Source: Frigoribacterium faeni (GTDB lineage Bacteria; Actinomycetota; Actinomycetes; Actinomycetales; Microbacteriaceae). From it: a stretch of 64,000 nucleotides of DNA. Made by a program: the position numbers and the translations under genes. The DNA lies in assembly GCF_007988805.1 (NCBI RefSeq), contig NZ_BJUV01000007.1:62001-126000 (forward strand). Direction: 5' to 3'. This document shows, one piece after another, positions 1 through 64,000 of the stretch (its first letter is position 1; every line of letters starts with the position of its first letter). Below the pieces are notes generated by a model. It did no database searches and had not been told where the DNA came from. It saw only the letters and a program-made list of their open reading frames with translations.

Positions 1-481
1 TCGGCTTGAGGTTCTCCGCGAGGTCGAATGCGGCGACGATGGTGTCCCACTCGACGCCGGCCATCTGGTGGGTGTGCAGCCCCTCGGCCTGGGCCTGGAC
101 GCTCAGGTGGGCCACTGCCTGGCCGAGGTCGTACTCGGCGTAGGCGCGGACGTCGCCATCGACGGAGGAGGTCTCGGCGATCGCGATGATCAGGGCGGAG
201 GCGTTGACGGCCCACGCGGCGTTGAAGCCCATGAGCGCGCCCACGACGGTGTCGAAGTGGTGGCTGCCGCGACGCGCGACGACGAACCGACGCGGTTGCG
301 TGTTGCTGGCCGACGGCGCCCAGCGCGCGGCCTCGAGCAGAGCGTCGATCTGCGCGTCGCTCACGGTGGCGGTGGGGTCGAACGACCGCGGGCTCCAGCG
401 GGTCTCGAGCTCGCGCACGATCGGGGCGGCGGTCTCCGCGGTGCGGACGGTGGAGGGGAGGGTGGACTCGGAGATCGACAT
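1..481 (-). CDS. Nitroreductase family protein (5'-proximal part; C-terminus runs off the window)
   Basis: The visible 160 residues are the N-terminal part of a flavin-dependent nitroreductase, a family that reduces nitro-aromatics, quinones or aldehydes with NAD(P)H and FMN in the cytoplasm. The family signature is clear: RWSPRSFD, then ALLEAARWAPSASNTQPRRFVV (the FMN-contacting Arg and the Ser-Asn-Gln-Pro stretch), then the dimer helix with AEYDLGQAVAHLSVQA. ATG at 481 is the first good start; no convincing ribosome site precedes it. The substrate cannot be told from this part. The gene is downstream of, and separately terminated from, the M60 peptidase on the same strand. Confidence 0.85.
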   Translation of the reverse strand, partial: MSISESTLPSTVRTAETAAPIVRELETRWSPRSFDPTATVSDAQIDALLEAARWAPSASNTQPRRFVVARRGSHHFDTVVGALMGFNAAWAVNASALIIAIAETSSVDGDVRAYAEYDLGQAVAHLSVQAQAEGLHTHQMAGVEWDTIVAAFDLAENLKP

Positions 482-580
482 GGAGCCGGCTTTCTGGGGG
501 AGGGACGGACACGGTCGGGCGCGACGTCGGGCCACGGTCATCGCAACACGCGATCCGCCGTGAGTATTTCCCGTCGTCTC

Positions 581-660
581 GACCGCGCCCTCCCGCGCCT
601 CGGCCGGTCGGAGCGACCCGTCCGCCCGGGTCGACCGGCCCTCCCCGAGGAGGCGCGGTC
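581..660 (-). terminator. Structured terminator region after the M60 peptidase gene
   Basis: An outer 9-bp stem (GACCGCGCC 581-589 with GGCGCGGTC 652-660) encloses a second perfect 9-bp stem (GGCCGGTCG 602-610 with CGACCGGCC 632-640). The outer right arm overlaps the M60 stop codon and is part of a copy of the repeated 14-mer CCGAGGAGGCGCGG (645-658). There is no T-run, as is common in GC-rich actinobacterial terminators. Confidence 0.45.
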
Positions 661-3628
661 AGCTCCGGGCGGTCACGGTCGCCCCGTCGACGGTGCCGGT
701 CAGGACCCAGTCGAGGGAGCCGCCCCCGGATGGCAGGTCCCGCGGCACGGTGACCGAGGGGGCCCAGCGCAGCTGCGTCCCCGCCGGGAGGCCCAGACCG
801 CTGGTCGAGCGGACGGTGAACGTGAGGGTGGCGCCGGAGTCGCTGCGGACGGCGCCGTCGACCACGATGGCGTCGGTGGCGACCCACTCGCCGCCGGGCC
901 GGCGCAGCTCGGTGACCAGCGCCTCCTGATGGTCGGCGAAGCGCGTGCCCGTGGGCGCGGTGAGCTCGAGTGCGCCGGCGAGCGACTCGACGGAGGGACG
1001 GATCTGGACGGCGAACGGCACCTCGCCCGTGCCTCCCTGAGTCAGAGCGACCGTGCCGTCGGCGGGGACGGCCGTGATCGGCTCGACCCGGTCGGTCCGG
1101 ACGGAGATCGGGGTGCTGGCGAGCAGGGTCGATCCGTCGAGCGACGTGATCGCCGCCCACCCGTCGCTCAGCTCCGCATCGGCGGGAGCGTCGGGGTCGA
1201 TGGCGAACGAGACGGCGAGGTAGTTGTCCGCGCCCGGCCCGAAGGTCATCGTGCCCGCGCCGGTCCTGTTGGTCACGGTCACGGTGCGACGGTCGTCGTC
1301 GTACGAGTAGTCCATGGCGGTCCAGCGGTGATCGTCCCGCGTTCGGCGGACCTGGACGTCGGCGATGGCGGTGCCGGCGGGGGCGTCGACGGTGATGATG
1401 CCGTGACGGGCCGGGCTCACCTCGATGCGGGCCAGGCCGGTCGTCCGACCGACGGCTCCGGTCGCCGTCGTCGAGGTCGCTCCCGTGCCCGGCACCGACG
1501 ACGCCTCGACGAGTCTCGAGCCGTCGACTCGGAGCGTGCGTGTCGTCGCGGTGCTGCGCGGCTGCTCGACGTCGTCGGCCCACCAGACCAGACGGGTGCT
1601 CGCCTCGCGGTGGCGGACGACGACGTACCAGCCGTCGCCGACCGTCGTCCCGTCGAACGCGGCGGCCGCCGCGTGAGCGGTCTGCTGGCCCTGCACCGAG
1701 AACGACGCCCTCTCGTCGCCGCGCTCGTCGTAGACCGTCGCCCCGACGTACTCCTGGCCGGGGAAGTAATCATGGGCGGGGTAGCCCGACGAGGCGAACA
1801 GGCGCAGCTCGCTCGTGGCGGGGGCGTAGGCGAGGCGAGCGATGTCGCGGCCGCTGATCCCGACGTAGTGGAACGAGTCACCGGCCCGGACGGTGACCGG
1901 GGTCGTGTAGAACTCGCGCACCCCGGCGTGGTTGACGACGGTCACATCGACCGCCCCCACGCCGGTCCCCGGGCGAACGGCGCGGATCGAGTGATCGGCG
2001 AGATCGACGGTGCCGACGCCGTCCGAGCTGCTCAGCCCGGAGAGATCGGGGATCGATGCGAGTCGGCGCTGGCCGACCGTGACCGATTCCCCGACGGGGG
2101 AGAGCGGGCCCTGCGGGATGCTGTAGGCCGGCGTCTCGTACTCGCGGATCAGCTCGCCCGAGAGCCGGTTCAGCCAGATCGGCTCCTCGAGCTCGGGAAG
2201 CCGGGCCATGGCGGCCTCGGTCTCCGCGCTGAGGGGGATGCCCCATTGGCGGAAGAACTCCCGGAGATCGCGGTCGGCGACGCGCGCGGTCGTGGCGGCG
2301 AAGAGCTGACGCTTCTGCTCGTCCGTCGTGGGCACACGCTCACCGCGCGCCTTCAGCACGCGCAGCTCCTGGTTCACCCGCGGGTAGAAGTCGTCGCCGA
2401 ACGCGCGGCGCAGGTGGTCGAAGAAGAACAGGCGGCCCCAGACGCTTCCCTGTGCCTGGAAGTCCCGGTCGTCGACGGGCTCGGCGAAGATCCGGTCGTA
2501 GGCGGCGACCTGCCCGTCGAGCCTCGTCGTCCAGCCGTAGTCCGATTGGATGTGCAGCGCCGAGAGGTTGACGAGCACCTCGCCGAGGCCGTTCCAGTTG
2601 AACGTGGGTGTCTGATAGGTGTGACCGACCTCGTGCCAGAAGCCCCACTGGTCCCAACGCGGGGAGCGGAAGAGATCGGCTGCCGCACCGGAGCTCACCT
2701 GGAACATGATGCGATCGTTCGAGGCGTTGGCGTAGCCGCTGCTCGAATCGGCGGAGGCGATGTATATCCGGTGCGGAGCCTTGCGGGCGACGCCCGTGCC
2801 GTCGTCGGACAGGCCGTACGTGTCGTTCGTGATGCGGATGAAGTCGTCGAGTTCGGACACCCGGAGCGCGGTGTCGGCCGCGGCGATGTACGGGCCGGTC
2901 GTCGGCTTCTGGAAGTCGCCGAAGAAGCGATCTCCGACGATCTGCACGAACGGGGCCGAGGCGAGACGGTCCATCTCGGAGTGGAGCTGTGCGGTGGTCG
3001 TCCGCCCCTGCACGAAAGCCGGCACGGGTTCTCCGCCGACGACGACGACGTCGGCGGAACCGCCGTCGGCTGTGCTGATCAGATGCACCATGCCGTCCTG
3101 CGGCGCGGTGAGCTCGTTCGTCCCGGGGTGGAGGTCCGCTCGCCAGAGTCCCTTCTCGACACCGCCGTTGTGCGCCGCGTAGACACCGGTCAGGCCGATG
3201 CCGACCGTCATGCGCGGCGCTCCGTCGGGCACGGTGATCGTGAGCCGATCGCCCGCTCGGGCGAAGCGAGCGGTCGGCTGCAGGTCGCTGTGCCGGTACG
3301 AGCGGTTCTCGCGCACCTGCTCGGCCGCGGCGGATCCGATCCCGTGGATGAGCACGGTGGTGGAGGCGTCGTCCTCGCTCAGGCGGATGTCCGTGGACCG
3401 AGGTCCGCCGGGGACGGCGTCGATCGAGGCGGCAGCCGCCGCGGGGACCGCCGACGGGGCGTCTCCGGCGGGCGTGGCCGTCGCCGGATCGGTCGCCAGC
3501 GGCGCCACGAGCAGGATGATCAGCGCGGCGGTCAGCAGGGGCTTCAGCCCGGGGCGTCGTGGCGTTGAGGCGGTGGTGCGGCCGGTGCCGGCCGAGCGGC
3601 GAGACGGGAGGGACGGGACGGCGGACAT
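659..3628 (-). CDS. Secreted M60-family (enhancin-like) zinc metallopeptidase
   Basis: This 989-residue exported protein has a long basic N-region and a hydrophobic signal segment at about residues 28-48 (LLTAALIILLVAPLA), then Ala-rich mature sequence. The M60 active site is visible: HEVGH at residues 332-336 and the third-ligand Glu at residue 350 in GLGEVLVN, fitting the family pattern HExxH-X8-24-E. The N-terminal third looks like the beta-rich M60 accessory domain and the C-terminal half like repeated Ig/bacuni-type domains. M60 peptidases cleave O-glycosylated, mucin-like proteins; here the target is unknown. GAGGAG six bases before ATG is a good ribosome site. The gene is single and starts from an AT-rich promoter region (3629-3690). 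Confidence 0.85.
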   Translation of the reverse strand: MSAVPSLPSRRSAGTGRTTASTPRRPGLKPLLTAALIILLVAPLATDPATATPAGDAPSAVPAAAAASIDAVPGGPRSTDIRLSEDDASTTVLIHGIGSAAAEQVRENRSYRHSDLQPTARFARAGDRLTITVPDGAPRMTVGIGLTGVYAAHNGGVEKGLWRADLHPGTNELTAPQDGMVHLISTADGGSADVVVVGGEPVPAFVQGRTTTAQLHSEMDRLASAPFVQIVGDRFFGDFQKPTTGPYIAAADTALRVSELDDFIRITNDTYGLSDDGTGVARKAPHRIYIASADSSSGYANASNDRIMFQVSSGAAADLFRSPRWDQWGFWHEVGHTYQTPTFNWNGLGEVLVNLSALHIQSDYGWTTRLDGQVAAYDRIFAEPVDDRDFQAQGSVWGRLFFFDHLRRAFGDDFYPRVNQELRVLKARGERVPTTDEQKRQLFAATTARVADRDLREFFRQWGIPLSAETEAAMARLPELEEPIWLNRLSGELIREYETPAYSIPQGPLSPVGESVTVGQRRLASIPDLSGLSSSDGVGTVDLADHSIRAVRPGTGVGAVDVTVVNHAGVREFYTTPVTVRAGDSFHYVGISGRDIARLAYAPATSELRLFASSGYPAHDYFPGQEYVGATVYDERGDERASFSVQGQQTAHAAAAAFDGTTVGDGWYVVVRHREASTRLVWWADDVEQPRSTATTRTLRVDGSRLVEASSVPGTGATSTTATGAVGRTTGLARIEVSPARHGIITVDAPAGTAIADVQVRRTRDDHRWTAMDYSYDDDRRTVTVTNRTGAGTMTFGPGADNYLAVSFAIDPDAPADAELSDGWAAITSLDGSTLLASTPISVRTDRVEPITAVPADGTVALTQGGTGEVPFAVQIRPSVESLAGALELTAPTGTRFADHQEALVTELRRPGGEWVATDAIVVDGAVRSDSGATLTFTVRSTSGLGLPAGTQLRWAPSVTVPRDLPSGGGSLDWVLTGTVDGATVTARS

Positions 3629-3664
3629 GATGACTCCTCACGGTGAGGGATCATCATAAACACG

Positions 3665-3689
3665 TCACATGTGAAATACAAATCTGTCA
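3665..3689. promoter_or_regulatory. AT-rich promoter/operator element upstream of the M60 gene
   Basis: The gap between the M60 start and the preceding stop contains the perfect 10-bp palindrome TCACATGTGA (3665-3674). It overlaps TGTGAAATACAA (3670-3681), followed by TGTCA (3685-3689). The same TGTGAAATACAA plus TGTCA arrangement recurs upstream of the ACP gene (12378-12395). The base composition is strikingly lower in GC than the surroundings. Confidence 0.45.
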
Positions 3690-4733
3690 GGAGAGGAGCG
3701 CTCGTGCGTCGGCGAGGAATCGGTCGACGTGGTCCTCGGTGGTGTCGAACGAGCACATCAGGCGCACCTCGCCCGTCGCCCGGTTCCAGTCGTAGAAGTG
3801 GTGGACGGAGCGGAGGGGTTCGACGATCTCCGATGGGAGGGTGACGAACACGGCGTTCGCGTCGACGGCCTGCGTGACCGCGATCCCCGGCAGGGCCGCG
3901 AGGCCCGCGGCGAGACGCGTGGCCATCGCGTTCGCCGTCGCGGCCGATCGCCGCCACAGGTCGCCGTCGAGCATCGCCAGGAACTGCGCGGAGACGAACC
4001 GCATCTTCGAGACCAGCTGCGCGTCCATCTTGCGGAGGAAGACCAGACCGGTCCGCGCCTCCTCGGTGAAGGTCACGACGGATTCGCCGAGCACCAGGCC
4101 GTTCTTGGTGCCGCCGAGCGAGACCGAGTCGACGCCGGCGTCGCGGGTCAGGGCCCGGAGCGAGACGTCGAGCGAGGCGGCGGCGTTGGCCAGACGGGCT
4201 CCGTCGAGGTGGACGCGCAAGCCCAGGGAGTGCGCGTGGTCGGTGATCGCGCGGATCTCGTCGGGCGTGTAGACCGTTCCGAGCTCGGTGCTCTGGGTGA
4301 TCGTCACGGCGAGGGGCTGGGGTCGCTGCTGGTCGCCCCAGCCGTAGGCCTGGCGATCGATCAGCTCGGGCGTGAGCTTGCCGTCGGGGGTGGGCACGGT
4401 CAGCAGCTTGATGCCGCCGAGCCGCTCGGGGGCCCCGCCCTCGTCGGTGTAGACATGCGCGGTCGTGGCGCAGATCACCGCGGCCCAGCGGGGCGTCAGG
4501 GCCTGCAGGGCGGCGACGTTCGCGCCGGTGCCCGTCAGGACGGGGTCGATCGAGGTCCCCTCGCCGAACGTCTCGATCACGACCTCGGCCAGCCGCTCGG
4601 TGTAGGGGTCGGCACCGTACGAGCCGACGTGCCCGCCGTTGGCGTCGAGCATCGCCTGCAGCACCTCGGGGTGGGCGCCCGCGTAGTTGTCGGAGGCGAA
4701 CGAATGGGCTGAGGGGTCGTGGAGGCGCGTCAC
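3687..4733 (-). CDS. Low-specificity L-threonine aldolase (beta-eliminating lyase family)
   Basis: This PLP enzyme cleaves L-threonine/allo-threonine to glycine and acetaldehyde. The sequence has the family landmarks SDNYAGAHPEVL, GTGANVAALQAL, LDGARLANAAA and the PLP-lysine motif SLGGTKNG (Lys about residue 210 from the chosen start). GTG at 4733 (VTRLHDPSAHSF) gives 348 residues, the usual family length. An in-frame ATG at 4829 would add 32 unconserved residues and no better ribosome site. It is divergent from the DegT aminotransferase. No functional link to the EPS genes is evident. Confidence 0.85.
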   Translation of the reverse strand: MTRLHDPSAHSFASDNYAGAHPEVLQAMLDANGGHVGSYGADPYTERLAEVVIETFGEGTSIDPVLTGTGANVAALQALTPRWAAVICATTAHVYTDEGGAPERLGGIKLLTVPTPDGKLTPELIDRQAYGWGDQQRPQPLAVTITQSTELGTVYTPDEIRAITDHAHSLGLRVHLDGARLANAAASLDVSLRALTRDAGVDSVSLGGTKNGLVLGESVVTFTEEARTGLVFLRKMDAQLVSKMRFVSAQFLAMLDGDLWRRSAATANAMATRLAAGLAALPGIAVTQAVDANAVFVTLPSEIVEPLRSVHHFYDWNRATGEVRLMCSFDTTEDHVDRFLADARALLS

Positions 4734-4841
4734 GGGCTCGATTCTGCCGGACGCCGTCCTGATCCGACGACTCCTCCGCGGGGTCGACGTGATCGACGCC
4801 GACGATCGGATCGTCCACGCTCTCGACATGAGTGTACGTCA

Positions 4842-4868
4842 GGTGTAATATCCGAATGTCACATAATC
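4842..4868 (+). promoter_or_regulatory. AT-rich promoter element upstream of the DegT aminotransferase
   Basis: GGTGTAATATCC (4842-4853) contains an extended -10-like TGTAATAT and is followed by TGTCACAT (4857-4864), 15 bases before the ATG at 4879. It resembles the elements at 3670, 12378 and 18534, and is one of a set placed in front of EPS-related genes. Confidence 0.45.
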
Positions 4869-4878
4869 CGGGAGACCC

Positions 4879-6018
4879 ATGACGACTCGAATCCATCTGT
4901 CCGCACCCGACGTCGGCGACGCCGAACGCGCCTCCGTCGACGCGGCCCTGCGCTCGGGCTGGGTCGCCCCGCTCGGTCCGGAGGTCGACGCCTTCGAGCG
5001 GGAGGTCGCCGAGCGCGTCGGCGTCGGACACGGAGTCGCACTCTCGTCCGGCACGGCCGCCCTCCACCTGGGGCTCCGCGGCCTCCGGGTCGCACCCGGA
5101 TCCCTCGTCGTCACGTCGACGTTCACGTTCGCGGCCACCGCCAACGCCGCCGTCCACGCCGGCGCGACCCCCTACTTCGTCGACTGCCGCCCCGACACCG
5201 GCAACCTCTGCCCCGATCTGCTCGACGAGGCGCTGACGGGGCTCGCCGCCGCCGGCCGGGTCGTCTCCGCCGTCGTGCCCGTCGACATCTACGGGCGTGT
5301 GGCCGACCTCGAGCGCATCCTCGACGTCGCGGCTGCGCACGGCGTGCCCGTGCTGTGCGACAGCGCCGAGTCGCTCGGGGCCGCCCGTGGTGGTCGAGCG
5401 GCCGGCTCGTTCGGCCGGGCCTCGGCCGTGTCCTTCAACGGCAACAAGATCATGACGACCTCGGGCGGCGGCATGCTGCTGACCGACGACGCCGAGATCG
5501 CCGTCGAAGCTCGTCGGGTCGCCAGCCAGGCCCGACTGCCGGTGGCCCACTACGAGCATGCCGAGATCGGCTACAACTACCGGCTGAGCAACATCCTCGC
5601 CGCCCTCGGACGGGCCCAGCTCGGTCGGCTCGACTCGATGATCGCGCGCCGTCATCGCGTCCGCGACCGGTACCGCGCCCTCCTGAACGGGCGGGACGGC
5701 GTCCGCATCCTGCACGACGACGGCCTCGACGCGGCCGACAACGCCTGGCTGACCTCGGTCGTCTTCGACGATCCGGCGGTGGTGGCGTCCGTGGGGGCGG
5801 CGCTCGCCGCAGACGACATCGAGACCCGTCGGCTCTGGAAGCCCCTGCATCTGCAGCCCGTCTTCCGGTCGAACGGACGGCACGTCACCGGGGCCGGCGA
5901 GGAGCTCTTCCGACACGGACTCACCCTCCCCAGCGGGTCCGCGCTGGGCGACGACGATCTCGACTGCGTGTGCGGCCGTCTCGAGTCCGCCCTCGACGAG
6001 GCGGGCGTCCGTGGCTGA
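4879..6018 (+). CDS. DegT/DnrJ/EryC1/StrS-family sugar-nucleotide aminotransferase
   Basis: This 379-residue PLP enzyme transfers an amino group to a keto-sugar nucleotide, making a 3- or 4-amino sugar for polysaccharide or glycan assembly. Motifs in order: LSSGTAALHLGLRGL (phosphate-binding), VDIYGRVADLE, LCDSAESLGAARGG (Asp for the PLP ring), and SFNGNKIMTTSGGG with the Schiff-base Lys190. It resembles bacillosamine/perosamine-type aminotransferases (PglE-like). GGGAG four bases before ATG is the ribosome site. Its end overlaps the next gene, a sugar-phosphate transferase, so the two are co-translated. Its amino-sugar product is the likely acceptor for the acyltransferase/ACP/KAS set at 12.4-14.4 kb (inference). 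Confidence 0.85.
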   Translation: MTTRIHLSAPDVGDAERASVDAALRSGWVAPLGPEVDAFEREVAERVGVGHGVALSSGTAALHLGLRGLRVAPGSLVVTSTFTFAATANAAVHAGATPYFVDCRPDTGNLCPDLLDEALTGLAAAGRVVSAVVPVDIYGRVADLERILDVAAAHGVPVLCDSAESLGAARGGRAAGSFGRASAVSFNGNKIMTTSGGGMLLTDDAEIAVEARRVASQARLPVAHYEHAEIGYNYRLSNILAALGRAQLGRLDSMIARRHRVRDRYRALLNGRDGVRILHDDGLDAADNAWLTSVVFDDPAVVASVGAALAADDIETRRLWKPLHLQPVFRSNGRHVTGAGEELFRHGLTLPSGSALGDDDLDCVCGRLESALDEAGVRG

Positions 6019-6745
6019 GACGACCCGCTCCTCCTCGGGGCCCCAGGGTCCTCGCGTGCTGCCGACGCGGGGTCGTCGTCCCGGCCGCGCCGGTGTCCGC
6101 CTCCGACGGGCCGCCGACCTCGTGCTCGCCGTCGCCGCCCTCGTCGTGCTCGCCCCGGTCATGCTGGCGACGGCCCTGGCCGTCGCCGCGAGGCTCGGGC
6201 GGCCCGTCTTCTTCCGGCAGGAGCGCGTGGGCCGCGGCGGTCGCGTCTTCCGGTTGTGGAAGTTCCGCAGCATGCTGGCGCAAGACGAGTCGCGGGGGCT
6301 CGTGTCCGACGCCGACCGGCTCACCCCGTTCGGACGGCTGCTGCGGTCCACGAGCCTCGACGAGCTGCCCGGGCTGTTCAACGTGGTCGTCGGCGACATG
6401 AGCCTGGTCGGCCCCCGTCCCCTCCCGCCCCTCTATCTCGACCGGTACACCCCGGAGCAGTCGAGGAGGCACGAGGTCGCGCCCGGGCTGACCGGGCTGG
6501 CGCAGGTGGCCGGCCGCAACTCCCTCGGCTGGGACGACCGTCTGGCCCTCGACGTCCGGTACGTCGACGAGGCGTCGCCGTTCCTCGACGCCTGGATCGT
6601 CCTGCGCACCGTGCGGGTGGTGCTCCGTCGTGAGGGCATCACCGCCGAGGGGGCGGCGACGATGACCGAGTTCCAGGGGGCGTCCGATCAGCCGGCCCCG
6701 GCGTCGGAGCGGTCTCCCTCGGTGTCCCCGGCGGAACGCCGCTGA
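6011..6745 (+). CDS. Initiating undecaprenyl-phosphate sugar phosphotransferase (PglC/WcaJ-type)
   Basis: Bacterial sugar transferase that starts EPS/glycan repeat synthesis by moving a phospho-sugar from a UDP-sugar to the membrane lipid undecaprenyl phosphate. This is the short PglC-like form (244 residues, one N-terminal membrane segment, about residues 36-57). Family motifs: FRQERVGRGGRVFRLWKFRSM, then STSLDELPGLFNVVVGDMSLVGPRP with the catalytic Asp-Glu pair, and VAPGLTGLAQVAGRN. The GTG start overlaps the aminotransferase end by 8 bases, showing coupled expression. The C-terminal 20 residues are a disordered Ser/Pro tail. Confidence 0.9.
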   Translation: MAETTRSSSGPQGPRVLPTRGRRPGRAGVRLRRAADLVLAVAALVVLAPVMLATALAVAARLGRPVFFRQERVGRGGRVFRLWKFRSMLAQDESRGLVSDADRLTPFGRLLRSTSLDELPGLFNVVVGDMSLVGPRPLPPLYLDRYTPEQSRRHEVAPGLTGLAQVAGRNSLGWDDRLALDVRYVDEASPFLDAWIVLRTVRVVLRREGITAEGAATMTEFQGASDQPAPASERSPSVSPAERR

Positions 6746-6812
6746 ACCCGCCGCCCGCCCGCGACCGGCGGTCGACACCTCCGTCGAACACGTCACCCAT
6801 CGAGAGGCCCGA

Positions 6813-7448
6813 ATGCTCATCGACTCCCACCCCAGCTTGATCGTCGTCGGACAGGGCCGCGTCGGCCTCCCCCTCGCGATGCGCGCCGTCGAGGCCGGCT
6901 TCGACGTCCTCGGCGTGGACATCGACCCGTCGCGGGTCGCCGCGCCCCGGGAGGGCGCCTCCGCCGTCGACGACGTGCCCGATGTCGTCGTGCGCGCCGC
7001 GCGGGACTCCGGCCGCTACGCCGTCGACGGCGATCTCGGCCGGATCGACGGCTTCGACTTCGCCGTCGTCACCGTGCCGATCGAGCTGCGCGACTCCGTG
7101 CCCGACCTCGGCTCCCTCGAGTCGGCCGCCCGTTCGCTGTCCCTCGGTCTGCGACGGGGGGCCACGGTCGTCCTCGAGTCGACGGCGCCGCCCGGCACCA
7201 CCGCCGAGGTGCTCGTGCCCCTCCTCGAGCAGGGGAGCGGACTCTCGGCCGGCCGCGACTTCTCCGTCGGCTTCAGCCCCGAGCGCCTCGATCCGACCGC
7301 GTCCGTCCGGTCGTTGCGGACGACGCCCACGCTCGTCTCCGGCATCGACCCCGAGTCGCTGGCCAAGGTGACCGCGCTCTACGCCGACCTCGCAGACACC
7401 ACCGTGCACGTCGATCCGGCACCGCCTCGTTGGCGGCCTGCACCATGA
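6813..7448 (+). pseudogene. Truncated UDP-sugar dehydrogenase (NAD domain only)
   Basis: This 211-residue frame matches the first ~200 residues of the intact dehydrogenase at 18616-19872: GQGRVGLPLAMRAVEAGFDV, DDVPDVV, VVTVPIELRDSVPDLGSLESAARSL, LESTAPPGTTAEVLVPLLEQGSGL, GFSPERLDP. It stops just after TVHVD, before the helical linker and the catalytic-Cys domain (GGHCLPIDP in the full copy). The last dozen residues (Pro/Arg-rich) are unrelated, and an AEC transporter starts eight bases later. The NAD-binding GxGxxG is intact but no catalytic cysteine remains, so it is almost surely a remnant. A regulatory or dimer-poisoning role is possible but unsupported. Confidence 0.8.
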
Positions 7449-7455
7449 TGGGTGC

Positions 7456-8376
7456 ATGGGCGGAGTGCTGATCGGGTTCGGGATCATCGGGGCGGTCATC
7501 GCCGCCGGCTACGTCGTCGGCCGCATCGACCTGCTCGGTCCCCAGGGGCACCACGTCCTGTCCCGCATCGTCTTCTTCGTGCTCACCCCGTGCCTGCTGT
7601 TCACGACGATCTCGCAGGCCGACGTCCACCTGCTGTTCTCGCGCCTCCTCGTCGTGTCGGCGGCGGCGTCCCTGGCCGCCGCCGTCATCTCGATCGTCGT
7701 GCTGAGATTCGTGCTGAGACGCAGCGCCGCCGAGACGGCCATCGGCACCATGGGCGGTGCGTACGTCAACGCGAACAACATCGGTCTCCCCGTGGCGACC
7801 TACGTGCTGGGCAGCGCGACCTTCGTGGCTCCCGTGCTGCTCTTCCAGCTGCTGGTGCTCACGCCGATCGTGCTCGCCGTCATGGACACGGCGACCAACC
7901 GGGGCAGCAGCCTGGGGCGCACGATCGCCCGGCCGTTCACGAACCCGCTGCTGATCGGCTCGGCGCTCGGGGTGGTCGTCGCGGTCACGGGGATCGAGAT
8001 CCCCGACCCCGTCCTGCAGCCGTTCGCGCTGATCGGCGGGGCGGCGGTGCCGATCGTCCTGATCTCGTTCGGCATGTCGCTGCACGGCTCGCGCCCGTTG
8101 CAGGCGCGCGAGGGCCGGATCGACGTCGCCCTGGCGACCGGTCTCAAGCTCGTGGTCATGCCGCTCGTGGCCTGGCTCCTCGGGGCGTTCGTCTTCGGGT
8201 TCGACGGGCACGAGCTCTTCGTCGCGGTCGTCCTGGCCGGTCTGCCGTCGGCGCAGAACGTCTTCAACTACGCCCAGCGCTACCAGACGGGCGTCGTCGT
8301 CGCGCGGGACACCGTCCTGGTGACCACGATCGTGGCCGTGCCGGTGCTCGTGGTCATCGCGGCCCTGCTGGCATAG
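7456..8376 (+). CDS. AEC-family (auxin efflux carrier-like) transporter
   Basis: This 306-residue integral membrane protein has about ten hydrophobic segments and the AEC hallmarks: RIVFFVLTPCLLFTTIS near the start, GAYVNANNIGLPVATYVLG in the first repeat, and PSAQNVFNYAQRYQ in the second. AEC proteins export or exchange small organic anions and amino acids; the substrate here is unknown. The ATG lies 6 bases after CATGAT, a possible -10 box, so the mRNA may be leaderless. It abuts the truncated dehydrogenase and ends convergently with the exonuclease gene 31 bases away. Confidence 0.85.
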   Translation: MGGVLIGFGIIGAVIAAGYVVGRIDLLGPQGHHVLSRIVFFVLTPCLLFTTISQADVHLLFSRLLVVSAAASLAAAVISIVVLRFVLRRSAAETAIGTMGGAYVNANNIGLPVATYVLGSATFVAPVLLFQLLVLTPIVLAVMDTATNRGSSLGRTIARPFTNPLLIGSALGVVVAVTGIEIPDPVLQPFALIGGAAVPIVLISFGMSLHGSRPLQAREGRIDVALATGLKLVVMPLVAWLLGAFVFGFDGHELFVAVVLAGLPSAQNVFNYAQRYQTGVVVARDTVLVTTIVAVPVLVVIAALLA

Positions 8377-8407
8377 CGCCGTCCGCGCGCCCTCCGCCGG
8401 ATGATCG

Positions 8408-9244
8408 TCAGAAGATCATCGGACGGTCGTCGTCGAGCTCGGTCTCGAGGTCGAGGTCGACGACCACCGGCACGTGGTCGCTCGGCGCGTCTCCCTTGCG
8501 CTCGTCGCGGTGGATCGCGGCGGCCGTGACGAGATCCGCGAACGCGGCCGATCCGAGGATGAAGTCGATCCGCATCCCCTCGTTCTTCGGGAACCGCAGC
8601 TGCTTGTAGTCCCAGTAGGTGTAGCCCTCGGGGAGGCGCGGCCGGACGACGTCGGTCAGCCCGATCTCCTCGAAGCGCGTGAACGCCGCGCGTTCGGGTG
8701 CGCTGACGTGCGTGTGGCCCTCGAACACGGAGAGGTCCCAGACGTCGGTGTCGAGCGGAGCGACGTTCCAGTCGCCCATCAGGGCCAGGGGCTGGTCGGG
8801 CCGTTCGGCCAGCCAGCCCTCGGTCTCGGCGGCGAGCTTCGCCAGCCAGTCGAGCTTGTAGGCGTAGTGCGGATCGTCGAGCTCGCGACCGTTCGGCACG
8901 TAGAGGCTCCACAGTCGCACGCCCTCGACCGTGACGCCGATGGCGCGGGCCTCCTTGGGCTGGTCGGGCCCGTCGTGGCCCTTCGCGAAGCCGGGCTGCG
9001 AGGGGAACGTGATCTCGACGTCCTCCATGGGCAGACGGCTGACGAACGCGACGCCGTTCCACTGGCTGAGGCCGTGCAGCTCGACCTCGTATCCCGCCTC
9101 GCGGAAGGCGTCGAACGGGAACTGCTCGGGCTTGCACTTGATCTCCTGGAGGCCCGCGACGTCGATGTCCTCGCGCACCAGCCAGTCGACGACCCGCCCC
9201 ACTCGGGCGCGGACGGAGTTGACGTTGTAGGTGGCGACTCGCAT
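8408..9244 (-). CDS. xth: Exodeoxyribonuclease III / AP endonuclease
   Basis: DNA repair nuclease of the EEP superfamily: 3'-5' exonuclease and apurinic endonuclease in base excision repair. At 278 residues it shows all catalytic blocks: TYNVNSVRAR (Asn), GLQEIKCKPEQFP (metal Glu), LWSLYVPNGRE (Tyr), GDWNVAPLDTDVWD (Asp/Asn pair), FPKNEGMRIDFIL and the terminal SDHVPVV (His). ATG at 9244 fits MRVATYNVNS at the N-terminus. It is divergent from pyrE. Confidence 0.95.
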   Translation of the reverse strand: MRVATYNVNSVRARVGRVVDWLVREDIDVAGLQEIKCKPEQFPFDAFREAGYEVELHGLSQWNGVAFVSRLPMEDVEITFPSQPGFAKGHDGPDQPKEARAIGVTVEGVRLWSLYVPNGRELDDPHYAYKLDWLAKLAAETEGWLAERPDQPLALMGDWNVAPLDTDVWDLSVFEGHTHVSAPERAAFTRFEEIGLTDVVRPRLPEGYTYWDYKQLRFPKNEGMRIDFILGSAAFADLVTAAAIHRDERKGDAPSDHVPVVVDLDLETELDDDRPMIF

Positions 9245-9340
9245 GGCGGCCACGCTACCGGGGAGGCGCGGTGCCGGTCCCCACCCGCCTCGTCGCCGAG
9301 CGCGGGAGCCCGCCCCGGGAGGCTGTGGAGGGCTCTGTCG

Positions 9341-9354
9341 TACCATGGGGGTCG
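9341..9354 (+). promoter_or_regulatory. -10 box of a leaderless pyrE transcript
   Basis: TACCAT (9341-9346) matches the actinobacterial TANNNT -10 pattern and lies exactly 7 bases before GTG 9354, so transcription would begin at the start codon. There is no ribosome site. This spacing decides for GTG 9354 over the in-frame ATG at 9345, which lies inside the -10 box. Confidence 0.6.
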
Positions 9355-9901
9355 TGACCGACGCACGCACCCAGCTCATCGACTACATCAGCTCCGAAGC
9401 CGTCTTCCACGGCGACTTCACCCTGACGAGCGGCAAGAAGGCGAGCTACTACATCGACCTCCGCAAGGTCAGCCTCGACCACCGTGTCGCGCCCCTGATC
9501 GGCCGGGTGATGGTCGACCTCATCGCCGACGTCCCCGACGTCTTCGCGGTGGGCGGGCTCACCATGGGCGCCGACCCCATCGCCGCGGCCGTCCTGCACC
9601 AGGGCGTCGCGCTCGGCGAGGACTACGACGCGTTCGTCGTCCGCAAGGAGCCCAAAGACCACGGTCGCGGCAAGCAGGTCGAGGGCCCCGATCTCGCCGG
9701 CAGACGAGTCGTCGTGCTCGAGGACACCTCCACGACGGGCGGATCCCCGTTGGCCGCGGCGAAGGCCCTCGAGGCGGTCGGCGCCGAGATCGCCGCCGTG
9801 GCCGTCGTCGTCGACCGCAGCACGGGCGCCCGCGAGGTGATCGAGGCGGCGGGCTACCCCTACTACGCGGCGATCGGGCTCGACGACCTGGGGCTGCGGC
9901 C

Positions 9902-9905
<4 letters not shown>
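9354..9905 (+). CDS. pyrE: Orotate phosphoribosyltransferase
   Basis: Converts orotate and PRPP to orotidine 5'-monophosphate in de novo pyrimidine synthesis. The 183-residue protein carries the family sequence LIDYISSEAVFHGDFTLTSGKKASYYIDLRKVSLDHR and the PRPP-binding signature VVVLEDTSTTGGS. The GTG start is chosen from the leaderless promoter geometry and from VTDARTQL at the N-terminus. The stop overlaps the GTG of the following septum-formation gene (GTGA), implying translational coupling of a housekeeping enzyme to a cell-envelope protein. Confidence 0.95.
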
Positions 9906-12301
<2,396 letters not shown>

Positions 12302-12365
12302 CGGCACAGGGTCCCGGCCACCGTCCTCCCGGCCACCGTCCTCCTGGTCTCCTCGGCCAGAAACT

Positions 12366-12400
12366 GAGGATTGATATTGTGAAATACAAGTGTCACGGGT
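12366..12400 (+). promoter_or_regulatory. AT-rich promoter element upstream of the ACP operon
   Basis: The 146-base gap after the septum gene contains TTGATA (12371-12376), TGTGAAATACAA (12378-12389) and TGTCA (12391-12395). The last two match the element upstream of the M60 gene at 3670-3689. A 17-base tandem duplication (CCGGCCACCGTCCTCC, twice) lies just upstream at about 12316-12349. GAGGA ahead of the ATG at 12448 is the ribosome site. Confidence 0.45.
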
Positions 12401-12447
12401 AGCATGAGAGACGGGCGCAGACGCGCCTCCCGATCTCGTGAGGACAC

Positions 12448-12675
12448 ATGAACGACACCGATCTGCTCACCCTGGCCACCGATCTCGTCGACGCCGAACC
12501 CGGCGCGCTGAGCATGACCGATCGTCTCGCCGACATCGGCTGGGACTCCCTCTCGAGCGCCATGTTCATCGCCGAGGCGGACTCCGTGTGCGGCGTCATC
12601 GTCGACGCGGCGGCGCTCGGGCGCTGCGTGACCCTCGCCGACGTCCAGGCGCTGACCAGCCCGGTCGGCGCGTGA
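12448..12675 (+). CDS. Stand-alone acyl carrier protein
   Basis: A 75-residue acidic protein with the phosphopantetheine-attachment motif GWDSLSSAMFI; the carrier Ser is residue 34. It is shorter and more divergent than the primary-metabolism AcpP, and is coupled by a GTGA overlap to an acyltransferase and then a KAS III-like gene. This suggests it delivers a special acyl group rather than serving bulk fatty-acid synthesis (inference). Role by context: carrier for an acyl chain put on an amino sugar of the EPS. Confidence 0.8.
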   Translation: MNDTDLLTLATDLVDAEPGALSMTDRLADIGWDSLSSAMFIAEADSVCGVIVDAAALGRCVTLADVQALTSPVGA

Positions 12676-13343
12676 CCGTGGACTCCGCGCCCACCCGCGG
12701 GGGGCGTCGTCTCGTCCTCGTCGGCGCCGGGGGAGCGGGGCGCGAGGTCCACGCGCTCGTCCGCTCGTCGCCCCGGTTCGTCGAGGCCGAGCAGGTCGTC
12801 GAGATCGTCTTCGTCGACGACGTCGTCGACCGTCCGGGTCTTCCCGCTCCGGTCGTCTCGACCGTCGACGACTACCGCCCCGCCGACCGCGACATCGTCC
12901 TCTGCACGATCGGCGGATCCCGCTCCCGGACCGCCGTGGTCCGACGGCTGGAGGCCGTCGGCGCGCGGTTCACGACGTTCGTCCACGACACCGCGGTGCT
13001 GCTGCCCGGCTCGTCGATCGGCGCCGGCTCCGTCGTCTACCCGTTCGTGGTCGTCTCCACCGACGTGGTCGTCGGACGGCATGCGTGGCTCAGCACCGCG
13101 GCCGTCCTCGGCCACGACGTCACGGTCGGCGACGTGGTGACGCTCAACGGCGCGTCGCAGCTCCTCGGCGACGTCACGGTGGGCGACGGGGCGTTCGTCG
13201 CCTGCGGCGCGATCGTGGTGCCCGGCGTCGAGGTCGGCGCCGACGCCCGAGTCGGGGCCGGCAGCGTCGTCCTCCGACGAGTGAAGCCGGGCACGACCGT
13301 GTTCGGCACGCCCGCCACCCTCCTGACCGGAGCCGCACGATGA
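12672..13343 (+). CDS. NeuD/PglD-type sugar O/N-acyltransferase (left-handed beta-helix)
   Basis: This 223-residue protein has an N-terminal Rossmann-like UDP-sugar-binding half (LVLVGAGGAGREVHALV, IVLCTIGGSRSR) and a C-terminal hexapeptide-repeat beta-helix (SIGAGSVVYPFVVV, VVVGRHAWLSTAAVLGHDVTVGD, VTVGDGAFVACGAIVVPGVEVG). His in VLGHD is the likely catalytic base, as in PglD. Such enzymes acylate amino-sugar nucleotides. PglD uses acetyl-CoA, but the flanking ACP and KAS III genes suggest an ACP-linked donor here. GTG overlaps the ACP stop and its own stop overlaps the next ATG. Confidence 0.85.
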   Translation: MTVDSAPTRGGRRLVLVGAGGAGREVHALVRSSPRFVEAEQVVEIVFVDDVVDRPGLPAPVVSTVDDYRPADRDIVLCTIGGSRSRTAVVRRLEAVGARFTTFVHDTAVLLPGSSIGAGSVVYPFVVVSTDVVVGRHAWLSTAAVLGHDVTVGDVVTLNGASQLLGDVTVGDGAFVACGAIVVPGVEVGADARVGAGSVVLRRVKPGTTVFGTPATLLTGAAR

Positions 13344-14377
13344 CCCCGACCCGCGCCTCCTCGGCTCCCGCCCCGTACGCGGCTCTCCGTGCCGTCGCGT
13401 CGTACGTGCCGCCGACCGTCGTCGACAATGCGCAGCTGAATCGCGAGTTCGCTCCCGCGGTCGTCGACCGGATCGCGGCGAAGACCGGCATCGACCGGCG
13501 CCACGTGGTCGACGGCGAGACCGCGTCCGACCTCGCGGTCGCGGCGGCCGAGAGGCTGCTGGCCGAGAACGCCATCGACCGCGACTCGATCGACTACCTC
13601 CTGCTCTGCACCCAGAGCCCCGACTTCGCGATGCCGTCGACCTCGTGCCTCGTGCACGACCGCCTCGGCCTGCCCGCGTCGGCGGGATCGCTCGACCTGG
13701 CGATGGGCTGCTCCGGCTACGTCTACGCCCTCGGCCTGGCCAAGGCGCTGATCGAGAGCGGTCAGGCGACGACGGTCCTGCTCCTCACCAGCGACACGCT
13801 CACCCGCTACCTCAACCCGGCCGACCGGCAGCTGCGCACGATCTTCGGCGACGGCGCCAGCGCCTCCCTGGTGACGGCGTCGGCGTCCTCACCGGCCCTC
13901 ACCGGCTTCGCCTACGGCACCGACGGCTCGGGCGCCGAGCATCTCATCGTGCCCGGCGGCGGCCTGGCCGACGCGTCCGGGTTCGCGCCCGCGGCCATGC
14001 CCGAGGCGCGCGGACTCGAGCCCACGGGGCACGACCTCTACATGAACGGCGCCGAGGTCTTCACCTTCTCGCTGAGGGTGGTGGCCGACGTCGTCCGCAG
14101 ATCCCTCGACCGAGCCGGGGTCGGCATCGTCGACGTCGACGCCTTCGTGCTGCACCAGGCGAACGCGTTCATGCTCGAGACCCTGCGGAAGAAGCTCGGC
14201 GTCGAGCCGGCGCGCTTCGTCGTCGAGATGAGCGACGTGGGCAACACGACGTCGTCGTCGATCCCGATCGCTCTCGAGGCGGCCCTGGCGAACGGGCAGA
14301 TCGCTCCCGGTCAGAAGGTCGTCTTCGTCGGCTTCGGCGTCGGGCTGTCGTGGGGCGCGGTCGTCGTCGATCTCTGA
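13340..14377 (+). CDS. 3-oxoacyl-ACP synthase III family enzyme (FabH-like)
   Basis: This 345-residue thiolase-fold condensing enzyme has the complete Cys-His-Asn triad: Cys124 in LAMGCSGYVYAL, His272 in VLHQANAFML, Asn302 in VGNTTSSSIP. KAS III enzymes condense an acyl-CoA primer with malonyl-ACP. Being in an operon with its own ACP and a sugar acyltransferase, it probably makes a short 3-oxo/hydroxyacyl-ACP for polysaccharide decoration. No reductase is adjacent, so the product may stay 3-oxo or be processed by housekeeping enzymes. One copy of the repeated 14-mer (13351-13364) codes for residues 5-8 (RASS) of the N-terminal tail. Confidence 0.85.
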   Translation: MTPTRASSAPAPYAALRAVASYVPPTVVDNAQLNREFAPAVVDRIAAKTGIDRRHVVDGETASDLAVAAAERLLAENAIDRDSIDYLLLCTQSPDFAMPSTSCLVHDRLGLPASAGSLDLAMGCSGYVYALGLAKALIESGQATTVLLLTSDTLTRYLNPADRQLRTIFGDGASASLVTASASSPALTGFAYGTDGSGAEHLIVPGGGLADASGFAPAAMPEARGLEPTGHDLYMNGAEVFTFSLRVVADVVRRSLDRAGVGIVDVDAFVLHQANAFMLETLRKKLGVEPARFVVEMSDVGNTTSSSIPIALEAALANGQIAPGQKVVFVGFGVGLSWGAVVVDL

Positions 14378-14447
14378 TCCGAGGGGTGCCCGACGGCCTC
14401 CGCGCCCGGACCCGCCGGCCGGGCGGGGCCATCTCGTCGGCCGGTCG

Positions 14448-15266
14448 TCAGACCTCGGACGGCACCACGTCGGACTCGACGGGTTCGGCCCGGACGAGCT
14501 CGTGGACCCCCTGCAGGATCTCGTTCGGCCGGAACGGATACCGCTCGATCTCCGCCTGGTCGCTGATGCCCGTCATGACGAGGATGGTGTGCAGGCCGGC
14601 CTCGATGCCCGCCATGATGTCGGTGTCCATCCGGTCGCCGATCATGGCCGTGTTCTCGCTGTGGGCCCCGATGCGGTTCATCGCCGAACGGAACATCATC
14701 GGGTTCGGCTTGCCGACCACGTAGGGCGACTTGCCCGTCGCGGCCTGGATCATCGCCGCGATGGCCCCGGTCGCTGGCAGGACGCCCTCGGCGCTCGGCC
14801 CCGTCGCGTCGGGGTTCGTCACGATGAACCGCGAGCCGTTGCGGATCAGCCGCACGGCCTTCGTGATGGCGTCGAACGAGTAGTTGCGGGTCTCGCCCAC
14901 GACGACGTAGTCGGGATCGGTCTCGGTCATGATGAACCCCGCCTCGTGCAGCGCGGTCGTCATGCCGGCCTCGCCGATCACGAACGCCGACCCGCCCGGC
15001 ATCTGCGATCGGCAGAAGTCGGCGGTCGCGAGCGCCGACGTCCAGATGCGCTCCTCGGGCACGTCGAGCCCTGACGCGCGCAGGCGCGCTGCGAGGTCGC
15101 GCGGGGTGAAGATCGAGTTGTTGGTGAGCACGAGATAGGGCGTGCCCTCGTCCTGCCACTGCTGGATCAGCTCGGCAGCGCCGGGAAGCGCGTGGTTCTC
15201 GTGCACGAGCACGCCGTCCATGTCGGTGAGCCAGCATTCGACTTCGTCGCGGGTTGCCATGCCCAC
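14448..15266 (-). CDS. HAD-IIA family sugar/nucleotide phosphatase (NagD-like)
   Basis: Cytoplasmic phosphatase of the HAD superfamily, subclass IIA. Motif I is LTDMDGVLVHE (nucleophile and acid Asp pair), motif II is YLVLTNNS, motif III Lys lies in VVGKPNP, and motif IV is MIGDRMDTDIMAG. The NagD/4-nitrophenylphosphatase cap sits between II and III. At 272 residues it has typical length. ATG 15266 or the in-frame ATG 15260 could be used. It converges with the KAS gene and is divergent from the TrmH gene. The substrate cannot be assigned. Confidence 0.85.
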   Translation of the reverse strand: MGMATRDEVECWLTDMDGVLVHENHALPGAAELIQQWQDEGTPYLVLTNNSIFTPRDLAARLRASGLDVPEERIWTSALATADFCRSQMPGGSAFVIGEAGMTTALHEAGFIMTETDPDYVVVGETRNYSFDAITKAVRLIRNGSRFIVTNPDATGPSAEGVLPATGAIAAMIQAATGKSPYVVGKPNPMMFRSAMNRIGAHSENTAMIGDRMDTDIMAGIEAGLHTILVMTGISDQAEIERYPFRPNEILQGVHELVRAEPVESDVVPSEV

Positions 15267-15328
15267 ACCTTACTGACGTGCCCTGGTCGCCCCTCGCGCG
15301 CCCGCCCGGCGCACCGTGCAGGAGGTCG

Positions 15329-15371
15329 GGAGGCGCGCCTCCTGAACGGCGGAGCCCCTACCCTGGTCAGG
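15329..15371 (+). promoter_or_regulatory. Perfect palindrome plus -10 of a leaderless methyltransferase mRNA
   Basis: GGAGGCGCGCCTCC (15329-15342) is a perfect 14-bp palindrome built from two overlapping cores of the repeated motif. TACCCT (15359-15364) follows, and GTG starts 7 bases after the last T of this -10 box, so the mRNA should be leaderless. The palindrome covers the -35 side of the promoter. Confidence 0.55.
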
Positions 15372-16048
15372 TGCCCCAGGACGACGCCCCCGAACCGACC
15401 GCGAGCCCGGACGGTGCGGCGCCCGAGGCGGAGCCGGTGCTCGCCACGCACGGCGTCGGCCCCTGGCCGGGAGGCGAGTCCGCCTGGCCCGAGGGCGACC
15501 GGTACGACGCCGACCTGCTGCGGGAGGGCGACACGCGCAACGTCGTCGACCGATACCGGTACTGGACGATGGAGGCGATCGTCGCCGATCTCGACGAGCG
15601 CCGTCACCCGTTCCACGTGGCGATCGAGAACTGGCAGCACGACATGAACATCGGGTCGATCGTGCGCAGCGCCAACGCCTTCGCGGCCGACACGGTGCAC
15701 ATCATCGGCCGGAGGCGGTGGAACAAGCGCGGGGCGATGGTCACCGACCGCTATCAGCACGTGATGCACCATCCCGACGTCGAGACGTTCCTGGCATGGT
15801 CGCGCGACGAGGGCCTGCCGGTGCTCGCGGTCGACAACGTCGAGGGCTCGGTCCCGATCGAGACGTACGACCTGCCCGAGCGGTGCGTGCTGCTGTTCGG
15901 ACAGGAGGGGCCGGGGCTCAGCGACGAGGCCGTCGCCGCCGCCGACGCCACGCTCGAGATCTCGCAGTTCGGCTCGACCCGCAGCATCAACGCCTCGGCC
16001 GCCGCCGCCGTCGTCATGCACGCCTGGATCAGGCGGCACCGCTTCTGA
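15371..16048 (+). CDS. SpoU/TrmH-family RNA 2'-O-methyltransferase
   Basis: This 225-residue SPOUT enzyme methylates ribose 2'-OH in tRNA or rRNA using S-adenosylmethionine. The signature blocks are IENWQHDMNIGSIVRSANAF (motif 1, with Asn and catalytic Arg), VLLFGQEGPGLSDEAV (motif 2) and STRSINASAAAAVVM (motif 3, the knot). The first ~45 residues are an acidic Pro-rich extension. Its 3' end overlaps the 3' end of the convergent glycosyltransferase gene by 20 bases. Confidence 0.88.
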   Translation: MPQDDAPEPTASPDGAAPEAEPVLATHGVGPWPGGESAWPEGDRYDADLLREGDTRNVVDRYRYWTMEAIVADLDERRHPFHVAIENWQHDMNIGSIVRSANAFAADTVHIIGRRRWNKRGAMVTDRYQHVMHHPDVETFLAWSRDEGLPVLAVDNVEGSVPIETYDLPERCVLLFGQEGPGLSDEAVAAADATLEISQFGSTRSINASAAAAVVMHAWIRRHRF

Positions 16049-18005
16049 CGCCGGCGGCTTCGAGGTGCCCGAGCAGGTGCTCCGTCGCTCGCCGCCAGAC
16101 GTCGGCCTGATCGAACCGCTCGCCCACCGACCGGAGGGCCGCGGCTGCCATCGCCTCGGCGCGCTCGCGGTCGACGAGCAGCGCCTCGAGCGCGTCGGCG
16201 AGGGCGTCGACGTCGTCCCGCGGGGTGACGAGGCCCGTGACGCCGTGCTCGACGACGTCGGTGAGGGCCGGGGCGTCGCTGACCACCACGGGCACGCTCG
16301 AGGCGCTCGCCTCGAGCACCACCGTCCCGAGGCCCTCCCGGCGGGACGGCAGCGAGAACACGTCGAAGCCGGACATGACCTCGGTCGCGTGCTCGGCCGG
16401 ACCGTGCAGATGGAATCCCTCGCCGTCGAGCAGGCGCCGGGTCGCAGCGGGGAGCTCGACGATGCCCTCGTCGGGCCCGACCAGGACGAGGTGCGCCGGG
16501 AGACCGCGATCCCGGAGGGCCTCGACCGCCGCCACGAGGGTCGGGATCCCCTTGTCGGCGGTGATCCGTCCGACGAAGCCGATCACGGGCTCGTCGTCGC
16601 GGATGCCGTGCCGAGCCCGGAGCGCGGCCCGCAGCCCGTCGTCGCGAGCGGCCAGGGCGAAGCGGGCCACGTCGACGCCGCCCACGGAGCCCTCGCCGAG
16701 GACCGTCGTCGTGTCGATCGGGATGCCGAGCTCCCGGCAGGTCTCGACCAGCGGGCGGCTCACGGCGACGGTCTCGGTCGACACGCGGGCGACGAGACGC
16801 TCGACGGCGAGGCCGACCCGCCGTGCCGCCCCGGTCTGGGTCTCGAGGCGTAGGCCGTGCAGCACGTGGACCCGGCGGGGGACCCGGGTGAGGGCCGAGG
16901 TGAGCGCGGTCAGCAGGGCGGCCTTCGGGGTCCCGTAGACGACGAGGGCGGGACGGAGTCGCACGAGCAGCCGGACGAGCGCCACCAGGCCCCTGAGGTC
17001 GTCGACGGGTGAGGGGCGGCGCGCGAGGGGCAGGGCGTGGGTCGCCACGCCCTCGCGCCGGCCCACCTCCGCGAGCCGACCGGTGTCGCCCGCGGCGATC
17101 GCGAGCGGCTCGACCCCGTGGGTGGCCCAGTGGCGGATCTGCCCGTGGTAGATCACGTCGAGGCTGATGTCCGAGGTGGTGACGAGCAGCGTCCCCCGTC
17201 GGTCGCCGCCCGCCGGCCGGCCCAGGTAGCGGGGGCGACGGAGTCCCGTGTGCCGGGCGAACTGAGCGGTCGTCCAGACGGCGTCGCGCATCCTCTGGGC
17301 GGCGGCCGGGGAACCCAGCCGCCGAGCCAGCCGGCGTCGTGAGGCCAGGACGGTGCGGCTCGCCTCGCCCCAGGGCGGGGTGCGGCGCGAGTGCTGCCCC
17401 TCGTGCACCCGGTAGGAGGTGAGCGCTTCGGGGAGGTTGTCGACCTCGCCGAGCAGAGCCAGTCGCAACCACAGGTCGTAGTCCTGCATGCGGATGCAGC
17501 GGCGGTCGTAGCCGCCCGCCAGGTCGAAGGCGTCACGGCGGTAGATCGTCGCCGAATGGGTCAGGACGTTGCGGGTGACGAGGGTGCGGCGCAGGTCGCC
17601 GCCCACCGGGGCGGCCAGGTGCCGGATGCGCTCGCCGTGGTGGTCGACGACCGTGACGGACGACCCCAGCACGACCAGCTCGGGTCGAGCGAGCATCACG
17701 GCGACCTGTCGCTCGATCCGGTCGGGCGCGGCGAGGTCGTCGGCGTCGAGGCGGGCCACGAGCTCGCCGTGCGAGGCCGCGACGCCGGCGTTGAGCGCGA
17801 TGGGCGTGCCGCACCTCTCGGGAAGCCGGACGACGTGGAGGCGCGGGTCGGCGGGCAGGTCGAGCTCGCCTCCCGTCGCGCCGTCGAGCACGACGACGAC
17901 CTCGAGGCGCGTCCAGGTCTGGGCGAGCGCGGAGGCGACGGCGTCGAGCAGGTAGGAGTCGACGGCGATGGCCGGGATGACGAACGAGACGAGCGGATCG
18001 GACAT
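16029..18005 (-). CDS. Two-domain glycosyltransferase: GT2 fused to GT4
   Basis: This 658-residue fusion has an N-terminal GT2 domain (about 1-260) that reads MSDPLVSFVIPAIAVDSYLL, NAGVAASHGELVARLDADD (metal-binding DxD at 87-90) and MQDYDLWLRLAL. The C-terminal GT4 domain (about 290-640) has RPALVVYGTPKAALL, EPVIGFVGRITADKGIPTLV and EGLGTVVLEASAS with the E-x7-E pair at 557/565. It would add two sugars in succession to the lipid-linked EPS repeat. AGGAGG three bases before ATG is a strong ribosome site. It overlaps the TrmH gene tail to tail. Confidence 0.88.
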   Translation of the reverse strand: MSDPLVSFVIPAIAVDSYLLDAVASALAQTWTRLEVVVVLDGATGGELDLPADPRLHVVRLPERCGTPIALNAGVAASHGELVARLDADDLAAPDRIERQVAVMLARPELVVLGSSVTVVDHHGERIRHLAAPVGGDLRRTLVTRNVLTHSATIYRRDAFDLAGGYDRRCIRMQDYDLWLRLALLGEVDNLPEALTSYRVHEGQHSRRTPPWGEASRTVLASRRRLARRLGSPAAAQRMRDAVWTTAQFARHTGLRRPRYLGRPAGGDRRGTLLVTTSDISLDVIYHGQIRHWATHGVEPLAIAAGDTGRLAEVGRREGVATHALPLARRPSPVDDLRGLVALVRLLVRLRPALVVYGTPKAALLTALTSALTRVPRRVHVLHGLRLETQTGAARRVGLAVERLVARVSTETVAVSRPLVETCRELGIPIDTTTVLGEGSVGGVDVARFALAARDDGLRAALRARHGIRDDEPVIGFVGRITADKGIPTLVAAVEALRDRGLPAHLVLVGPDEGIVELPAATRRLLDGEGFHLHGPAEHATEVMSGFDVFSLPSRREGLGTVVLEASASSVPVVVSDAPALTDVVEHGVTGLVTPRDDVDALADALEALLVDRERAEAMAAAALRSVGERFDQADVWRRATEHLLGHLEAAGVRSGAA

Positions 18006-18023
18006 GGTCCTCCTGGATCGACG

Positions 18024-18056
18024 GTAAACATGAGATACTTTACATGAAGTACGTGA
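18024..18056 (-). promoter_or_regulatory. AT-rich promoter element of the GT2-GT4 gene
   Basis: Read on the minus strand, CATGTAAAGTATC lies within about 45 bases of the glycosyltransferase start and resembles the CATGTAATATTC element before the dehydrogenase gene (18533). TAAAGT is a plausible -10. The region is a short AT-rich island in GC-rich surroundings. Confidence 0.4.
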
Positions 18057-18096
18057 ATGCCTGAAGAGGTCGCGCTTCTTCGTCGGGCGGGCCGGT

Positions 18097-18110
18097 TAGC
18101 CTGGCTGGCA
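18097..18110 (+). promoter_or_regulatory. -10 box of the leaderless DUF3151 mRNA
   Basis: TAGCCT (18097-18102) is 7 bases before the ATG at 18110, with no ribosome site between, fitting transcription starting at the start codon. Confidence 0.55.
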
Positions 18111-18523
18111 TGTCCTCCCAGAACCTGCTCGGCGTGCCCGAGACACTCCTCCCCGCCGAATCCGAGGTCCTCGCCGATCTCGAGACGCTGACCCTGTCCG
18201 AGGTCGCCGCCGCGCATCCGCGGTCGTCGCTGGCCTGGGCGCTGCTGTCGGACGAGACGGAGGCGCGGGGCGAGCATCTCGAGGCGTACGCGTACGCCCG
18301 GGTCGGCTACCACCGCGGGCTCGACGCGCTCCGTGGCGCGGGCTGGCGCGGGCAGGGACCGGTCCCGTGGTCGCACGAGCCCAATCGAGGGGTTCTGCGG
18401 TCGCTCTTCGCGCTCCGCCGTGGGGCCGCGGCCATCGGCGAGACGGCCGAGGTCGAGCGCCTCGACGCCTTCCTGAGGGATGCCGACCCGTCGGCCGTCG
18501 AGGCCATCGAGTCCCCTCGCTGA
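18110..18523 (+). CDS. DUF3151 family protein
   Basis: A 137-residue cytoplasmic protein matching the actinobacterial family of unknown function DUF3151. Its most conserved stretches are present: AAAHPRSSLAWALLSDE, AYAYARVGYHRGLDALR, and GWRGQGPVPWSHEPNRGVLR. The family is widely conserved in actinomycetes and usually single-copy, which suggests a housekeeping role, but none is established. It sits between two EPS genes with its own leaderless promoter. Confidence 0.85.
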   Translation: MSSQNLLGVPETLLPAESEVLADLETLTLSEVAAAHPRSSLAWALLSDETEARGEHLEAYAYARVGYHRGLDALRGAGWRGQGPVPWSHEPNRGVLRSLFALRRGAAAIGETAEVERLDAFLRDADPSAVEAIESPR

Positions 18524-18530
18524 AGTAGCC

Positions 18531-18547
18531 CTCATGTAATATTCTCC
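18531..18547 (+). promoter_or_regulatory. Extended -10 promoter of the nucleotide-sugar dehydrogenase operon
   Basis: CTCATGTAATATTC contains TGTAATAT, close to an extended -10 sequence, at 18534-18542. A leader of about 65 bases follows, ending with GGGAGG seven bases before the ATG at 18616. It shares the TGTAATAT core with the element before the DegT gene. Confidence 0.5.
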
Positions 18548-18615
18548 GATTTCCATATCGACTGTGCTTAGATCGACCCAGCGCCCTGATCCGAGGGCGC
18601 TGGGAGGGCGAGAGC

Positions 18616-19872
18616 ATGAGCATCAAGGTCGTCGTCGTCGGTCAGGGCTACGTGGGCCTGCCCCTGGCGATGCGAGCGGTCGAGGTCGGGTACCGGGTCG
18701 TCGGGGTCGATCTCGACGTGCCCCGCGTCGAGGCGCTGCGGGCCGGCCGCTCGTACGTCGACGACGTCCCCGACGAGGTGCTGCGCCGGGCTCTCCTGTC
18801 GGGCCGGTATCTGGCCACGGCCGAGCACGACGACGCGAGCGACGGGTTCGACATCGCGGTCGTCACCGTCCCCACGCCTCTGCGAGAGGGCCTGCCCGAT
18901 CTGTCGTTCGTCGAGAGCGCGGCGCGTTCCCTCGCCGGGCGACTCCGTCCGGGTGCTCTCGTCGTCCTGGAGTCGACGACCTACCCGGGCACCACCGACG
19001 ACCTCCTCGTCCCCCTGCTCGAGCAGGGGTCCGGGCTCCAGGCGGGCGCGGACTTCCACGTCGGGTACAGCCCGGAACGGATCGATCCGGGCAACCGCCG
19101 CTGGGGGTTCGTCGAGACGCCCAAGGTCGTCTCGGGCATCGACGAGGGCTCCCTGGCCGCGGTCACGGCGTTCTACGACGACCTCGTCCTCCGGACGGTC
19201 CCGGTGTCGGGCACCCGTGAGGCCGAGCTCACCAAGCTGCTGGAGAACACCTTCCGCCACGTCAACGTCGCCCTGGTCAACGAGCTGGCGGTGTTCGCCC
19301 ATCGACTCGGGGTCGACGTCTGGGAGGCCATCGACGCCGCGTCCACGAAGCCGTTCGGCTTCATGCGCTTCACCCCGGGGCCCGGCGTGGGTGGCCACTG
19401 CCTGCCGATCGACCCGAGCTACCTCTCGTGGCAGGTGAGGCGCGAACTCGGCGAACCGTTCCGGTTCGTCGATCTGGCGAACGACGTCAACGAGCACATG
19501 CCCGACCACGTCGTCGACCGGGTCCAGGCGATGCTGAACGACTGCTCCCGCTCGGTGCGCGGGTCGCGCGTGCTGCTCGTCGGTCTCGCGTACAAGAAGA
19601 ACACCGGCGACGTCCGCGAGGCGCCGGCTCTCCGGATCGCCGAGCTCCTGCTCCGTCGCGGGGCGGTCGTCGTGGCGGTCGACGAGCACGTGTCGGAGCG
19701 CGACTGGCCGCAGGGGATCCGCCGGGTCGACCTGAGCGCGACCGTGGTCGCCGACGTCGACGCCGCCGTCGTCGTCACCGACCACGACGGGCTCGACCTG
19801 GCGGTGCTCGACGGCGTGCCGACGTTCGACACCCGTCACGTGCTGACGGGCGACCACGTCGTCGTCCTCTGA
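18616..19872 (+). CDS. Nucleotide-sugar 6-dehydrogenase (UDP-GlcNAc/ManNAc or UDP-glucose dehydrogenase family)
   Basis: This 418-residue NAD-dependent enzyme oxidises the C6 hydroxyl of a UDP-hexose to a uronic acid, giving the EPS a negative charge. N-terminal NAD domain: VVVVGQGYVGLPLAMRAVE. Central helix: TKLLENTFRHVNVALVNELA. Catalytic Cys262 sits in PGVGGHCLPIDPSYL, and the C-terminal UDP-binding region has LLVGLAYKKNTGDVREAPAL. The pattern is closer to the WecC/WbpA (HexNAc) group than to classical UDP-glucose dehydrogenase, but the substrate is not proven. It heads a run of five EPS genes. A truncated paralogue lies at 6813. Confidence 0.88.
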   Translation: MSIKVVVVGQGYVGLPLAMRAVEVGYRVVGVDLDVPRVEALRAGRSYVDDVPDEVLRRALLSGRYLATAEHDDASDGFDIAVVTVPTPLREGLPDLSFVESAARSLAGRLRPGALVVLESTTYPGTTDDLLVPLLEQGSGLQAGADFHVGYSPERIDPGNRRWGFVETPKVVSGIDEGSLAAVTAFYDDLVLRTVPVSGTREAELTKLLENTFRHVNVALVNELAVFAHRLGVDVWEAIDAASTKPFGFMRFTPGPGVGGHCLPIDPSYLSWQVRRELGEPFRFVDLANDVNEHMPDHVVDRVQAMLNDCSRSVRGSRVLLVGLAYKKNTGDVREAPALRIAELLLRRGAVVVAVDEHVSERDWPQGIRRVDLSATVVADVDAAVVVTDHDGLDLAVLDGVPTFDTRHVLTGDHVVVL

Positions 19873-19880
19873 CCTGCAGC

Positions 19881-20939
19881 GTGAGAGTCCTCTACTACGG
19901 CGTCCACGACGCCGCCTACCCGCGCAACACCCGCATCCGCGCCTACCTCGTGGAGCGCCTCGGGGCCCGGGTCGAGGTCGTCGCCCGCCGTCGCACCGGG
20001 TCGAGGGTGCGACGGGCGGCCGCCGACCTCCGCGGCCTCTGGCTCGGCTCGCGCGGCGTCGACGTCGTCGTCCTGGCCGAGATGAGGGTGAGCCATGCTC
20101 CGCTGGGGTGGCTGGTCTCCCGGCTCCGGGGCGCCCGCTTCGTCGTCGATCGGCTCGTCGGCCTGCACGAGACGGCGGTCGTCGACTGGCGGTCCGTCGC
20201 CCCCCGCTCGCCCGCCGCCCTGCGCCTCCTCGTGCTCGACCGGCTCGCCCTGCGGCTGGCCGACCTCGTCCTGATCGACACCGAGATGCGGGCGGACGAG
20301 CTCCGACGGGTGTCGCGGGCGGCGCCCGTCGTGGCGCTGCCGGTCGGCGCGCCCCGCTGGGCTCGCGATCGACCCCCGGCCCCGCCGAGCGAGACGCTCC
20401 GCGTCCTCTACTACGGCAACTACATCCCGCTCCACGGCACCGAGCTCGTCCTCGAGGCGCTGGCTCTCGTCCTGCCCCGCCGAGCCGTCCGGCTCACGCT
20501 CATCGGCGGCGGACCGCGCCGCGACGGGATCGAGCGCCTCGTCGATCGTCTCGGTCTCGGAGCCGCCTGCCGGTTCGTCGACGCGGTCCCCGAGAGCGCG
20601 CTCGTCGACGCGATCGGCGCCAACGACGTCGTCCTCGGCGTGTTCGGCGACTCCGCCAAGGCTCGGTCCGTCGTCGCGAACAAGGTCTGGCAGGGGCTCG
20701 CCTGCGGCCGGACGGTCGTGACGCAGCGCAGCCCCGCCCTGGCCGAGCTGCAGGTCGTCGCCGGGTCGCTCCTGGTGCAGACCGAGCCGGGCGACGCCCA
20801 CGCCCTGGCCGGCGCCCTCGTCGGCGTCGTGCCCCGCACCATCCGGGCGGACCTCGTCGCGCCCGCCCTCGACGAGCTCGTCGACAGGGGCTTCGCCGGT
20901 CTCGAGGCGCACCTGCGCGGGCCGGGCCGCTCGTCGTGA
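19881..20939 (+). CDS. GT4-like glycosyltransferase
   Basis: This 352-residue GT-B transferase reads VRVLYYGVHDAAYPRNTRIRAYLVERLGARVEVV at the start and RVLYYGNYIPLHGTELVLEAL, LTLIGGGPRR and FGDSAKARSVVANKVWQGLACGRTVVTQ in the nucleotide-sugar-binding half. The usual E-x7-E glutamates are replaced in this last stretch, so the family fit is by fold rather than by motif. The GTG start at 19881 follows the dehydrogenase stop by eight bases, and its own stop overlaps the next gene (GTGA). It probably adds one sugar of the EPS repeat on the cytoplasmic face of the membrane. Confidence 0.75.
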   Translation: MRVLYYGVHDAAYPRNTRIRAYLVERLGARVEVVARRRTGSRVRRAAADLRGLWLGSRGVDVVVLAEMRVSHAPLGWLVSRLRGARFVVDRLVGLHETAVVDWRSVAPRSPAALRLLVLDRLALRLADLVLIDTEMRADELRRVSRAAPVVALPVGAPRWARDRPPAPPSETLRVLYYGNYIPLHGTELVLEALALVLPRRAVRLTLIGGGPRRDGIERLVDRLGLGAACRFVDAVPESALVDAIGANDVVLGVFGDSAKARSVVANKVWQGLACGRTVVTQRSPALAELQVVAGSLLVQTEPGDAHALAGALVGVVPRTIRADLVAPALDELVDRGFAGLEAHLRGPGRSS

Positions 20940-22168
20940 CGCGCCTCCTGGGCCAGCTGGGCACCCTCCTGCTCTACGGCGCCTCGCCCGTCGTCGCCGC
21001 GCTCGCACCGCTCGCCGTCGTGCCGGCGGTGACGGGCCGGTACGGCGCCGCCGGATGGGCCGCGTGCGCCGTGGCGCTATCGATCGGCGCGGCGACCGCC
21101 GTCGTCGCCGAGCTCGGCTGGGTCGTCGTCGGGCCGCAGCGCGTGTCGCGCGACCCCGGGCGCTACGTCGACGTGCACCACGAGGCGCTGGCCTCGCGGC
21201 TCGCGGCCCTCGCCGTGCTGGCGCCCGTCGCGGTCGTCGCCGTGGCGCTCCTGGTCGACGAGCACCGGGCGGCGGCGATCCTGCTGACCGTCGGCGTCGC
21301 GGCCGGGTCGCTCAGCCCGACCTGGCTCTTCGTCGGACTCGGGCGACCGCTCCTGACGCTGGTCTGCGAGGCGCTGCCGCGCGTCGTCTTCGCGGTGGGG
21401 GCGGCCGGGGTCATCGCCCTCGGCGGGCCGCTCGAGGCGTACGGCGCGGCGACGATCGCGGCGACCATCGCCACGGCGATCGCGACCTCGCGGGCCGTGG
21501 CCGTCGTCGCCTGGCCGCGGCGCGACCGCCTCGCCGCGGTGCCCTCGATCGTCCGGGCCCAGCTGGTCGTCACCGCGGGGCGCGGGGTCACGGCGCTGTA
21601 CAAGTCGCTGCCCGCCGCCCTGCTCCAGTCGGTCGCACCCGGCTCGGTCGCCTCCTTCGGCGCCGTCGACCGGCTCACCCGGTCGGGGCTCGCCGTGGCG
21701 GCGGTGCTCCCGCAGCGGCTGCAGGTCTGGGTGGGGGTGCCCGACGCGACGCAGGCGGTTCGGCGCACGACGGTGTCGCTGCTGCTCAACACGGCCCTCG
21801 GCGTCCTCGCGGCGGGGGTCGTGCTGGTCGGGCTGCCGCCCGTCGTCGACGTCCTCTTCACCGGCGTCGTCGAGGCCGAGCCCTCGTCGATCCGCGCGGC
21901 CGCCGTCCTGGTCCTCCTCACCTGCGTCTCGCGGGGTCTCGGGCTGGCCCTCGTGACGCTGGGCCGGGTCCGCCGGACGACGACGGCGGCTCTCGCCGCC
22001 GCCCTCGTCGGCGTGCCCGGGGTGCTGTGCGGCGGGGCGCTCGGCGGCGCCACCGGCGCCCTCGCCGCCCTCGCCGCGGCCGAGGCGGTGGGGGCGGTGA
22101 CGCAGGCCCTCGTCGTGGTGCCGTCGCTCGTCCGCCGGCACCGCGCCTCCTCGGGGGCCGGGTCATGA
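20936..22168 (+). CDS. Wzx-like polysaccharide flippase (MOP/MATE-like membrane protein)
   Basis: This 410-residue protein has about 12 hydrophobic segments and few charged loops, and is placed between a glycosyltransferase and a Wzy-like gene. The fold and position fit the lipid-linked oligosaccharide flippases of Wzx/Wzy pathways, which turn the undecaprenyl-PP repeat to the outside. The family is poorly conserved, so the call rests on topology, on features such as ALYKSLPAALLQSVAPGSVASFGAVDRL, and on neighbours. GTG overlaps the upstream stop and the stop overlaps the next ATG. The last residues (RASSGAGS) are coded by a copy of the repeated 14-mer (22141-22154). Confidence 0.75.
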   Translation: MTRLLGQLGTLLLYGASPVVAALAPLAVVPAVTGRYGAAGWAACAVALSIGAATAVVAELGWVVVGPQRVSRDPGRYVDVHHEALASRLAALAVLAPVAVVAVALLVDEHRAAAILLTVGVAAGSLSPTWLFVGLGRPLLTLVCEALPRVVFAVGAAGVIALGGPLEAYGAATIAATIATAIATSRAVAVVAWPRRDRLAAVPSIVRAQLVVTAGRGVTALYKSLPAALLQSVAPGSVASFGAVDRLTRSGLAVAAVLPQRLQVWVGVPDATQAVRRTTVSLLLNTALGVLAAGVVLVGLPPVVDVLFTGVVEAEPSSIRAAAVLVLLTCVSRGLGLALVTLGRVRRTTTAALAAALVGVPGVLCGGALGGATGALAALAAAEAVGAVTQALVVVPSLVRRHRASSGAGS

Positions 22169-23430
22169 CCGCCCTGTCGCTCGTCGGCGCGCTCGTCGCC
22201 GGATGCGCCGTGGTCGTCGGGGCCCTGCTCGTACCGGGGCCCGCCCGACGCGGGGCGACGCTCGTCGTGGTGGCGGCCATGCTGGTGGGCACCGCCTCGA
22301 CCGCGGCTCCCGAGTCGGTCCGCTCGGGTGCGATCTACGGCGCGATCGCTCTCCTGGCGCTCGCCGCCCTCGGACCCGGGCCGGTGATCGGGCGCCGCGG
22401 ATGGACGATCGTCGGGCTGACGGCGGTCTCGTTCGGCGTCGCCGCCGTCACGACGACGATCGGCTATCCCGACGCCCTGGGACTGACCCTGCGCGTCGGG
22501 GCGCTCTCGGTCGGAGCGACCTGGTGCGTGCTGCGCTCGACCGCGACCGATCTCCTCGTGCTCGGGTGGGGCGTGGTCGCGCTGGCCCTCGTCGAGGTCG
22601 CTCTCGGACTCGTCGAGTTCGTCGTGGGGCTCCCCGTGCCGTGGGGCCTGTCCGCCCGCAAGCTCGACTCGTACGTCCTGGTCAACACGCTCCTGCCCGG
22701 CGACCTCGAGCGGGTGCAGGGCACCGTGGGGCACCCCATCACGTTCGGCGTCGTGCTCTGCGTGGCCTTCGTGATCGTCGTCGCCTCGGGTCGGGGGCTC
22801 CCGTCGCCCCTCCGCGCCGCGGTGGTCGTCGCGCTCGTCGTCGGCATGCTCCTGTCGGGCAGCCGCAGCATCGTGCTCGCGGCCGTGCTGGCGCTCGCCG
22901 TGCTCGTCGTCGTCGGCGCGCACGGGCGCGGCGTCGTGCGGGCCGGGGCCGCGGTGCTGGGCGCGACGGTCGCCGTCGTCGTGTTCGTCGACGAGGTCGG
23001 CGTCGCGTCGGACCGGTTCCTCTCGTCCGGATCGTACGAGAACCGGGCGGGCACCGTCGAGTCCGTCCCGCGCCTCCTCGGCCGTCCGCCGGGCGAGACG
23101 GTCTTCGGCAGCGGGGTGGGGACGGTCGAGCGGCTCTATCAGGAGGGCCTGTTCCCGCAGGACGGCTTCTGGGTGCTCGACAACCAGCTCGTCACGACGC
23201 TCGCGACCCAGGGGGTCGTCGGCGTGGTCCTGCTCGTGGCGGTGATCGGCGTCTCGATGACGAGCCGCGATCCGCTCGCCCGGTCGCTCACCGCCGTCTT
23301 CGTCGGCATGCTCGTCACCTTCGACTACGTGTTCTGGCCGTCGATGACGGTCCTCGCGGCGGGTGCGGCCGGTCTCGCCGGCAGGTCCGCCGTCGACCCC
23401 GCCCGCCACCGGATCGGAGGATCCCCGTGA
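22165..23430 (+). CDS. Wzy-like EPS polymerase / O-antigen ligase family membrane protein
   Basis: This 421-residue protein has 10-12 membrane segments and the large outer loop typical of the O-antigen ligase/Wzy family (PF04932-like). The landmarks are VQGTVGHPITFG, MLLSGSRSIVLAAVLAL (the conserved SRS/G motif), [27 protein letters not shown] and NQLVTTLATQGVVGVVLL. It should polymerise the flipped repeat units at the outer face. It is coupled on both sides by ATGA/GTGA overlaps. A copy of the repeated 14-mer (23068-23081) lies in frame at the start of the outer loop (PRLLGRPPG). Confidence 0.82.
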   Translation: MTALSLVGALVAGCAVVVGALLVPGPARRGATLVVVAAMLVGTASTAAPESVRSGAIYGAIALLALAALGPGPVIGRRGWTIVGLTAVSFGVAAVTTTIGYPDALGLTLRVGALSVGATWCVLRSTATDLLVLGWGVVALALVEVALGLVEFVVGLPVPWGLSARKLDSYVLVNTLLPGDLERVQGTVGHPITFGVVLCVAFVIVVASGRGLPSPLRAAVVVALVVGMLLSGSRSIVLAAVLALAVLVVVGAHGRGVVRAGAAVLGATVAVVVFVDEVGVASDRFLSSGSYENRAGTVESVPRLLGRPPGETVFGSGVGTVERLYQEGLFPQDGFWVLDNQLVTTLATQGVVGVVLLVAVIGVSMTSRDPLARSLTAVFVGMLVTFDYVFWPSMTVLAAGAAGLAGRSAVDPARHRIGGSP

Positions 23431-24665
23431 CCCCGCACGACCACCCCGCGCCCACGTCGACCGACGAGAGCGCGGCGCCCGCCGCCCCGGGCCGACGGCT
23501 CCGCGTCGCGGTGATCGGCACCCGCGGGTACCCGAGCTTCTACGGCGGATTCGAGACGGCCGTCCGTCGGCTGGCCCCTGCGCTCGCCGACGCCGGGTGG
23601 GAGGTCACCGTCTACGGGCGAGCGGGGGGCTCGGCCGACGACGCCGTCCGCTCGACCGGCCCCGCCTCGCCCCACGGGACCGGTGGCCGCGACGGCCGTG
23701 ATCCGCGCATCGTGCGACGCGTGACCCGCGGGCTCGAGACCCGGTCGCTCAGCACGCTGACCCACGGGCTGACCGCGGTCGTCGACGCCGCCTGGCGGAG
23801 GCCCGACGTGGTGCTCGTGATGAACTGCGCGAACGGCTTCTGGCTCCCCCTCCTGCGGGTGCGGGGCATCCCGACCCTGGTCAACGTCGACGGCATCGAG
23901 TGGGAGCGGGCGAAATGGGGTCGCCTCGCCCGCCTGATCTTCCGGCTCGGGGCGGTAGCGACCGCTCGTTGGGCCGACCGCATCGTCTGCGATGCGCGCG
24001 AGATCGCCCGCCGGTGGCGCGACGACTTCGGCGTCGACGGCGTCTTCGTGCCGTACGGGGCCGACGAGCCGCTCGCCGACCCGGTCGAGTCCGGGCTCGA
24101 GGCCGGCCGATACGCCCTGCTGGTCGCCCGGTTCGTCCCCGAGAACACGGTCGACGAGTTCATCGAGGCCGCCGAGCGGATCGCCGAACGCCACGACGTC
24201 GTGTTCGTCGGGTCGAGCGGGTACGGCGGCGCGCTCGATCGCCGTGTCGCCGAGCTCGCGGAGCACTCCCCGCGGGTGCGGCACCTGGGGCACCTGCGCG
24301 ACGACCGCCGCCTCCACGCCCTGTGGCGGAACGCGGGCGCGTACTTCCACGGGCACAGCGTCGGCGGCACGAATCCGGCCCTCGTGCAGGCCATGATGTG
24401 CGGTGCCCCGGTCGTCGCCCGCGACACCGTCTACAACCGGGAGGTGCTCGGCGACGCCGCCGTCTTCGTCCCGCCGGAGCCCGGGGCCATCGCCGCCGGC
24501 GTCCTGACCGTCCTCGACGACGCCGGGCTGGCGCGCCGGATCGGCGACACCGCCCGGAGGCGCGCTCGCGAGCGCTACGGCTGGCGTCAGGTGTGCTCCG
24601 CCTACGAGACCGAGCTCCGCCGCCTCGTCGAGGGCTCGGGTCGGACCCGCCGAGCGCGTCGCTGA
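23427..24665 (+). CDS. DUF1972/GT4 glycosyltransferase (rhamnosyltransferase-like)
   Basis: This 412-residue GT-B enzyme has an N-terminal block AVIGTRGYPSFYGGFETAVRRLAP that matches DUF1972, found in Cps2T/WchF-like beta-1,4-rhamnosyltransferases. The C-terminal half has YALLVARFVPENTVDEFIEA, VFVGSSGYGG, RHLGHLRDDRRLHALWRNAGAYFHGHSVGGTNPALVQAM, with Asn-Pro in place of the usual second acidic motif, as in this subgroup. Transfer of rhamnose is a guess from the family. GTG overlaps the Wzy stop. It is the last gene of the forward EPS operon and is followed by a hairpin. Confidence 0.82.
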   Translation: MTPHDHPAPTSTDESAAPAAPGRRLRVAVIGTRGYPSFYGGFETAVRRLAPALADAGWEVTVYGRAGGSADDAVRSTGPASPHGTGGRDGRDPRIVRRVTRGLETRSLSTLTHGLTAVVDAAWRRPDVVLVMNCANGFWLPLLRVRGIPTLVNVDGIEWERAKWGRLARLIFRLGAVATARWADRIVCDAREIARRWRDDFGVDGVFVPYGADEPLADPVESGLEAGRYALLVARFVPENTVDEFIEAAERIAERHDVVFVGSSGYGGALDRRVAELAEHSPRVRHLGHLRDDRRLHALWRNAGAYFHGHSVGGTNPALVQAMMCGAPVVARDTVYNREVLGDAAVFVPPEPGAIAAGVLTVLDDAGLARRIGDTARRRARERYGWRQVCSAYETELRRLVEGSGRTRRARR

Positions 24666-24703
24666 CTCCGCCGCGCTCCCCGGGATCGGCGCATGCCGAG
24701 GAG

Positions 24704-24733
24704 GCGCGGGTCGGCCGGGCGCGCGACCCGCGC
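24704..24733. terminator. Bidirectional terminator between convergent EPS operons
   Basis: GCGCGGGTCG (24704-24713) pairs perfectly with CGACCCGCGC (24724-24733) around a 10-base loop, in the 72-base gap between two stop codons facing each other. The left arm is the end of a full 14-mer copy (24696-24709). Confidence 0.65.
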
Positions 24734-24737
24734 GGAC

Positions 24738-26150
24738 TCAGACGCCCGCGGTGGATCCGGCGGGCTCGCCGCGGTCGTCCGTCGGTGCGGTCTGCACAGC
24801 CGTGCCGTACCCGTAGCCGTAGGCCTGCGCCCCGCCCGTGGGGAGCATCGTGGCGATGACGCCGAACGACGTGGCGTCGAGGGACCGCAGGGTGTCGAGC
24901 GCGGCGGCGAGCTGACCGCGGGTGCTGCGGCCCACGGCGGTGACGACGATCGCGCCGTCGGCGAGGCGGCTCAGCACGGCGGCGTCGGTGACGGGCAGCA
25001 GTGGCGGGGCGTCGAGGAGGACGTGATCGAAGCGCCGTCCGAGCTCGGCCAGCAGGTCGGCCATCCGGTTGCTGCCGAGCAGCTCGCTCGGGTTGGGCGG
25101 GAGCGTGCCCGCGGGGAGCACGGAGAGGCCGCCGGAGCCCCAGTGCTGCAGGACGTCGTCGAGGTCGGCTCGTCCGAGCAGCACGTCGGTGACTCCGACG
25201 GCGCCCTCGAGCGCCATGACGTCGGCGAGGCGGGGCAGACGCAGGTCGGTGTCGACGACCACGACGCGGGAGCCGGCCTCGCTGAGGGCGATGGCGAGGT
25301 TGGCGACCGTCGTGGTCTTCCCCTCGGCCGGGAGCGCCGAGGTGACGACGAGGCAGCCGGCCCTCCGGTCGAGGCCGATGAACTGCACGCTGGTGCGCAG
25401 CGAGCGGAACGACTCCGCGTGCGGGCTGCGCGGGTCGGCGGCGACCACGAGCGGGCGCCGGTCGGCGTCGCGGTCGAAGCCCAGCGTGCCGAGGACGGGA
25501 CCGCCGATGACGGTCTCGACGTCGGCCCGTGTGCGGATCCGCGTGTCGAGTCGGGCGCGCAGCGTCGCGGCCGTCACGCCGAGGGAGAGGCCCCCGAGGC
25601 CGCCGAGCAGCAGATGGGGCACGAGCTCGGGCGACGACGGGCTCGTCGCGACGACCGGTGGCGCCAGGGTCTCGACGCCGACGAGGCTCGTCCCGCCCGG
25701 GGCGGGGAGCTCGAGCTGCTCGACGACGACCGTGCGGAAGCTCTCGGCGACCGCGCCGGCCAGTCGAGCTGCCCGGGCGGGGTCGGGATCGACGGCCTCG
25801 ATACGCAGATTGACCGTGTTCGCGGGGTTCTCGGCGGTGATCTGCGCGGTCACGGCGGCGAGGTCCGTGCCGTCGTCGAGTCCGTCGACCACCGGCTGCA
25901 GCACGCGAGGACTCGTCACCACGCCGAGATACGACTGGACCTTCTGCTGCGCGGCGGCGTTCCCCTGGACGAGCTCGCCCGCCGTGGTCGTCATCGCCGG
26001 GCGGACCGACACGAACAGCAGGGCGGACGAGGTGTACCGCGGGGTCGTGATCGCGACGACGAGGGCTCCGAGCGCGAGACCGACGAGCGTCACGCAGACG
26101 ACGAGGAGGGCGGAGCGGCGCAGGGCGCCGAGGAAGGCGGGGAGTGTCAT
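24738..26150 (-). CDS. Wzc-like polysaccharide co-polymerase fused to a BY-kinase ATPase
   Basis: A 470-residue chain-length regulator. The N-terminal Wzz-type part has membrane segments at about 12-34 and 190-212 flanking an outer helical domain. The cytoplasmic kinase domain shows Walker A LPAEGKTTTVANLA (Lys278), Walker A' VVVVDTDLRLPRL and Walker B HVLLDAPPLLPVTDA. The C-terminus carries a short tyrosine cluster, AYGYGYG, the usual autophosphorylation tail. In Gram-positives these two parts are often separate proteins (CpsC/CpsD); here they are fused. It controls Wzy polymer length. It is last in the reverse operon, with an ATGA overlap to the transferase upstream. Confidence 0.87.
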   Translation of the reverse strand: MTLPAFLGALRRSALLVVCVTLVGLALGALVVAITTPRYTSSALLFVSVRPAMTTTAGELVQGNAAAQQKVQSYLGVVTSPRVLQPVVDGLDDGTDLAAVTAQITAENPANTVNLRIEAVDPDPARAARLAGAVAESFRTVVVEQLELPAPGGTSLVGVETLAPPVVATSPSSPELVPHLLLGGLGGLSLGVTAATLRARLDTRIRTRADVETVIGGPVLGTLGFDRDADRRPLVVAADPRSPHAESFRSLRTSVQFIGLDRRAGCLVVTSALPAEGKTTTVANLAIALSEAGSRVVVVDTDLRLPRLADVMALEGAVGVTDVLLGRADLDDVLQHWGSGGLSVLPAGTLPPNPSELLGSNRMADLLAELGRRFDHVLLDAPPLLPVTDAAVLSRLADGAIVVTAVGRSTRGQLAAALDTLRSLDATSFGVIATMLPTGGAQAYGYGYGTAVQTAPTDDRGEPAGSTAGV

Positions 26151-27232
26151 GGAACGGCCGTCGGTTCGGAGGGGCGGGTGGTCGGGCGGAGGGAGTCGAG
26201 ACGGTCGAGCGCGGCGTCGAGCGAGCGCGGCGTGGTCAGTGCCGAGGCCGTGTCGTGCACGTGATCCGAGACCCGGCGTCGGAGGTCGGCGTCGCCTCGC
26301 AGATCGCGGACGGCGGCGTCCCAGGCGGCGTGGTCGCCGAGGGGGAGGACGAAGCGCCGGTGGAGCTCGGCATCCGTGAAGAGCGAACCCGCCACGCCCG
26401 TGCCCTCGCTGAGGATCACGGGCACGCCCGCCGTGGCGGCCTCGACCGGGCTCCGCCCGAAGGCGTCGCGCCGGGAGGTGGTGAGGGCGACCGAGGCGTC
26501 GTGCCAGAGCCGGTCGGGAGCGACCCAGCCGGCCCACTCGAGGCCCGTCGGGGCGTCGGCGCGGAGCTCGTCCTCGAGCGGGCCGCTGCCGTGCAGACGG
26601 GCCGGGCCGCCGACCCGCCGCACGAGGTCGACGAACTCGCGGGCTCCCTTCTCGATGGAGAGACGGCCGGCCCAGACGAGGGGCCCGTCGCCGCGCTCGC
26701 CACGGCTCGTGCGGGGCAGACCGGGGACGCCCGCCGGGACCAGGGCGGCCTGCCGGGCCGCCGACACCTGGTCGACCAGCAGGGGGGACGTCGCCCAGAC
26801 GTCGTCGAGCCCGCGCAGCGCCCGTGATTCGAGCCGGCGGAGCAGGGACGTGCGGAGTCCGCCCTGCTCGCCGGCGGCCGGCCACGGCAGCCCTCTGATC
26901 CAGGCCACGCGGAGGCGGTCGGCGAGCCCGCGGGACGACGCGACGATCATGTCGCTCTGCGGGACGAGGGAGACGATGACGTCGGCCGATCGGACGCCGC
27001 GGTCGGCGTGGACCACGCGGCGGATGTCGCGCAGGACGTCGAGTCCGTGGCGATCGAGGACGACCTCGGCCACGCCGGGGGCGCGCAGGGCGGGCCCGGC
27101 GGCCTCGGGCCGCACGCCGAGGAGGGCCGTCCAGGGCAGGCCGCGCGACCGCGCCTCGGCGACGAGGTCGTGAGCCGACCGGTAGATGCCGCTCCGGGCG
27201 GCGAGGGGAGCGGCGACCAGCGCGACCCTCAC
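26147..27232 (-). CDS. GT4 family glycosyltransferase
   Basis: This 361-residue GT-B transferase has RVALVAAPLAARSGIYRSAHDLV at the start, ADVIVSLVPQSDMIVASSRGLAD mid-N-domain, and in the C-domain GPLVWAGRLSIEKGAREFV, ARLHGSGPLEDELR and RRDAFGRSPVEAATAGVPVILSE (the E-x7-E site in shortened form). GTG at 27232 overlaps the upstream stop, and the stop overlaps the kinase ATG, so all three genes of this reverse operon are coupled. Acceptor and donor sugars are unknown. Confidence 0.8.
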   Translation of the reverse strand: MRVALVAAPLAARSGIYRSAHDLVAEARSRGLPWTALLGVRPEAAGPALRAPGVAEVVLDRHGLDVLRDIRRVVHADRGVRSADVIVSLVPQSDMIVASSRGLADRLRVAWIRGLPWPAAGEQGGLRTSLLRRLESRALRGLDDVWATSPLLVDQVSAARQAALVPAGVPGLPRTSRGERGDGPLVWAGRLSIEKGAREFVDLVRRVGGPARLHGSGPLEDELRADAPTGLEWAGWVAPDRLWHDASVALTTSRRDAFGRSPVEAATAGVPVILSEGTGVAGSLFTDAELHRRFVLPLGDHAAWDAAVRDLRGDADLRRRVSDHVHDTASALTTPRSLDAALDRLDSLRPTTRPSEPTAVP

Positions 27233-28518
27233 GGGGTCGTCCGACCGGCGCCGACGGGGGTGCGCGCCGCAGCGCCGACGGGGGCGCCCGCCGGAGCGCC
27301 GACGAGGTGGCCGGCGGACGCGCCGGTCTCGACGCCGAGCAGGTCGAGGAGGGTGAGCGACTTCGGTCGCCAGGTGGCGGCGGCGGGCAGGGGCGACGGT
27401 CGGCGTCCGACACGAGGCCCCGAGCGACGCCATCGGCCCAGCAGGTCGGCGTGCCGGTCGAGCGGGAGGACGTGCACCTCGTCGAGCCCCCGACAGTCCG
27501 AGCCGTCCACCGGGGTCGTGAGCACCGGCAGCGCGGCCGCGCGGTACTCGTACGTCTTGATGATGTCCCCGCCCACCTCGCCGCCGGCGAGGCCGCCGCG
27601 ACCCGAGGTGCCGACACGGTGCGGGACCCAGCCGACGTCGAACGACCGGAGCAGCGCGGGGACGTCATCGTAATGCACGTCGCCGAGCAGCGAGACGTTG
27701 GGCAGCGCGTCGAGGGGGCGTCGGAAGCCCGGGTCGAGCACGGGCCCCGCGAAGACGAACCGGACGTCGGGCTCGGCCCGGGCGCAGGCGGCGATGCCCT
27801 CGAGGTCGAGGCGTCGGCCGATCTTGCCGACGTAGCCGACCGTCAACGGCCCCGACGCGGCGCTCGTCGGGTCGAACCGCTCGGGGTCGCAGCCGTTCGG
27901 CAGCAGCGTCACGTCGTCGCGTCCGAATCGACGGGCGAGGGCGACGGTGCCCTCGCCGTTCGCCGTCACATGGTGCGCCGACGCGAAGGCGGCGGCGTAG
28001 GCGCGCTCGACGTCGGCGCGGATCCCGGCGAACGCGTGGTGCACGCTCCAGTCGTCGAGCAGATCGAGCACGGTCGTCCGCCCCGTGACGAACGGGTTGG
28101 CGTGCGGCAGCGCGAGCGCCGTGAAGGGGTTCCACACGACGGCGGGCACGTCGCGCCAGCCCTGGGGGAGTCGCGGGTAGGCGTCCGCCGAGCGAGGCCA
28201 CCAGCGGCGTCGGTCCCGCGGATCGGGCAGTCGCCAGGTGATCGTGTCGACCGGGTGGGTGCCCGGGGCGACCCCCCTCGTCGTGTCGGCCGCGGCCCCA
28301 CGGGGCGCCCGGCTGCGACGCACCGCGTGAGCGAGCCGCAGCACGGCCGGCTCGGGCCGCGACACGACGGCCACGCCGCCCCGGCCGCCCGTCAGCCGCC
28401 CCATCCACTCGATCAGGTGGGCGTCGCGGGTGCGGTAGCCCTCGGCCGTGAACTTGGCCTGGCCGTGCATCGGGTAGGCGACGACGGCGGGTCGTGGAGA
28501 CGGTGTGATCGTGTGCAT
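27229..28518 (-). CDS. GT4-like glycosyltransferase, first gene of the reverse EPS operon
   Basis: This 429-residue GT-B protein has an N-domain with VVAYPMHGQAKFTAEGYRTRDAHLIEWMGRL and VWNPFTALALPHANPF, and a C-domain with VTLLPNGCDPERFDPTSA, LTVGYVGKIGRRLDLEGIAA, VRFVFAGPVLDP and GGDIIKTYEYRAAALPVLTT. It resembles TuaH/GumK-like transferases of EPS loci. ATG at 28518 (MHTITPSPRP) is preferred. An upstream in-frame ATG at 28542 would sit inside the AT-rich promoter. The C-terminal 40 residues are a Gly/Ala/Pro-rich repeat (VGAPAGAPVGAA), likely a disordered tail. Confidence 0.75.
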   Translation of the reverse strand: MHTITPSPRPAVVAYPMHGQAKFTAEGYRTRDAHLIEWMGRLTGGRGGVAVVSRPEPAVLRLAHAVRRSRAPRGAAADTTRGVAPGTHPVDTITWRLPDPRDRRRWWPRSADAYPRLPQGWRDVPAVVWNPFTALALPHANPFVTGRTTVLDLLDDWSVHHAFAGIRADVERAYAAAFASAHHVTANGEGTVALARRFGRDDVTLLPNGCDPERFDPTSAASGPLTVGYVGKIGRRLDLEGIAACARAEPDVRFVFAGPVLDPGFRRPLDALPNVSLLGDVHYDDVPALLRSFDVGWVPHRVGTSGRGGLAGGEVGGDIIKTYEYRAAALPVLTTPVDGSDCRGLDEVHVLPLDRHADLLGRWRRSGPRVGRRPSPLPAAATWRPKSLTLLDLLGVETGASAGHLVGAPAGAPVGAAARTPVGAGRTTP

Positions 28519-28550
28519 CACGACAGTTTTGTTTACCGACATGTGGAACG
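28519..28550 (-). promoter_or_regulatory. AT-rich promoter element of the reverse EPS operon
   Basis: On the minus strand CACATGTCGGTAAACAAAAC is followed by TGTCGTG and then the ATG at 28518. The CACATGT start and the A-rich run before TGTC parallel the elements at 3665 and 12378. The start codon follows so closely that the mRNA is probably leaderless. Confidence 0.4.
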
Positions 28551-28571
28551 TCAAGACGAGATGCACGCGAA

Positions 28572-28608
28572 GGAGGCGCGGGTCGGGACGAACCCGACCC
28601 GCGCCTCC
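28572..28608 (-). terminator. Terminator of the TetR-ATPase-YhgE operon
   Basis: GGAGGCGCGGGTCGGG (28572-28587) and its exact complement (28593-28608) form a 16-bp stem with the 5-base loop ACGAA, 31 bases past the YhgE stop. Both arms contain the core of the repeated motif (GGAGGCGCGG). There is no T-run. Confidence 0.8.
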
Positions 28609-28638
28609 CGGGGTCATGCCGCCCCGCAGGGCCCGGCG

Positions 28639-30810
28639 TCAGCCGATCAGCGACGGACGCAGGTCGCGCAGGGTGCGCCTCCTCGTCATGCGCGCGGCGG
28701 CCAGGTACGACACGAGGAGCGCGCCCAGCAGCCAGCAGGCGAGGACCCCCGCGTCGCCCCCCGCCGTCGCGAGGCTGCCGCCGTACATCAGCTGGCGGAG
28801 GCCGTCGGTGGCGTAGCTCATCGGCAGTGCGAAGTGCAGGGCGGCCAGCGGGGCGGGCAGCGTCTGCCACGGGAACGTGCCGCCGGCGGTGACCAGCTGC
28901 ACGACCATCAGCACCAGCCCGAGGAACTGCCCGACGCTGCCGAGCAGCACGTTGAGCGTCATGATGATCGCGGCGAAGGTGACCGAGGCCAGGGCCATCA
29001 GGCCGACCATGCCCCACGGATGCGCCACGTCGAAGCCGAGCGGCCCGGTGACGATCGCGAACAGGGCGACCATCTGCACCACGCCCAGCAGGGCGGGGGC
29101 GAGCCAGCCCGCGGTGACGATCCGGCCCGGCGCCTTGACCGCGGTGATGGCGCGCTTCGACAGCGGCTTGACGATCAGGAAGAGCGCGTAGATGCCGATC
29201 CAGGCGGCCAGGCTGATGAAGAACGGGGCGAGCCCGGCGCCGTAGGTCCCCGCGCTCGTGAGGGCGTCGTCCGAGACGGCGACCGGGTCGGAGATCGCCG
29301 AGGCCTGGTCGTCGCGGCTCTGCTCGGTGCTCGCCGGGATCTGCGCCAGACCGTTCTGCAGGCCGTCGCTCAGGGTGGTGCTGCCGTCTCGCAGCTGGAC
29401 GAGGCCGTCGTGCAGCGAGGTGGTGCCGTCGCTCAGCGTGCCGAGACCGGTGGCGAGGGTGCCCGCTCCGCCGGCGAGGGTGCCGAGTCCGTCGTCGAGC
29501 GTGGTCGCCCCCGAGCTCAGGGTGTCGAGGCCGGTGGCGAGATCGGAGGCTCCGGAGGCGGCGCTCGCGGCCCCCGAGGACAGCTGCGTCGATCCGTCGG
29601 CCGCGTCGGAGATCCCGGCCGTGAGCGCCGGGGTCTGCGATGCGAGCGCGGCCGTGCCGGCGGACACCTGGTCGGCGCCCGCGGCGAGCCGGCCCACCGA
29701 GCCGTTCAGCGTCTGCAGCTGCGTGTTCGCGTCCGTGAGGCGGGTGGTGAGGTCGTCGGTGACCGGCGCGAAGGTCGCCGCGATCGCCGCGATCTGGTCG
29801 GCGTCGTAGCCCTGCGCGGCCAGGGCCGCGGCGATGTCGGCCCGGGCCTGCTCCTGCGCGGCGGGCAGGGCGTCGGCGGCGGCCTGGCTGTCGGCGGCCA
29901 CGCCCGAGACGGTCGTCGCGAGCTGGTCGTTGCCCGCCGCGACCTGCGCGGCGCCGTCGGCGAGGGTCTGCGTCTGCTGCGGCAGATCGGCGGTGCTCGA
30001 GCGCAGCTGCTGGAGTCCCGCGTCGAGGGCGGCGGCGCCCGTGCTGAGGGAGGCGGTCCCGTCGGCCAGGGTGTGCGCGCCGGTGGCGGCGCTCGCGGCG
30101 CCCGCGGCCAGTCGGTCGGCCCCGGCCTTCGCGTCGGACGCCCCGGAGGCGAGCCGGTCGGCGCCCGACTCCGCGTCCTCGGCGCCGGCCACGAGCTGGT
30201 CCGCACCGCCGACCGAGGTGCCGAGCCCGTCGTTCAGCTGCGCCGCGCCGTCGGCGGCGTCGCCCAGGTTCGTGCGGATGTCCGAGAGACCGACGAGGAG
30301 CTGCGTGGCGGCCTCCTTGCCGACCCGCTCGGTGACCGAGGCGCGGATGGTCTTCGCGGCCTGCTCGGCGATCGTGGTCGAGAGGTAGCTGTTGGTGTCG
30401 TTCGTGGCGAGCACGATCTGCGCCCGTTGCGGGTCGTCTCCCGACGCCGAGGCGAGGTCGGCGCTGAAGTCCGTGGGGATGGTGAACGTGAAGTCGTAGG
30501 TCCCGTCCTCGAGGCCGGCCCGCGCCTCCTCGGCGGTCGCCTGGTGCCAGTCGAAGTCGCCCCCGTCGAGCACCTCGTTCTCGACGTCGTCGCCGTAGTT
30601 CACCGCCGCGCCGTCGACCTCGCTGCCGGCATCGGCGTTCACCAGCGCGGCCGGGACCTGGTCGAGCTTCGCGTAGGGGTCCTGGTTGGCCCAGAGGTAG
30701 AGGCCGCCGTAGAGCAGGGGCACCGTCATCAGCGCGACGAGCGCGAGACGGGCGAGCCCGGTCGACGTGAGTCGCTGCAGCTCGGAACGGACGAGGGTGA
30801 CGATCTTCAC
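28639..30810 (-). CDS. YhgE/Pip family ABC-2-type membrane protein
   Basis: A 723-residue protein with one membrane segment near the N-terminus (about 17-36), a ~470-residue outer domain, and five or six membrane segments at the C-terminus (FFISLAAWIGIYALFLIV onward). The outer part is rich in heptad-like Gly/Ala repeats of the type LxxGAxxLxxG, as in Pip/YhgE and phage-infection proteins. The family pairs with ABC systems and has roles in envelope export, cell-wall traffic or type VII-associated toxin delivery, but no substrate is known. The GTG start overlaps the ATPase-like gene stop (GTGA). Confidence 0.82.
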   Translation of the reverse strand: MKIVTLVRSELQRLTSTGLARLALVALMTVPLLYGGLYLWANQDPYAKLDQVPAALVNADAGSEVDGAAVNYGDDVENEVLDGGDFDWHQATAEEARAGLEDGTYDFTFTIPTDFSADLASASGDDPQRAQIVLATNDTNSYLSTTIAEQAAKTIRASVTERVGKEAATQLLVGLSDIRTNLGDAADGAAQLNDGLGTSVGGADQLVAGAEDAESGADRLASGASDAKAGADRLAAGAASAATGAHTLADGTASLSTGAAALDAGLQQLRSSTADLPQQTQTLADGAAQVAAGNDQLATTVSGVAADSQAAADALPAAQEQARADIAAALAAQGYDADQIAAIAATFAPVTDDLTTRLTDANTQLQTLNGSVGRLAAGADQVSAGTAALASQTPALTAGISDAADGSTQLSSGAASAASGASDLATGLDTLSSGATTLDDGLGTLAGGAGTLATGLGTLSDGTTSLHDGLVQLRDGSTTLSDGLQNGLAQIPASTEQSRDDQASAISDPVAVSDDALTSAGTYGAGLAPFFISLAAWIGIYALFLIVKPLSKRAITAVKAPGRIVTAGWLAPALLGVVQMVALFAIVTGPLGFDVAHPWGMVGLMALASVTFAAIIMTLNVLLGSVGQFLGLVLMVVQLVTAGGTFPWQTLPAPLAALHFALPMSYATDGLRQLMYGGSLATAGGDAGVLACWLLGALLVSYLAAARMTRRRTLRDLRPSLIG

Positions 30811-31550
30811 GAGCGGTCGCTTTCGGGTGTCGAAGGAGCGACGGCGGCGGTGGCGTCGGGGGTGTCGGTGTCGGGACCGGCGGGGTCGCCGACGGAGAGG
30901 ATCGGTTCGGGTTCGGGTTCGGGTTCGACCTTGGGCTCGGGCTCGGGCAGCGGTTCCGCAGCCGAGGTGGCCAGGGCCAGGGCCGCGTAGCTGGTGACGA
31001 CCAGGACGGTGTAGTCGCGGGCGACGAGGTCGTGCACCACGGCGAGCCAGGCCGCGACGTCGCCGCCGTGGCGTTCGGGCGTGGTGAGCACGATCCCGCG
31101 CACCTCGGGGCGGAGCACCGCGAGCTCGCAGAGCAGGCGCACCCGGAGGTCGGTGGGCAGCGCGTGCAGGCGGGTGCGGCGGTGCTCGTCGAGGCCGATC
31201 GACCCGAGGAGGTCGGCGATCGACGCCCGGTCGCTGCGGAGCCCGGCCAGCACGAGCTCCTCGCGAGCGACCTGCGTCACGGTGAGCGAGCCGAACGGTT
31301 CGGCGACGCCGGGGGTGTCGACCAGGGCGAAGGAGGCGCGGATCGCGGCGGCGTCGTCCCTCCCGTCGATCAGGACCCGGCCGTGATCGGCGGCCATCCG
31401 GCCCCCGGCGACGAGGCTCGCCACGGTGGGCGCGTTCTCGGTCTCGACGGCGACGAAGCCCGGTTCGCCCTGATCGGCGCTCACGGTGATCGGCGGCAGG
31501 TCGGCCCCGGGGCCCTCGCCGATGGCGACGTCGTGCAGGTCGATTCTCAT
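30807..31550 (-). CDS. Degenerate ABC-ATPase-like protein without a P-loop
   Basis: This 247-residue protein sits where the ATPase of a YhgE/Pip system would be. Its layout is ABC-like: FVAVETENAPTVASLVAGGRM at the Walker A place, VLIDGRD after it, DTPGVAEPFGSLTVTQVAREEL at the Q-loop region, RLHALPTDLRVRLLCELAVLRPEVRGIVLTTP at the signature/Walker B region. But GxxGxGKS is gone, LSGGQ reads LPTDLR, and the Walker B acid is lost. It therefore probably does not hydrolyse ATP. The C-terminus is a Pro/Glu-rich repeat tail (PEPEPKVEPEPEPEP). Confidence 0.6.
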   Translation of the reverse strand: MRIDLHDVAIGEGPGADLPPITVSADQGEPGFVAVETENAPTVASLVAGGRMAADHGRVLIDGRDDAAAIRASFALVDTPGVAEPFGSLTVTQVAREELVLAGLRSDRASIADLLGSIGLDEHRRTRLHALPTDLRVRLLCELAVLRPEVRGIVLTTPERHGGDVAAWLAVVHDLVARDYTVLVVTSYAALALATSAAEPLPEPEPKVEPEPEPEPILSVGDPAGPDTDTPDATAAVAPSTPESDRS

Positions 31551-32266
31551 GCGGGGGTCTCTGTCTCTGCGTCGGTGCGGGTGCTGGTTCTGGTGCCGGT
31601 TTCGCCGCCGTCCGTCGATGCGGCGTGCGGGCCGGCGTCGACGGCGAGCTCGGGGCTCCGGCGGACGAGCTCGTCCGCCTCGCGCCAGCCGAGGCCCACC
31701 ATCGCCAGGACGGCGAGCATGACCAGCCGATGCCCCTCGTCGCGACCGAGGTCGCGGGCGGTCGCCTCGTCGAGCACGGAGAGGGCGGCCCCCTCGACCA
31801 GGTGCGAGAGTGTGACGACGTCGATGTCCGAGCGCATCCGGCCCTCGTCGACACCGCGCTGGACGGTCTCGCGCACGAAGGCCCGAAGCGGGGCGAGCGC
31901 GTCGCCGACGACGTGCATCAGAGGGCCGCGGACCGTGAGCTGGGCCATCACGCGGACGTGCTCGACCTCGACCCAGAGACGGGCCCCGAGCGCGGCGAGC
32001 TGCACGGCGGGATCCTCGCTGCGCGGGGGGAGCGCGGCCGCGCCGACGCGGGCGGCGCCGCGCAGCGTGACCTCGCGCACGAGGTCGTCACGGGTCGCGA
32101 AGTGGCCGTAGACGCTGCGGCGGGACAGCCCCGCCTCGGCGGCGATGGCCTCGAGGGGCACGGTCGGATCGGTGTTCAGGAGGCGCACCGCGGCCGCCAT
32201 CAGCGCCTCGCGGTTGGCGGCGGCGTCGCGTCGGGGCGCTCGCGTGCGGGGGGAGGTCGTGGTCAC
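31547..32266 (-). CDS. TetR family transcriptional regulator
   Basis: A 239-residue repressor with an N-terminal helix-turn-helix: REALMAAAVRLLNTDPTVPLEAIAAEAGLSRRSVYGHFATRDDLVREV. The larger C-terminal domain would bind an unknown ligand. The stop overlaps the ATPase-like gene (ATGA), so it is the first gene of a three-gene operon. The GTG start lies 6 bases after the -10 box and a perfect operator covers its promoter, which strongly suggests autoregulation of the whole operon. The C-terminus ends in a Thr/Glu-rich tail. Confidence 0.88.
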   Translation of the reverse strand: MTTTSPRTRAPRRDAAANREALMAAAVRLLNTDPTVPLEAIAAEAGLSRRSVYGHFATRDDLVREVTLRGAARVGAAALPPRSEDPAVQLAALGARLWVEVEHVRVMAQLTVRGPLMHVVGDALAPLRAFVRETVQRGVDEGRMRSDIDVVTLSHLVEGAALSVLDEATARDLGRDEGHRLVMLAVLAMVGLGWREADELVRRSPELAVDAGPHAASTDGGETGTRTSTRTDAETETPA

Positions 32267-32304
32267 CCACCGATCCTACGATCTTGCACACGTCTGTGCA
32301 AGAT
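32267..32304 (-). promoter_or_regulatory. Autoregulated leaderless promoter with a perfect TetR operator
   Basis: ATCTTGCACA (32281-32290) and TGTGCAAGAT (32295-32304) are perfect 10-bp inverted arms around CGTC. On the minus strand the right arm supplies a -35 TTGCAC, then 17 bases, then -10 TAGGAT (32273-32278), then 6 bases to the GTG start of the TetR gene. Repressor binding would cover -35 and the spacer. Confidence 0.8.
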
Positions 32305-32316
32305 GCATGTACCCGA

Positions 32317-32580
32317 TCAGCCGAAGGCGAGCGGGATGAACAGCAGGAACGGGACGACGACGGAGGCGATGGCGAGGATCACCAGACCCGCACCGGCCAG
32401 CAGCGCTGCGCCGAGGCCCACCGCGACGACCGCGTCCACGGTGTCGCGCCCCTGTCGCGGTGCGGGGGTGACGGTCGGGGGCTCGTCCCCGTCGCCCGAG
32501 CGGAAGAGCTGCCGGGCGTCCTGGAGGGCGTCGTCCGGCCGCTCGTCTCTGCGGGAGCCGTCGTCGGGGAGGGGGGTCAC
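32317..32580 (-). CDS. Small membrane protein of unknown function
   Basis: An 87-residue protein with a charged, Asp/Arg-rich first half (PDDGSRRDERPDDALQDARQLF) and one long or two short C-terminal membrane segments (VVAVGLGAALLAGAGLVILAIASVVVPFLLFIPLAF). No known family was recognised. GTG overlaps the stop of the lipoprotein gene upstream (GTGA), so the two are co-translated and probably work together at the membrane. Confidence 0.6.
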   Translation of the reverse strand: MTPLPDDGSRRDERPDDALQDARQLFRSGDGDEPPTVTPAPRQGRDTVDAVVAVGLGAALLAGAGLVILAIASVVVPFLLFIPLAFG

Positions 32581-32909
32581 GGCGCGGGCTCGTCGTCGAC
32601 CTGGACCTCGACGTGGTAGTCGCCGCCGCCGTCCGTGCTGATCGTCGCGACCGAGTCGTAGACGACGTCGTAGCCGGCCGTGTTGACGTCGCAGTGCACC
32701 TCGGCGCCGTCCTCGACGGCGATCGGGTCGTCGCCGCAGTCCACCTCGGGTGTGGCGTCGGAGACGGACGACAGGGCGTCGACGACCACGCGCTCGAAGG
32801 CGTCCGGGGTCACGGTGCGCGTCACGGAGGCGGACGCGGTGCATCCGGCGAGGGTGACGGCGAGGAGCAGCCCGACGCCGATGGAGTCGATGACGCGTCG
32901 TGGTCTCAT
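32577..32909 (-). CDS. Small secreted lipoprotein, DUF4333-like
   Basis: A 110-residue protein with a lipoprotein signal peptide: basic start MRPRRV, hydrophobic IGVGLLLAVT, lipobox LAGC with the lipidated Cys at about residue 23. The mature part is short, with two cysteines (VDCGDD, VHCDVNT) and a beta-rich end, like the actinobacterial DUF4333 family (no known function). It is coupled to the small membrane protein that follows. Confidence 0.65.
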   Translation of the reverse strand: MRPRRVIDSIGVGLLLAVTLAGCTASASVTRTVTPDAFERVVVDALSSVSDATPEVDCGDDPIAVEDGAEVHCDVNTAGYDVVYDSVATISTDGGGDYHVEVQVDDEPAP

Positions 32910-32965
32910 GGTTCCCCCTGGTGAGTCGACGGGGCGCTCCCACCCGGGCGCCCTCCGGCGACAGG

Positions 32966-33796
32966 CTACCCGGCGGGTCGGAGCGTCCGCGTCATGGGGG
33001 CGCGGGTCGCGACGGCGCCGGCGAGGGCCGCCGCGATGAACGGGAGGAGGTTCACGAGGATGAACGACAGGCCGATGGTCGACCAGATCCCGCTGATGAC
33101 GACCGACGAGAGCAGCAGCAGGATCAGGGTGGAGAGGGCGAGCGGGACGACCGCCGCACCGAGTCGGGGACCCCGGACGCCCTGGACGAGCAGCCACACG
33201 AGGGTCGCGGCCGAGGCGACGAGGCCGGCGCCGAGCCAGTAGTCGATCCGCAGGGGCCCCTGCAGGATCAGGGCCCAGGTGACGCCGAGGGCGAGCAGTG
33301 CGACGGCGCCCAGGCGGCGCGCGCGCCGAGGCGCCCGGCTCAGGAGCGCCCCGGTCGCCACGCACACGGCGGGGACGAGGGACGCCAGAGCGACGATCCC
33401 CCCTGCGGCGACGTGGCGGGCCGGGGTGCCGATGAAGGAGCCGAGCAGGACGAGGGCGAACGAGCTCGCGAGCATGGACAGCAGCGCGGTGACGACGAGG
33501 AGGGGCACGGTCGGGATGGTGTGCGGGGAGGGGCGGATGGCGGGAGCGGACGTGGTCATGAGGTTCTCCGTGATGGTCTGTCGAGGTGATCGGCGGTGGA
33601 GGATCGCGGTGCTGAGCGCGCCCGCGACGAGTGCGGAACGGGCCATGCCGAGCTCGTCGGCGTCGCGCAGGTCGGCGGCCCACTGCTCCCGCCGGTGATC
33701 GCGGTGCGCGGCGGTCGAGAGCACGACGGCCAGCTGGAGCAGCGCCTCCTCGACGTTCTCGGCGACGATCGCGACGCCTCGCTCGATGCGGCTCAC
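32966..33796 (-). CDS. Membrane protein with permease-prefix-like N-terminus, PadR-coupled
   Basis: A 276-residue protein. A soluble, charged N-terminal 75 residues (VEEALLQLAVV..., HRDHRREQWAADLRDADELG) resembles the permease prefix/HAAS-type domains that accompany PadR regulators. Six or seven membrane segments follow (LLVVTALLSMLASSFALVLLG onward). Such PadR-plus-membrane pairs are thought to sense envelope or division signals, but the function of this one is unknown. GTG overlaps the PadR stop (GTGA), showing tight coupling. Confidence 0.65.
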   Translation of the reverse strand: MSRIERGVAIVAENVEEALLQLAVVLSTAAHRDHRREQWAADLRDADELGMARSALVAGALSTAILHRRSPRQTITENLMTTSAPAIRPSPHTIPTVPLLVVTALLSMLASSFALVLLGSFIGTPARHVAAGGIVALASLVPAVCVATGALLSRAPRRARRLGAVALLALGVTWALILQGPLRIDYWLGAGLVASAATLVWLLVQGVRGPRLGAAVVPLALSTLILLLLSSVVISGIWSTIGLSFILVNLLPFIAAALAGAVATRAPMTRTLRPAG

Positions 33797-34125
33797 GGTG
33801 TCACCGCCCCGCCGCGCGTGATCGCCGGCGCCGACCGCGTCGGGACGGTCGGCGTGGCACGAGCCGCCACGAGGTCCTGCGCGGCCGACCTCCCCTCGGA
33901 GGTGAAGTCGTAGAAGCGGCGCCGTGGGCCTGCGCGCTCGGCGTCGTCCTCCCATGACGACGTCAACCAGCCGAGGCGTTCGAGACGCTCGAGCACGGGG
34001 TACACCGTTCCGGGGAGGCGGCCCGTCTCGCGGATGATCACGAGCCCCCAGGTGGGCCCGCCGCCGCCCAGCAGGGCCGTGAGCACGTCGAGGGTCGGCG
34101 CGGTGACGCGGGTGATGGGGTCCAT
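33793..34125 (-). CDS. PadR family transcriptional regulator
   Basis: A 110-residue winged-helix regulator, PadR-like: TLDVLTALLGGGGPTWGLVIIRETGRLPGTVYPVLERLERLGWLTSSWED and YDFTSEGRSAAQDL. It has almost no C-terminal dimer helix, as in the short PadR class (PadR-s2). ATG at 34125 is chosen because a -10 box TAGCTT lies seven bases before it. An in-frame ATG at 34161 would lie upstream of the promoter. It is expressed with the membrane protein that follows. Confidence 0.85.
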   Translation of the reverse strand: MDPITRVTAPTLDVLTALLGGGGPTWGLVIIRETGRLPGTVYPVLERLERLGWLTSSWEDDAERAGPRRRFYDFTSEGRSAAQDLVAARATPTVPTRSAPAITRGGAVTP

Positions 34126-34161
34126 GTCGCTAAAGCTACCTATATCGAATAAGGCGCGCAA
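34126..34161 (-). promoter_or_regulatory. Leaderless PadR promoter located inside the 3' end of the upstream hydrolase gene
   Basis: On the minus strand -35 TTGCGC (34156-34161), a 17-base spacer and -10 TAGCTT (34133-34138) precede ATG 34125 by seven bases. The spacer and -35 lie within the last codons of the hydrolase gene, whose stop is at 34140-34142. The AT-rich spacer (ATTCGATATAGG) is a candidate operator. Confidence 0.6.
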
Positions 34162-34937
34162 GCCCAGTCGGCGATCAGCGACACGGCGACGTCGAACGCG
34201 TCGAGACGGGGTCGGTTCAAGAAGGCGTGGTTCGTGCCCGGGAGCACGTGGTGCTCGACGGCGGCTCCCGAGGCGGCGAGCTCGGCTGCGAACCGGCCTC
34301 CGGATGCGCTCATGTCGTCGTGCTCCGCGTCCACGACGAGAGTGCGCGGGAACCCGTCCAGGTCGTGGCCGCCGGGGAAGGTGAGGCGATCGGAGAGGGC
34401 CCGGCGGGAACCGGCGTAGTTGCGGTTCGCCGCGTCGAGGGCCCAGGGTGCATGCGTCAGTCGGCGGTGACCGCGCGATCGCCGCCCGGCGTCCGGCACT
34501 CGGGGGTGCGCGGCGTGGAAGAACCCGTAGGCGAACACGGCCCCGGCGGGACGGGCCCCCTCGTCGAGGGCGCGGAGGGTCGCTCCGGCGGCGAGGCAGG
34601 CCCCCGCGCTCGCACCTCCCAGGAGCACTCCTCCGGACGTGCGGGCGCTCACCTGGTGATAGGCGCGGAGCACGTCGTCGAGCGCCAGGGGGAACCGGCC
34701 TCGCGGTCGTCCGCCCCGCGCGCCGACCCAGGGCAGGCCCGGCGGAGGCGCGAGCCGGTAGTCGACCGTCACGACGGCCAGTCCGCGTCGGGCCAGCGCC
34801 CGGGCGACGTCATGCGCCTCGGGCTGATCGAGGCCGCCTCGGAAGAAGCCTCCGCCGTGCAGCCACAGCAGGGTCGGGCCGGTCGTCGGCCGTGCGCCGG
34901 AGGGGTACCAGCGGAGGGGCGCGGCGGTGGGAGGCAT
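34140..34937 (-). CDS. HSL-family alpha/beta hydrolase (carboxylesterase)
   Basis: A 265-residue esterase of the hormone-sensitive-lipase family. The oxyanion motif is LLWLHGGGFFRGG, the nucleophile elbow GGASAGACLA (Ser), the acid VVDAEHDDM (Asp) and the base PGTNHAFLN (His). It hydrolyses short acyl esters; the natural substrate is unknown. The ATG lies six bases after CAGGGT, a possible -10 box, so the mRNA may be leaderless. The gene's last bases double as the promoter of the PadR gene. Confidence 0.85.
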   Translation of the reverse strand: MPPTAAPLRWYPSGARPTTGPTLLWLHGGGFFRGGLDQPEAHDVARALARRGLAVVTVDYRLAPPPGLPWVGARGGRPRGRFPLALDDVLRAYHQVSARTSGGVLLGGASAGACLAAGATLRALDEGARPAGAVFAYGFFHAAHPRVPDAGRRSRGHRRLTHAPWALDAANRNYAGSRRALSDRLTFPGGHDLDGFPRTLVVDAEHDDMSASGGRFAAELAASGAAVEHHVLPGTNHAFLNRPRLDAFDVAVSLIADWACAPYSI

Positions 34938-35364
34938 GGGGCAACCCTGGCAGACCGTTCGTCGTGTCCGTCATCCGTGCACGGCTCCGAACCGGTGTCC
35001 ATCAAACGAAGCCGGGGTACGGAAGGGGCCCGCGCATGTACCCCGACGGGTCGGTACATGCGCGGACCGAGCGCGCCAGAGGGGTGCGACACGTTCGGCT
35101 CCCCGACGGGACACACCCCCAGTCCAGGGGTCGTCCGCGCCATGCCGACCGAGCCGGCCCGGGGCCGGGTCCGGTCGATAGGCCTTCTGATCAGCATTTC
35201 TTGTCCTCCGCGAATCGTCATCCACAAAACGAATCCGCCTGCGCGGAAGCTATCCCGTAAACGAACGCGCGTCCCCCGCGGAAGTCGTGTTCAACAGACT
35301 CTGAGGAACCTCACCGCGAGGTTCCATCCCCGCTCGATCACGAGCCCGACCTCAGGATTCCTCC
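34938..35364. promoter_or_regulatory. 427-base divergent intergenic region with two hairpins and AAACGAA repeats
   Basis: No gene is seen here. It holds a perfect 13-bp inverted repeat (35030-35042 with 35053-35065, core GCGCATGTACC/GGTACATGCGC) around a 10-base loop. A second 8-bp hairpin (GGAACCTC 35305-35312 with GAGGTTCC 35318-35325) lies 40 bases before the SGNH gene. AAACGAA occurs three times (35004, 35227, 35259), the last two 32 bases apart. These look like control sites for the divergent hydrolase and SGNH genes. Confidence 0.55.
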
Positions 35365-36213
35365 ATGGCCCCCATTCGACGCGACGACACCGTCGTCCGG
35401 TCCGCCCGGCTCCCCGCGCTGCTGCTGGCCGCCGGCCGGCCCCTCTTCGCGTTCCACATGGAGATGTACCGCCGAGAGGTCTCGGCCTCGATCTTCCCGC
35501 GAGACGAACGATGCGCGCCCATCGCCGGACCGAACCCCGAGCGGATCGCCTTCATCGGCAGCGTCGCCGTCTCCGGACTCGGGGTGCTGAGCCACGGGAT
35601 GACGACCTCCAGCCAGACCGCCCGTCGCGTGGCCCGGGCTCGGGGACGTGGCCTCTCGTGGTCCGAGCTGACCTCCCCTGTCCTGACCGCCCGCACGGCG
35701 GCCACGATGCCGACCCTCCTGGCCGAGGGTGCGAGCGCCGCCGTGGTCTTCCTCGGCATCGCCGACGTCCTGTCGGTGACGAGCGCAGACGACTGGGAGC
35801 GCGATCTGCGCCTCCTGATCGCCAAGGTCCGCGACGAGGCGGGCGAGGGCTGCGCGGTCGTCTTCGCCGCGATCCCCCCGATGGGCGACTTCCGCTCCAT
35901 CCCGCCCGTCGCCAAGCGACTGATCGCAGCCCAGATCGACCGTCTGAACGCGGTCACCGAGCGCCTCGCCCGCGACCTGGTCGGTGTGGACCACGTGCCC
36001 TTCCCCACCTGGGAACTCGACGGCATGTTCGTCCAGGACCTCTTCTCGTGGTCGACCATGCACCGCAAGTGGGCCGAGGCCGTCGCGCCGCGAGTGCACG
36101 CCGCCCTCGACGGCGTCGACGCCCGTCGCGTCGCCGACGAGCGGGAGGTGCCGGCCGTCGTGCCCGTCGCCTCCACCCCGCGATCCGTCGTGGACGTCGT
36201 CGAGACGGTCTAG
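35365..36213 (+). CDS. Divergent SGNH/GDSL-hydrolase-like protein
   Basis: A 282-residue protein with the SGNH fold order: block I RIAFIGSVAVSGLGVLSHG (GSV in place of GDS), block III AAVVFLGIADVLS (GIAD in place of GxND), and a C-terminal FSWSTMHRKWAEAVA holding the block V His but not the usual Asp. The Ser, the Asn and the Asp-His pair are thus partly changed, so it may be inactive or use a shifted nucleophile. A typical substrate would be an acylated polysaccharide or lipid. It has no signal peptide and is followed by a strong terminator. Confidence 0.55.
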   Translation: MAPIRRDDTVVRSARLPALLLAAGRPLFAFHMEMYRREVSASIFPRDERCAPIAGPNPERIAFIGSVAVSGLGVLSHGMTTSSQTARRVARARGRGLSWSELTSPVLTARTAATMPTLLAEGASAAVVFLGIADVLSVTSADDWERDLRLLIAKVRDEAGEGCAVVFAAIPPMGDFRSIPPVAKRLIAAQIDRLNAVTERLARDLVGVDHVPFPTWELDGMFVQDLFSWSTMHRKWAEAVAPRVHAALDGVDARRVADEREVPAVVPVASTPRSVVDVVETV

Positions 36214-36228
36214 CCCTCCTCGCGCACG

Positions 36229-36268
36229 ACGACGGGCCGCCCACCTGAATCGGTGGGCGGCCCGTCGT
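36229..36268 (+). terminator. Strong terminator after the SGNH gene
   Basis: ACGACGGGCCGCCCACC (36229-36245) pairs perfectly over 17 bp with 36252-36268 around the loop TGAATC, followed by GTGTTT. It lies 15 bases after the stop codon. Confidence 0.9.
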
Positions 36269-36279
36269 GTGTTTCGGCG

Positions 36280-36407
36280 GCCGGCTGGCGCGTCCGCCTC
36301 AGCCGCGTCCGACGCGCGGGGCGCGAACGCTGGCGCTTCCGCTTTCAGCCGCGTCCGACGCGCTGGAGCGCGTCGGCGCTCGGGGCGCGAACGCTGGCGC
36401 GTCCGCC
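36280..36407. repeat. Three imperfect copies of a GCGCGAACGCTGGCGCGTCCGC unit between convergent genes
   Basis: The unit CTGGCGCGTCCGCCTCAGCC appears at about 36285, again (as CTGGCGCTTCCGCTTTCAGCC) at about 36329, and again at about 36392. The last two copies are each preceded by GGGGCGCGAACG. Between copies two and three, CCGACGCGCT and AGCGCGTCGG form a 10-bp hairpin with a 2-base loop. No gene is seen. It may also serve as the xylA terminator. Confidence 0.65.
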
Positions 36408-37601
36408 TCAGCCCCGAGCGCCCATCAGGTGCTCGAGAGCGAGCTGCTGCAGGCGGACGAAGCCGTAGCCGTGACCGCCGAAGTGGGCCGCCGCGTCGAA
36501 GTCCTCGTAGGAGGCGCGATCGGAGAGCAGGGCCTCGTAGCCCTCTCCCTCGGCGAGAGTGGGCACCGACAGCTCGGCGACCTGGCTGGCGACCAGCGCC
36601 TCCTGCACCTCGGGGTCGGCGCGGAAGGCCTGTGCGCGCTCCTTCAGCAGCAGGTACATGCGCATGTTGGCGGCGGCGGACTCCCACACGCCCTCGATGG
36701 TCTCGGTGCGCGACGGCTTGTAGTCGAAGTGGCGCGGGCCGTCGTAGGCGGGCCCGCCCTGCGGGGCGCCGTGCTCGAGCAGGTCGACGAGCGAGAACGC
36801 GTTCTGCAGGTCGCCGTGGCCGAAGACGAGGTCCTGGTCGTATTTGATGCCGCGCTGACCGTTGAGGTCGATGTGGAACAGCTTGCCCTGGTAGAGCGCC
36901 TGCGCGATCCCCGCCGTGAAGTTCAGGCCGGCCATCTGCTCGTGCCCGACCTCGGGGTTGACCCCGAACAGCTCGGGTCGCTCGAGCGTGTCGATGAACG
37001 CGATCGCGTGGCCGAGCGTCGGCAGCAGGATGTCGCCACGGGGCTCGTTCGGCTTGGGCTCGATGGCGAAGCGCAGTCCGTAGCCCTTGTCGGTCACGTA
37101 CTGGGCGAGCATGTCGACGCCCTCCTTGTAGCGCGACAGCGCGGCCTGCACGTCCTTGGCGCTGTCGTACTCGGCGCCCTCTCGGCCGCCCCACATGACG
37201 AAGGTCTCGGCGCCGAGCTCGGCGGCGAGGTCGATGTTGCGCAGCACCTTGCGCAGGGCGAAGCGACGGACGCCGCGGTCGTTCGACGTGAAGCCGCCGT
37301 CCTTGAAGACGGGCGCGCTGAAGAGGTTGGTGGTGACCATCGGCACGACGATGCCGGTCGCGTCCAGCGCGCCCTTGAGACGGTCGATCTGCTTCTGACG
37401 CTCGGCGTCGGTCGAGCCGAAGGCGAAGAGGTCGTCATCGTGGAAGGTGAGGCCGTAGGCGCCGAGACGGTCGAGGTTCTCGACGGCCTCGACCACGTCC
37501 AGGTCGGGGCGGGTCGGTCCGCCGAACGGGTCGGCGCCGGTGTAGCCGATCGTCCAGAGGCCGAACGAGAACTTGTCTTCGCGGGTGGGGGTGACGGACA
37601 T
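36408..37601 (-). CDS. xylA: Xylose isomerase
   Basis: Interconverts D-xylose and D-xylulose, the first step of bacterial xylose use. This is the 397-residue actinobacterial (class I) form: [17 protein letters not shown], the catalytic His in [12 protein letters not shown], metal ligands in [14 protein letters not shown] and [16 protein letters not shown], and [30 protein letters not shown] ahead of the ATG is the ribosome site. It is divergent from a LacI regulator, and the shared 239-base region carries palindromes. Confidence 0.97.
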
Positions 37602-37840
37602 CGGTGTCCCTTTCGTGGTCGAGGTCGCGATCCGTCAGGAGGCGGTGGTCGCGATTGTTGTCAGCCCCAACTTATACGCCGCACGGCGTGCGGTCGAGTG
37701 TTCTGCCGCATTTGTTGACCGTGGCGACAAACCGGTTGCGCACGGGCCGCCCGCTGTCGTAGTGTCACGACACGAACCTCGTCGAAGCGCTTCGCGGACA
37801 CGAGGACGACCATCGACGACGACGAGAGGGCGTGGGCACC
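37602..37840. promoter_or_regulatory. Divergent xylA/LacI-regulator control region
   Basis: For xylA, TATAAG (minus strand, 37672-37677) is a -10 candidate, with the palindrome CCGCAC-GGC-GTGCGG (37679-37693) just upstream. TTTGTTG-N7-CGACAAA (37711-37731) is a near-perfect inverted repeat of the type bound by ROK/XylR proteins. For the LacI gene, TTGCGC (37736), 18 bases, TAGTGT (37760-37765) fit a promoter. The perfect palindrome CGAAGCGCTTCG (37783-37794) lies about 10 bases beyond its expected start point, so it probably mediates autoregulation. Confidence 0.6.
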
Positions 37841-38857
37841 ATGGCGACGATCCACGACGTGGCGCAGGCCGCGGGAGTCTCGATCTCGACGGTCTCGTAC
37901 GCGCTCTCCGGCAAGCGCTCGATCGCGTCGAGCACCCGCCAGCGGGTCACCGACGCCGTCGAGCGGCTCGGCTACCGGCCCCACGCCGGGGCGCGCATGC
38001 TGGCCGGCACCCGGACGAACATCCTCGCCCTGAGCGCGCCGATCCGCGCCGACAACCACCAGCCCACGCAGATGCGGTTCGTCACGGCCGTCGTGGAGGC
38101 CGCGCGCCGCCGCGACTACGACGTACTGCTGCTCGCCACCGACGACGAGGTCTCGGGCATCCGCCGCGTCGCGTCCAGCTCGCTCGTCGACGGTGTCGTG
38201 GCGCTCGGCGTCGCGACGGTCGACGAGCGCGTCGACCTCGTCCGCGAGCTCGGCCTGCCCGCGGGCTTCATCGGCATCCCGCGCGACGTCGACGACCTGG
38301 CCTGCATCGACCTCGACTTCCGGTCGGCGGCCGAGCTCGGCGTCGACCGCCTCGCCGACCTCGGGCACACGTCGATCGGCGTGATCGGGCACCCGGCGTC
38401 GTACAACCAGCGCGACACCGGCTTCATCCGCCGTTTCGACGACGCCTTCGCCGCTCGTGCGGCCGAGCGCGACGTCGCGACCCTGACGATCGCCACCGAC
38501 CTGGGTCGGGCGCCCGCGACCCGGGCCCTCGACGAGCTGCGCGAGCGGCTGCCGGCGATGACGGCGCTCGTGCTGCACTGCAGCGAGCCGACGGCCGAGG
38601 CCGTGCTGCACCGGCTCCGACGCCTGGGCGTCGAGATCCCCCGCGACCTCTCGGTGCTCGCGGCCTGCGCGAGCTACGCGGCCGACGAGCTCGACCCCGC
38701 CCTCGACACCATCCCGCTGCCGATCGACGAGATGTGCTCCCGCGCGGTCGACGCCGCGTTCGAGCGCATCGACGGCCGGACCGACACCGGCGTCGAGCTG
38801 ATCGCGCCCACCTACCTGGCGAAGGGGTCGGTCATCGAGCCGGCCCGCGCCTCCTGA
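37841..38857 (+). CDS. LacI family transcriptional regulator of the xylose/xylosidase genes
   Basis: A 338-residue repressor with the classic N-terminal HTH and hinge: MATIHDVAQAAGVSISTVSYALSGKRSIASSTRQRVTDAVERLGYRPHAGARMLAG. The periplasmic-binding-protein-like sugar domain follows. ATG at 37841 gives the exact family N-terminus. Near-identical palindromes before its own gene (37783) and before the ABC-transporter operon (38963) are its likely operators. It is divergent from xylA and upstream of the importer. The likely effector is xylose or a xyloside (inference). The last codons and stop fall in a copy of the repeated motif (38845-38854). Confidence 0.9.
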   Translation: MATIHDVAQAAGVSISTVSYALSGKRSIASSTRQRVTDAVERLGYRPHAGARMLAGTRTNILALSAPIRADNHQPTQMRFVTAVVEAARRRDYDVLLLATDDEVSGIRRVASSSLVDGVVALGVATVDERVDLVRELGLPAGFIGIPRDVDDLACIDLDFRSAAELGVDRLADLGHTSIGVIGHPASYNQRDTGFIRRFDDAFAARAAERDVATLTIATDLGRAPATRALDELRERLPAMTALVLHCSEPTAEAVLHRLRRLGVEIPRDLSVLAACASYAADELDPALDTIPLPIDEMCSRAVDAAFERIDGRTDTGVELIAPTYLAKGSVIEPARAS

Positions 38858-38870
38858 ACCTCACCGTCCC

Positions 38871-38950
38871 GCACCACCGCACCACCGCACCGACGCACCC
38901 GCACCACCGTCACATCTCGCACCATCACCGCACGACACCCGCACCGCCGC
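38871..38950. repeat. CACCGCACC-type short tandem repeats
   Basis: Imperfect iterations of GCACCAC/CGCACC fill most of the gap between the regulator and transporter genes. They code for nothing convincing. Confidence 0.6.
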
Positions 38951-38962
38951 TCGCCGTCAATC

Positions 38963-38978
38963 GTCGAAACGCTTCGAC
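38963..38978 (+). promoter_or_regulatory. LacI-family operator of the sugar importer operon
   Basis: GTCGAAACGCTTCGAC is a 16-bp palindrome with only the central base pair off, matching CGAAGCGCTTCG upstream of the LacI gene. TTCGAC within it can act as a -35 with TCTACA 17 bases on as a weak -10. AAGGAGGT before the ATG at 39015 is an excellent ribosome site. Confidence 0.75.
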
Positions 38979-39014
38979 ACCCCGAGCGCGGGCACTCTAC
39001 AAGGAGGTAGAACG

Positions 39015-40310
39015 ATGAACACACGACGCATCCTCGCGGCGGGCACGGCCTTCGCGGCCACCGCCGCCCTGCTGGCCGGCTGCTCCGCCGGCGGAGGGTC
39101 ATCCGACCCGAACACCCTGAAGCTCTGGCACTTCGAGGGCCAGGAGAGCGCCATGGGCATCGCCTGGAACGAGGCCATCGAGGTCTTCGAGGAGGAGACC
39201 GGCGCGAAGGTCGAGTTCGAGGAGAAGAGCTTCGAGCAGATCCGCTCGACCGCCAGCCAGGTGCTCAACTCGAACGAGGCACCCGACATCCTCGAGTACA
39301 ACAAGGGCAACGCGACCGCGGGTCTGCTCGCCAGCCAGGGCCTGCTCGCCAACATGGACGACGCCGTCGCCGAGTACGGCTGGGAGGACGACCTCGCCCC
39401 GTCGATCGCCACCACCTCGAAGTACGACGAGAACGGGATCATGGGCTCGGGCAGCTGGTACGGCATCCCGAACTACGGCGAGTACGTCGAGGTCTACTAC
39501 AACAAGGACATGTTCGACGAGTACGGCGTCGAGGTGCCGACCACGTACGACGAGTTCGAGACCGCGCTGCAGACCTTCGCCGACGACGGCGTGACGCCGC
39601 TGGCCGAGGCCGGCGCCGAGTACCCGCTCGGTCAGCTCTTCTACCAGCTCGCCCTGAGCCAGGCCGACCGCTCGTTCGTCGACGACTACCAGCTCTACGA
39701 GGGCGACGTCGACTGGCAGGGCCCCGAGCTCAGCTACGCGGCCGACAAGCTCGAGGAGTACGTCGACAACGGCTGGATCTCCAAGGACGTCACCGGCATC
39801 AAGGCCGAGGACATGGGCGTCTCGTGGATGAAGGGCGAGGCGCCGATCATGGTGTCCGGCTCGTGGTGGTACGGACGTGCCGTCACCGAGGCGACCGGCT
39901 TCGAGTGGGGCACGTTCCTGTTCCCGGGCAGCGAGATGGCACCGGGCTCGGGCGGCAACCTCTGGGTCGTGCCCGAGAACGCCGCGAACAAGGACCTCGC
40001 GTACCAGTTCATCGACATCACGATGCGACCCGAGATCCAGAACCTGATCGGCAACAACGGCGGGGTCCCGGTCAAGGCGGACCCGGCCGACATCACCGAC
40101 CCCAAGAGCCAGGAGCTGATCGCGAACTTCAACACGCTGGTCGAGCGCGACGGCCTGGCCTTCTACCCCGACTGGCCCACGCCGACCTTCTACGACCAGC
40201 TCGTGGCCGGGACGCAGGAGCTGGTCAATGGCACCACGTCGCCGTCCGAGATGCTGACCACCCTGGGCGACCAGTACCAGAGCGGCGTCGACGACATCAC
40301 GGGCCGGTAG
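39015..40310 (+). CDS. ABC importer sugar-binding lipoprotein (family 1 solute-binding protein)
   Basis: A 431-residue extracellular lipoprotein: MNTRRILAAGTAFAATAALLAGC with the lipobox LLAGC (Cys23), then TLKLWHFEGQESAMGIAWNEAIEVFEEETG as in carbohydrate-binding proteins of the MalE-like (CUT1) class. It captures an oligosaccharide for the two permeases that follow. Because an alpha-xylosidase ends the operon and xylA is near, the ligand is likely an alpha-xyloside such as isoprimeverose or a xyloglucan fragment (inference). It has an AAGGAGGT ribosome site and is controlled by the upstream LacI operator. Confidence 0.88.
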   Translation: MNTRRILAAGTAFAATAALLAGCSAGGGSSDPNTLKLWHFEGQESAMGIAWNEAIEVFEEETGAKVEFEEKSFEQIRSTASQVLNSNEAPDILEYNKGNATAGLLASQGLLANMDDAVAEYGWEDDLAPSIATTSKYDENGIMGSGSWYGIPNYGEYVEVYYNKDMFDEYGVEVPTTYDEFETALQTFADDGVTPLAEAGAEYPLGQLFYQLALSQADRSFVDDYQLYEGDVDWQGPELSYAADKLEEYVDNGWISKDVTGIKAEDMGVSWMKGEAPIMVSGSWWYGRAVTEATGFEWGTFLFPGSEMAPGSGGNLWVVPENAANKDLAYQFIDITMRPEIQNLIGNNGGVPVKADPADITDPKSQELIANFNTLVERDGLAFYPDWPTPTFYDQLVAGTQELVNGTTSPSEMLTTLGDQYQSGVDDITGR

Positions 40311-40314
40311 TCCG

Positions 40315-41346
40315 ATGACCTCCGTCGACACCGAGGAGGCGCGCGAGAGCCGGGAGGGTCGGCGCACCACGCCGACCGTCCCGGCCCCCACGGGGCGGCA
40401 GGGCCGCCCGCCCCGCACCGCCCTCCCGCCCGAGCAGAGCCTGCTGCCGGGTGCGAGCCGCCGTGGCTTCTGGCTGTACCTGATCCCCGGCTTCGTGCTG
40501 TTCACGGTCATCGTGCTCGTGCCGCTGATCTGGAACGTCTACCTCAGCTTCACCGACTACCGAGGCATCCGACCGCCGACCTGGGCGGGCCTCGACAACT
40601 GGCGCGAGCTGCTGGTCGACGATCGCTTCTGGACGTCGTTCCTCAACAGCGTGTTCCTGATCATCGCCATGGTCGTGGTGCCGACGGTGCTCGGCCTGCT
40701 GCTCGCGGCGATGCTCTTCGACCTGATCGGCCGCAAGTTCGGCGGTCGTCTCGCGTCGTTCCTGCGGGCGACCTACTACCTGCCGCAGATCCTGCCGGTG
40801 GCCATCGCGGCCATCGTGATCGGCTGGATCCTCCGACCCGAGAACGGCGCGCTGAACACCGTGCTCGACGCGATCGGGCTCGGCGCCCTCCAGCACAACT
40901 GGCTCGGCAGCCCGGACACGGCGCTGCTCAGCATCATGGTAGTGATGGTCTGGGTCCAGCTCGGCTACCCCGTCGTCATCTTCATGGCCGCCCTGCAGCG
41001 GGTCGACCCCGAGCTGTACGAGGCCGCCGAGCTCGACGGCGCGGGCTGGTTCCAGCGATTCCGCGCGATCACGGTCAGCATCATCCGCCCCGAGATCTTC
41101 GTCGTCGTCCTGACCTGCACCATCGCCGCGCTCAAGGTCTTCGGGCCGATCTACGCGCTCACCCGCGGCGGCCCCGGCGACTCGACGATCGTGCCGAGCT
41201 ACTACGCCTACAGCGAGTTCTTCCAGAGCCAGCAGGTCGGCTACGGCGCGACCATCGCGACGGCCCTCACCCTGGTGATCGTCGTCATCACCATCTTCTT
41301 CATCCAGGCCCAGAACCGGGTCGAACGAGCCGAGAGGGAACGTTGA
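40315..41346 (+). CDS. ABC sugar importer permease (MalF-like, CUT1)
   Basis: A 343-residue permease with six membrane segments after a 45-residue charged cytoplasmic tail. The conserved EAA loop that contacts the ATPase reads ELYEAAELDGAGWFQRFRAITVSIIRPEI. It pairs with the MalG-like permease that follows; its stop overlaps the next ATG. Residues near the N-terminus (TEEARES) come from a near-copy of the repeated motif at 40331. Confidence 0.92.
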   Translation: MTSVDTEEARESREGRRTTPTVPAPTGRQGRPPRTALPPEQSLLPGASRRGFWLYLIPGFVLFTVIVLVPLIWNVYLSFTDYRGIRPPTWAGLDNWRELLVDDRFWTSFLNSVFLIIAMVVVPTVLGLLLAAMLFDLIGRKFGGRLASFLRATYYLPQILPVAIAAIVIGWILRPENGALNTVLDAIGLGALQHNWLGSPDTALLSIMVVMVWVQLGYPVVIFMAALQRVDPELYEAAELDGAGWFQRFRAITVSIIRPEIFVVVLTCTIAALKVFGPIYALTRGGPGDSTIVPSYYAYSEFFQSQQVGYGATIATALTLVIVVITIFFIQAQNRVERAERER

Positions 41347-42260
41347 TGGCCACCACCCTCGTCCCGCCCGTGGAGGACGGCCGCACCCGGTCGTCGATCC
41401 CCTCACCGCGCCTGCCGAAGGCGAAGCAGCGCAAGAGGAAGAAGACCGTCGCCGACTGGGTCATCCTGGGCGCGGCGATCGCGTTCGGCGTGCTGGTCGC
41501 TCTGCCGTTCCTCCTGATCCTGGTCAACTCGTTCAAGTCGCCGCAGGACTACACGAACGGCGGCCCGCTGAGCCTGCCGACGGCCATCTACCTCGACGGG
41601 ATCGTCGCGTTCTGGGAGCGCGTCGACTTCCCGGCCAAGCTCTGGAACAGCTTCGTGATCTCGGGCGTCGTGGCCCTGGCCGCCGTCGTCATCTCGGTGC
41701 TCAACGCCTACGCGCTCGGCATCGGCCGGGTGCGCGGCCGCACCTGGATCATCATCCTGTTCCTGCTGGCGAACATGCTGCCGCAGGAGGCGCTGCTCTA
41801 CCCGCTGTACTTCATGTTCAAGCAGGTGGGCCTCTACGACAACATCTGGGCGGTCATCATCATCTTCACCGTGATCCAGAGCGCCTTCGGCACCTATCTG
41901 CTGTCGAGCGTCTACGGCACGTTCCCGAAGGAGGTGCTCGAGGCCGCGTCGCTCGACGGGGCCAGCCGGTGGCAGATCCTCTGGCGGGTGATCGTGCCGA
42001 TCAGCCGGCCGACCCTGTCGGTGCTCGCGATCTTCTTCTTCATCTGGACCTGGAACGAGTTCCTGATCCCGTTGACGTTCCTCGTCTCGAACTCCAACCA
42101 GACGGTGCCGGTCGCCATCACGGCGCTGCAGGGCGACCGCCTGATGGACGTCACCACGACCAGCGCGTCGGCGCTGCTGGGCCTCATCCCGACGCTCGTG
42201 TTCTTCCTCATCTTCCAGCGCACCCTCACCCGCGGCATCACCGCGGGCGCGGTCAAGTGA
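41346..42260 (+). CDS. ABC sugar importer permease (MalG-like, CUT1)
   Basis: A 304-residue partner permease with a basic N-terminus (KAKQRKRKK) and six membrane segments. Its EAA loop is EVLEAASLDGASRWQILWRVIVPISRPTLSVLAIFFFIWTWNEFL. ATG overlaps the upstream TGA. No ATPase gene follows, so the importer must use an ATPase encoded elsewhere, as with MsiK in Streptomyces. Confidence 0.93.
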   Translation: MATTLVPPVEDGRTRSSIPSPRLPKAKQRKRKKTVADWVILGAAIAFGVLVALPFLLILVNSFKSPQDYTNGGPLSLPTAIYLDGIVAFWERVDFPAKLWNSFVISGVVALAAVVISVLNAYALGIGRVRGRTWIIILFLLANMLPQEALLYPLYFMFKQVGLYDNIWAVIIIFTVIQSAFGTYLLSSVYGTFPKEVLEAASLDGASRWQILWRVIVPISRPTLSVLAIFFFIWTWNEFLIPLTFLVSNSNQTVPVAITALQGDRLMDVTTTSASALLGLIPTLVFFLIFQRTLTRGITAGAVK

Positions 42261-42285
42261 CGCGTTCCACTCCGAAAGGCACCAC

Positions 42286-44598
42286 ATGAAGTTCACCGAC
42301 GGTTTCTGGCAGACCCGACCGGGGGTCGAGTCGCTCTTCGCCCAGGAGGCCTACGACGTCGAGCCCCGCTCGGACGGCCGCTCGATCGAGGTCACCGCGC
42401 CCACCAAGGTGATCGCCTCGCGCGGGGACACCCTCAACCGGCCGACCCTCACGGTCGCCCTGAGCTCGCCGATGGAGGGCGTCATCGCCGTCGAGGTCAC
42501 GCACTTCGCCGGCGGGCGCGACGAGATCGGGTTCGACCTGGTCGGGGCCGAGGGCGGACCGGCGGGCGTCGGGGTCGTCGAGGAGACCGAGGGAGGCGCG
42601 ACCCTGACCTCGGGGCGCCTCACCGCCACCGTGGGTCGCGGCGCGCCGTTTGACCTCGCCTTCCGCGACGGCGACACCGTCCTCACCCGCTCTGGCCACA
42701 AGTCGGTCGGCTACCACCGGGTCGCCGCCGACGCGCAGGTCGACGGGGCCATGCTCGGCAACGCGCGGGCCGGCACCGGGCGCGTCCTCGCCCCGAGCTA
42801 CGTGTCGCAGCAGCTCTCGCTGGGCGTCGGCGAGCTCGTCTACGGCCTCGGCGAGCGCTTCGGGCCGCTGGTGAAGAACGGCCAGACCGTCGACGTGTGG
42901 AACGCCGACGGGGGCACGTCGAGCGAGCAGGCCTACAAGAACGTGCCCTTCTACCTGACGAACCGCGGCTACGGCGTGCTCGTCGACCACCCGGGCCACG
43001 TCTCGTACGAGATCGGCTCGGAGTCGGTCGAGCGGGTGCAGTTCTCGGTGGCGGGGGAGACCCTCCGCTACCTGGTGATCGCGGGCCCGACGCCGGCCGA
43101 CGTGCTCGACCGCTACACGCGCCTGACCGGTCGCCCCGCCCACGTGCCCGCCTGGTCCTACGGGCTCTGGCTCTCGACCTCGTTCACGACCGACTACGAC
43201 GAGGAGACCGTCACCGCGTTCGTCGACGAGATGGCCGCGCGCGACATGCCGATCAGCGTGTTCCACTTCGACTGCTTCTGGATGCGCGAGTTCCAGTGGT
43301 GCGACTTCGAGTGGGACGCTCGGGTCTTCCCCGACCCGGAGGGCATGCTCGCCCGACTGCACGAGCGCGACCTGCGGGTCTGCGTCTGGATCAACCCCTA
43401 CATCGGGCAGCGCTCGAAGCTGTTCCGCGAGGCGGCCGACGCCGGCTACCTGGTGAGGAACCCCGACGGCAGCGTCTGGCAGTGGGACCTCTGGCAGGCC
43501 GGGATGGGCCTGGTCGACTTCACGAACCCCGACGCGACGGAGTGGTTCCAGGGCAAGCTCCGCGAGCTGCAGGCCCAGGGAGTCGACGCGTTCAAGACCG
43601 ACTTCGGCGAGCGCATCCCGACCGACGTCGTCTGGCACGACGGCTCCGACCCCGAGCGCATGCACAACTGGTACACGCAGCTCTACAACAAGGCCGTCTT
43701 CGACGTGCTCGAGGAGGTGCGCGGCGAGGGCGACGCGGTCGTCTTCGCCCGTTCCGCGACGACCGGCGGCCAGGCGCTCCCGGTGCACTGGGGCGGCGAC
43801 TCGACGTCGACCTTCGAGTCGATGGCCGAGACCCTGCGCGGCGGTCTCTCGCTGGCGATGAGCGGCTTCTCGTTCTGGAGCCACGACATCGGCGGCTTCG
43901 AGGGCACCCCCGACCCCGACGTCTACAAGCGCTGGACGGCGTTCGGCCTGCTCTCCAGCCACAGCCGGTTCCACGGCAGCAGCTCGGTGCGCGTGCCGTG
44001 GGCGTTCGACGACGAGGCCGTCGAGGTGACCCGGGTGTTCACGAAGCTCAAGCTGCGGCTCATGCCCTACCTCTACGCGGCAGGGCTCGAGTCGGCTCGC
44101 ACCGGTCTGCCGGTCATGCGTCCGATGGCGCTGGCGTTCCCGGGCGACCGCGGCGCGGCGCACGTCGACACCCAGTACCTGCTCGGCGACGACCTGCTCG
44201 TCGCCCCGGTGTTCTCCGCGGACGGCACGGTCGAGGTCTACCTGCCGGCCGGGCGCTGGACGAACTGGTTCACGGGCGAGGTCGTCGACGCCGGCTCGGG
44301 CGTCTGGCGAACCGAGACGCACGATGTCATGAGCCTGCCGCTCTACCTCCGAGAGGGGGCCGTCATCCCGCTCGGCGCTCGCGACGACCGCCCCGACCAC
44401 GACTACCTCGACGGTCTGACGCTCCGGGTCGTGGCCGGGCCGGACGCCGAGCGGACGGTGACGGTGACGACGCCGGACGGCACGTCCGCCGACTTCGTCG
44501 TGACCAGCCGAGGAGGCGCGGTGTCGGTGGATTCCGCCGCCTCCGCGGCAGGGCGGCCGGCTCCGCACCTCGAGCGCTTCGGCCAGGGCTGGGGCTGA
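42286..44598 (+). CDS. GH31 alpha-xylosidase
   Basis: A 770-residue intracellular enzyme of glycoside hydrolase family 31, YicI type, that releases D-xylose from non-reducing alpha-xylosides. The N-terminal beta-domain is followed by the barrel with MPISVFHFDCFWMREFQWCDFEWD, nucleophile Asp439 in DAFKTDFGERIPTD and acid/base Asp505 in VHWGGDSTSTFESM. FWMREFQWCDF is typical of xylosidases rather than glucosidases. There is no signal peptide, so substrate is imported first. Together with xylA and xylB it gives a full path from alpha-xyloside to xylulose-5-phosphate. The C-terminal tail holds a copy of the repeated 14-mer (44508-44521). Confidence 0.92.
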   Translation: MKFTDGFWQTRPGVESLFAQEAYDVEPRSDGRSIEVTAPTKVIASRGDTLNRPTLTVALSSPMEGVIAVEVTHFAGGRDEIGFDLVGAEGGPAGVGVVEETEGGATLTSGRLTATVGRGAPFDLAFRDGDTVLTRSGHKSVGYHRVAADAQVDGAMLGNARAGTGRVLAPSYVSQQLSLGVGELVYGLGERFGPLVKNGQTVDVWNADGGTSSEQAYKNVPFYLTNRGYGVLVDHPGHVSYEIGSESVERVQFSVAGETLRYLVIAGPTPADVLDRYTRLTGRPAHVPAWSYGLWLSTSFTTDYDEETVTAFVDEMAARDMPISVFHFDCFWMREFQWCDFEWDARVFPDPEGMLARLHERDLRVCVWINPYIGQRSKLFREAADAGYLVRNPDGSVWQWDLWQAGMGLVDFTNPDATEWFQGKLRELQAQGVDAFKTDFGERIPTDVVWHDGSDPERMHNWYTQLYNKAVFDVLEEVRGEGDAVVFARSATTGGQALPVHWGGDSTSTFESMAETLRGGLSLAMSGFSFWSHDIGGFEGTPDPDVYKRWTAFGLLSSHSRFHGSSSVRVPWAFDDEAVEVTRVFTKLKLRLMPYLYAAGLESARTGLPVMRPMALAFPGDRGAAHVDTQYLLGDDLLVAPVFSADGTVEVYLPAGRWTNWFTGEVVDAGSGVWRTETHDVMSLPLYLREGAVIPLGARDDRPDHDYLDGLTLRVVAGPDAERTVTVTTPDGTSADFVVTSRGGAVSVDSAASAAGRPAPHLERFGQGWG

Positions 44599-44661
44599 CG
44601 CCGTCCCTCCTCGATATCGGGTCGGCTGTCGCGAGCCGGTACGCTCGGCCCGGGAGGCCAC

Positions 44662-45840
44662 GTGACGATCGAACTCGGGGCGCGCGCCGACGGGGTGCGC
44701 CAGGCGAACCTGTCGACGCTGCTCGGTCTGGTGCACGCCGCCGGCCCCCGATCGCGCTCGGCCCTCACCCAGGCCACGGGCCTCAACCGCTCGACCATCG
44801 CCGCGCTGGTGGGGGAGCTGGTCGACCGCGGCCTCGTCGTCGAGACCGACCCGGTGGGCGTCGCCCGCGTGGGGCGGCCGAGCCCGATGGTCGCCGCCAG
44901 CCGCGACGTCGTGGCCTATGCGGTCAACCCCGAGATCGACGCCGTCACGGTCGGAGTCGTCGGCCTCGACGGCGTCGTGCGGTCGCGGGTCCGGCGTGAG
45001 ACGGACGGCGTCCCGACGGCGGAGGGCGCTGCGGCGATCGCGGCGAGCGTCATCGAGGGTCTCCGGGTCGACTCGCCCGGCGTGGTCGAGGTGGGGGTCG
45101 GTCTGGCCGTCCCCGGTCTGGTCCGTGCCGACGGGGGTCTCGTGCGGCTGGCGCCGCACCTCGGCTGGGTCGACGAGCCGTTCGCCGAGCTGGTCGCCGA
45201 GGCGACCGGGCTGCCCGCCCGGGCGGCGAACGACGCCTCGGCCGCCGCGGTGGCCGAGGGGCGCTTCGGTGCGGGCCGCGGCGTCGACGACCTGGTGTTC
45301 CTCAACGGCGGTGCGAGCGGTGTCGGCGGGGGAGTCCTGGTCGGCGGTGAGCCCCTCGTCGGCTCGGGCGGCTATGCCGGGGAGATCGGGCACACCCTCG
45401 TCAACAGCGTGGGTCGGCTCTGCCACTGCGGTGCGACCGGCTGCCTCGAGACCGAGGTGGGCCAGGCGGCGCTGCTCGCCGCGACCGGGCTCGACCGCTC
45501 GCAGGCCGACGAGCTCGCGGCCGCACTCGCGGCGTCCGCTCCCGGTTCCGAGGCGCGGGTCGAGGTGCATCGGCAGGTCGATCAGCTGTCGATCGCCCTG
45601 CGCAACGTCGTCAACGTCTTCGACCCGTCGCTGATCGTGCTCGGCGGGTTCCTCGGGTCGCTGCTGGCCGCCGAGCCCGAGCGTCTGCTCTCGGGCGTGA
45701 CCGTGCAGGCGCTGCCCGGGTCCGCCGACGACCTCCGCATCGTCCGGGCCGAGCTCGGGGCCGACCGCCTCACGATCGGCGCCGCGGAGCTCGCCTTCGC
45801 GCGCCTCCTCGCGGACCCCGCCGGCGCCCGCCTCCCCTGA
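44662..45840 (+). CDS. ROK family transcriptional regulator (XylR-like)
   Basis: A 392-residue ROK protein. Winged-helix: ANLSTLLGLVHAAGPRSRSALTQATGLNRSTIAALVGELVDRGLVVETDP. The sugar-kinase-like domain includes VNPEIDAVTVGVVGLDG and the zinc-binding CHCGATGCLET. The DNA-binding domain marks it as a regulator rather than a kinase. A -10-like TACGCT (44640) and GGGAGG before the GTG start are present. It probably controls xylA/xylB or the importer with xylose as effector. A TTTGTTG-N7-CGACAAA site upstream of xylA may be its operator. Confidence 0.85.
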   Translation: MTIELGARADGVRQANLSTLLGLVHAAGPRSRSALTQATGLNRSTIAALVGELVDRGLVVETDPVGVARVGRPSPMVAASRDVVAYAVNPEIDAVTVGVVGLDGVVRSRVRRETDGVPTAEGAAAIAASVIEGLRVDSPGVVEVGVGLAVPGLVRADGGLVRLAPHLGWVDEPFAELVAEATGLPARAANDASAAAVAEGRFGAGRGVDDLVFLNGGASGVGGGVLVGGEPLVGSGGYAGEIGHTLVNSVGRLCHCGATGCLETEVGQAALLAATGLDRSQADELAAALAASAPGSEARVEVHRQVDQLSIALRNVVNVFDPSLIVLGGFLGSLLAAEPERLLSGVTVQALPGSADDLRIVRAELGADRLTIGAAELAFARLLADPAGARLP

Positions 45841-45867
45841 CCGCCCCGCCCTGCTCGCCCCCCTTCG
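45841..45867. other. Short spacer before the repeat array
   Basis: Begins the 632-base gene-free region that runs to 46472. No structure is seen in this short part. Confidence 0.5.
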
Positions 45868-46345
45868 TGCAAATCGCGACAACAAGGGAGGAGAGGGCGC
45901 TGTAAAAGCGTCTTTTCGAGGAGTTGCGTCTGCAGAAGTCGGGTTCGGTACGCGAAGCGCGTGTGGCCGGGGAGGCGCGGGGGGCGTCTTGTCGGGTTCG
46001 GTACGCAAGCGGGTGTGAGCGGAAAGGCGCGGGCTTCGTCCCGTGGGTTGTGCAAATCGCGACAACGGCAAGGCGGACCAGGCTATGAAGGCGCCTTTTC
46101 GGGGTGTCGCGCAGGCATAGGTCGGGTTCGGTACGCGAAGCGGGTGTGGACCGGGAGGCGCGGGCTGCGTTCTGTCGGGTTCGGTACGCGAAGCGGGTGT
46201 GGACCGGGAGGCGCGGGCTGCGTTCTGTCGGGTTCGGTACGCAAAGGGGTGTGGGCCAGGAGGCGCGGGCTGCGTCCTGTCGGGTTCGGTACGCAAAGGG
46301 GTGCGGGCCGGGAGGCGCTGACTGCGTCCCGTCGCGTCCGGCGCC
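45868..46345. repeat. Composite A/B tandem repeat array (A-B-B-A-B-B-B-B)
   Basis: Unit B begins GTCGGGTTCGGTACGC and occurs at 45938, 45991, 46121, 46174, 46227 and 46279, with a decayed seventh at 46331. Spacings are 52-53 bases. Unit A begins TGCAAATCGCGACAAC and occurs at 45868 and 46051, in each case exactly 70 bases before a B. The A units share AAGGCGCCTTTTCGGGG-like ends. The 52-53 base period is not a multiple of three, so the array is not a coding repeat. Most B units include GGAGGCGCGGG, the core of the window-wide motif. It lies between convergent ROK and MntR genes. Confidence 0.9.
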
Positions 46346-46396
46346 GCCCGCGGCACCCATGCAGCCCGCTGCGCTGACGCCGCTCACGCCGCTCAC

Positions 46397-46450
46397 GCCG
46401 CGCGCGGCACCCGCGCCGCGCGCGGCACCCGCGCCGCGCGCGCCACCCGC
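46397..46450. repeat. Three tandem copies of an 18-base GC-palindromic unit
   Basis: The unit starts with the perfect 12-bp palindrome GCCGCGCGCGGC followed by ACCCGC. Copies begin at 46397, 46415 and 46433, the third with one change. It lies 23 bases past the MntR-type gene stop and could end its transcript. Confidence 0.75.
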
Positions 46451-46472
46451 GGCGCCCACGGCGCCCTGGGAC

Positions 46473-47195
46473 TCAGGCGTGCGCGTGCGGCTCGGAGTTG
46501 GCCCACACCGACGCCGCGGCCGGCCCGGCCAGTTCGACGGTGCCGAGCGGGCGGTCGTGCGCGTCCGTCAACACGACCTGCAGCGACCCCGCGTAGTCGC
46601 GGCGCTCGCCGACGCGCACGTGCGCGCCGACCCGCAGGTCGAGCGAGCTCAGGTAGCGCAGCAGCTCGGGCTCGTCGTCGGACACCCGGACGACGAAGCC
46701 GCACTCCCCTTCGGCGAACTCGCCCAGCTGGTGGGCCGGCGGTCGCACGATCGTGCCGTCGGTCGCGGGGATCGGGTCGCCGTGCGGGTCGGCGGTGGGA
46801 CGGCCGAGCTCCGCGTCGAACGCCTCGAGCAGCCGATCGCTGACGGCGTGCTCGAGCACCTCGGCCTCGTCGTGCACCTCGTCCCACGAGTAGCCGAGCC
46901 GCTCGACGAGGTAGGTCTCGATCAGGCGGTGCCTCCGCACGACGGCGACGGCGATCGCACGGCCGGTGTCGGTGAGGGCGATGCGCCGGTACGGCTCGTA
47001 GTCGATGTAGCCGTCGCGCTCGAGCTTGCGCAGATTGCCCGACACGGTCGAGGCGCCGACGCCGAGGATCGCCGCGATCTCGTTCGTCGTGATGCCCGTC
47101 TCGGCGCCGGCGGCGGCCCACTCGTCGGCTTTCCAGATGACCTTGAGGTAGTTCTCGGTCATCGTCGAGGGCGCCGACCCGGCTTCCGTTGGCAT
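46473..47195 (-). CDS. DtxR/MntR family metal-dependent repressor (probably manganese type)
   Basis: A 240-residue protein. HTH: TENYLKVIWKADEW, TTNEIAAILGVGASTVSGNLRKLERDGYIDYEP. Dimer/metal domain: RRHRLIETYLVERLGYSWDEVHDEAEVLEHAVSDRLLEAFD. C-terminal FeoA/SH3-like domain: GAHVRVGERRDYAGSLQVVL. In the metal site the DtxR cysteine (Cys102) is a Glu here (AEVLEH, as AEGIEH in MntR), which favours Mn(II) sensing. The ATG follows a TAGAAT box by six bases, so the mRNA is leaderless. Confidence 0.88.
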   Translation of the reverse strand: MPTEAGSAPSTMTENYLKVIWKADEWAAAGAETGITTNEIAAILGVGASTVSGNLRKLERDGYIDYEPYRRIALTDTGRAIAVAVVRRHRLIETYLVERLGYSWDEVHDEAEVLEHAVSDRLLEAFDAELGRPTADPHGDPIPATDGTIVRPPAHQLGEFAEGECGFVVRVSDDEPELLRYLSSLDLRVGAHVRVGERRDYAGSLQVVLTDAHDRPLGTVELAGPAAASVWANSEPHAHA

Positions 47196-47207
47196 GCCTC
47201 GATTCTA
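47196..47207 (-). promoter_or_regulatory. -10 box of the leaderless MntR-type mRNA
   Basis: TAGAAT on the minus strand (47202-47207), six bases, then ATG 47195. This is one of the clearest leaderless promoters in the window. Confidence 0.7.
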
Positions 47208-47254
47208 GGCGGCGGGCCCAGCTCTCCCGGCCGCGGCGGGTGGCGGTCGTCGGC

Positions 47255-47276
47255 GGCGGGTCAGCGCTGACCCGCC
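47255..47276. repeat. Perfect 22-bp palindrome upstream of the MntR-type gene
   Basis: GGCGGGTCAGC followed directly by GCTGACCCGCC, with no spacer. It sits 48 bases upstream of the -10 box of the MntR-type gene. It could be an operator or the seed of the GACCCGCC repeats that follow. Confidence 0.75.
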
Positions 47277-47284
47277 CCCGGTGA

Positions 47285-47470
47285 AGCGGACCCGCCGCCG
47301 CCACGCTGACCCGCCGCCCATGACGTCAACCCGCCGCCGGTGAACCCGACCCGCCGCGGCACGCTCAGACGCGGGCCCGCCCCGGCACGCTCAGACGCCG
47401 ACCCGCCGCGGCACGCTCAGACGCGGGCCCGCCGCCGCACGCACAGCGCGTGCGCAGACCCGCCCGCCCC
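47285..47470. repeat. GACCCGCC repeats with a 26-base tandem core
   Basis: RACCCGCC octamers recur through this gene-free stretch. From 47348 they form a regular array of GACCCGCCGCGGCACGCTCAGACGC at 47348, 47374, 47400 and 47426 (period 26). The array ends just before the xylB stop at 47479. Confidence 0.8.
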
Positions 47471-47478
47471 CGCGCCCC

Positions 47479-49035
47479 CTACGGCCGCGACAGCGACCCC
47501 AGCGCCTGCGCCTCGCGGTAGCGCGCCGAGATGGCGGGCTGCGGCTCCGGGTCGAAGGAGGCGCTGGTCGACAGGCCCCACCGGGGTCGCGTCCCCGAGA
47601 GGGCCCAGGCCGCCTGGCGGGCGGCGCCGTCGGCGACGTACTCGCCGGGCGAGGGCACGACCACGGGGACGTCGAACACCTGGGCGGCCACCGCCTGGAC
47701 GGCCGGGTTGAGGGCGGCCCCGCCGATCAGCAGGGCCCGCCGCACCTCGACGCCCTGGTCGCGCACCGCGGCGGCCCCGTCGGCGAGGGCGGAGAGCATG
47801 CCCTCGATGGCGGCGCGGGCGAGGTTCTCGCGGGTGGTCGAGGCGAGGGTGAGACCGGACAGGGTCGCCGTCGCATCGGGCAGGTCGGGGGTCCGTTCGC
47901 CCTCGAAGTACGGCACGAGCGAGAGGCCGCCCGATCCCGGCTGGGCGGCGAGGGCCAGGCGGGCGAACTCATCGTGATCGACGCCGAGCAGCGTGCCGAT
48001 CGAGGCGAGCACGCGGGCCGCGTTCAACGTGGCGACGAGCGGCAGGAACCCTCCCGCGGCGTCGGCGAACCCGGCGACCGTGCCGTCGCCGTCGGTCACG
48101 GGCGCGTCGGTCACGGCGAACGCGGTGCCGCTCGTGCCGATGCTGATCACGAGATCGCCGACGGTGGCGTCGAGCCCCAGGGCGGCGCCGGCGTTGTCGC
48201 CCGCCCCGGCGCCGACGACGAGCCCCGCGGGGACGGGACCGTGCGCGACCGTGGTGCCCGCCGCCTCCTCGGCCTGCAGCACGCGGGGGAGCACGACGCG
48301 ACCGTCGGCCGTCGAGGTGACGCTTTCGGGGCTCTCGCCCGTCGGAGCGGCACCCGACGCGTCACCTCGATCGGCGCCGCCGGCCTCGCGGCCGGCTCGG
48401 CCGAGCGCGCGCTCGAACAGGTCGAGGTCGTAGGCCTCGTCGGCGGGGCTCCAGTACGAGGTGCCGCTGGCGTCGGACCGGTCGGTGACGAGGGCCTCGA
48501 GGTCGGGGCCGAGAGCCGAGGAGGCGCGGGTCCCGTACCCGAGGAGTCGCCAGGTCAGCCAGTCGTGCGGCAGCGCCACCGCGGCGACCCGGGCGGCGTT
48601 CTCGGGTTCGGCGTCGCGCAGCCAGCGGAGCTTCGTGGCGGTGAACGACGCGACCGGCACCGATCCCGTCCGGCGGGCGTACTCGGCGGCGCCGACCTCG
48701 TCGATGAGGTCGTGGGCGGCCCGGGCGCTGCGGGTGTCGTTCCAGAGCAGGGCGTCGCGGACGACGGCCCCGTCGGAGTCGAGGGCGACGAGGCCGTGCT
48801 GCTGACCCGCGACCGAGATCGCCGCGACGTCGTCGAGACCGCCGGCCGCCTCGATGGCGGCGACCAGCGCCTCCCACCAGGCCTCGGGCGGCACCTCGGT
48901 GCCCTCCGGGTGCTTCGCGGTGCCCTGCCGCACGAGGCGTCCGGTGTCGGCCTCGCGGACGACGACCTTGCAGCTCTGGGTGGACGAGTCCACTCCGGCC
49001 ACCAGCGTCGGGTTCGTGGGTGTTTCGGTCGTCAC
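47479..49035 (-). CDS. xylB: Xylulokinase
   Basis: A 518-residue FGGY-family kinase that phosphorylates D-xylulose to xylulose-5-phosphate for the pentose phosphate pathway. N-terminal ATPase core: [16 protein letters not shown]. Xylulokinase marks: [22 protein letters not shown], and in the C-domain [18 protein letters not shown] and [11 protein letters not shown] at 49035, six bases after AGGAG, is preferred over an in-frame TTG at 49041. It is downstream of the SorC regulator on the same strand, so it may take xylulose from both xylose (xylA) and arabitol (the dehydrogenase at 53.5 kb). A copy of the repeated 14-mer lies in frame (48516-48529). Confidence 0.93.
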
Positions 49036-49081
49036 GGACAACTCCTCGTCGAGTCTCGGGTGGGGTGATGCGGGTGGGGCG

Positions 49082-50041
49082 TCAGGGGCGTCGGTCGAGC
49101 AGTCCGACGAGCGCCTCGGCCAGCGTACTGTCCACGACGAGGTGCGTGACGAACCCGGCTCGTGCCGCCGCGACCACGGCCTCGGCCCGGCCAGCGCCGT
49201 GGGCCACGGCGATCACCTGCGGGGTCGCGGCGAGCTGGTCGATCCGCACGCCGATCAGCCGGTCGTCGAGCGACGTGGTCACGTGGCGGCCCTCGGCGTT
49301 GAACAGGCGCCCCGAGATCTCGCCGACGGCTCCTCCGGCGGCGGCCTCGTCGCGGTCGCCGGCCGCGACCTTCTCCCAGACGCTCGACTCGCCCCGGCTC
49401 CAGCCGCCGATCGCGACGACGGCGAGGTCGAGGCGGTCGGCCCGGTCGAGGGCCTCGGCGATCTCGGGCTGACGCATCAGGTCGCGTGCCGTCGAGGCGT
49501 TGTCGACGACGAGAGGCGCGTGGATGGGCAGCGTGGTGATCTCGGCGGAGCCGCCGAGGGTGCCGATCACCTGCGGCAGCGTGCCCGATCCGGCGATCTG
49601 CAGAGCCCCGGCCAGTTGCACGATCGTGCACGGCGGCAGGTCGGGCATGGAGCGCGCGGCGAGGTCCATCGTGCGCGACCACGAGATGCCGACGGTGGTG
49701 CGCGGGCGGAGGGTGTGCGTCAGGGCGGTCATCACCGCGGTGCCGACGCGTTCGCCGCCCTGGCGGGCCGTGACGTCGGCGACGTCGACCACCTGGACGC
49801 GGTCGATGCCGAGCAGGTGGGCGAGGTCGTCGTCGAGCGACGGGCGACGCGGGTCGTTGATCGCGATCGAGACGACGCCGTTCTCACGGGCGCTCCGCAG
49901 CAGCTTCGCGACCTGGAACCGGCTCAGGCCGAACCGCGTCGCGAGGTCCACCTTCGAGCGGTCCTCCACGTAGTACGCGCGGGCCAGGTCGGCCATCAGG
50001 ATCCGCTGCTCGCGGTCGGGCCCGGGGGTTCGTCGCTCCAT
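49082..50041 (-). CDS. SorC/DeoR-type sugar-responsive transcriptional regulator
   Basis: A 319-residue regulator of the SorC family. The N-terminal HTH is [45 protein letters not shown], and the C-terminal sugar-phosphate-binding domain has [19 protein letters not shown] and [11 protein letters not shown]. Such proteins respond to a phosphorylated sugar or polyol. It is divergent from the polyol importer and upstream of xylB. Four CATCTG-containing sites lie in the shared control region. It likely controls both directions. Confidence 0.9.
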
Positions 50042-50072
50042 GCTGTCGCTTTCTCGAGGTCACGCCATTGTG

Positions 50073-50150
50073 TCTCATCTGAGCCCTCTTGCACATCTGC
50101 GTCAGTCGTGTCAGACTCCTGCACATCTGAGGAGGCGCGCTCATCTGAGC
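50073..50150 (+). promoter_or_regulatory. Polyol importer promoter with four SorC-type operator sites
   Basis: TTGCAC (50089-50094), 17 bases, CAGACT (50112-50117) fit a sigma-70-type promoter. CATCTG-centred sites occur as TCTCATCTGAGC (50073), GCACATCTGC (50091, overlapping -35), GCACATCTGA (50121, at the expected start point) and GCTCATCTGAGC (50139). The last site has perfect 5-bp arms around TC. Binding at the -35 and +1 sites would block transcription. Confidence 0.7.
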
Positions 50151-50203
50151 GATCCAGCATCGCCTCACCCGACGCACCGCTCGTCACGACCAATGGAGGT
50201 CCC

Positions 50204-51568
50204 GTGAGATCAGTCAACCGAGCCAGCAAGCTCACGATCGCGATGTCGGTGGGCGTCGCAGCAGCCCTCGGGCTCAGCGCCTGCGGAGGTGCCGGCGGAT
50301 CGTCGGCGTCCGGCGGCGACGACGAGGTCAACGTGCTGATGGTCAACAACCCGCAGATGGTCGACCTGCAGAAGCTCACCGCCGATTCCTTCACGAAGGA
50401 CACCGGCATCAAGGTGAACTACACCGTGCTGCCCGAGAACGACGTCCGCGCCAAGATCAGCCAGGAGTTCTCGAGCCAGGCCGGTCAGTACGACGTCGCC
50501 TCGCTCAGCAACTACGAGGTGCCGAGCTACGCGGCCAACGGCTGGCTCTCGCCGCTCGACGACACCGTGGCGGCCAGCAGCGACTTCGACCAGAGCGACA
50601 TCCTCGAGCCGATGACCAAGGCCCTCACCGGCGCCGACGGCAAGCTCTACGCCGAGCCGTTCTACGGCGAGTCGTCGTTCCTGATGTACCGCACCGACGT
50701 CTTCGAGAAGGCCGGCGTGACGATGCCCGACAACCCCACCTGGCAGGAGGTCGCCGATCTCGCGGCCCAGGTCGACGGGGTCGAGGACGGCATGAAGGGC
50801 ATCTGCCTGCGCGGCCAGCCCGGCTGGGGCCAGATCTTCGCCCCGCTCACCACCGTGGTCAACACGTTCGGCGGCACCTGGTTCGACGAGAACTGGGACG
50901 CCGAGGTCGACAGCCCCGAGTTCACGGAGGCCGTCGACTTCTACGTGAAGCTCGTGCAGGACCACGGCGAGTCCGGCGCCCCGCAGGCCGGCTTCACCGA
51001 GTGCCTCAACAACCTCCAGCAGGGCAAGGTCGCCATGTGGTACGACGCCACCAGCGCCGCCGGCAGCCTCGAAGCGGACGACTCGCCCGTCAAGGGCAAG
51101 ATCGGCTACGCCGCCGCACCGGTCGTCGACACCGCCAGCTCGGGCTGGCTGTACACCTGGGCCTGGGGCATCCAGAAGGCCGGCAAGAACCAGGACGCCG
51201 CGGCGAAGTTCGTCGAGTGGGCCTCGAGCAAGGAGTACGAGGAGCTCGTCGCCGAGAAGATCGGCTGGTCGAGCGTCCCCGCCGGCAAGCGAGCCAGCAC
51301 CTACGACAACCCCGACTACCAGGCCGCGGCCGCTCCGTTCTATCAGCAGACCGAGGACGCCATCACGAGCGCCGACCCCGACAACCCCGGCGTGCAGCCG
51401 CGTCCGGCCCCCGGCATCCAGTTCGTCGCCGTGCCCGAGTTCGCCGACATGGCCACTCAGGTCTCGCAGGACGTGAGCGCGGCGATCGCCGGCAAGCAGA
51501 CCGTCGAGGAGGCGCTGTCCACCGGGCAGGGACTGGCCGAGAAGGTCAGCGAGAAGTACCAGAAGTAG
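50204..51568 (+). CDS. ABC importer polyol/sugar-binding lipoprotein (SmoE/MtlE-like)
   Basis: A 454-residue lipoprotein: basic start, hydrophobic LTIAMSVGVAAALG, lipobox LSAC. The mature protein reads VNVLMVNNPQMVDLQKLTADSFTKDTGIKVNYTVLPENDVRAKISQEFSSQAGQYDVASLSNYE, matching the sorbitol/mannitol-binding group. GGAGGT three bases before GTG 50204 fixes the start. It is the first gene of an operon with two permeases and a polyol dehydrogenase. The ligand is likely mannitol, sorbitol or arabitol. Confidence 0.9.
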   Translation: MRSVNRASKLTIAMSVGVAAALGLSACGGAGGSSASGGDDEVNVLMVNNPQMVDLQKLTADSFTKDTGIKVNYTVLPENDVRAKISQEFSSQAGQYDVASLSNYEVPSYAANGWLSPLDDTVAASSDFDQSDILEPMTKALTGADGKLYAEPFYGESSFLMYRTDVFEKAGVTMPDNPTWQEVADLAAQVDGVEDGMKGICLRGQPGWGQIFAPLTTVVNTFGGTWFDENWDAEVDSPEFTEAVDFYVKLVQDHGESGAPQAGFTECLNNLQQGKVAMWYDATSAAGSLEADDSPVKGKIGYAAAPVVDTASSGWLYTWAWGIQKAGKNQDAAAKFVEWASSKEYEELVAEKIGWSSVPAGKRASTYDNPDYQAAAAPFYQQTEDAITSADPDNPGVQPRPAPGIQFVAVPEFADMATQVSQDVSAAIAGKQTVEEALSTGQGLAEKVSEKYQK

Positions 51569-51570
51569 TC

Positions 51571-52548
51571 ATGACCGCCACCGTCGAAGCACCGGCTCCG
51601 CACGAGCCCCGGCCCTCGGCCCCGGGTTTCCGCACTCCTCGCAAGGATGCGGCGACCCTGGCCAGGGCCGGGGCGTGGGCCCGCCGGGCCCCGCTCCTCC
51701 CCGCCCTGATCTTCGTGATCGCGGTCACCCAGGTGCCGTTCGTGATCACGATCATCGTGTCGTTCGTCAACTGGAACTCGCTCTACCCGAACGACGTCGC
51801 CTTCGGCGGGTTCGACAACTACATCAACGTGTTCACGGACGCGAACATGCGGATGTCGGTGCTGACGACGATCATCCTGACCGTGACGGTCGTGCTCGTG
51901 AGCCTCGTGCTCGGCATGGTGGTCGCGATGCTGCTCGACCGCAGCTTCCTCGGCCGCGGCGTCGTTCGGACGATCATGATCGCCCCGTTCCTGGTCGTGC
52001 CCGTCGCGGCGGCCCTGGTCTGGAAGCACGCGCTCTTCAACCCCGAGTACGGCCTGTTCAACGGGGCGCTCAACTGGCTCTTCGGCCTGTTCGGCGCCAC
52101 GGCCCCGCAGCCGGACTGGATCACGAACAACCCCCTGATCGCGGTCGAGGCCGCGCTCATCTGGCAGTGGACGCCGTTCATGATGCTCATCCTGCTGGCC
52201 GGCCTGCAGAGCCGACCGCTCGACGTCATCGAGGCCGCCCGGGTCGACGGCGCGTCGGCGTGGCAGGTCTTCCGCTTCATGACGCTGCCGCACATGCGCC
52301 GCTACCTGGAGCTCGCGGCCCTGCTCGGCTCCATCTACATCGTCCAGAACTTCGACGCGGTGTTCACCATCACCTCGGGCGGTCTCGGCACGGCGAACCT
52401 GCCGTACACGATCTACCAGCAGTTCTTCCAGGCGCACGACTACGGCGCGGCCTCGGCCGCCGGCGTGATCGTCGTGATCGGGACGATCGTCATCGCGACC
52501 TTCGCCCTGCGCAGCGTCTCCACGCTTCTCAAGGAGGAGAACCGATGA
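51571..52548 (+). CDS. Polyol ABC importer permease (SmoF/MtlF-like)
   Basis: A 325-residue CUT1 permease with six membrane segments and the EAA loop [66 protein letters not shown], which is close to the sorbitol/mannitol transporters. ATG 51571 follows the binding-protein stop by two bases. Its stop overlaps the next ATG, which is preceded by AAGGAGGAG. Confidence 0.93.
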
Positions 52549-53471
52549 CCGCACCCACCCTCGACCGGCCCGCGACCGTCGCGACCCGACGGAGCAGGCC
52601 GGCCCGCGCCTCCTCGGCTCCCGGGGTCCTCGCAGGGCGCAGTCGCCGCGGTCGTGCCGGCGGGGCCCTGCTCGGGCTCGTCGCCTGGCTGGTCGGGCTC
52701 GCGTTCTTCGCGCCGGTCGCCTGGATGGTGCTGACCAGCTTCCACAGCGAGACCGACGCGGCCACGAACCCGCCGTCGATCCTCGCGCCGCTCACCCTCG
52801 ACGGCTACGCGAACTTCTTCGGCGCCAGCTCGGGGGCCAGTCCGTGGCCGCCGTTGATCAACAGTGCGACGGCGTCGATCCTCTCCACGCTGCTCGTGCT
52901 CGTGCTGGCCCTGCCGGCCGCCTACGCGCTCAGCATCCGGCCGGTGCGGAAGTGGTCCGACGTGATGTTCTTCTTCCTGTCGACCAAGATGCTGCCGATG
53001 GTCGCCGGTCTGCTGCCGATCTACCTGATCGCGTCGCGGCTCGGAGCCCTCGACAGCGTCGGCCTGCTGATCGTGCTCTACACGTCGATGAACCTGCCCA
53101 TCGCGATCTGGATGCTCCGGTCGTTCCTGTCCGAGATCCCGGTCGAGATCCTCGAGGCCGCGGCCATCGACGGCGCGAGCCTGCCGTCGATCTTCCGCCG
53201 CATCATCGTGCCGATCTCGGGCCCCGGCCTGGCCGCCACCGCGCTGATCTGCTTCATCTTCAGCTGGAACGAGCTCCTCTTCGCGAGCGTGCTGACCAGC
53301 ACGCAGGCGTTCACCGCGCCGGTCTTCCTCACGAGCTTCGTCACGAGTCAGGGGCTGTTCCTCGCCCAGGTCTGCGCCGCCGCCGTCGCGGTGTCGTTCC
53401 CGGTGCTGGTCGCCGGGTTCGCCGCCCAGGACAAGCTCGTCCAGGGACTCTCGCTCGGCGCCGTCAAGTAG
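52545..53471 (+). CDS. Polyol ABC importer permease (SmoG/MtlG-like)
   Basis: A 308-residue CUT1 permease with six membrane segments. EAA loop: [47 protein letters not shown]. The 40-residue N-terminal tail is basic and includes [10 protein letters not shown] coded by a copy of the repeated 14-mer (52604-52617). No ATPase gene follows, so as with the xyloside importer a shared ATPase is required. Confidence 0.93.
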
Positions 53472-53525
53472 ACCGCGCCTCCCCGCTTCCGTCATCGCCT
53501 CACCCGCACCACGTCAGGAGTCACC

Positions 53526-55049
53526 ATGACCGACACCCACGCCCCCACCACGCCCGTCGTGCTCTCGCCCGACACCCTCGGCGCCGTCGCCGCCACCGGA
53601 GTCGCGGTGCCGGGCTACGACCGCGCCGGACTCGTCGCCGGCATCGTCCACTTCGGCGTCGGCGGGTTCCATCGCGCCCATCAGGCGATGGTGATCGACC
53701 GGCTGCTGTCCGAGGGGAAGGCTCGCGACTTCGCGATCTGCGGCGTCGGCGTGCTCGAGCAGGACAGGCGGATGAAGGAGGTGATGGACGCCCAGGGCGG
53801 CCTCTACACGCTCGTGCTCAAGCACCCGGACGGATCGAGGGAGGCGCGGGTCATCGGCAGCATCGTCGACTACCTGCTCGCGGTCGACGACCCCGAGGGC
53901 GTCATCGAGAGGATGGCCTCGCCCGAGACCCGGATCGTGTCGCTGACCGTGACCGAGGGCGGCTACAACTTCCACCACGTGACCGGGGAGTTCGACGAGT
54001 CGACGCCGGCGGTCGTCGCGGACCTCGAGGCGGTCCGGTCGGGCGGCCTGCCGCACACGACCTTCGGGCTGGTCACCGCGGCGCTGCAGCGTCGGCGCGA
54101 GCGCGGGATCGAGCCGTTCACCGTGATGTCGTGCGACAACATCCCCGGCAACGGGCACGTCGCCAAGCAGATGTTCTCGGCGTACGCGGCGCTCGTCGAC
54201 CCGGAGCTCGCCGAGTGGATGAGGGCGACGGTGTCGTTCCCGAACTGCATGGTCGACCGCATCACCCCGGTCACGAGCGACGACGACCGGGCCGAGGTGC
54301 GCGACGGGCTCGGCATCGACGACGCCTGGCCGGTCGTGGCCGAGCCCTTCTTCCAGTGGGTGCTCGAGGACGACTTCCCGCTCGGCCGGCCGGCCTACGA
54401 GGACGCCGACGTGCAGCTGGTCGACGACGTCGAGCCCTACGAGTTCATGAAGCTGCGGCTGCTCAACGCCAGCCACCAGGGCCTGTGCTACTTCGGCTAC
54501 CTCTCGGGGTACCGCTACGCGCACGAGGCCACCTCCGACCCGGCGATCGCGGGCTTCCTCCGCGACTACATGGACCTCGAGGCCACGCCCACCCTCCCCG
54601 AGGTGCCCGGCATCGACCTCGACCGCTACAAGGCGACGCTGATCGAGCGGTTCCAGAATCCCGAGGTGCGCGACACCCTGGCGCGTCTCTGCGCCGAGTC
54701 GAGCGACCGGATCCCCAAGTGGCTGCTCCCGGTGGTGCGCGAGAACCTCGCCTCGGGCGGCGCGATCACGCGGTCGGCCGCGATCGTCGCGAGCTGGGCC
54801 CGGTACGCCGAGGCCGTCGACGAGCAGGGCGACCCGATCACCATCGTCGACCGTCTGGCCGAGCGGCTGACGGCGGCGGCGCTCACGCAGCGCGACGACC
54901 GGCTGGCGTTCCTCCGCGACCGCGAGGTGTTCGGCGACCTCGTCGACGACGAGCGCTTCACCGCGGCCTACCTCGACGCCCTCGACGGGCTGATCGCCGA
55001 CGGGGCCCACGCCACCGTCGAACGGCTCGCGGCGCTGCCCCGCGACTGA
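53526..55049 (+). CDS. Mannitol/D-arabinitol-type polyol dehydrogenase (long-chain, MtlD-like)
   Basis: A 507-residue NAD-dependent enzyme of the polyol-specific long-chain dehydrogenase family, oxidising mannitol to fructose or D-arabinitol to D-xylulose. NAD domain: [20 protein letters not shown]. Catalytic core: [22 protein letters not shown] with Lys309, Asn314 and His317. Other marks: [15 protein letters not shown] and [13 protein letters not shown]. With xylB divergent in the same regulon, D-arabinitol to xylulose is an attractive role. Mannitol is equally allowed by the family. AGGAG before ATG is the ribosome site and a strong hairpin follows. Confidence 0.92.
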
Positions 55050-55059
55050 CCACGGACGC

Positions 55060-55106
55060 CGAGGAGGCGCGGTGCCGGTCCCCGAGACCGGCACCGCGCC
55101 TCCTCG
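55060..55106 (+). terminator. Terminator of the polyol operon made from paired motif copies
   Basis: A 20-bp perfect stem (55060-55079 with 55087-55106) and a 7-base loop, 11 bases after the dehydrogenase stop. The left arm is the repeated 14-mer (55059-55072) extended by TGCCGGT, the right arm its complement. No T-run follows. Confidence 0.9.
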
Positions 55107-55140
55107 TCCCGCGTCCGGTCGCGTGCGCGGAGCCTGTCGG

Positions 55141-55192
55141 TAGACTCAAGTGCACCTCAGCCGGTGCGTTCCCCCGACGTGAGGAGAGAACC
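55141..55192 (+). promoter_or_regulatory. purA promoter and leader
   Basis: TAGACT (55141-55146) is a TANNNT -10 box. The expected start is about 55153, giving a 40-base leader that ends with GAGGAGA six bases before the ATG. Confidence 0.5.
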
Positions 55193-56479
<1,287 letters not shown>

Positions 56480-56503
56480 TCCGACCGAGGGGCGGCGGGC
56501 TGG

Positions 56504-56516
56504 CAGAATCACCGCA
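56504..56516 (+). promoter_or_regulatory. -10 box of the leaderless GNAT gene
   Basis: CAGAAT (56504-56509), six bases, ATG. No ribosome site is present. Confidence 0.5.
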
Positions 56517-57142
56517 TGACAGCCAGCCGACCGCCTCTCGTCGCCCTGCCCGGATCCCTCGTCACCGTCGAGCCGCTCACGCGCGCCGACCTGCCCGAGC
56601 TGCACGCCGCCATCGGCCGGCCCGAGGTCTTCGCCGGCGGCTGGGGCGGTGGCCCGGCCGCGTACCGCGACGGCTACGACGCCTGGGCCGCGTTCGTCGA
56701 GGGGTACCTGCTCTGGGACTCGGCGAACGTGTACGGCGTGCGCCGCGCCTCCTCCGGGGAGCTCGTCGGCACCACGACCCTCGGGCTGTTCGACCTGCCC
56801 AACGAGTCCGCCCACGTCGGCTGGACGGCGTACGCGCCGCAGGTGTGGGGCACCGGGGTCAACGTCGAGACGAAGCTGCTCGTCCTCGGTCACGCCTTCG
56901 AGCACGGTCTCGGCCGCATCCAGCTGCAGGCCGACGTCCGCAACGAGCGCTCGCGCGCGGCGATCCTCCGCCTCGGGGCGACCTTCGAGGGGCTGCAGCG
57001 GCGGATGCAGCGGCGCGCCGACGGGTCGTGGCGCGACACCGCCGTGTACTCGATCCTCGCCGACGAGTGGCCCGACGTCCGGGCGGGGCTCGAGCAGCGC
57101 CTCGCCTCTTCAGCGGTCGTCCAGACAGGTGGAGAAGCCTGA
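56516..57142 (+). CDS. GNAT-family N-acetyltransferase (RimJ/RimL-like)
   Basis: A 208-residue acyltransferase using acetyl-CoA. GNAT blocks: LTRADLPELHAAIGRPEVF near the N-terminus, VGTTTLGLFDLPNESAHVGWTAYAPQVWGTGVNVETKLLVLGHAF (acetyl-CoA loop region, with the Q/R-x-x-G-x-G/A loop altered to VWGTGVN), and RIQLQADVRNERSRAAILRLGATFEGLQRR, as in RimJ/RimL-type enzymes. The target protein or small molecule is unknown. Confidence 0.85.
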   Translation: MTASRPPLVALPGSLVTVEPLTRADLPELHAAIGRPEVFAGGWGGGPAAYRDGYDAWAAFVEGYLLWDSANVYGVRRASSGELVGTTTLGLFDLPNESAHVGWTAYAPQVWGTGVNVETKLLVLGHAFEHGLGRIQLQADVRNERSRAAILRLGATFEGLQRRMQRRADGSWRDTAVYSILADEWPDVRAGLEQRLASSAVVQTGGEA

Positions 57143-57147
57143 TCCCC

Positions 57148-57573
57148 ATGACACTGGAAATCGCATACACCGCCATCGCCCACGCCTCCGGCGGGGGTCG
57201 TGACGGTCACGTCCGGAGCGAAGACGACCGTCTCGACTTCGACACCCGCCCCCCGAAGGAGCTCGGCGGGTCCGGCGAGGGCACCAACCCCGAGCAGCTC
57301 TTCGCGGCCGGCTTCGCGGCCTGCTTCCTCAGCGCGATGCACGGCGCCGGCAAGAAGCTCGGCGTCGACACGAAGGACGCGTCCGTCTCGGCGAGCGTCG
57401 GCATCGGCGGGAACGGCGAGGGCGGCTACGGCCTCGCCGTCGAGCTCGACATCTACGCGCCCAACGTCGAGGCGGGTCGCCGTCAGGAGCTCGCCGACGC
57501 GGCGCACCAGGTGTGCCCGTACTCGAACGCCACCCGTGGCAACGTCGAGGTCACGCTGACGCTGGTCGACTGA
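57148..57573 (+). CDS. ohr: Organic hydroperoxide resistance protein (Ohr, OsmC superfamily)
   Basis: A 141-residue thiol peroxidase that reduces organic hydroperoxides. It carries both redox cysteines: Cys59 in AAGFAACFLSAMH and Cys123 in AHQVCPYSNATRGNVEVTL, with the Ohr-type GGRDGHVRSEDDRLDFDTRPPKELGGSGEGTNPEQLFAAG. ATG 57148 lies five bases past the GNAT stop, so the two genes are likely co-transcribed. No OhrR regulator is next to it. Confidence 0.93.
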   Translation: MTLEIAYTAIAHASGGGRDGHVRSEDDRLDFDTRPPKELGGSGEGTNPEQLFAAGFAACFLSAMHGAGKKLGVDTKDASVSASVGIGGNGEGGYGLAVELDIYAPNVEAGRRQELADAAHQVCPYSNATRGNVEVTLTLVD

Positions 57574-57596
57574 CCCGCGGGCACGACCGTGACGCC

Positions 57597-57634
57597 GAGG
57601 AGGCGCGCCCCGACCACCCGGGGCGCGCCTCCTC
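57597..57634 (+). terminator. Terminator after ohr made from paired motif copies
   Basis: GAGGAGGCGCGCCCC (57597-57611) pairs perfectly over 15 bp with 57620-57634 around an 8-base loop, 24 bases after the ohr stop. Both arms carry the core of the repeated motif. Confidence 0.88.
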
Positions 57635-57653
57635 CCGTCTCGTCCCACCCCGC

Positions 57654-57666
57654 TAGGCTCGACCAA
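57654..57666 (+). promoter_or_regulatory. -10 box of the leaderless chorismate mutase mRNA
   Basis: TAGGCT (57654-57659), six bases, ATG 57666. No ribosome site is present. Confidence 0.6.
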
Positions 57667-58028
57667 TGGCACTCGACAGTCCCCTCGGGGCGGACAGCCC
57701 CCTCAGCAGCACCGACCGCGACGCGATCGACGAGCTCACCGGCATCCGTCAGAGCATCGACAACATCGACGCGGCCCTGGTGCACCTGCTGGCCGAACGG
57801 TTCAAGTTCACCCAGTCGGTCGGTCACCTGAAGGCCGCCGCCGGCATGCCGGCCAGCGATCCCGAGCGCGAGCGCGTGCAGATCCAGCGCCTGCGTCAGC
57901 TCGCCGAGGAGAGCCGCCTCGACCCGGCCTTCGCCGAGAAGTTCCTGAACTTCATCGTCGGCGAGGTCATCCACCACCACGAGCGCATCGCCAACGGCAC
58001 CGAGCCGTCCGGCTCCGGCCGGGCCTGA
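57666..58028 (+). CDS. Chorismate mutase (AroQ class)
   Basis: Converts chorismate to prephenate for Phe/Tyr synthesis. The 120-residue all-alpha protein has the AroQ helix pattern with active-site Arg/Arg/Lys: LTGIRQSIDNIDAALVHLLAERFKFTQSVGHLKAAAGMPASDPERE. A 24-residue disordered head precedes the domain. It is a monofunctional form, as is usual in actinobacteria where DAHP synthase activates it in trans. The lactonase gene follows after four bases. Confidence 0.92.
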   Translation: MALDSPLGADSPLSSTDRDAIDELTGIRQSIDNIDAALVHLLAERFKFTQSVGHLKAAAGMPASDPERERVQIQRLRQLAEESRLDPAFAEKFLNFIVGEVIHHHERIANGTEPSGSGRA

Positions 58029-58032
58029 GCCG

Positions 58033-59124
58033 ATGAGCCTGCCCGAGACGCCGGCCACCACGCCGTCCCTCGACCCGTCCGCCGTCCCCGCACCCGTCTC
58101 GGCGCCGCCCTTGACGGCGCCGCAGCGCCTCTACGTCGGGTCGTACACGGCGACCAGCGGCGGCCGCGGGGCGGGCATCACCGTCCTGGAGCGGGCGGCG
58201 CCCGGATCGCCCTGGCAGGCCGCGCAGGTCGTCGAGGCCGACGACCCCTCGTTCCTCGCCCTGGCCGACGGCGCCCTCCACGCCGCGTCCGAGACCGCCG
58301 AGGGCCGCGTCCTGTCGTACACGGTCTCGGCGGGCGTCCTCGTCGCGGCGAGCAGCGCCTCCTCCGGCGGCTCGTCGCCGTGTCATCTGACGGTCGACCC
58401 GGTCTCGGGCGCGCTCGTCGTCGCGAACTACGTCGGCGGCAGCGTCGGCGTGCTCGCCGACGACGCCTCGCACCCCAGCCGGGTGACGCGCACCGTCGGC
58501 CTCCCCGTCGGGCACGGGCCCGTGCTCGACCGGCAGGAGCGGCCGCACGCCCATCAGGCGATCCCGACCCCGTGGGGCTCCGTGCTGGTCAGCGATCTCG
58601 GCACCGACCGGTTGATCGAGTTCGTGATCGATCCGATCACTCTCGACCCCGAGCAGGTCGCGGTCCACCCCCTGCCGAGCGGCTCCGGGCCGCGGCACCT
58701 CGACTGGCTGGGCGACCGCCTGGTCGTCGTCGGCGAGCTCGACGCGCGTCTGCACGTACTCCGTCGGGTCGGCGAGAAGCTCGTCGTCGACCACTCCGTC
58801 GAGGTCTTCGAGGGCGCGTCGTCGACACCGGGCGTGCTGCCGTCGCACCTGGCCGTCGACGCCGGCCGCGTCTACGTGGCGATCCGCGGACGCGACACGA
58901 TCAGCGTCTTCGCGGGTGCGGGCGAACGGCTCGAGTTCGTCGGCGAGGCGCCGTGCGGCGGCGAGTGGCCGCGGCACTTCGCGATCACCCCCGGCGTGCT
59001 CTACTGCGCCAACCAGGCCTCCGACACGATCTCGGTGCTGCCGCTCGACCCCGAGACGGGTCTGCCGGGCGCACCGCTCGACGTCTTCTCGATCGGCAGC
59101 CCGGCCTGCATCGTCGCGGGCTGA
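58033..59124 (+). CDS. Lactonase-family seven-bladed beta-propeller (6-phosphogluconolactonase-like, YbhE type)
   Basis: A 363-residue protein after a Pro-rich 30-residue head: LYVGSYTATSGGRGAGITVLER, PSFLALADGALHAASE, PCHLTVDPVSGALVVANYVGGSVGVL, RPHAHQAIPTPWGSVLVSDLGTDRL, GSGPRHLDW, PSHLAVDAGRVYVAIRGRDTISVF and WPRHFAITPGVLYCANQASDTISVL. HAHQ and PRH match the lactonase active face. It would hydrolyse 6-phosphogluconolactone or a related lactone. The last three codons (GCG GGC TGA) are also the first unit of a nonamer repeat. Confidence 0.85.
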   Translation: MSLPETPATTPSLDPSAVPAPVSAPPLTAPQRLYVGSYTATSGGRGAGITVLERAAPGSPWQAAQVVEADDPSFLALADGALHAASETAEGRVLSYTVSAGVLVAASSASSGGSSPCHLTVDPVSGALVVANYVGGSVGVLADDASHPSRVTRTVGLPVGHGPVLDRQERPHAHQAIPTPWGSVLVSDLGTDRLIEFVIDPITLDPEQVAVHPLPSGSGPRHLDWLGDRLVVVGELDARLHVLRRVGEKLVVDHSVEVFEGASSTPGVLPSHLAVDAGRVYVAIRGRDTISVFAGAGERLEFVGEAPCGGEWPRHFAITPGVLYCANQASDTISVLPLDPETGLPGAPLDVFSIGSPACIVAG

Positions 59125-59218
59125 GCGGGCTGAGCGGGCTGAGCGGGCTGAGCGGGCTGAGCGGGCTGAGCGGCTGAGCGGGCCGAGCGGCCGAGCGGCC
59201 GAGCGGCTGAGCGGCTGA
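59116..59218 (+). repeat. Nonamer/octamer microsatellite starting at a stop codon
   Basis: GCGGGCTGA is repeated six times (59116-59169), followed by six octamer or nonamer variants (GCGGCTGA, GCGGGCCGA, GCGGCCGA). The first unit is the end of the lactonase gene. Every unit carries TGA in the same frame, so length changes leave the protein unchanged. Confidence 0.9.
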
Positions 59219-59243
59219 GCAGTCGCGGGCCGTTCGGCCGCGG

Positions 59244-59810
59244 TCAGCGCGGGGCGGCGAGGCGCTGCAGCACCGCCACGACCTCGTCGATCGCGGCTCG
59301 CGGGCTGTCCGGTCGACCGGTGCCGGCCGTCGCGAACTGGCCCGGGGTGAAGTAGAGGCCGTCCGAGACGAGAGAGACGACACGGGCGACGGCGGGATCG
59401 CCCACGGCGGCGAGGACCACGTCGTACCAGCGCTCCTGCATCGCGGTGAGGGCGTCGACCGCCCGCGGCCACCGCCCGCTCGTCGCGAGGTTCGCCACGG
59501 CCGTGATGCACCGGTCGAACGGAGCCTCGGCGAGGACGGGCGCGGGCGACGACGTGCGGATGAAGTAGTCGACCGGGCCGTCGGGCGCCGCAGTCATCCG
59601 GGCGACGTCGTCGTCGACGAGGCCCGTCAGCCGCTCGATCAGGCCGTCGACGAGCGCCTCCCTGCTGGGGAAGTGATAGAGCAGGCCGCCCTTCGAGACG
59701 CCGGCGGCCGCGGCGACGGCGTCGAACGTCGCGGCTCGCTCACCGCCGTCGACGACGAGCAGTTCGAAGGCGTCGAGCATGTTCTCGCGGGCTGACGGTC
59801 GGGGACTCAT
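59244..59810 (-). CDS. TetR family repressor of the divergent MFS exporter
   Basis: A 188-residue regulator with HTH RENMLDAFELLVVDGGERAATFDAVAAAAGVSKGGLLYHFPSREALVDGLIERL and a TetR_C ligand domain. The ATG follows TACAGT by six bases (leaderless). It is divergent from an MFS gene, and the shared region carries two large operators. Likely role: drug-responsive repressor of the exporter. Confidence 0.9.
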   Translation of the reverse strand: MSPRPSARENMLDAFELLVVDGGERAATFDAVAAAAGVSKGGLLYHFPSREALVDGLIERLTGLVDDDVARMTAAPDGPVDYFIRTSSPAPVLAEAPFDRCITAVANLATSGRWPRAVDALTAMQERWYDVVLAAVGDPAVARVVSLVSDGLYFTPGQFATAGTGRPDSPRAAIDEVVAVLQRLAAPR

Positions 59811-59814
59811 TCTG

Positions 59815-59856
59815 TTACTGTACCGTCCAGACGGTTTACTGTACCGTCTGGACGGT
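59815..59856. promoter_or_regulatory. Twin operator between the TetR and MFS genes
   Basis: ACCGTCCAGACGGT (59822-59835) and ACCGTCTGGACGGT (59843-59856) are exact inverted copies of each other, and each is itself a near-palindrome. Each is preceded by TTACTGT, so TTACTGTACCGTC is also a 21-base-spaced direct repeat (two helix turns). TACTGT (59837-59842) can be the -10 of the MFS gene, and TACAGT on the other strand the -10 of the TetR gene. Confidence 0.8.
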
Positions 59857-59920
59857 CGGGGCCCGTGCCTCCGTCTTCCGCCGTCGTCCCCCTCGTCAGA
59901 ACCGAAAGCGATCCCGCACC

Positions 59921-61456
59921 ATGGCCACCGCCTCCTCGATCCCCGTCACGACCACCGGCCCGCGGGCCGGTGCGCGGCAGTGGGCCGCCCTCGTCGTGCT
60001 GATGCTGCCGGTGCTGCTGGTCTCGATCGACAACACGGTGCTCAGCTTCGCCCTGCCCGAGATCTCGACGGCCCTGCGTCCGAGCGCCGCGAACCAGCTC
60101 TGGATCGTCGACGTCTACTCGCTCGTCCTCGCCGGGCTGCTCGTCGCGATGGGCTCGCTCGGCGACCGTTTCGGGCGTCGCCGGCTGCTGCTGATCGGCG
60201 CCTCCGGCTTCGCCGCGGTCTCGGTGCTCGCCGCGTTCTCGCCGAACGCCGAGTCGCTCATCGCGGCGCGCGCCGTGCTCGGCTTCTTCGGGGCCATGAT
60301 CATGCCGGCCACCCTGTCGCTGCTCCGCAGCACCTTCACCGATCGCGACCAGCGTCGCCTCGCGATCGCGATCTGGGCGAGCGGGTTCGCGGCCGGCTCG
60401 GCGCTCGGGCCCATCGTCGGCGGCGTGCTGCTCGAGCACTTCGCCTGGGGGGCGGTGTTCCTCATCGCGGTGCCGGTGCTCGTCCCGCTGCTCGTGCTGG
60501 CGCCGATCCTGGTGGTCGAGAGCCGCGACCCGAACCCCGGCCCCTTCGACCTCGTCTCGGTGCTGCTGTCGCTCTCGGCGATGGCCCCGGTGGTCGCGTC
60601 GATCAAGCTGCTCGCCACGCACGGCCCCGGGCTCGACGTCGCCGCGCTGGCCGTGGTCGGCGTCGTGTCGGGCTGGCTGTTCGTCCGCCGGCAGCTGCGG
60701 CGCGAGCGTCCGCTGCTCGACGTCCGGCTGTTCGCGAACCCGGTGTTCGCCGGGTCGGTGGTCGTCAACCTGCTCGCCATCACCGCGCTGGTCGGCTTCC
60801 TCTTCTTCACGACGCAGCACCTGCAGCTCGTCGTGCAGCTGCGCCCGCTGCACGCGGCCCTGATGCTGCTGCCCGGTCTCGTCGTCATGATCGTGGCGGG
60901 CCTCGCCGTCGTGCCGCTCGTGCGTCGGGTGGCGCCCCGGTCGATCGTGGCCGTCGGGCTCGGTGCGGCCGCGGTCGCCTACGCGGCCGTCTGGCTCGCC
61001 GGGGCCGAGGCGCCGGTCTGGACCTTCGTCGTCGCCTTCCCCCTGGTCGGCCTCGGGGTCGGCGCGGCGGAGACCATCTCGAACGATCTGATCATCGCGG
61101 CCGTCCCCGCGAACCGGGCGGGCGCCGCCTCGGCGGTGTCCGAGACCGCGTACGAGGTCGGGGCGGTGCTCGGCACCGCGGTGCTCGGCAGCATGCTGAC
61201 GGCGATCTACCGCGGCACGCTGGTCGTCCCGGTCGACGTCCCCGCCGAGGCCGGCGCGGCGGCCCGGGAGACGCTGGGAGGCGCGGCGTCGGCAGCCGCG
61301 GACCTCGACGGCCCGGTCGCGCAGCGGCTCCTCGACGCCGCGACCCACGCGTTCGACGCGGGCCTGGTGGCGACGGCCGGGGTCGGCGCCGGTGTCATGG
61401 TGCTGGCCGTCGTCGTCGCGCTCGTCGCCCTGCGGCGCGCGTCGGCGCACGACTGA
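59921..61456 (+). CDS. MFS exporter, DHA2 (EmrB/QacA) family
   Basis: A 511-residue protein with 14 predicted membrane segments. Motif D1: LLVSIDNTVLSFALPEIS. Motif A: GSLGDRFGRRRLLLIG. Motif C-like: ASGFAAGSALGPIVGGVLLEHFAW. The DHA2 class pumps out cationic dyes, antiseptics and drugs with protons. It has a long leader (about 70 bases). Repression by the divergent TetR is strongly suggested by the twin operator. Confidence 0.92.
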   Translation: MATASSIPVTTTGPRAGARQWAALVVLMLPVLLVSIDNTVLSFALPEISTALRPSAANQLWIVDVYSLVLAGLLVAMGSLGDRFGRRRLLLIGASGFAAVSVLAAFSPNAESLIAARAVLGFFGAMIMPATLSLLRSTFTDRDQRRLAIAIWASGFAAGSALGPIVGGVLLEHFAWGAVFLIAVPVLVPLLVLAPILVVESRDPNPGPFDLVSVLLSLSAMAPVVASIKLLATHGPGLDVAALAVVGVVSGWLFVRRQLRRERPLLDVRLFANPVFAGSVVVNLLAITALVGFLFFTTQHLQLVVQLRPLHAALMLLPGLVVMIVAGLAVVPLVRRVAPRSIVAVGLGAAAVAYAAVWLAGAEAPVWTFVVAFPLVGLGVGAAETISNDLIIAAVPANRAGAASAVSETAYEVGAVLGTAVLGSMLTAIYRGTLVVPVDVPAEAGAAARETLGGAASAAADLDGPVAQRLLDAATHAFDAGLVATAGVGAGVMVLAVVVALVALRRASAHD

Positions 61457-61592
61457 TCGGCGGCGGAGCGCCCGCCCCCCGGGTGACGCGCGACCGGGGA
61501 CCGCGGTCTCCCCGAGCGGGTGTCATGCCGTCGGCGGCGTCGGTCCGCACGGGTAAAGTGGTGCCGTTCCACCCCGACACGTCAGGAGTCCC
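61457..61592 (+). promoter_or_regulatory. leuB promoter region
   Basis: TAAAGT (61554-61559) is a good -10 box. A leader of about 27 bases ends with AGGAG four bases before the ATG. No leader peptide or attenuator was recognised. Confidence 0.45.
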
Positions 61593-62690
61593 ATGTCGCG
61601 CACCGTCCGACTCGCCGCCATCCCCGGCGACGGCATCGGCCCCGAGGTCGTCGCCGAGGCGCTGAAGGTGCTCGAGGTCGCGGTCGGCGACGAGGCGACG
61701 TTCGAGGTCACCGAGTTCCACCTGGGCGCGGGGCGGTATCTCGAGACGGGCGACATCCTCACCGACGACGACCTCGCGGCCGTGGCGTCCCACGACGCCA
61801 TCCTCCTGGGCGCCGTCGGCGGAGACCCGCGAGACCCGCGCCTCCGGGGCGGCATCATCGAACGCGGCCTGCTGCTGAGGCTCCGCTTCGCGCTCGACCA
61901 CTACGTCAACCTGCGGCCGACCACGGTCTACCCCGGCGTCCCGTCGCCCCTCGCCGATCCGGGCGAGGTCGACTTCGTGGTCGTCCGCGAAGGCACCGAG
62001 GGGCCCTACGTGGGCAACGGCGGGGCCCTGCGCCAGGGCACCCCGCACGAGATCGCGAACGAGGTCAGCGTCAACACCGCCTACGGCGTCGAACGCGTCG
62101 TCCGGTTCGCCTTCGAGAAGGCGCAGAGCCGTCGCGGTCGTCTGACCCTGGTGCACAAGACCAACGTGCTCGTCTTCGCGGGCGGCCTCTGGCAGCGCAC
62201 GGTCGACGCGGTCGCGACCGAGTACCCCGACGTCGCGGTCGACTACCAGCACGTCGACGCCGCCACCATCCACCTCGTCGTCGACCCGTCGCGGTTCGAC
62301 GTCATCGTCACCGACAACCTGTTCGGCGACATCCTCACCGACCTGGCCGGCGCCATCAGCGGCGGCATCGGTCTCGCGGCCTCGGGCAACATCAACCCCG
62401 ACGGCGCGTTCCCCAGCATGTTCGAGCCGGTGCACGGATCGGCCCCCGACATCGCCGGCCAGCAGAAGGCCGACCCCACGGCGGCGATCCTCTCCGTGTC
62501 GCTGCTGCTCGACCACCTGGGCCTGCCCGAGGCGGCGGCACGCGTCACCGCCGCGGTCGAAGGCGACATCGCCGACCGGGCGACCCGCGCCTCCTCGGCC
62601 GACCCCCGCGGCACGTCCGAGATCGGCTCGGCCATCGCCGACCGGGTCCGCGCCTCGACCTCGACCTCCTCCGTCCGAAGGGCATCATGA
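61593..62690 (+). CDS. leuB: 3-isopropylmalate dehydrogenase
   Basis: Third step of leucine synthesis: oxidative decarboxylation of 3-isopropylmalate with NAD. The 365-residue protein has [58 protein letters not shown], and the metal/NAD block [32 protein letters not shown] with [14 protein letters not shown] copy of the repeated 14-mer in frame (62585-62598) codes for RASSAD in the C-terminal part. Its stop overlaps the ilvE ATG (ATGA). Confidence 0.96.
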
Positions 62691-63820
62691 CCACCACCGA
62701 CAACGCCCCCGCCTCGGGCGACACCCCGTCCGAGTTCGGACTGCAGTTCGAGCTGACGCCCTCGTCGACGGCTCGCGACGACGCCGAGCGCGAGGTCATC
62801 CTCTCCGACCCGGGCTTCGGCAAGCACTTCACCGACCACATGGTCACCATCGACTGGAGCCTCGACGCCGGCTGGCACGATGCGTCGGTGCACCCCTACG
62901 GACCCCTGCAGCTCGATCCGTCGGCATCGGTGCTGCACTACGCGCAAGAGATCTTCGAGGGGCTGAAGGCCTACCGGCACGCCGACGGCTCGGTCTGGTC
63001 GTTCCGTCCCGACGCGAACGCCCGTCGTCTGCAGCGCTCGGCGCGGCGTCTGGCCCTGCCCGAGCTCAGCACCGACGACTTCGTCGAGTCGATCCGGCAG
63101 ATCGTCCGGGCCGACCTCGACTGGGTGCCCTCCGCGCCCGAGACGAGCCTCTACCTCCGGCCCTTCATGATCGCGACCGAGGCCTTCCTGGGCGTGCGCG
63201 CGGCGCAGGAGGTCGCCTACCACGTGATCGCCAGCCCGGCCGGCGCGTACTTCACGGGCGGAGTCTCGCCGGTGTCGATCTGGCTGACCACGAACTACGC
63301 GAGGGCGGGCAAAGGAGGCACGGGCGCGGCCAAGACGGGCGGCAACTACGCCTCGTCCCTGCTCCCGCAGCAGGAGGCCTACGAGAACGGCTGCCAGCAG
63401 GTGCTGTTCCTCGACTCGTCCGAGAGCAACTACATCGAGGAGCTCGGCGGCATGAACGTCGTGCTCGTCAAGAAGGACGGCACGCTCGTCACGCCCGACA
63501 GCGACTCGATCCTCGAGGGGATCACCCGCGACTCGATCCTCGAGCTGGCCGAGGCGCGCGGGCACCGGGTCGAGCGTCGACGCGTCACGATCGACGAGTG
63601 GCGCGACGGCGTGGCCGGCGGCGACATCGTCGAGGTGTTCGCCTGCGGCACGGCCGCGGTGGTCGTCCCGATCGCCGAGCTGAAGGGCGAGGGGATCCAC
63701 ATCGGATCTCCCGCGGCGGAGGGCGGCGAGCTCACCATGTCGCTGCGCGCCGAACTGACCGACATCCAGTACGGCCGCCGTCCGGATGTCCACGGATGGA
63801 TGACGAGGCTCGACGCATGA
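62687..63820 (+). CDS. ilvE: Branched-chain amino acid aminotransferase
   Basis: Last step of Leu/Ile/Val synthesis, PLP-dependent, fold type IV. The 377-residue protein is of the long (type II) class: [74 protein letters not shown] with the PLP Lys in AAKTGGNYA, and [11 protein letters not shown]. Translationally coupled to leuB, which fits the shared pathway. It also overlaps the next gene by ATGA. Confidence 0.97.
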
Positions 63821-64000
63821 AGATCGCACGGTTCGCCACCCCCGGCGAGGACCCCCGCTACGGCATCGTCGACGAGCGCGAGCTGATCGTGCTGGCGGGC
63901 GACCCGATGTACAGCGGCTACGAGACGACCGGCGAGCGGGTGTCGCTCCGATCGGCCAAGCTGCTCGCCCCCGTGATCCCGCGCTCCAAGGTCGTCGGCG
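63817..64000 (+). CDS. Fumarylacetoacetate hydrolase family protein (5' part only)
   Basis: The first 61 residues are visible ([39 protein letters not shown], then AKLLAPVIPRSKVVG). They match the N-terminal cap of FAH-family enzymes, which split or decarboxylate beta-diketo acids. In actinobacteria such a gene often lies between ilvE and gltX. ATG overlaps the ilvE stop. The catalytic domain is beyond the window. Confidence 0.8.
   Translation, partial: MKIARFATPGEDPRYGIVDERELIVLAGDPMYSGYETTGERVSLRSAKLLAPVIPRSKVVG

Follow-up and report, generated by a model that had tools for sequence, protein, structure and literature searches.

Genes of the triad and their upstream region

The window, by which we mean the whole 64,000-nucleotide stretch analysed here, belongs to a Frigoribacterium genome (Microbacteriaceae; G000) of 3.38 Mb and 99.99% completeness, to which Frigoribacterium sp. 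CFBP 13712 and F. endophyticum are the closest named genomes as judged by KAS. Three genes in it, hereafter the triad, follow an AT-rich block:

12365..12407, forward strand: AT-rich block upstream of the triad, conserved in the relatives L016 and L089
12448..12675, forward strand: dedicated ACP, 75 aa (PF00550, 20.7 bits; Ser34 in GWDSL)
12672..13343, forward strand: NeuD/PglD-like left-handed beta-helix sugar acyltransferase, 223 aa (TIGR03570, PF00132)
13340..14377, forward strand: KAS III of class B, 345 aa (PF08541, PF08545, NF006829; Cys124/His272/Asn302)

The genes are joined by 4-bp overlaps (GTGA at 12672-12675 between ACP and NeuD, ATGA at 13340-13343 between NeuD and KAS), both identical in the genomes G403 and G330. 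A preliminary description of this DNA had reported such a coupling of three genes with intact active sites; coordinates, frames and overlaps all proved correct, and Ser34 of the ACP, Cys124, His272 and Asn302 of the KAS and His148 of the acyltransferase are in place. The ACP falls 0.1 bit short of the PF00550 cut-off (20.7 versus 20.8 bits) and thus formally outside that domain; it carries the phosphopantetheine serine, however, and the DS motif around this residue is kept in all 16 ACP rows shown in the alignment. No BLAST match was obtained between this ACP and the one encoded beside FabH at E values up to 10. The acyltransferase matches TIGR03570 (NeuD_NnaD) over nearly its full length with 155.9 against a cut-off of 160.8 and is therefore called NeuD/PglD-like here, without family membership; PglD_N scores 19 against 23.4. 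Its motifs are GAGGAGREV at 18 and GHDV, the latter with His148, and its PDB matches include 4m9c, 7txp (VioB) and 3bss (UDP-N-acetylbacillosamine N-acetyltransferase). The KAS is a KAS III by NF006829 (283.7 versus 249), PF08541 (109.6) and PF08545 (77.1, both above cut-off), with 3gwa as top PDB match. We considered whether it might be the housekeeping FabH and rejected this, its TIGR00747 (fabH) score being 252.7 against 292.1 and a probable FabH lying elsewhere in the genome, namely the other KAS III on contig C4, which adjoins an ACP gene. A third KAS III homologue of the genome, 28% identical, is found on contig C3 at 81855-82823 (L003, L101). Nine pairwise comparisons of the triad genes among three genomes gave NG86 dN/dS values of 0.11-0.37, and judged from their sequences ACP, NeuD and KAS all look functional.

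The block at 12365..12407 is kept in L016 and L089, whereas the bases farther upstream differ, and could possibly be a promoter or operator; no sigma-70-type match falls on it among the matches listed. Its core, TGTGAAATACAA, has exactly two copies in the genome, both within the window. On a 10-base grid just four 40-base stretches of the window reach at least 62% A+T (3651-3690, 12361-12400, 18021-18060 and 18531-18570), and they sit upstream of an M60 peptidase, the triad, a GT2-GT4 gene and a dehydrogenase-EPS operon, respectively. The related words TGTGAAATACAA, TGTAATAT and TGTAAAGTAT, which were picked after the fact, recur at these stretches and before the DegT gene (4844); several of the upstream words are also kept in L016 and L089, and perhaps they point to a regulator common to a surface regulon whose members are scattered. 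The M60 (enhancin-like) peptidase, at 659-3628 on the reverse strand near the EPS genes, contains a mucin/carbohydrate-binding stretch.

Occurrence and insertion site in Frigoribacterium

Whole-genome searches recovered the window KAS from 4 of 16 Frigoribacterium genomes (G000, G330, G403 and that of F. endophyticum, G298); in the remaining 12 the sole KAS III is about 30% identical and is the probable FabH. A NeuD of at least 56% identity occurs in the same four KAS-bearing genomes, and four others of the 16 have a NeuD at 31-36%. The preliminary description had pointed to other actinobacteria as the place to look for the triad. Within the genus, three genomes (G000, G330 and G403) carry it, flanked by a HAD gene and by the large gene that follows pyrE; F. 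endophyticum has a six-gene version, and 12 of the 16 genomes are without it. In these 12 this housekeeping site is empty, the HAD gene and its neighbour lying 28-339 bp apart, and ACP, NeuD and KAS are absent from the 9-18 kb examined. The genes are thus co-inherited: they come or are missing jointly, as one block, and always at one site, which makes the triad more than a chance arrangement.

The F. endophyticum cluster (L017) reads ACP1-KAS1-ACP2-SDR-NeuD-KAS2, and the triad corresponds to its ACP2, NeuD and KAS2 (51, 53 and 70% identity, with which the KAS tree agrees) minus the SDR. Apart from this SDR, the F. endophyticum cluster differs in its second ACP-KAS pair and in lying on the opposite side of the HAD gene.

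Putative sugar route and EPS genes

Genes that could supply and use an amino sugar are found in the same window:

4879..6018, forward strand: DegT-family PglE-like sugar aminotransferase (PF01041, 304.9 bits)
6011..6745, forward strand: polyprenyl-phosphate glycosylphosphotransferase, PglC/WbaP type (PF02397, 198.8 bits)
18616..24665, forward strand: EPS genes (nucleotide-sugar dehydrogenase, GT, probable flippase, Wzy-like gene, GT)
24738-26150, reverse strand: Wzz gene

The best model for the DegT protein is TIGR04181 (LegC family), under its cut-off with 322.7 versus 420, and the top three PDB matches are 7b0m, 1o61 and 4ztc, followed by perosamine synthetases; we take 1o61 and 4ztc to be C. 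jejuni PglE. The enzyme probably makes the 4-amino sugar, and the earlier suggestion that DegT could supply it gains from these matches as well as from a dehydratase and a Bac_transf gene that complete the route. The latter, the glycosylphosphotransferase at 6011..6745, adjoins DegT in all four module genomes and is probably the enzyme by which the lipid carrier receives its first sugar. The dehydratase (PF02719) lies on another contig (C1:130232-131998) and has WlaL, presumably PglF, as its top PDB match. By sequence similarity, 4,6-dehydratase, aminotransferase and phosphoglycosyltransferase of the bacillosamine (Pgl) route are all in the genome, and PglE-, PglC- and PglF-like genes occur in each of the four module genomes. 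The resemblance to the Pgl route extends to a PglD-like gene; the difference is that these genes are dispersed and that the PglD-like enzyme is placed with an ACP and a KAS, which implies that the acyl group is not acetyl.

A 4-amino sugar of the UDP-bacillosamine type is the probable acceptor, since the PglE-, PglC- and PglF-like genes are present and, at E 1e-8, none of the four module genomes has a full-length NeuD match besides the module NeuD (at 1e-6 a single 52-residue match in G330 is added). The KAS-less genomes point the same way: in G398, G399, G401 and G402 an 80-81% identical dehydratase directly adjoins a 61-62% identical DegT, followed in G398 by a Bac_transf-like ORF, recognised by eye, and by NeuD. 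As a statistic, the joint presence of the triad and DegT carries little weight, a DegT of at least 60% identity being present in 10 of the 16 genomes (4/4 with the module, 6/12 without); the dehydratase, found in 12 of 16, is not exclusive to module genomes either, and 6.4 kb with housekeeping genes separates the triad from DegT.

In the EPS operon the probable flippase was assigned by position and hydrophobicity, a Pfam match being absent, and the Wzy-like gene scores 20.1 bits for PF04932, under the cut-off of 31.7. Between DegT and the triad, at 6813-7448, lies a nucleotide-sugar dehydrogenase consisting of the N-terminal domain only (PF03721, 211 aa). In several other Frigoribacterium genomes the corresponding ORF is shorter (148-172 aa in the three shown), and the product has the look of a remnant in decay or of a small protein put to a new use.

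KAS loci in other bacteria

At E 1e-50 the window KAS was found in 11 of 398 genomes sampled from Microbacteriaceae, its own genome counted. A scan of the species-genome collection by way of six peptides of the window KAS, and hence with a biased sample, gave 73 KAS loci, among them loci in Pseudomonas, Undibacterium, Photobacterium, Caulobacter, Bacteroidota, Selenomonadales, Bacillus and Paenibacillus; a MAG of Nitriliruptoraceae contributed one further actinobacterial locus. The preliminary description had placed acyl modifications of this kind mainly in Gram-negative O-antigens, and the two parallels discussed below are indeed Gram-negative (PMC3927599, PMC6519341), but the KAS itself is also at home in Gram-positives, as the Microbacteriaceae, Bacillus and Paenibacillus loci show. 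For a tally of 79 loci we combined 70 from the scan with 9 from Microbacteriaceae, leaving out the three triad loci and dropping L088 (25% identity). Within 6.5 kb of KAS, an ACP was found in 69/79, an SDR in 64/79, a NeuD-profile match in 40/79 (some of these being other hexapeptide transferases, as in L099) and DegT in 35/79; the genes were called by our own script, which overlooks accessory genes whose composition deviates (L161), and where a locus reaches the end of a contig, genes may be missing from it. All 40 loci with a NeuD-profile match also have an ACP.

Cys, His and Asn are kept in all 118 aligned KAS sequences, including the two other KAS III of G000. The KAS tree separates a class A (52 sequences, support 0.995) from a class B (51 sequences, support 0.865), with few outside both, and the window KAS falls in class B together with the other acyl-sugar-type KAS of Microbacteriaceae (clade support 1.0). 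Two KAS genes are present at 36 loci, as A+B in 29, A+A in 4, B+B in 2 (L017 and L094, both from Microbacteriaceae) and A with an unplaced sequence in 1. The co-occurrence of two old KAS III classes at 29/36 such loci was noted for the KAS pairs of L018-L087.

In the NeuD tree, the window NeuD and its F. endophyticum counterpart fall together (0.999) within a clade made up of NeuDs from KAS loci (0.972), and four NeuDs from KAS-less Frigoribacterium form a separate clade (0.956), the deeper nodes being weak. The NeuD of L095, which lies 5.8 kb from KAS and adjoins DegT, is sister to the KAS-less Frigoribacterium clade (0.994). Four Microbacteriaceae genomes (L092, L093, L096 and L097) have an ACP-KAS pair for which NeuD or SDR was not found nearby, so that in this family the pair looks like a portable source of acyl groups. 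In L097 (7989-10440), a membrane acyltransferase, AT3, directly precedes ACP and KAS, possibly forming an ACP-fed O-acylation module.

These findings bear on the strongest competing explanation, in which NeuD would be an ordinary acetyl-CoA-dependent PglD making di-N-acetylbacillosamine, while ACP and KAS feed a separate lipid or another acyltransferase and the shared operon is incidental. Among the NeuD/PglD relatives of solved structure, several bear the name acetyltransferase, and the pairs without NeuD, one of them beside AT3, show the company that ACP and KAS may keep. Against this, the three genes overlap, with NeuD in the middle, and do so in three genomes; the ACP accompanies KAS in every one of the 40 other loci with a NeuD-profile match; and the window NeuD sides with those of KAS loci, though the NeuD of L095 goes with the KAS-less group. 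We therefore regard the acetyl-CoA explanation as unlikely.

The missing ketoreductase

An SDR lies within 6.5 kb in 39 of the 40 other loci combining KAS, ACP and NeuD, and stricter NeuD thresholds hardly alter this share (37/38 at 150 bits, 35/36 at 180 bits); the single SDR-less locus among the 40 is L042, a Paludibacteraceae MAG. No close match to the F. endophyticum SDR was found in the triad genomes, the top-scoring ones being 38% identical in G000 and 36% in G330 and G403, with a lower-scoring match of 39% in G000. A profile of nine dedicated SDRs, five of whose rows are the same family SDRs that it then recovers, scored 348-371 bits in G298, G003, G346, G276 and G367 and at most 174 bits for other matches; at E 1e-45 it found none in G000, G330, G132, G097 and G270 and solely generic SDRs in G403 and G253. 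A second profile was made from 49 dedicated SDRs of 47 loci, none from Microbacteriaceae, and gave 273-294 bits for the five dedicated family SDRs against 131-159 bits for the seven best of G000. Left out of it were eight loci (L058, L073, L075, L076, L077, L079, L080 and L086), whose SDR, where contained in the SDR tree (SDR matches of at least 240 bits near a KAS), grouped with a FabG-like SDR of G000. A ketoreductase of the F. endophyticum type elsewhere in the genome is thus rejected at the thresholds used, given identities of at most 39% and a gap in two profiles, and the earlier remark that none is adjacent can be widened, the dedicated type being absent genome-wide at these thresholds.

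As the dedicated SDR is repeatedly absent, something presumably copes with the missing reduction step, and a generic SDR could do so in the triad genomes. The acyl group would therefore either stay 3-oxobutanoyl or become 3-hydroxybutanoyl by way of the housekeeping FabG, two outcomes that we consider about equally likely. That the line is reductase-free altogether, derived from a reductase-bearing ancestor and putting an N-acetoacetyl group on a Gram-positive EPS sugar with one reactive ketone per repeat, is a tentative idea, with the odds somewhat against it. A word search of open-licence PMC returned neither an actinobacterial example nor an N-acetoacetyl sugar, but it also passed over PMC3927599, in which an N-acetoacetyl intermediate is named.

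Known parallels and proposed function

In Pseudomonas syringae pv. tabaci, a viosamine island encodes a single KAS (VioS, 338 aa), VioB (213 aa), VioR and an ACP; the viosamine bears a 3-hydroxybutanoyl group, this modified viosamine is missing from a vioR mutant, and the authors count dTDP-N-acetoacetylviosamine as one of the species not accepted by VioT (PMC3927599). Its KAS III of about 340 aa, VioB-type acyltransferase, dedicated ACP and N-acylation of a 4-amino sugar resemble what we find or propose here, and KAS, NeuD-type acyltransferase and ACP do stand together in the window. The island differs from the triad in its VioR reductase, which the glycan requires, its dTDP-sugar and its flagellin target; the triad, in contrast, belongs to an actinobacterium and an EPS context with a PglE/PglF-type sugar route, and a dedicated, VioR-type SDR was found neither in the window locus nor, at the thresholds used, in the genome. 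Since loss of vioR abolished the modified sugar, FabG did not substitute for VioR there, which argues against the FabG outcome. In P. viridiflava (L047), a class B KAS (338 aa) adjoins a 213 aa NeuD, matching VioS and VioB in size and place.

The second parallel is Flavobacterium psychrophilum, in which wfpC and wfpE (KAS), wfpD (ACP), wfpF (reductase) and wfpG (PglD-type), together with pglE/pglF, are predicted to place a 3,5-dihydroxyhexanoyl group on UDP-Qui2NAc4N (PMC6519341). ACP, KAS, PglD-type acyltransferase and the predicted PglF/PglE route to the sugar are shared with our locus, whereas two different KAS and a reductase stand against the one KAS of the triad, without reductase. By analogy, a pattern in which one class B KAS plus reductase gives C4 and A+B plus reductase gives C6 would fit both parallels, with VioS put in class B, and WfpC and WfpE in their classes, from size or gene order alone.

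Donor, acceptor, acyl group and place in the glycan, as we infer them from the gene content, would be connected as follows. KAS III would join a short primer, most likely acetyl-CoA, to malonyl on the dedicated holo-ACP to yield acetoacetyl-ACP, while the PglF-like dehydratase and the DegT aminotransferase would provide the UDP-bacillosamine-type sugar. The NeuD/PglD-like enzyme would then move the acyl group, as 3-oxobutanoyl or after reduction by FabG, from the ACP onto the 4-amino group of this sugar; the phosphoglycosyltransferase would start the EPS repeat by transferring this N-acyl sugar to the lipid carrier, and the Wzx/Wzy-type genes would export and polymerise the repeat.

We give a probability of roughly 0.72 to the reading that the triad works as a miniature fatty-acid line dedicated to the N-acylation of one surface (EPS) amino sugar. 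It is supported by overlapping genes that keep intact catalytic residues under purifying selection, by the recurrence of the KAS-locus gene set in other phyla and in two published systems, and by the grouping of the window NeuD with NeuDs of KAS loci and not with those of KAS-less Frigoribacterium. What speaks against it are the scores of ACP and NeuD just under their cut-offs, the dispersal of the route genes, the weak co-occurrence with DegT, and the four family genomes in which an ACP-KAS pair without NeuD or SDR can serve something else. ACP-fed N-acylation of an amino sugar, already favoured in the preliminary description, accordingly is the reading best supported by comparison of the loci.

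Two further explanations concern the product and the state of the genes. The acyl group might be longer or branched, with KAS priming with isobutyryl-CoA or another CoA and fatty-acid enzymes finishing the chain. Primers of the branched kind are widespread in this group of bacteria; nevertheless, in size and gene order the class B KAS agrees with VioS (L047), and the product of VioS is C4 (PMC3927599), by which analogy a longer or branched group appears improbable, somewhat more so than the acetyl-CoA explanation. That the triad is a functionless, decaying remnant of a six-gene cluster of the F. endophyticum type, whose SDR, one KAS and one ACP have no counterpart in it, is scarcely credible in view of the low dN/dS, the open frames in three genomes and the kept upstream block.

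Dedicated ACP/KAS synthesis of acyl sugars is known from flagellin glycans and O-polysaccharides of Gram-negative bacteria, and the dedicated acyl line proposed here would extend it to a surface polysaccharide locus of an actinobacterium. The pairing of KAS classes suggests a rule by which acyl length may be predicted from gene content. With and without ketoreductase, the same gene set within one genus offers a natural comparison of what sets the acyl group, and if the group were to stay unreduced, the EPS of these Frigoribacterium would bear a native ketone handle.
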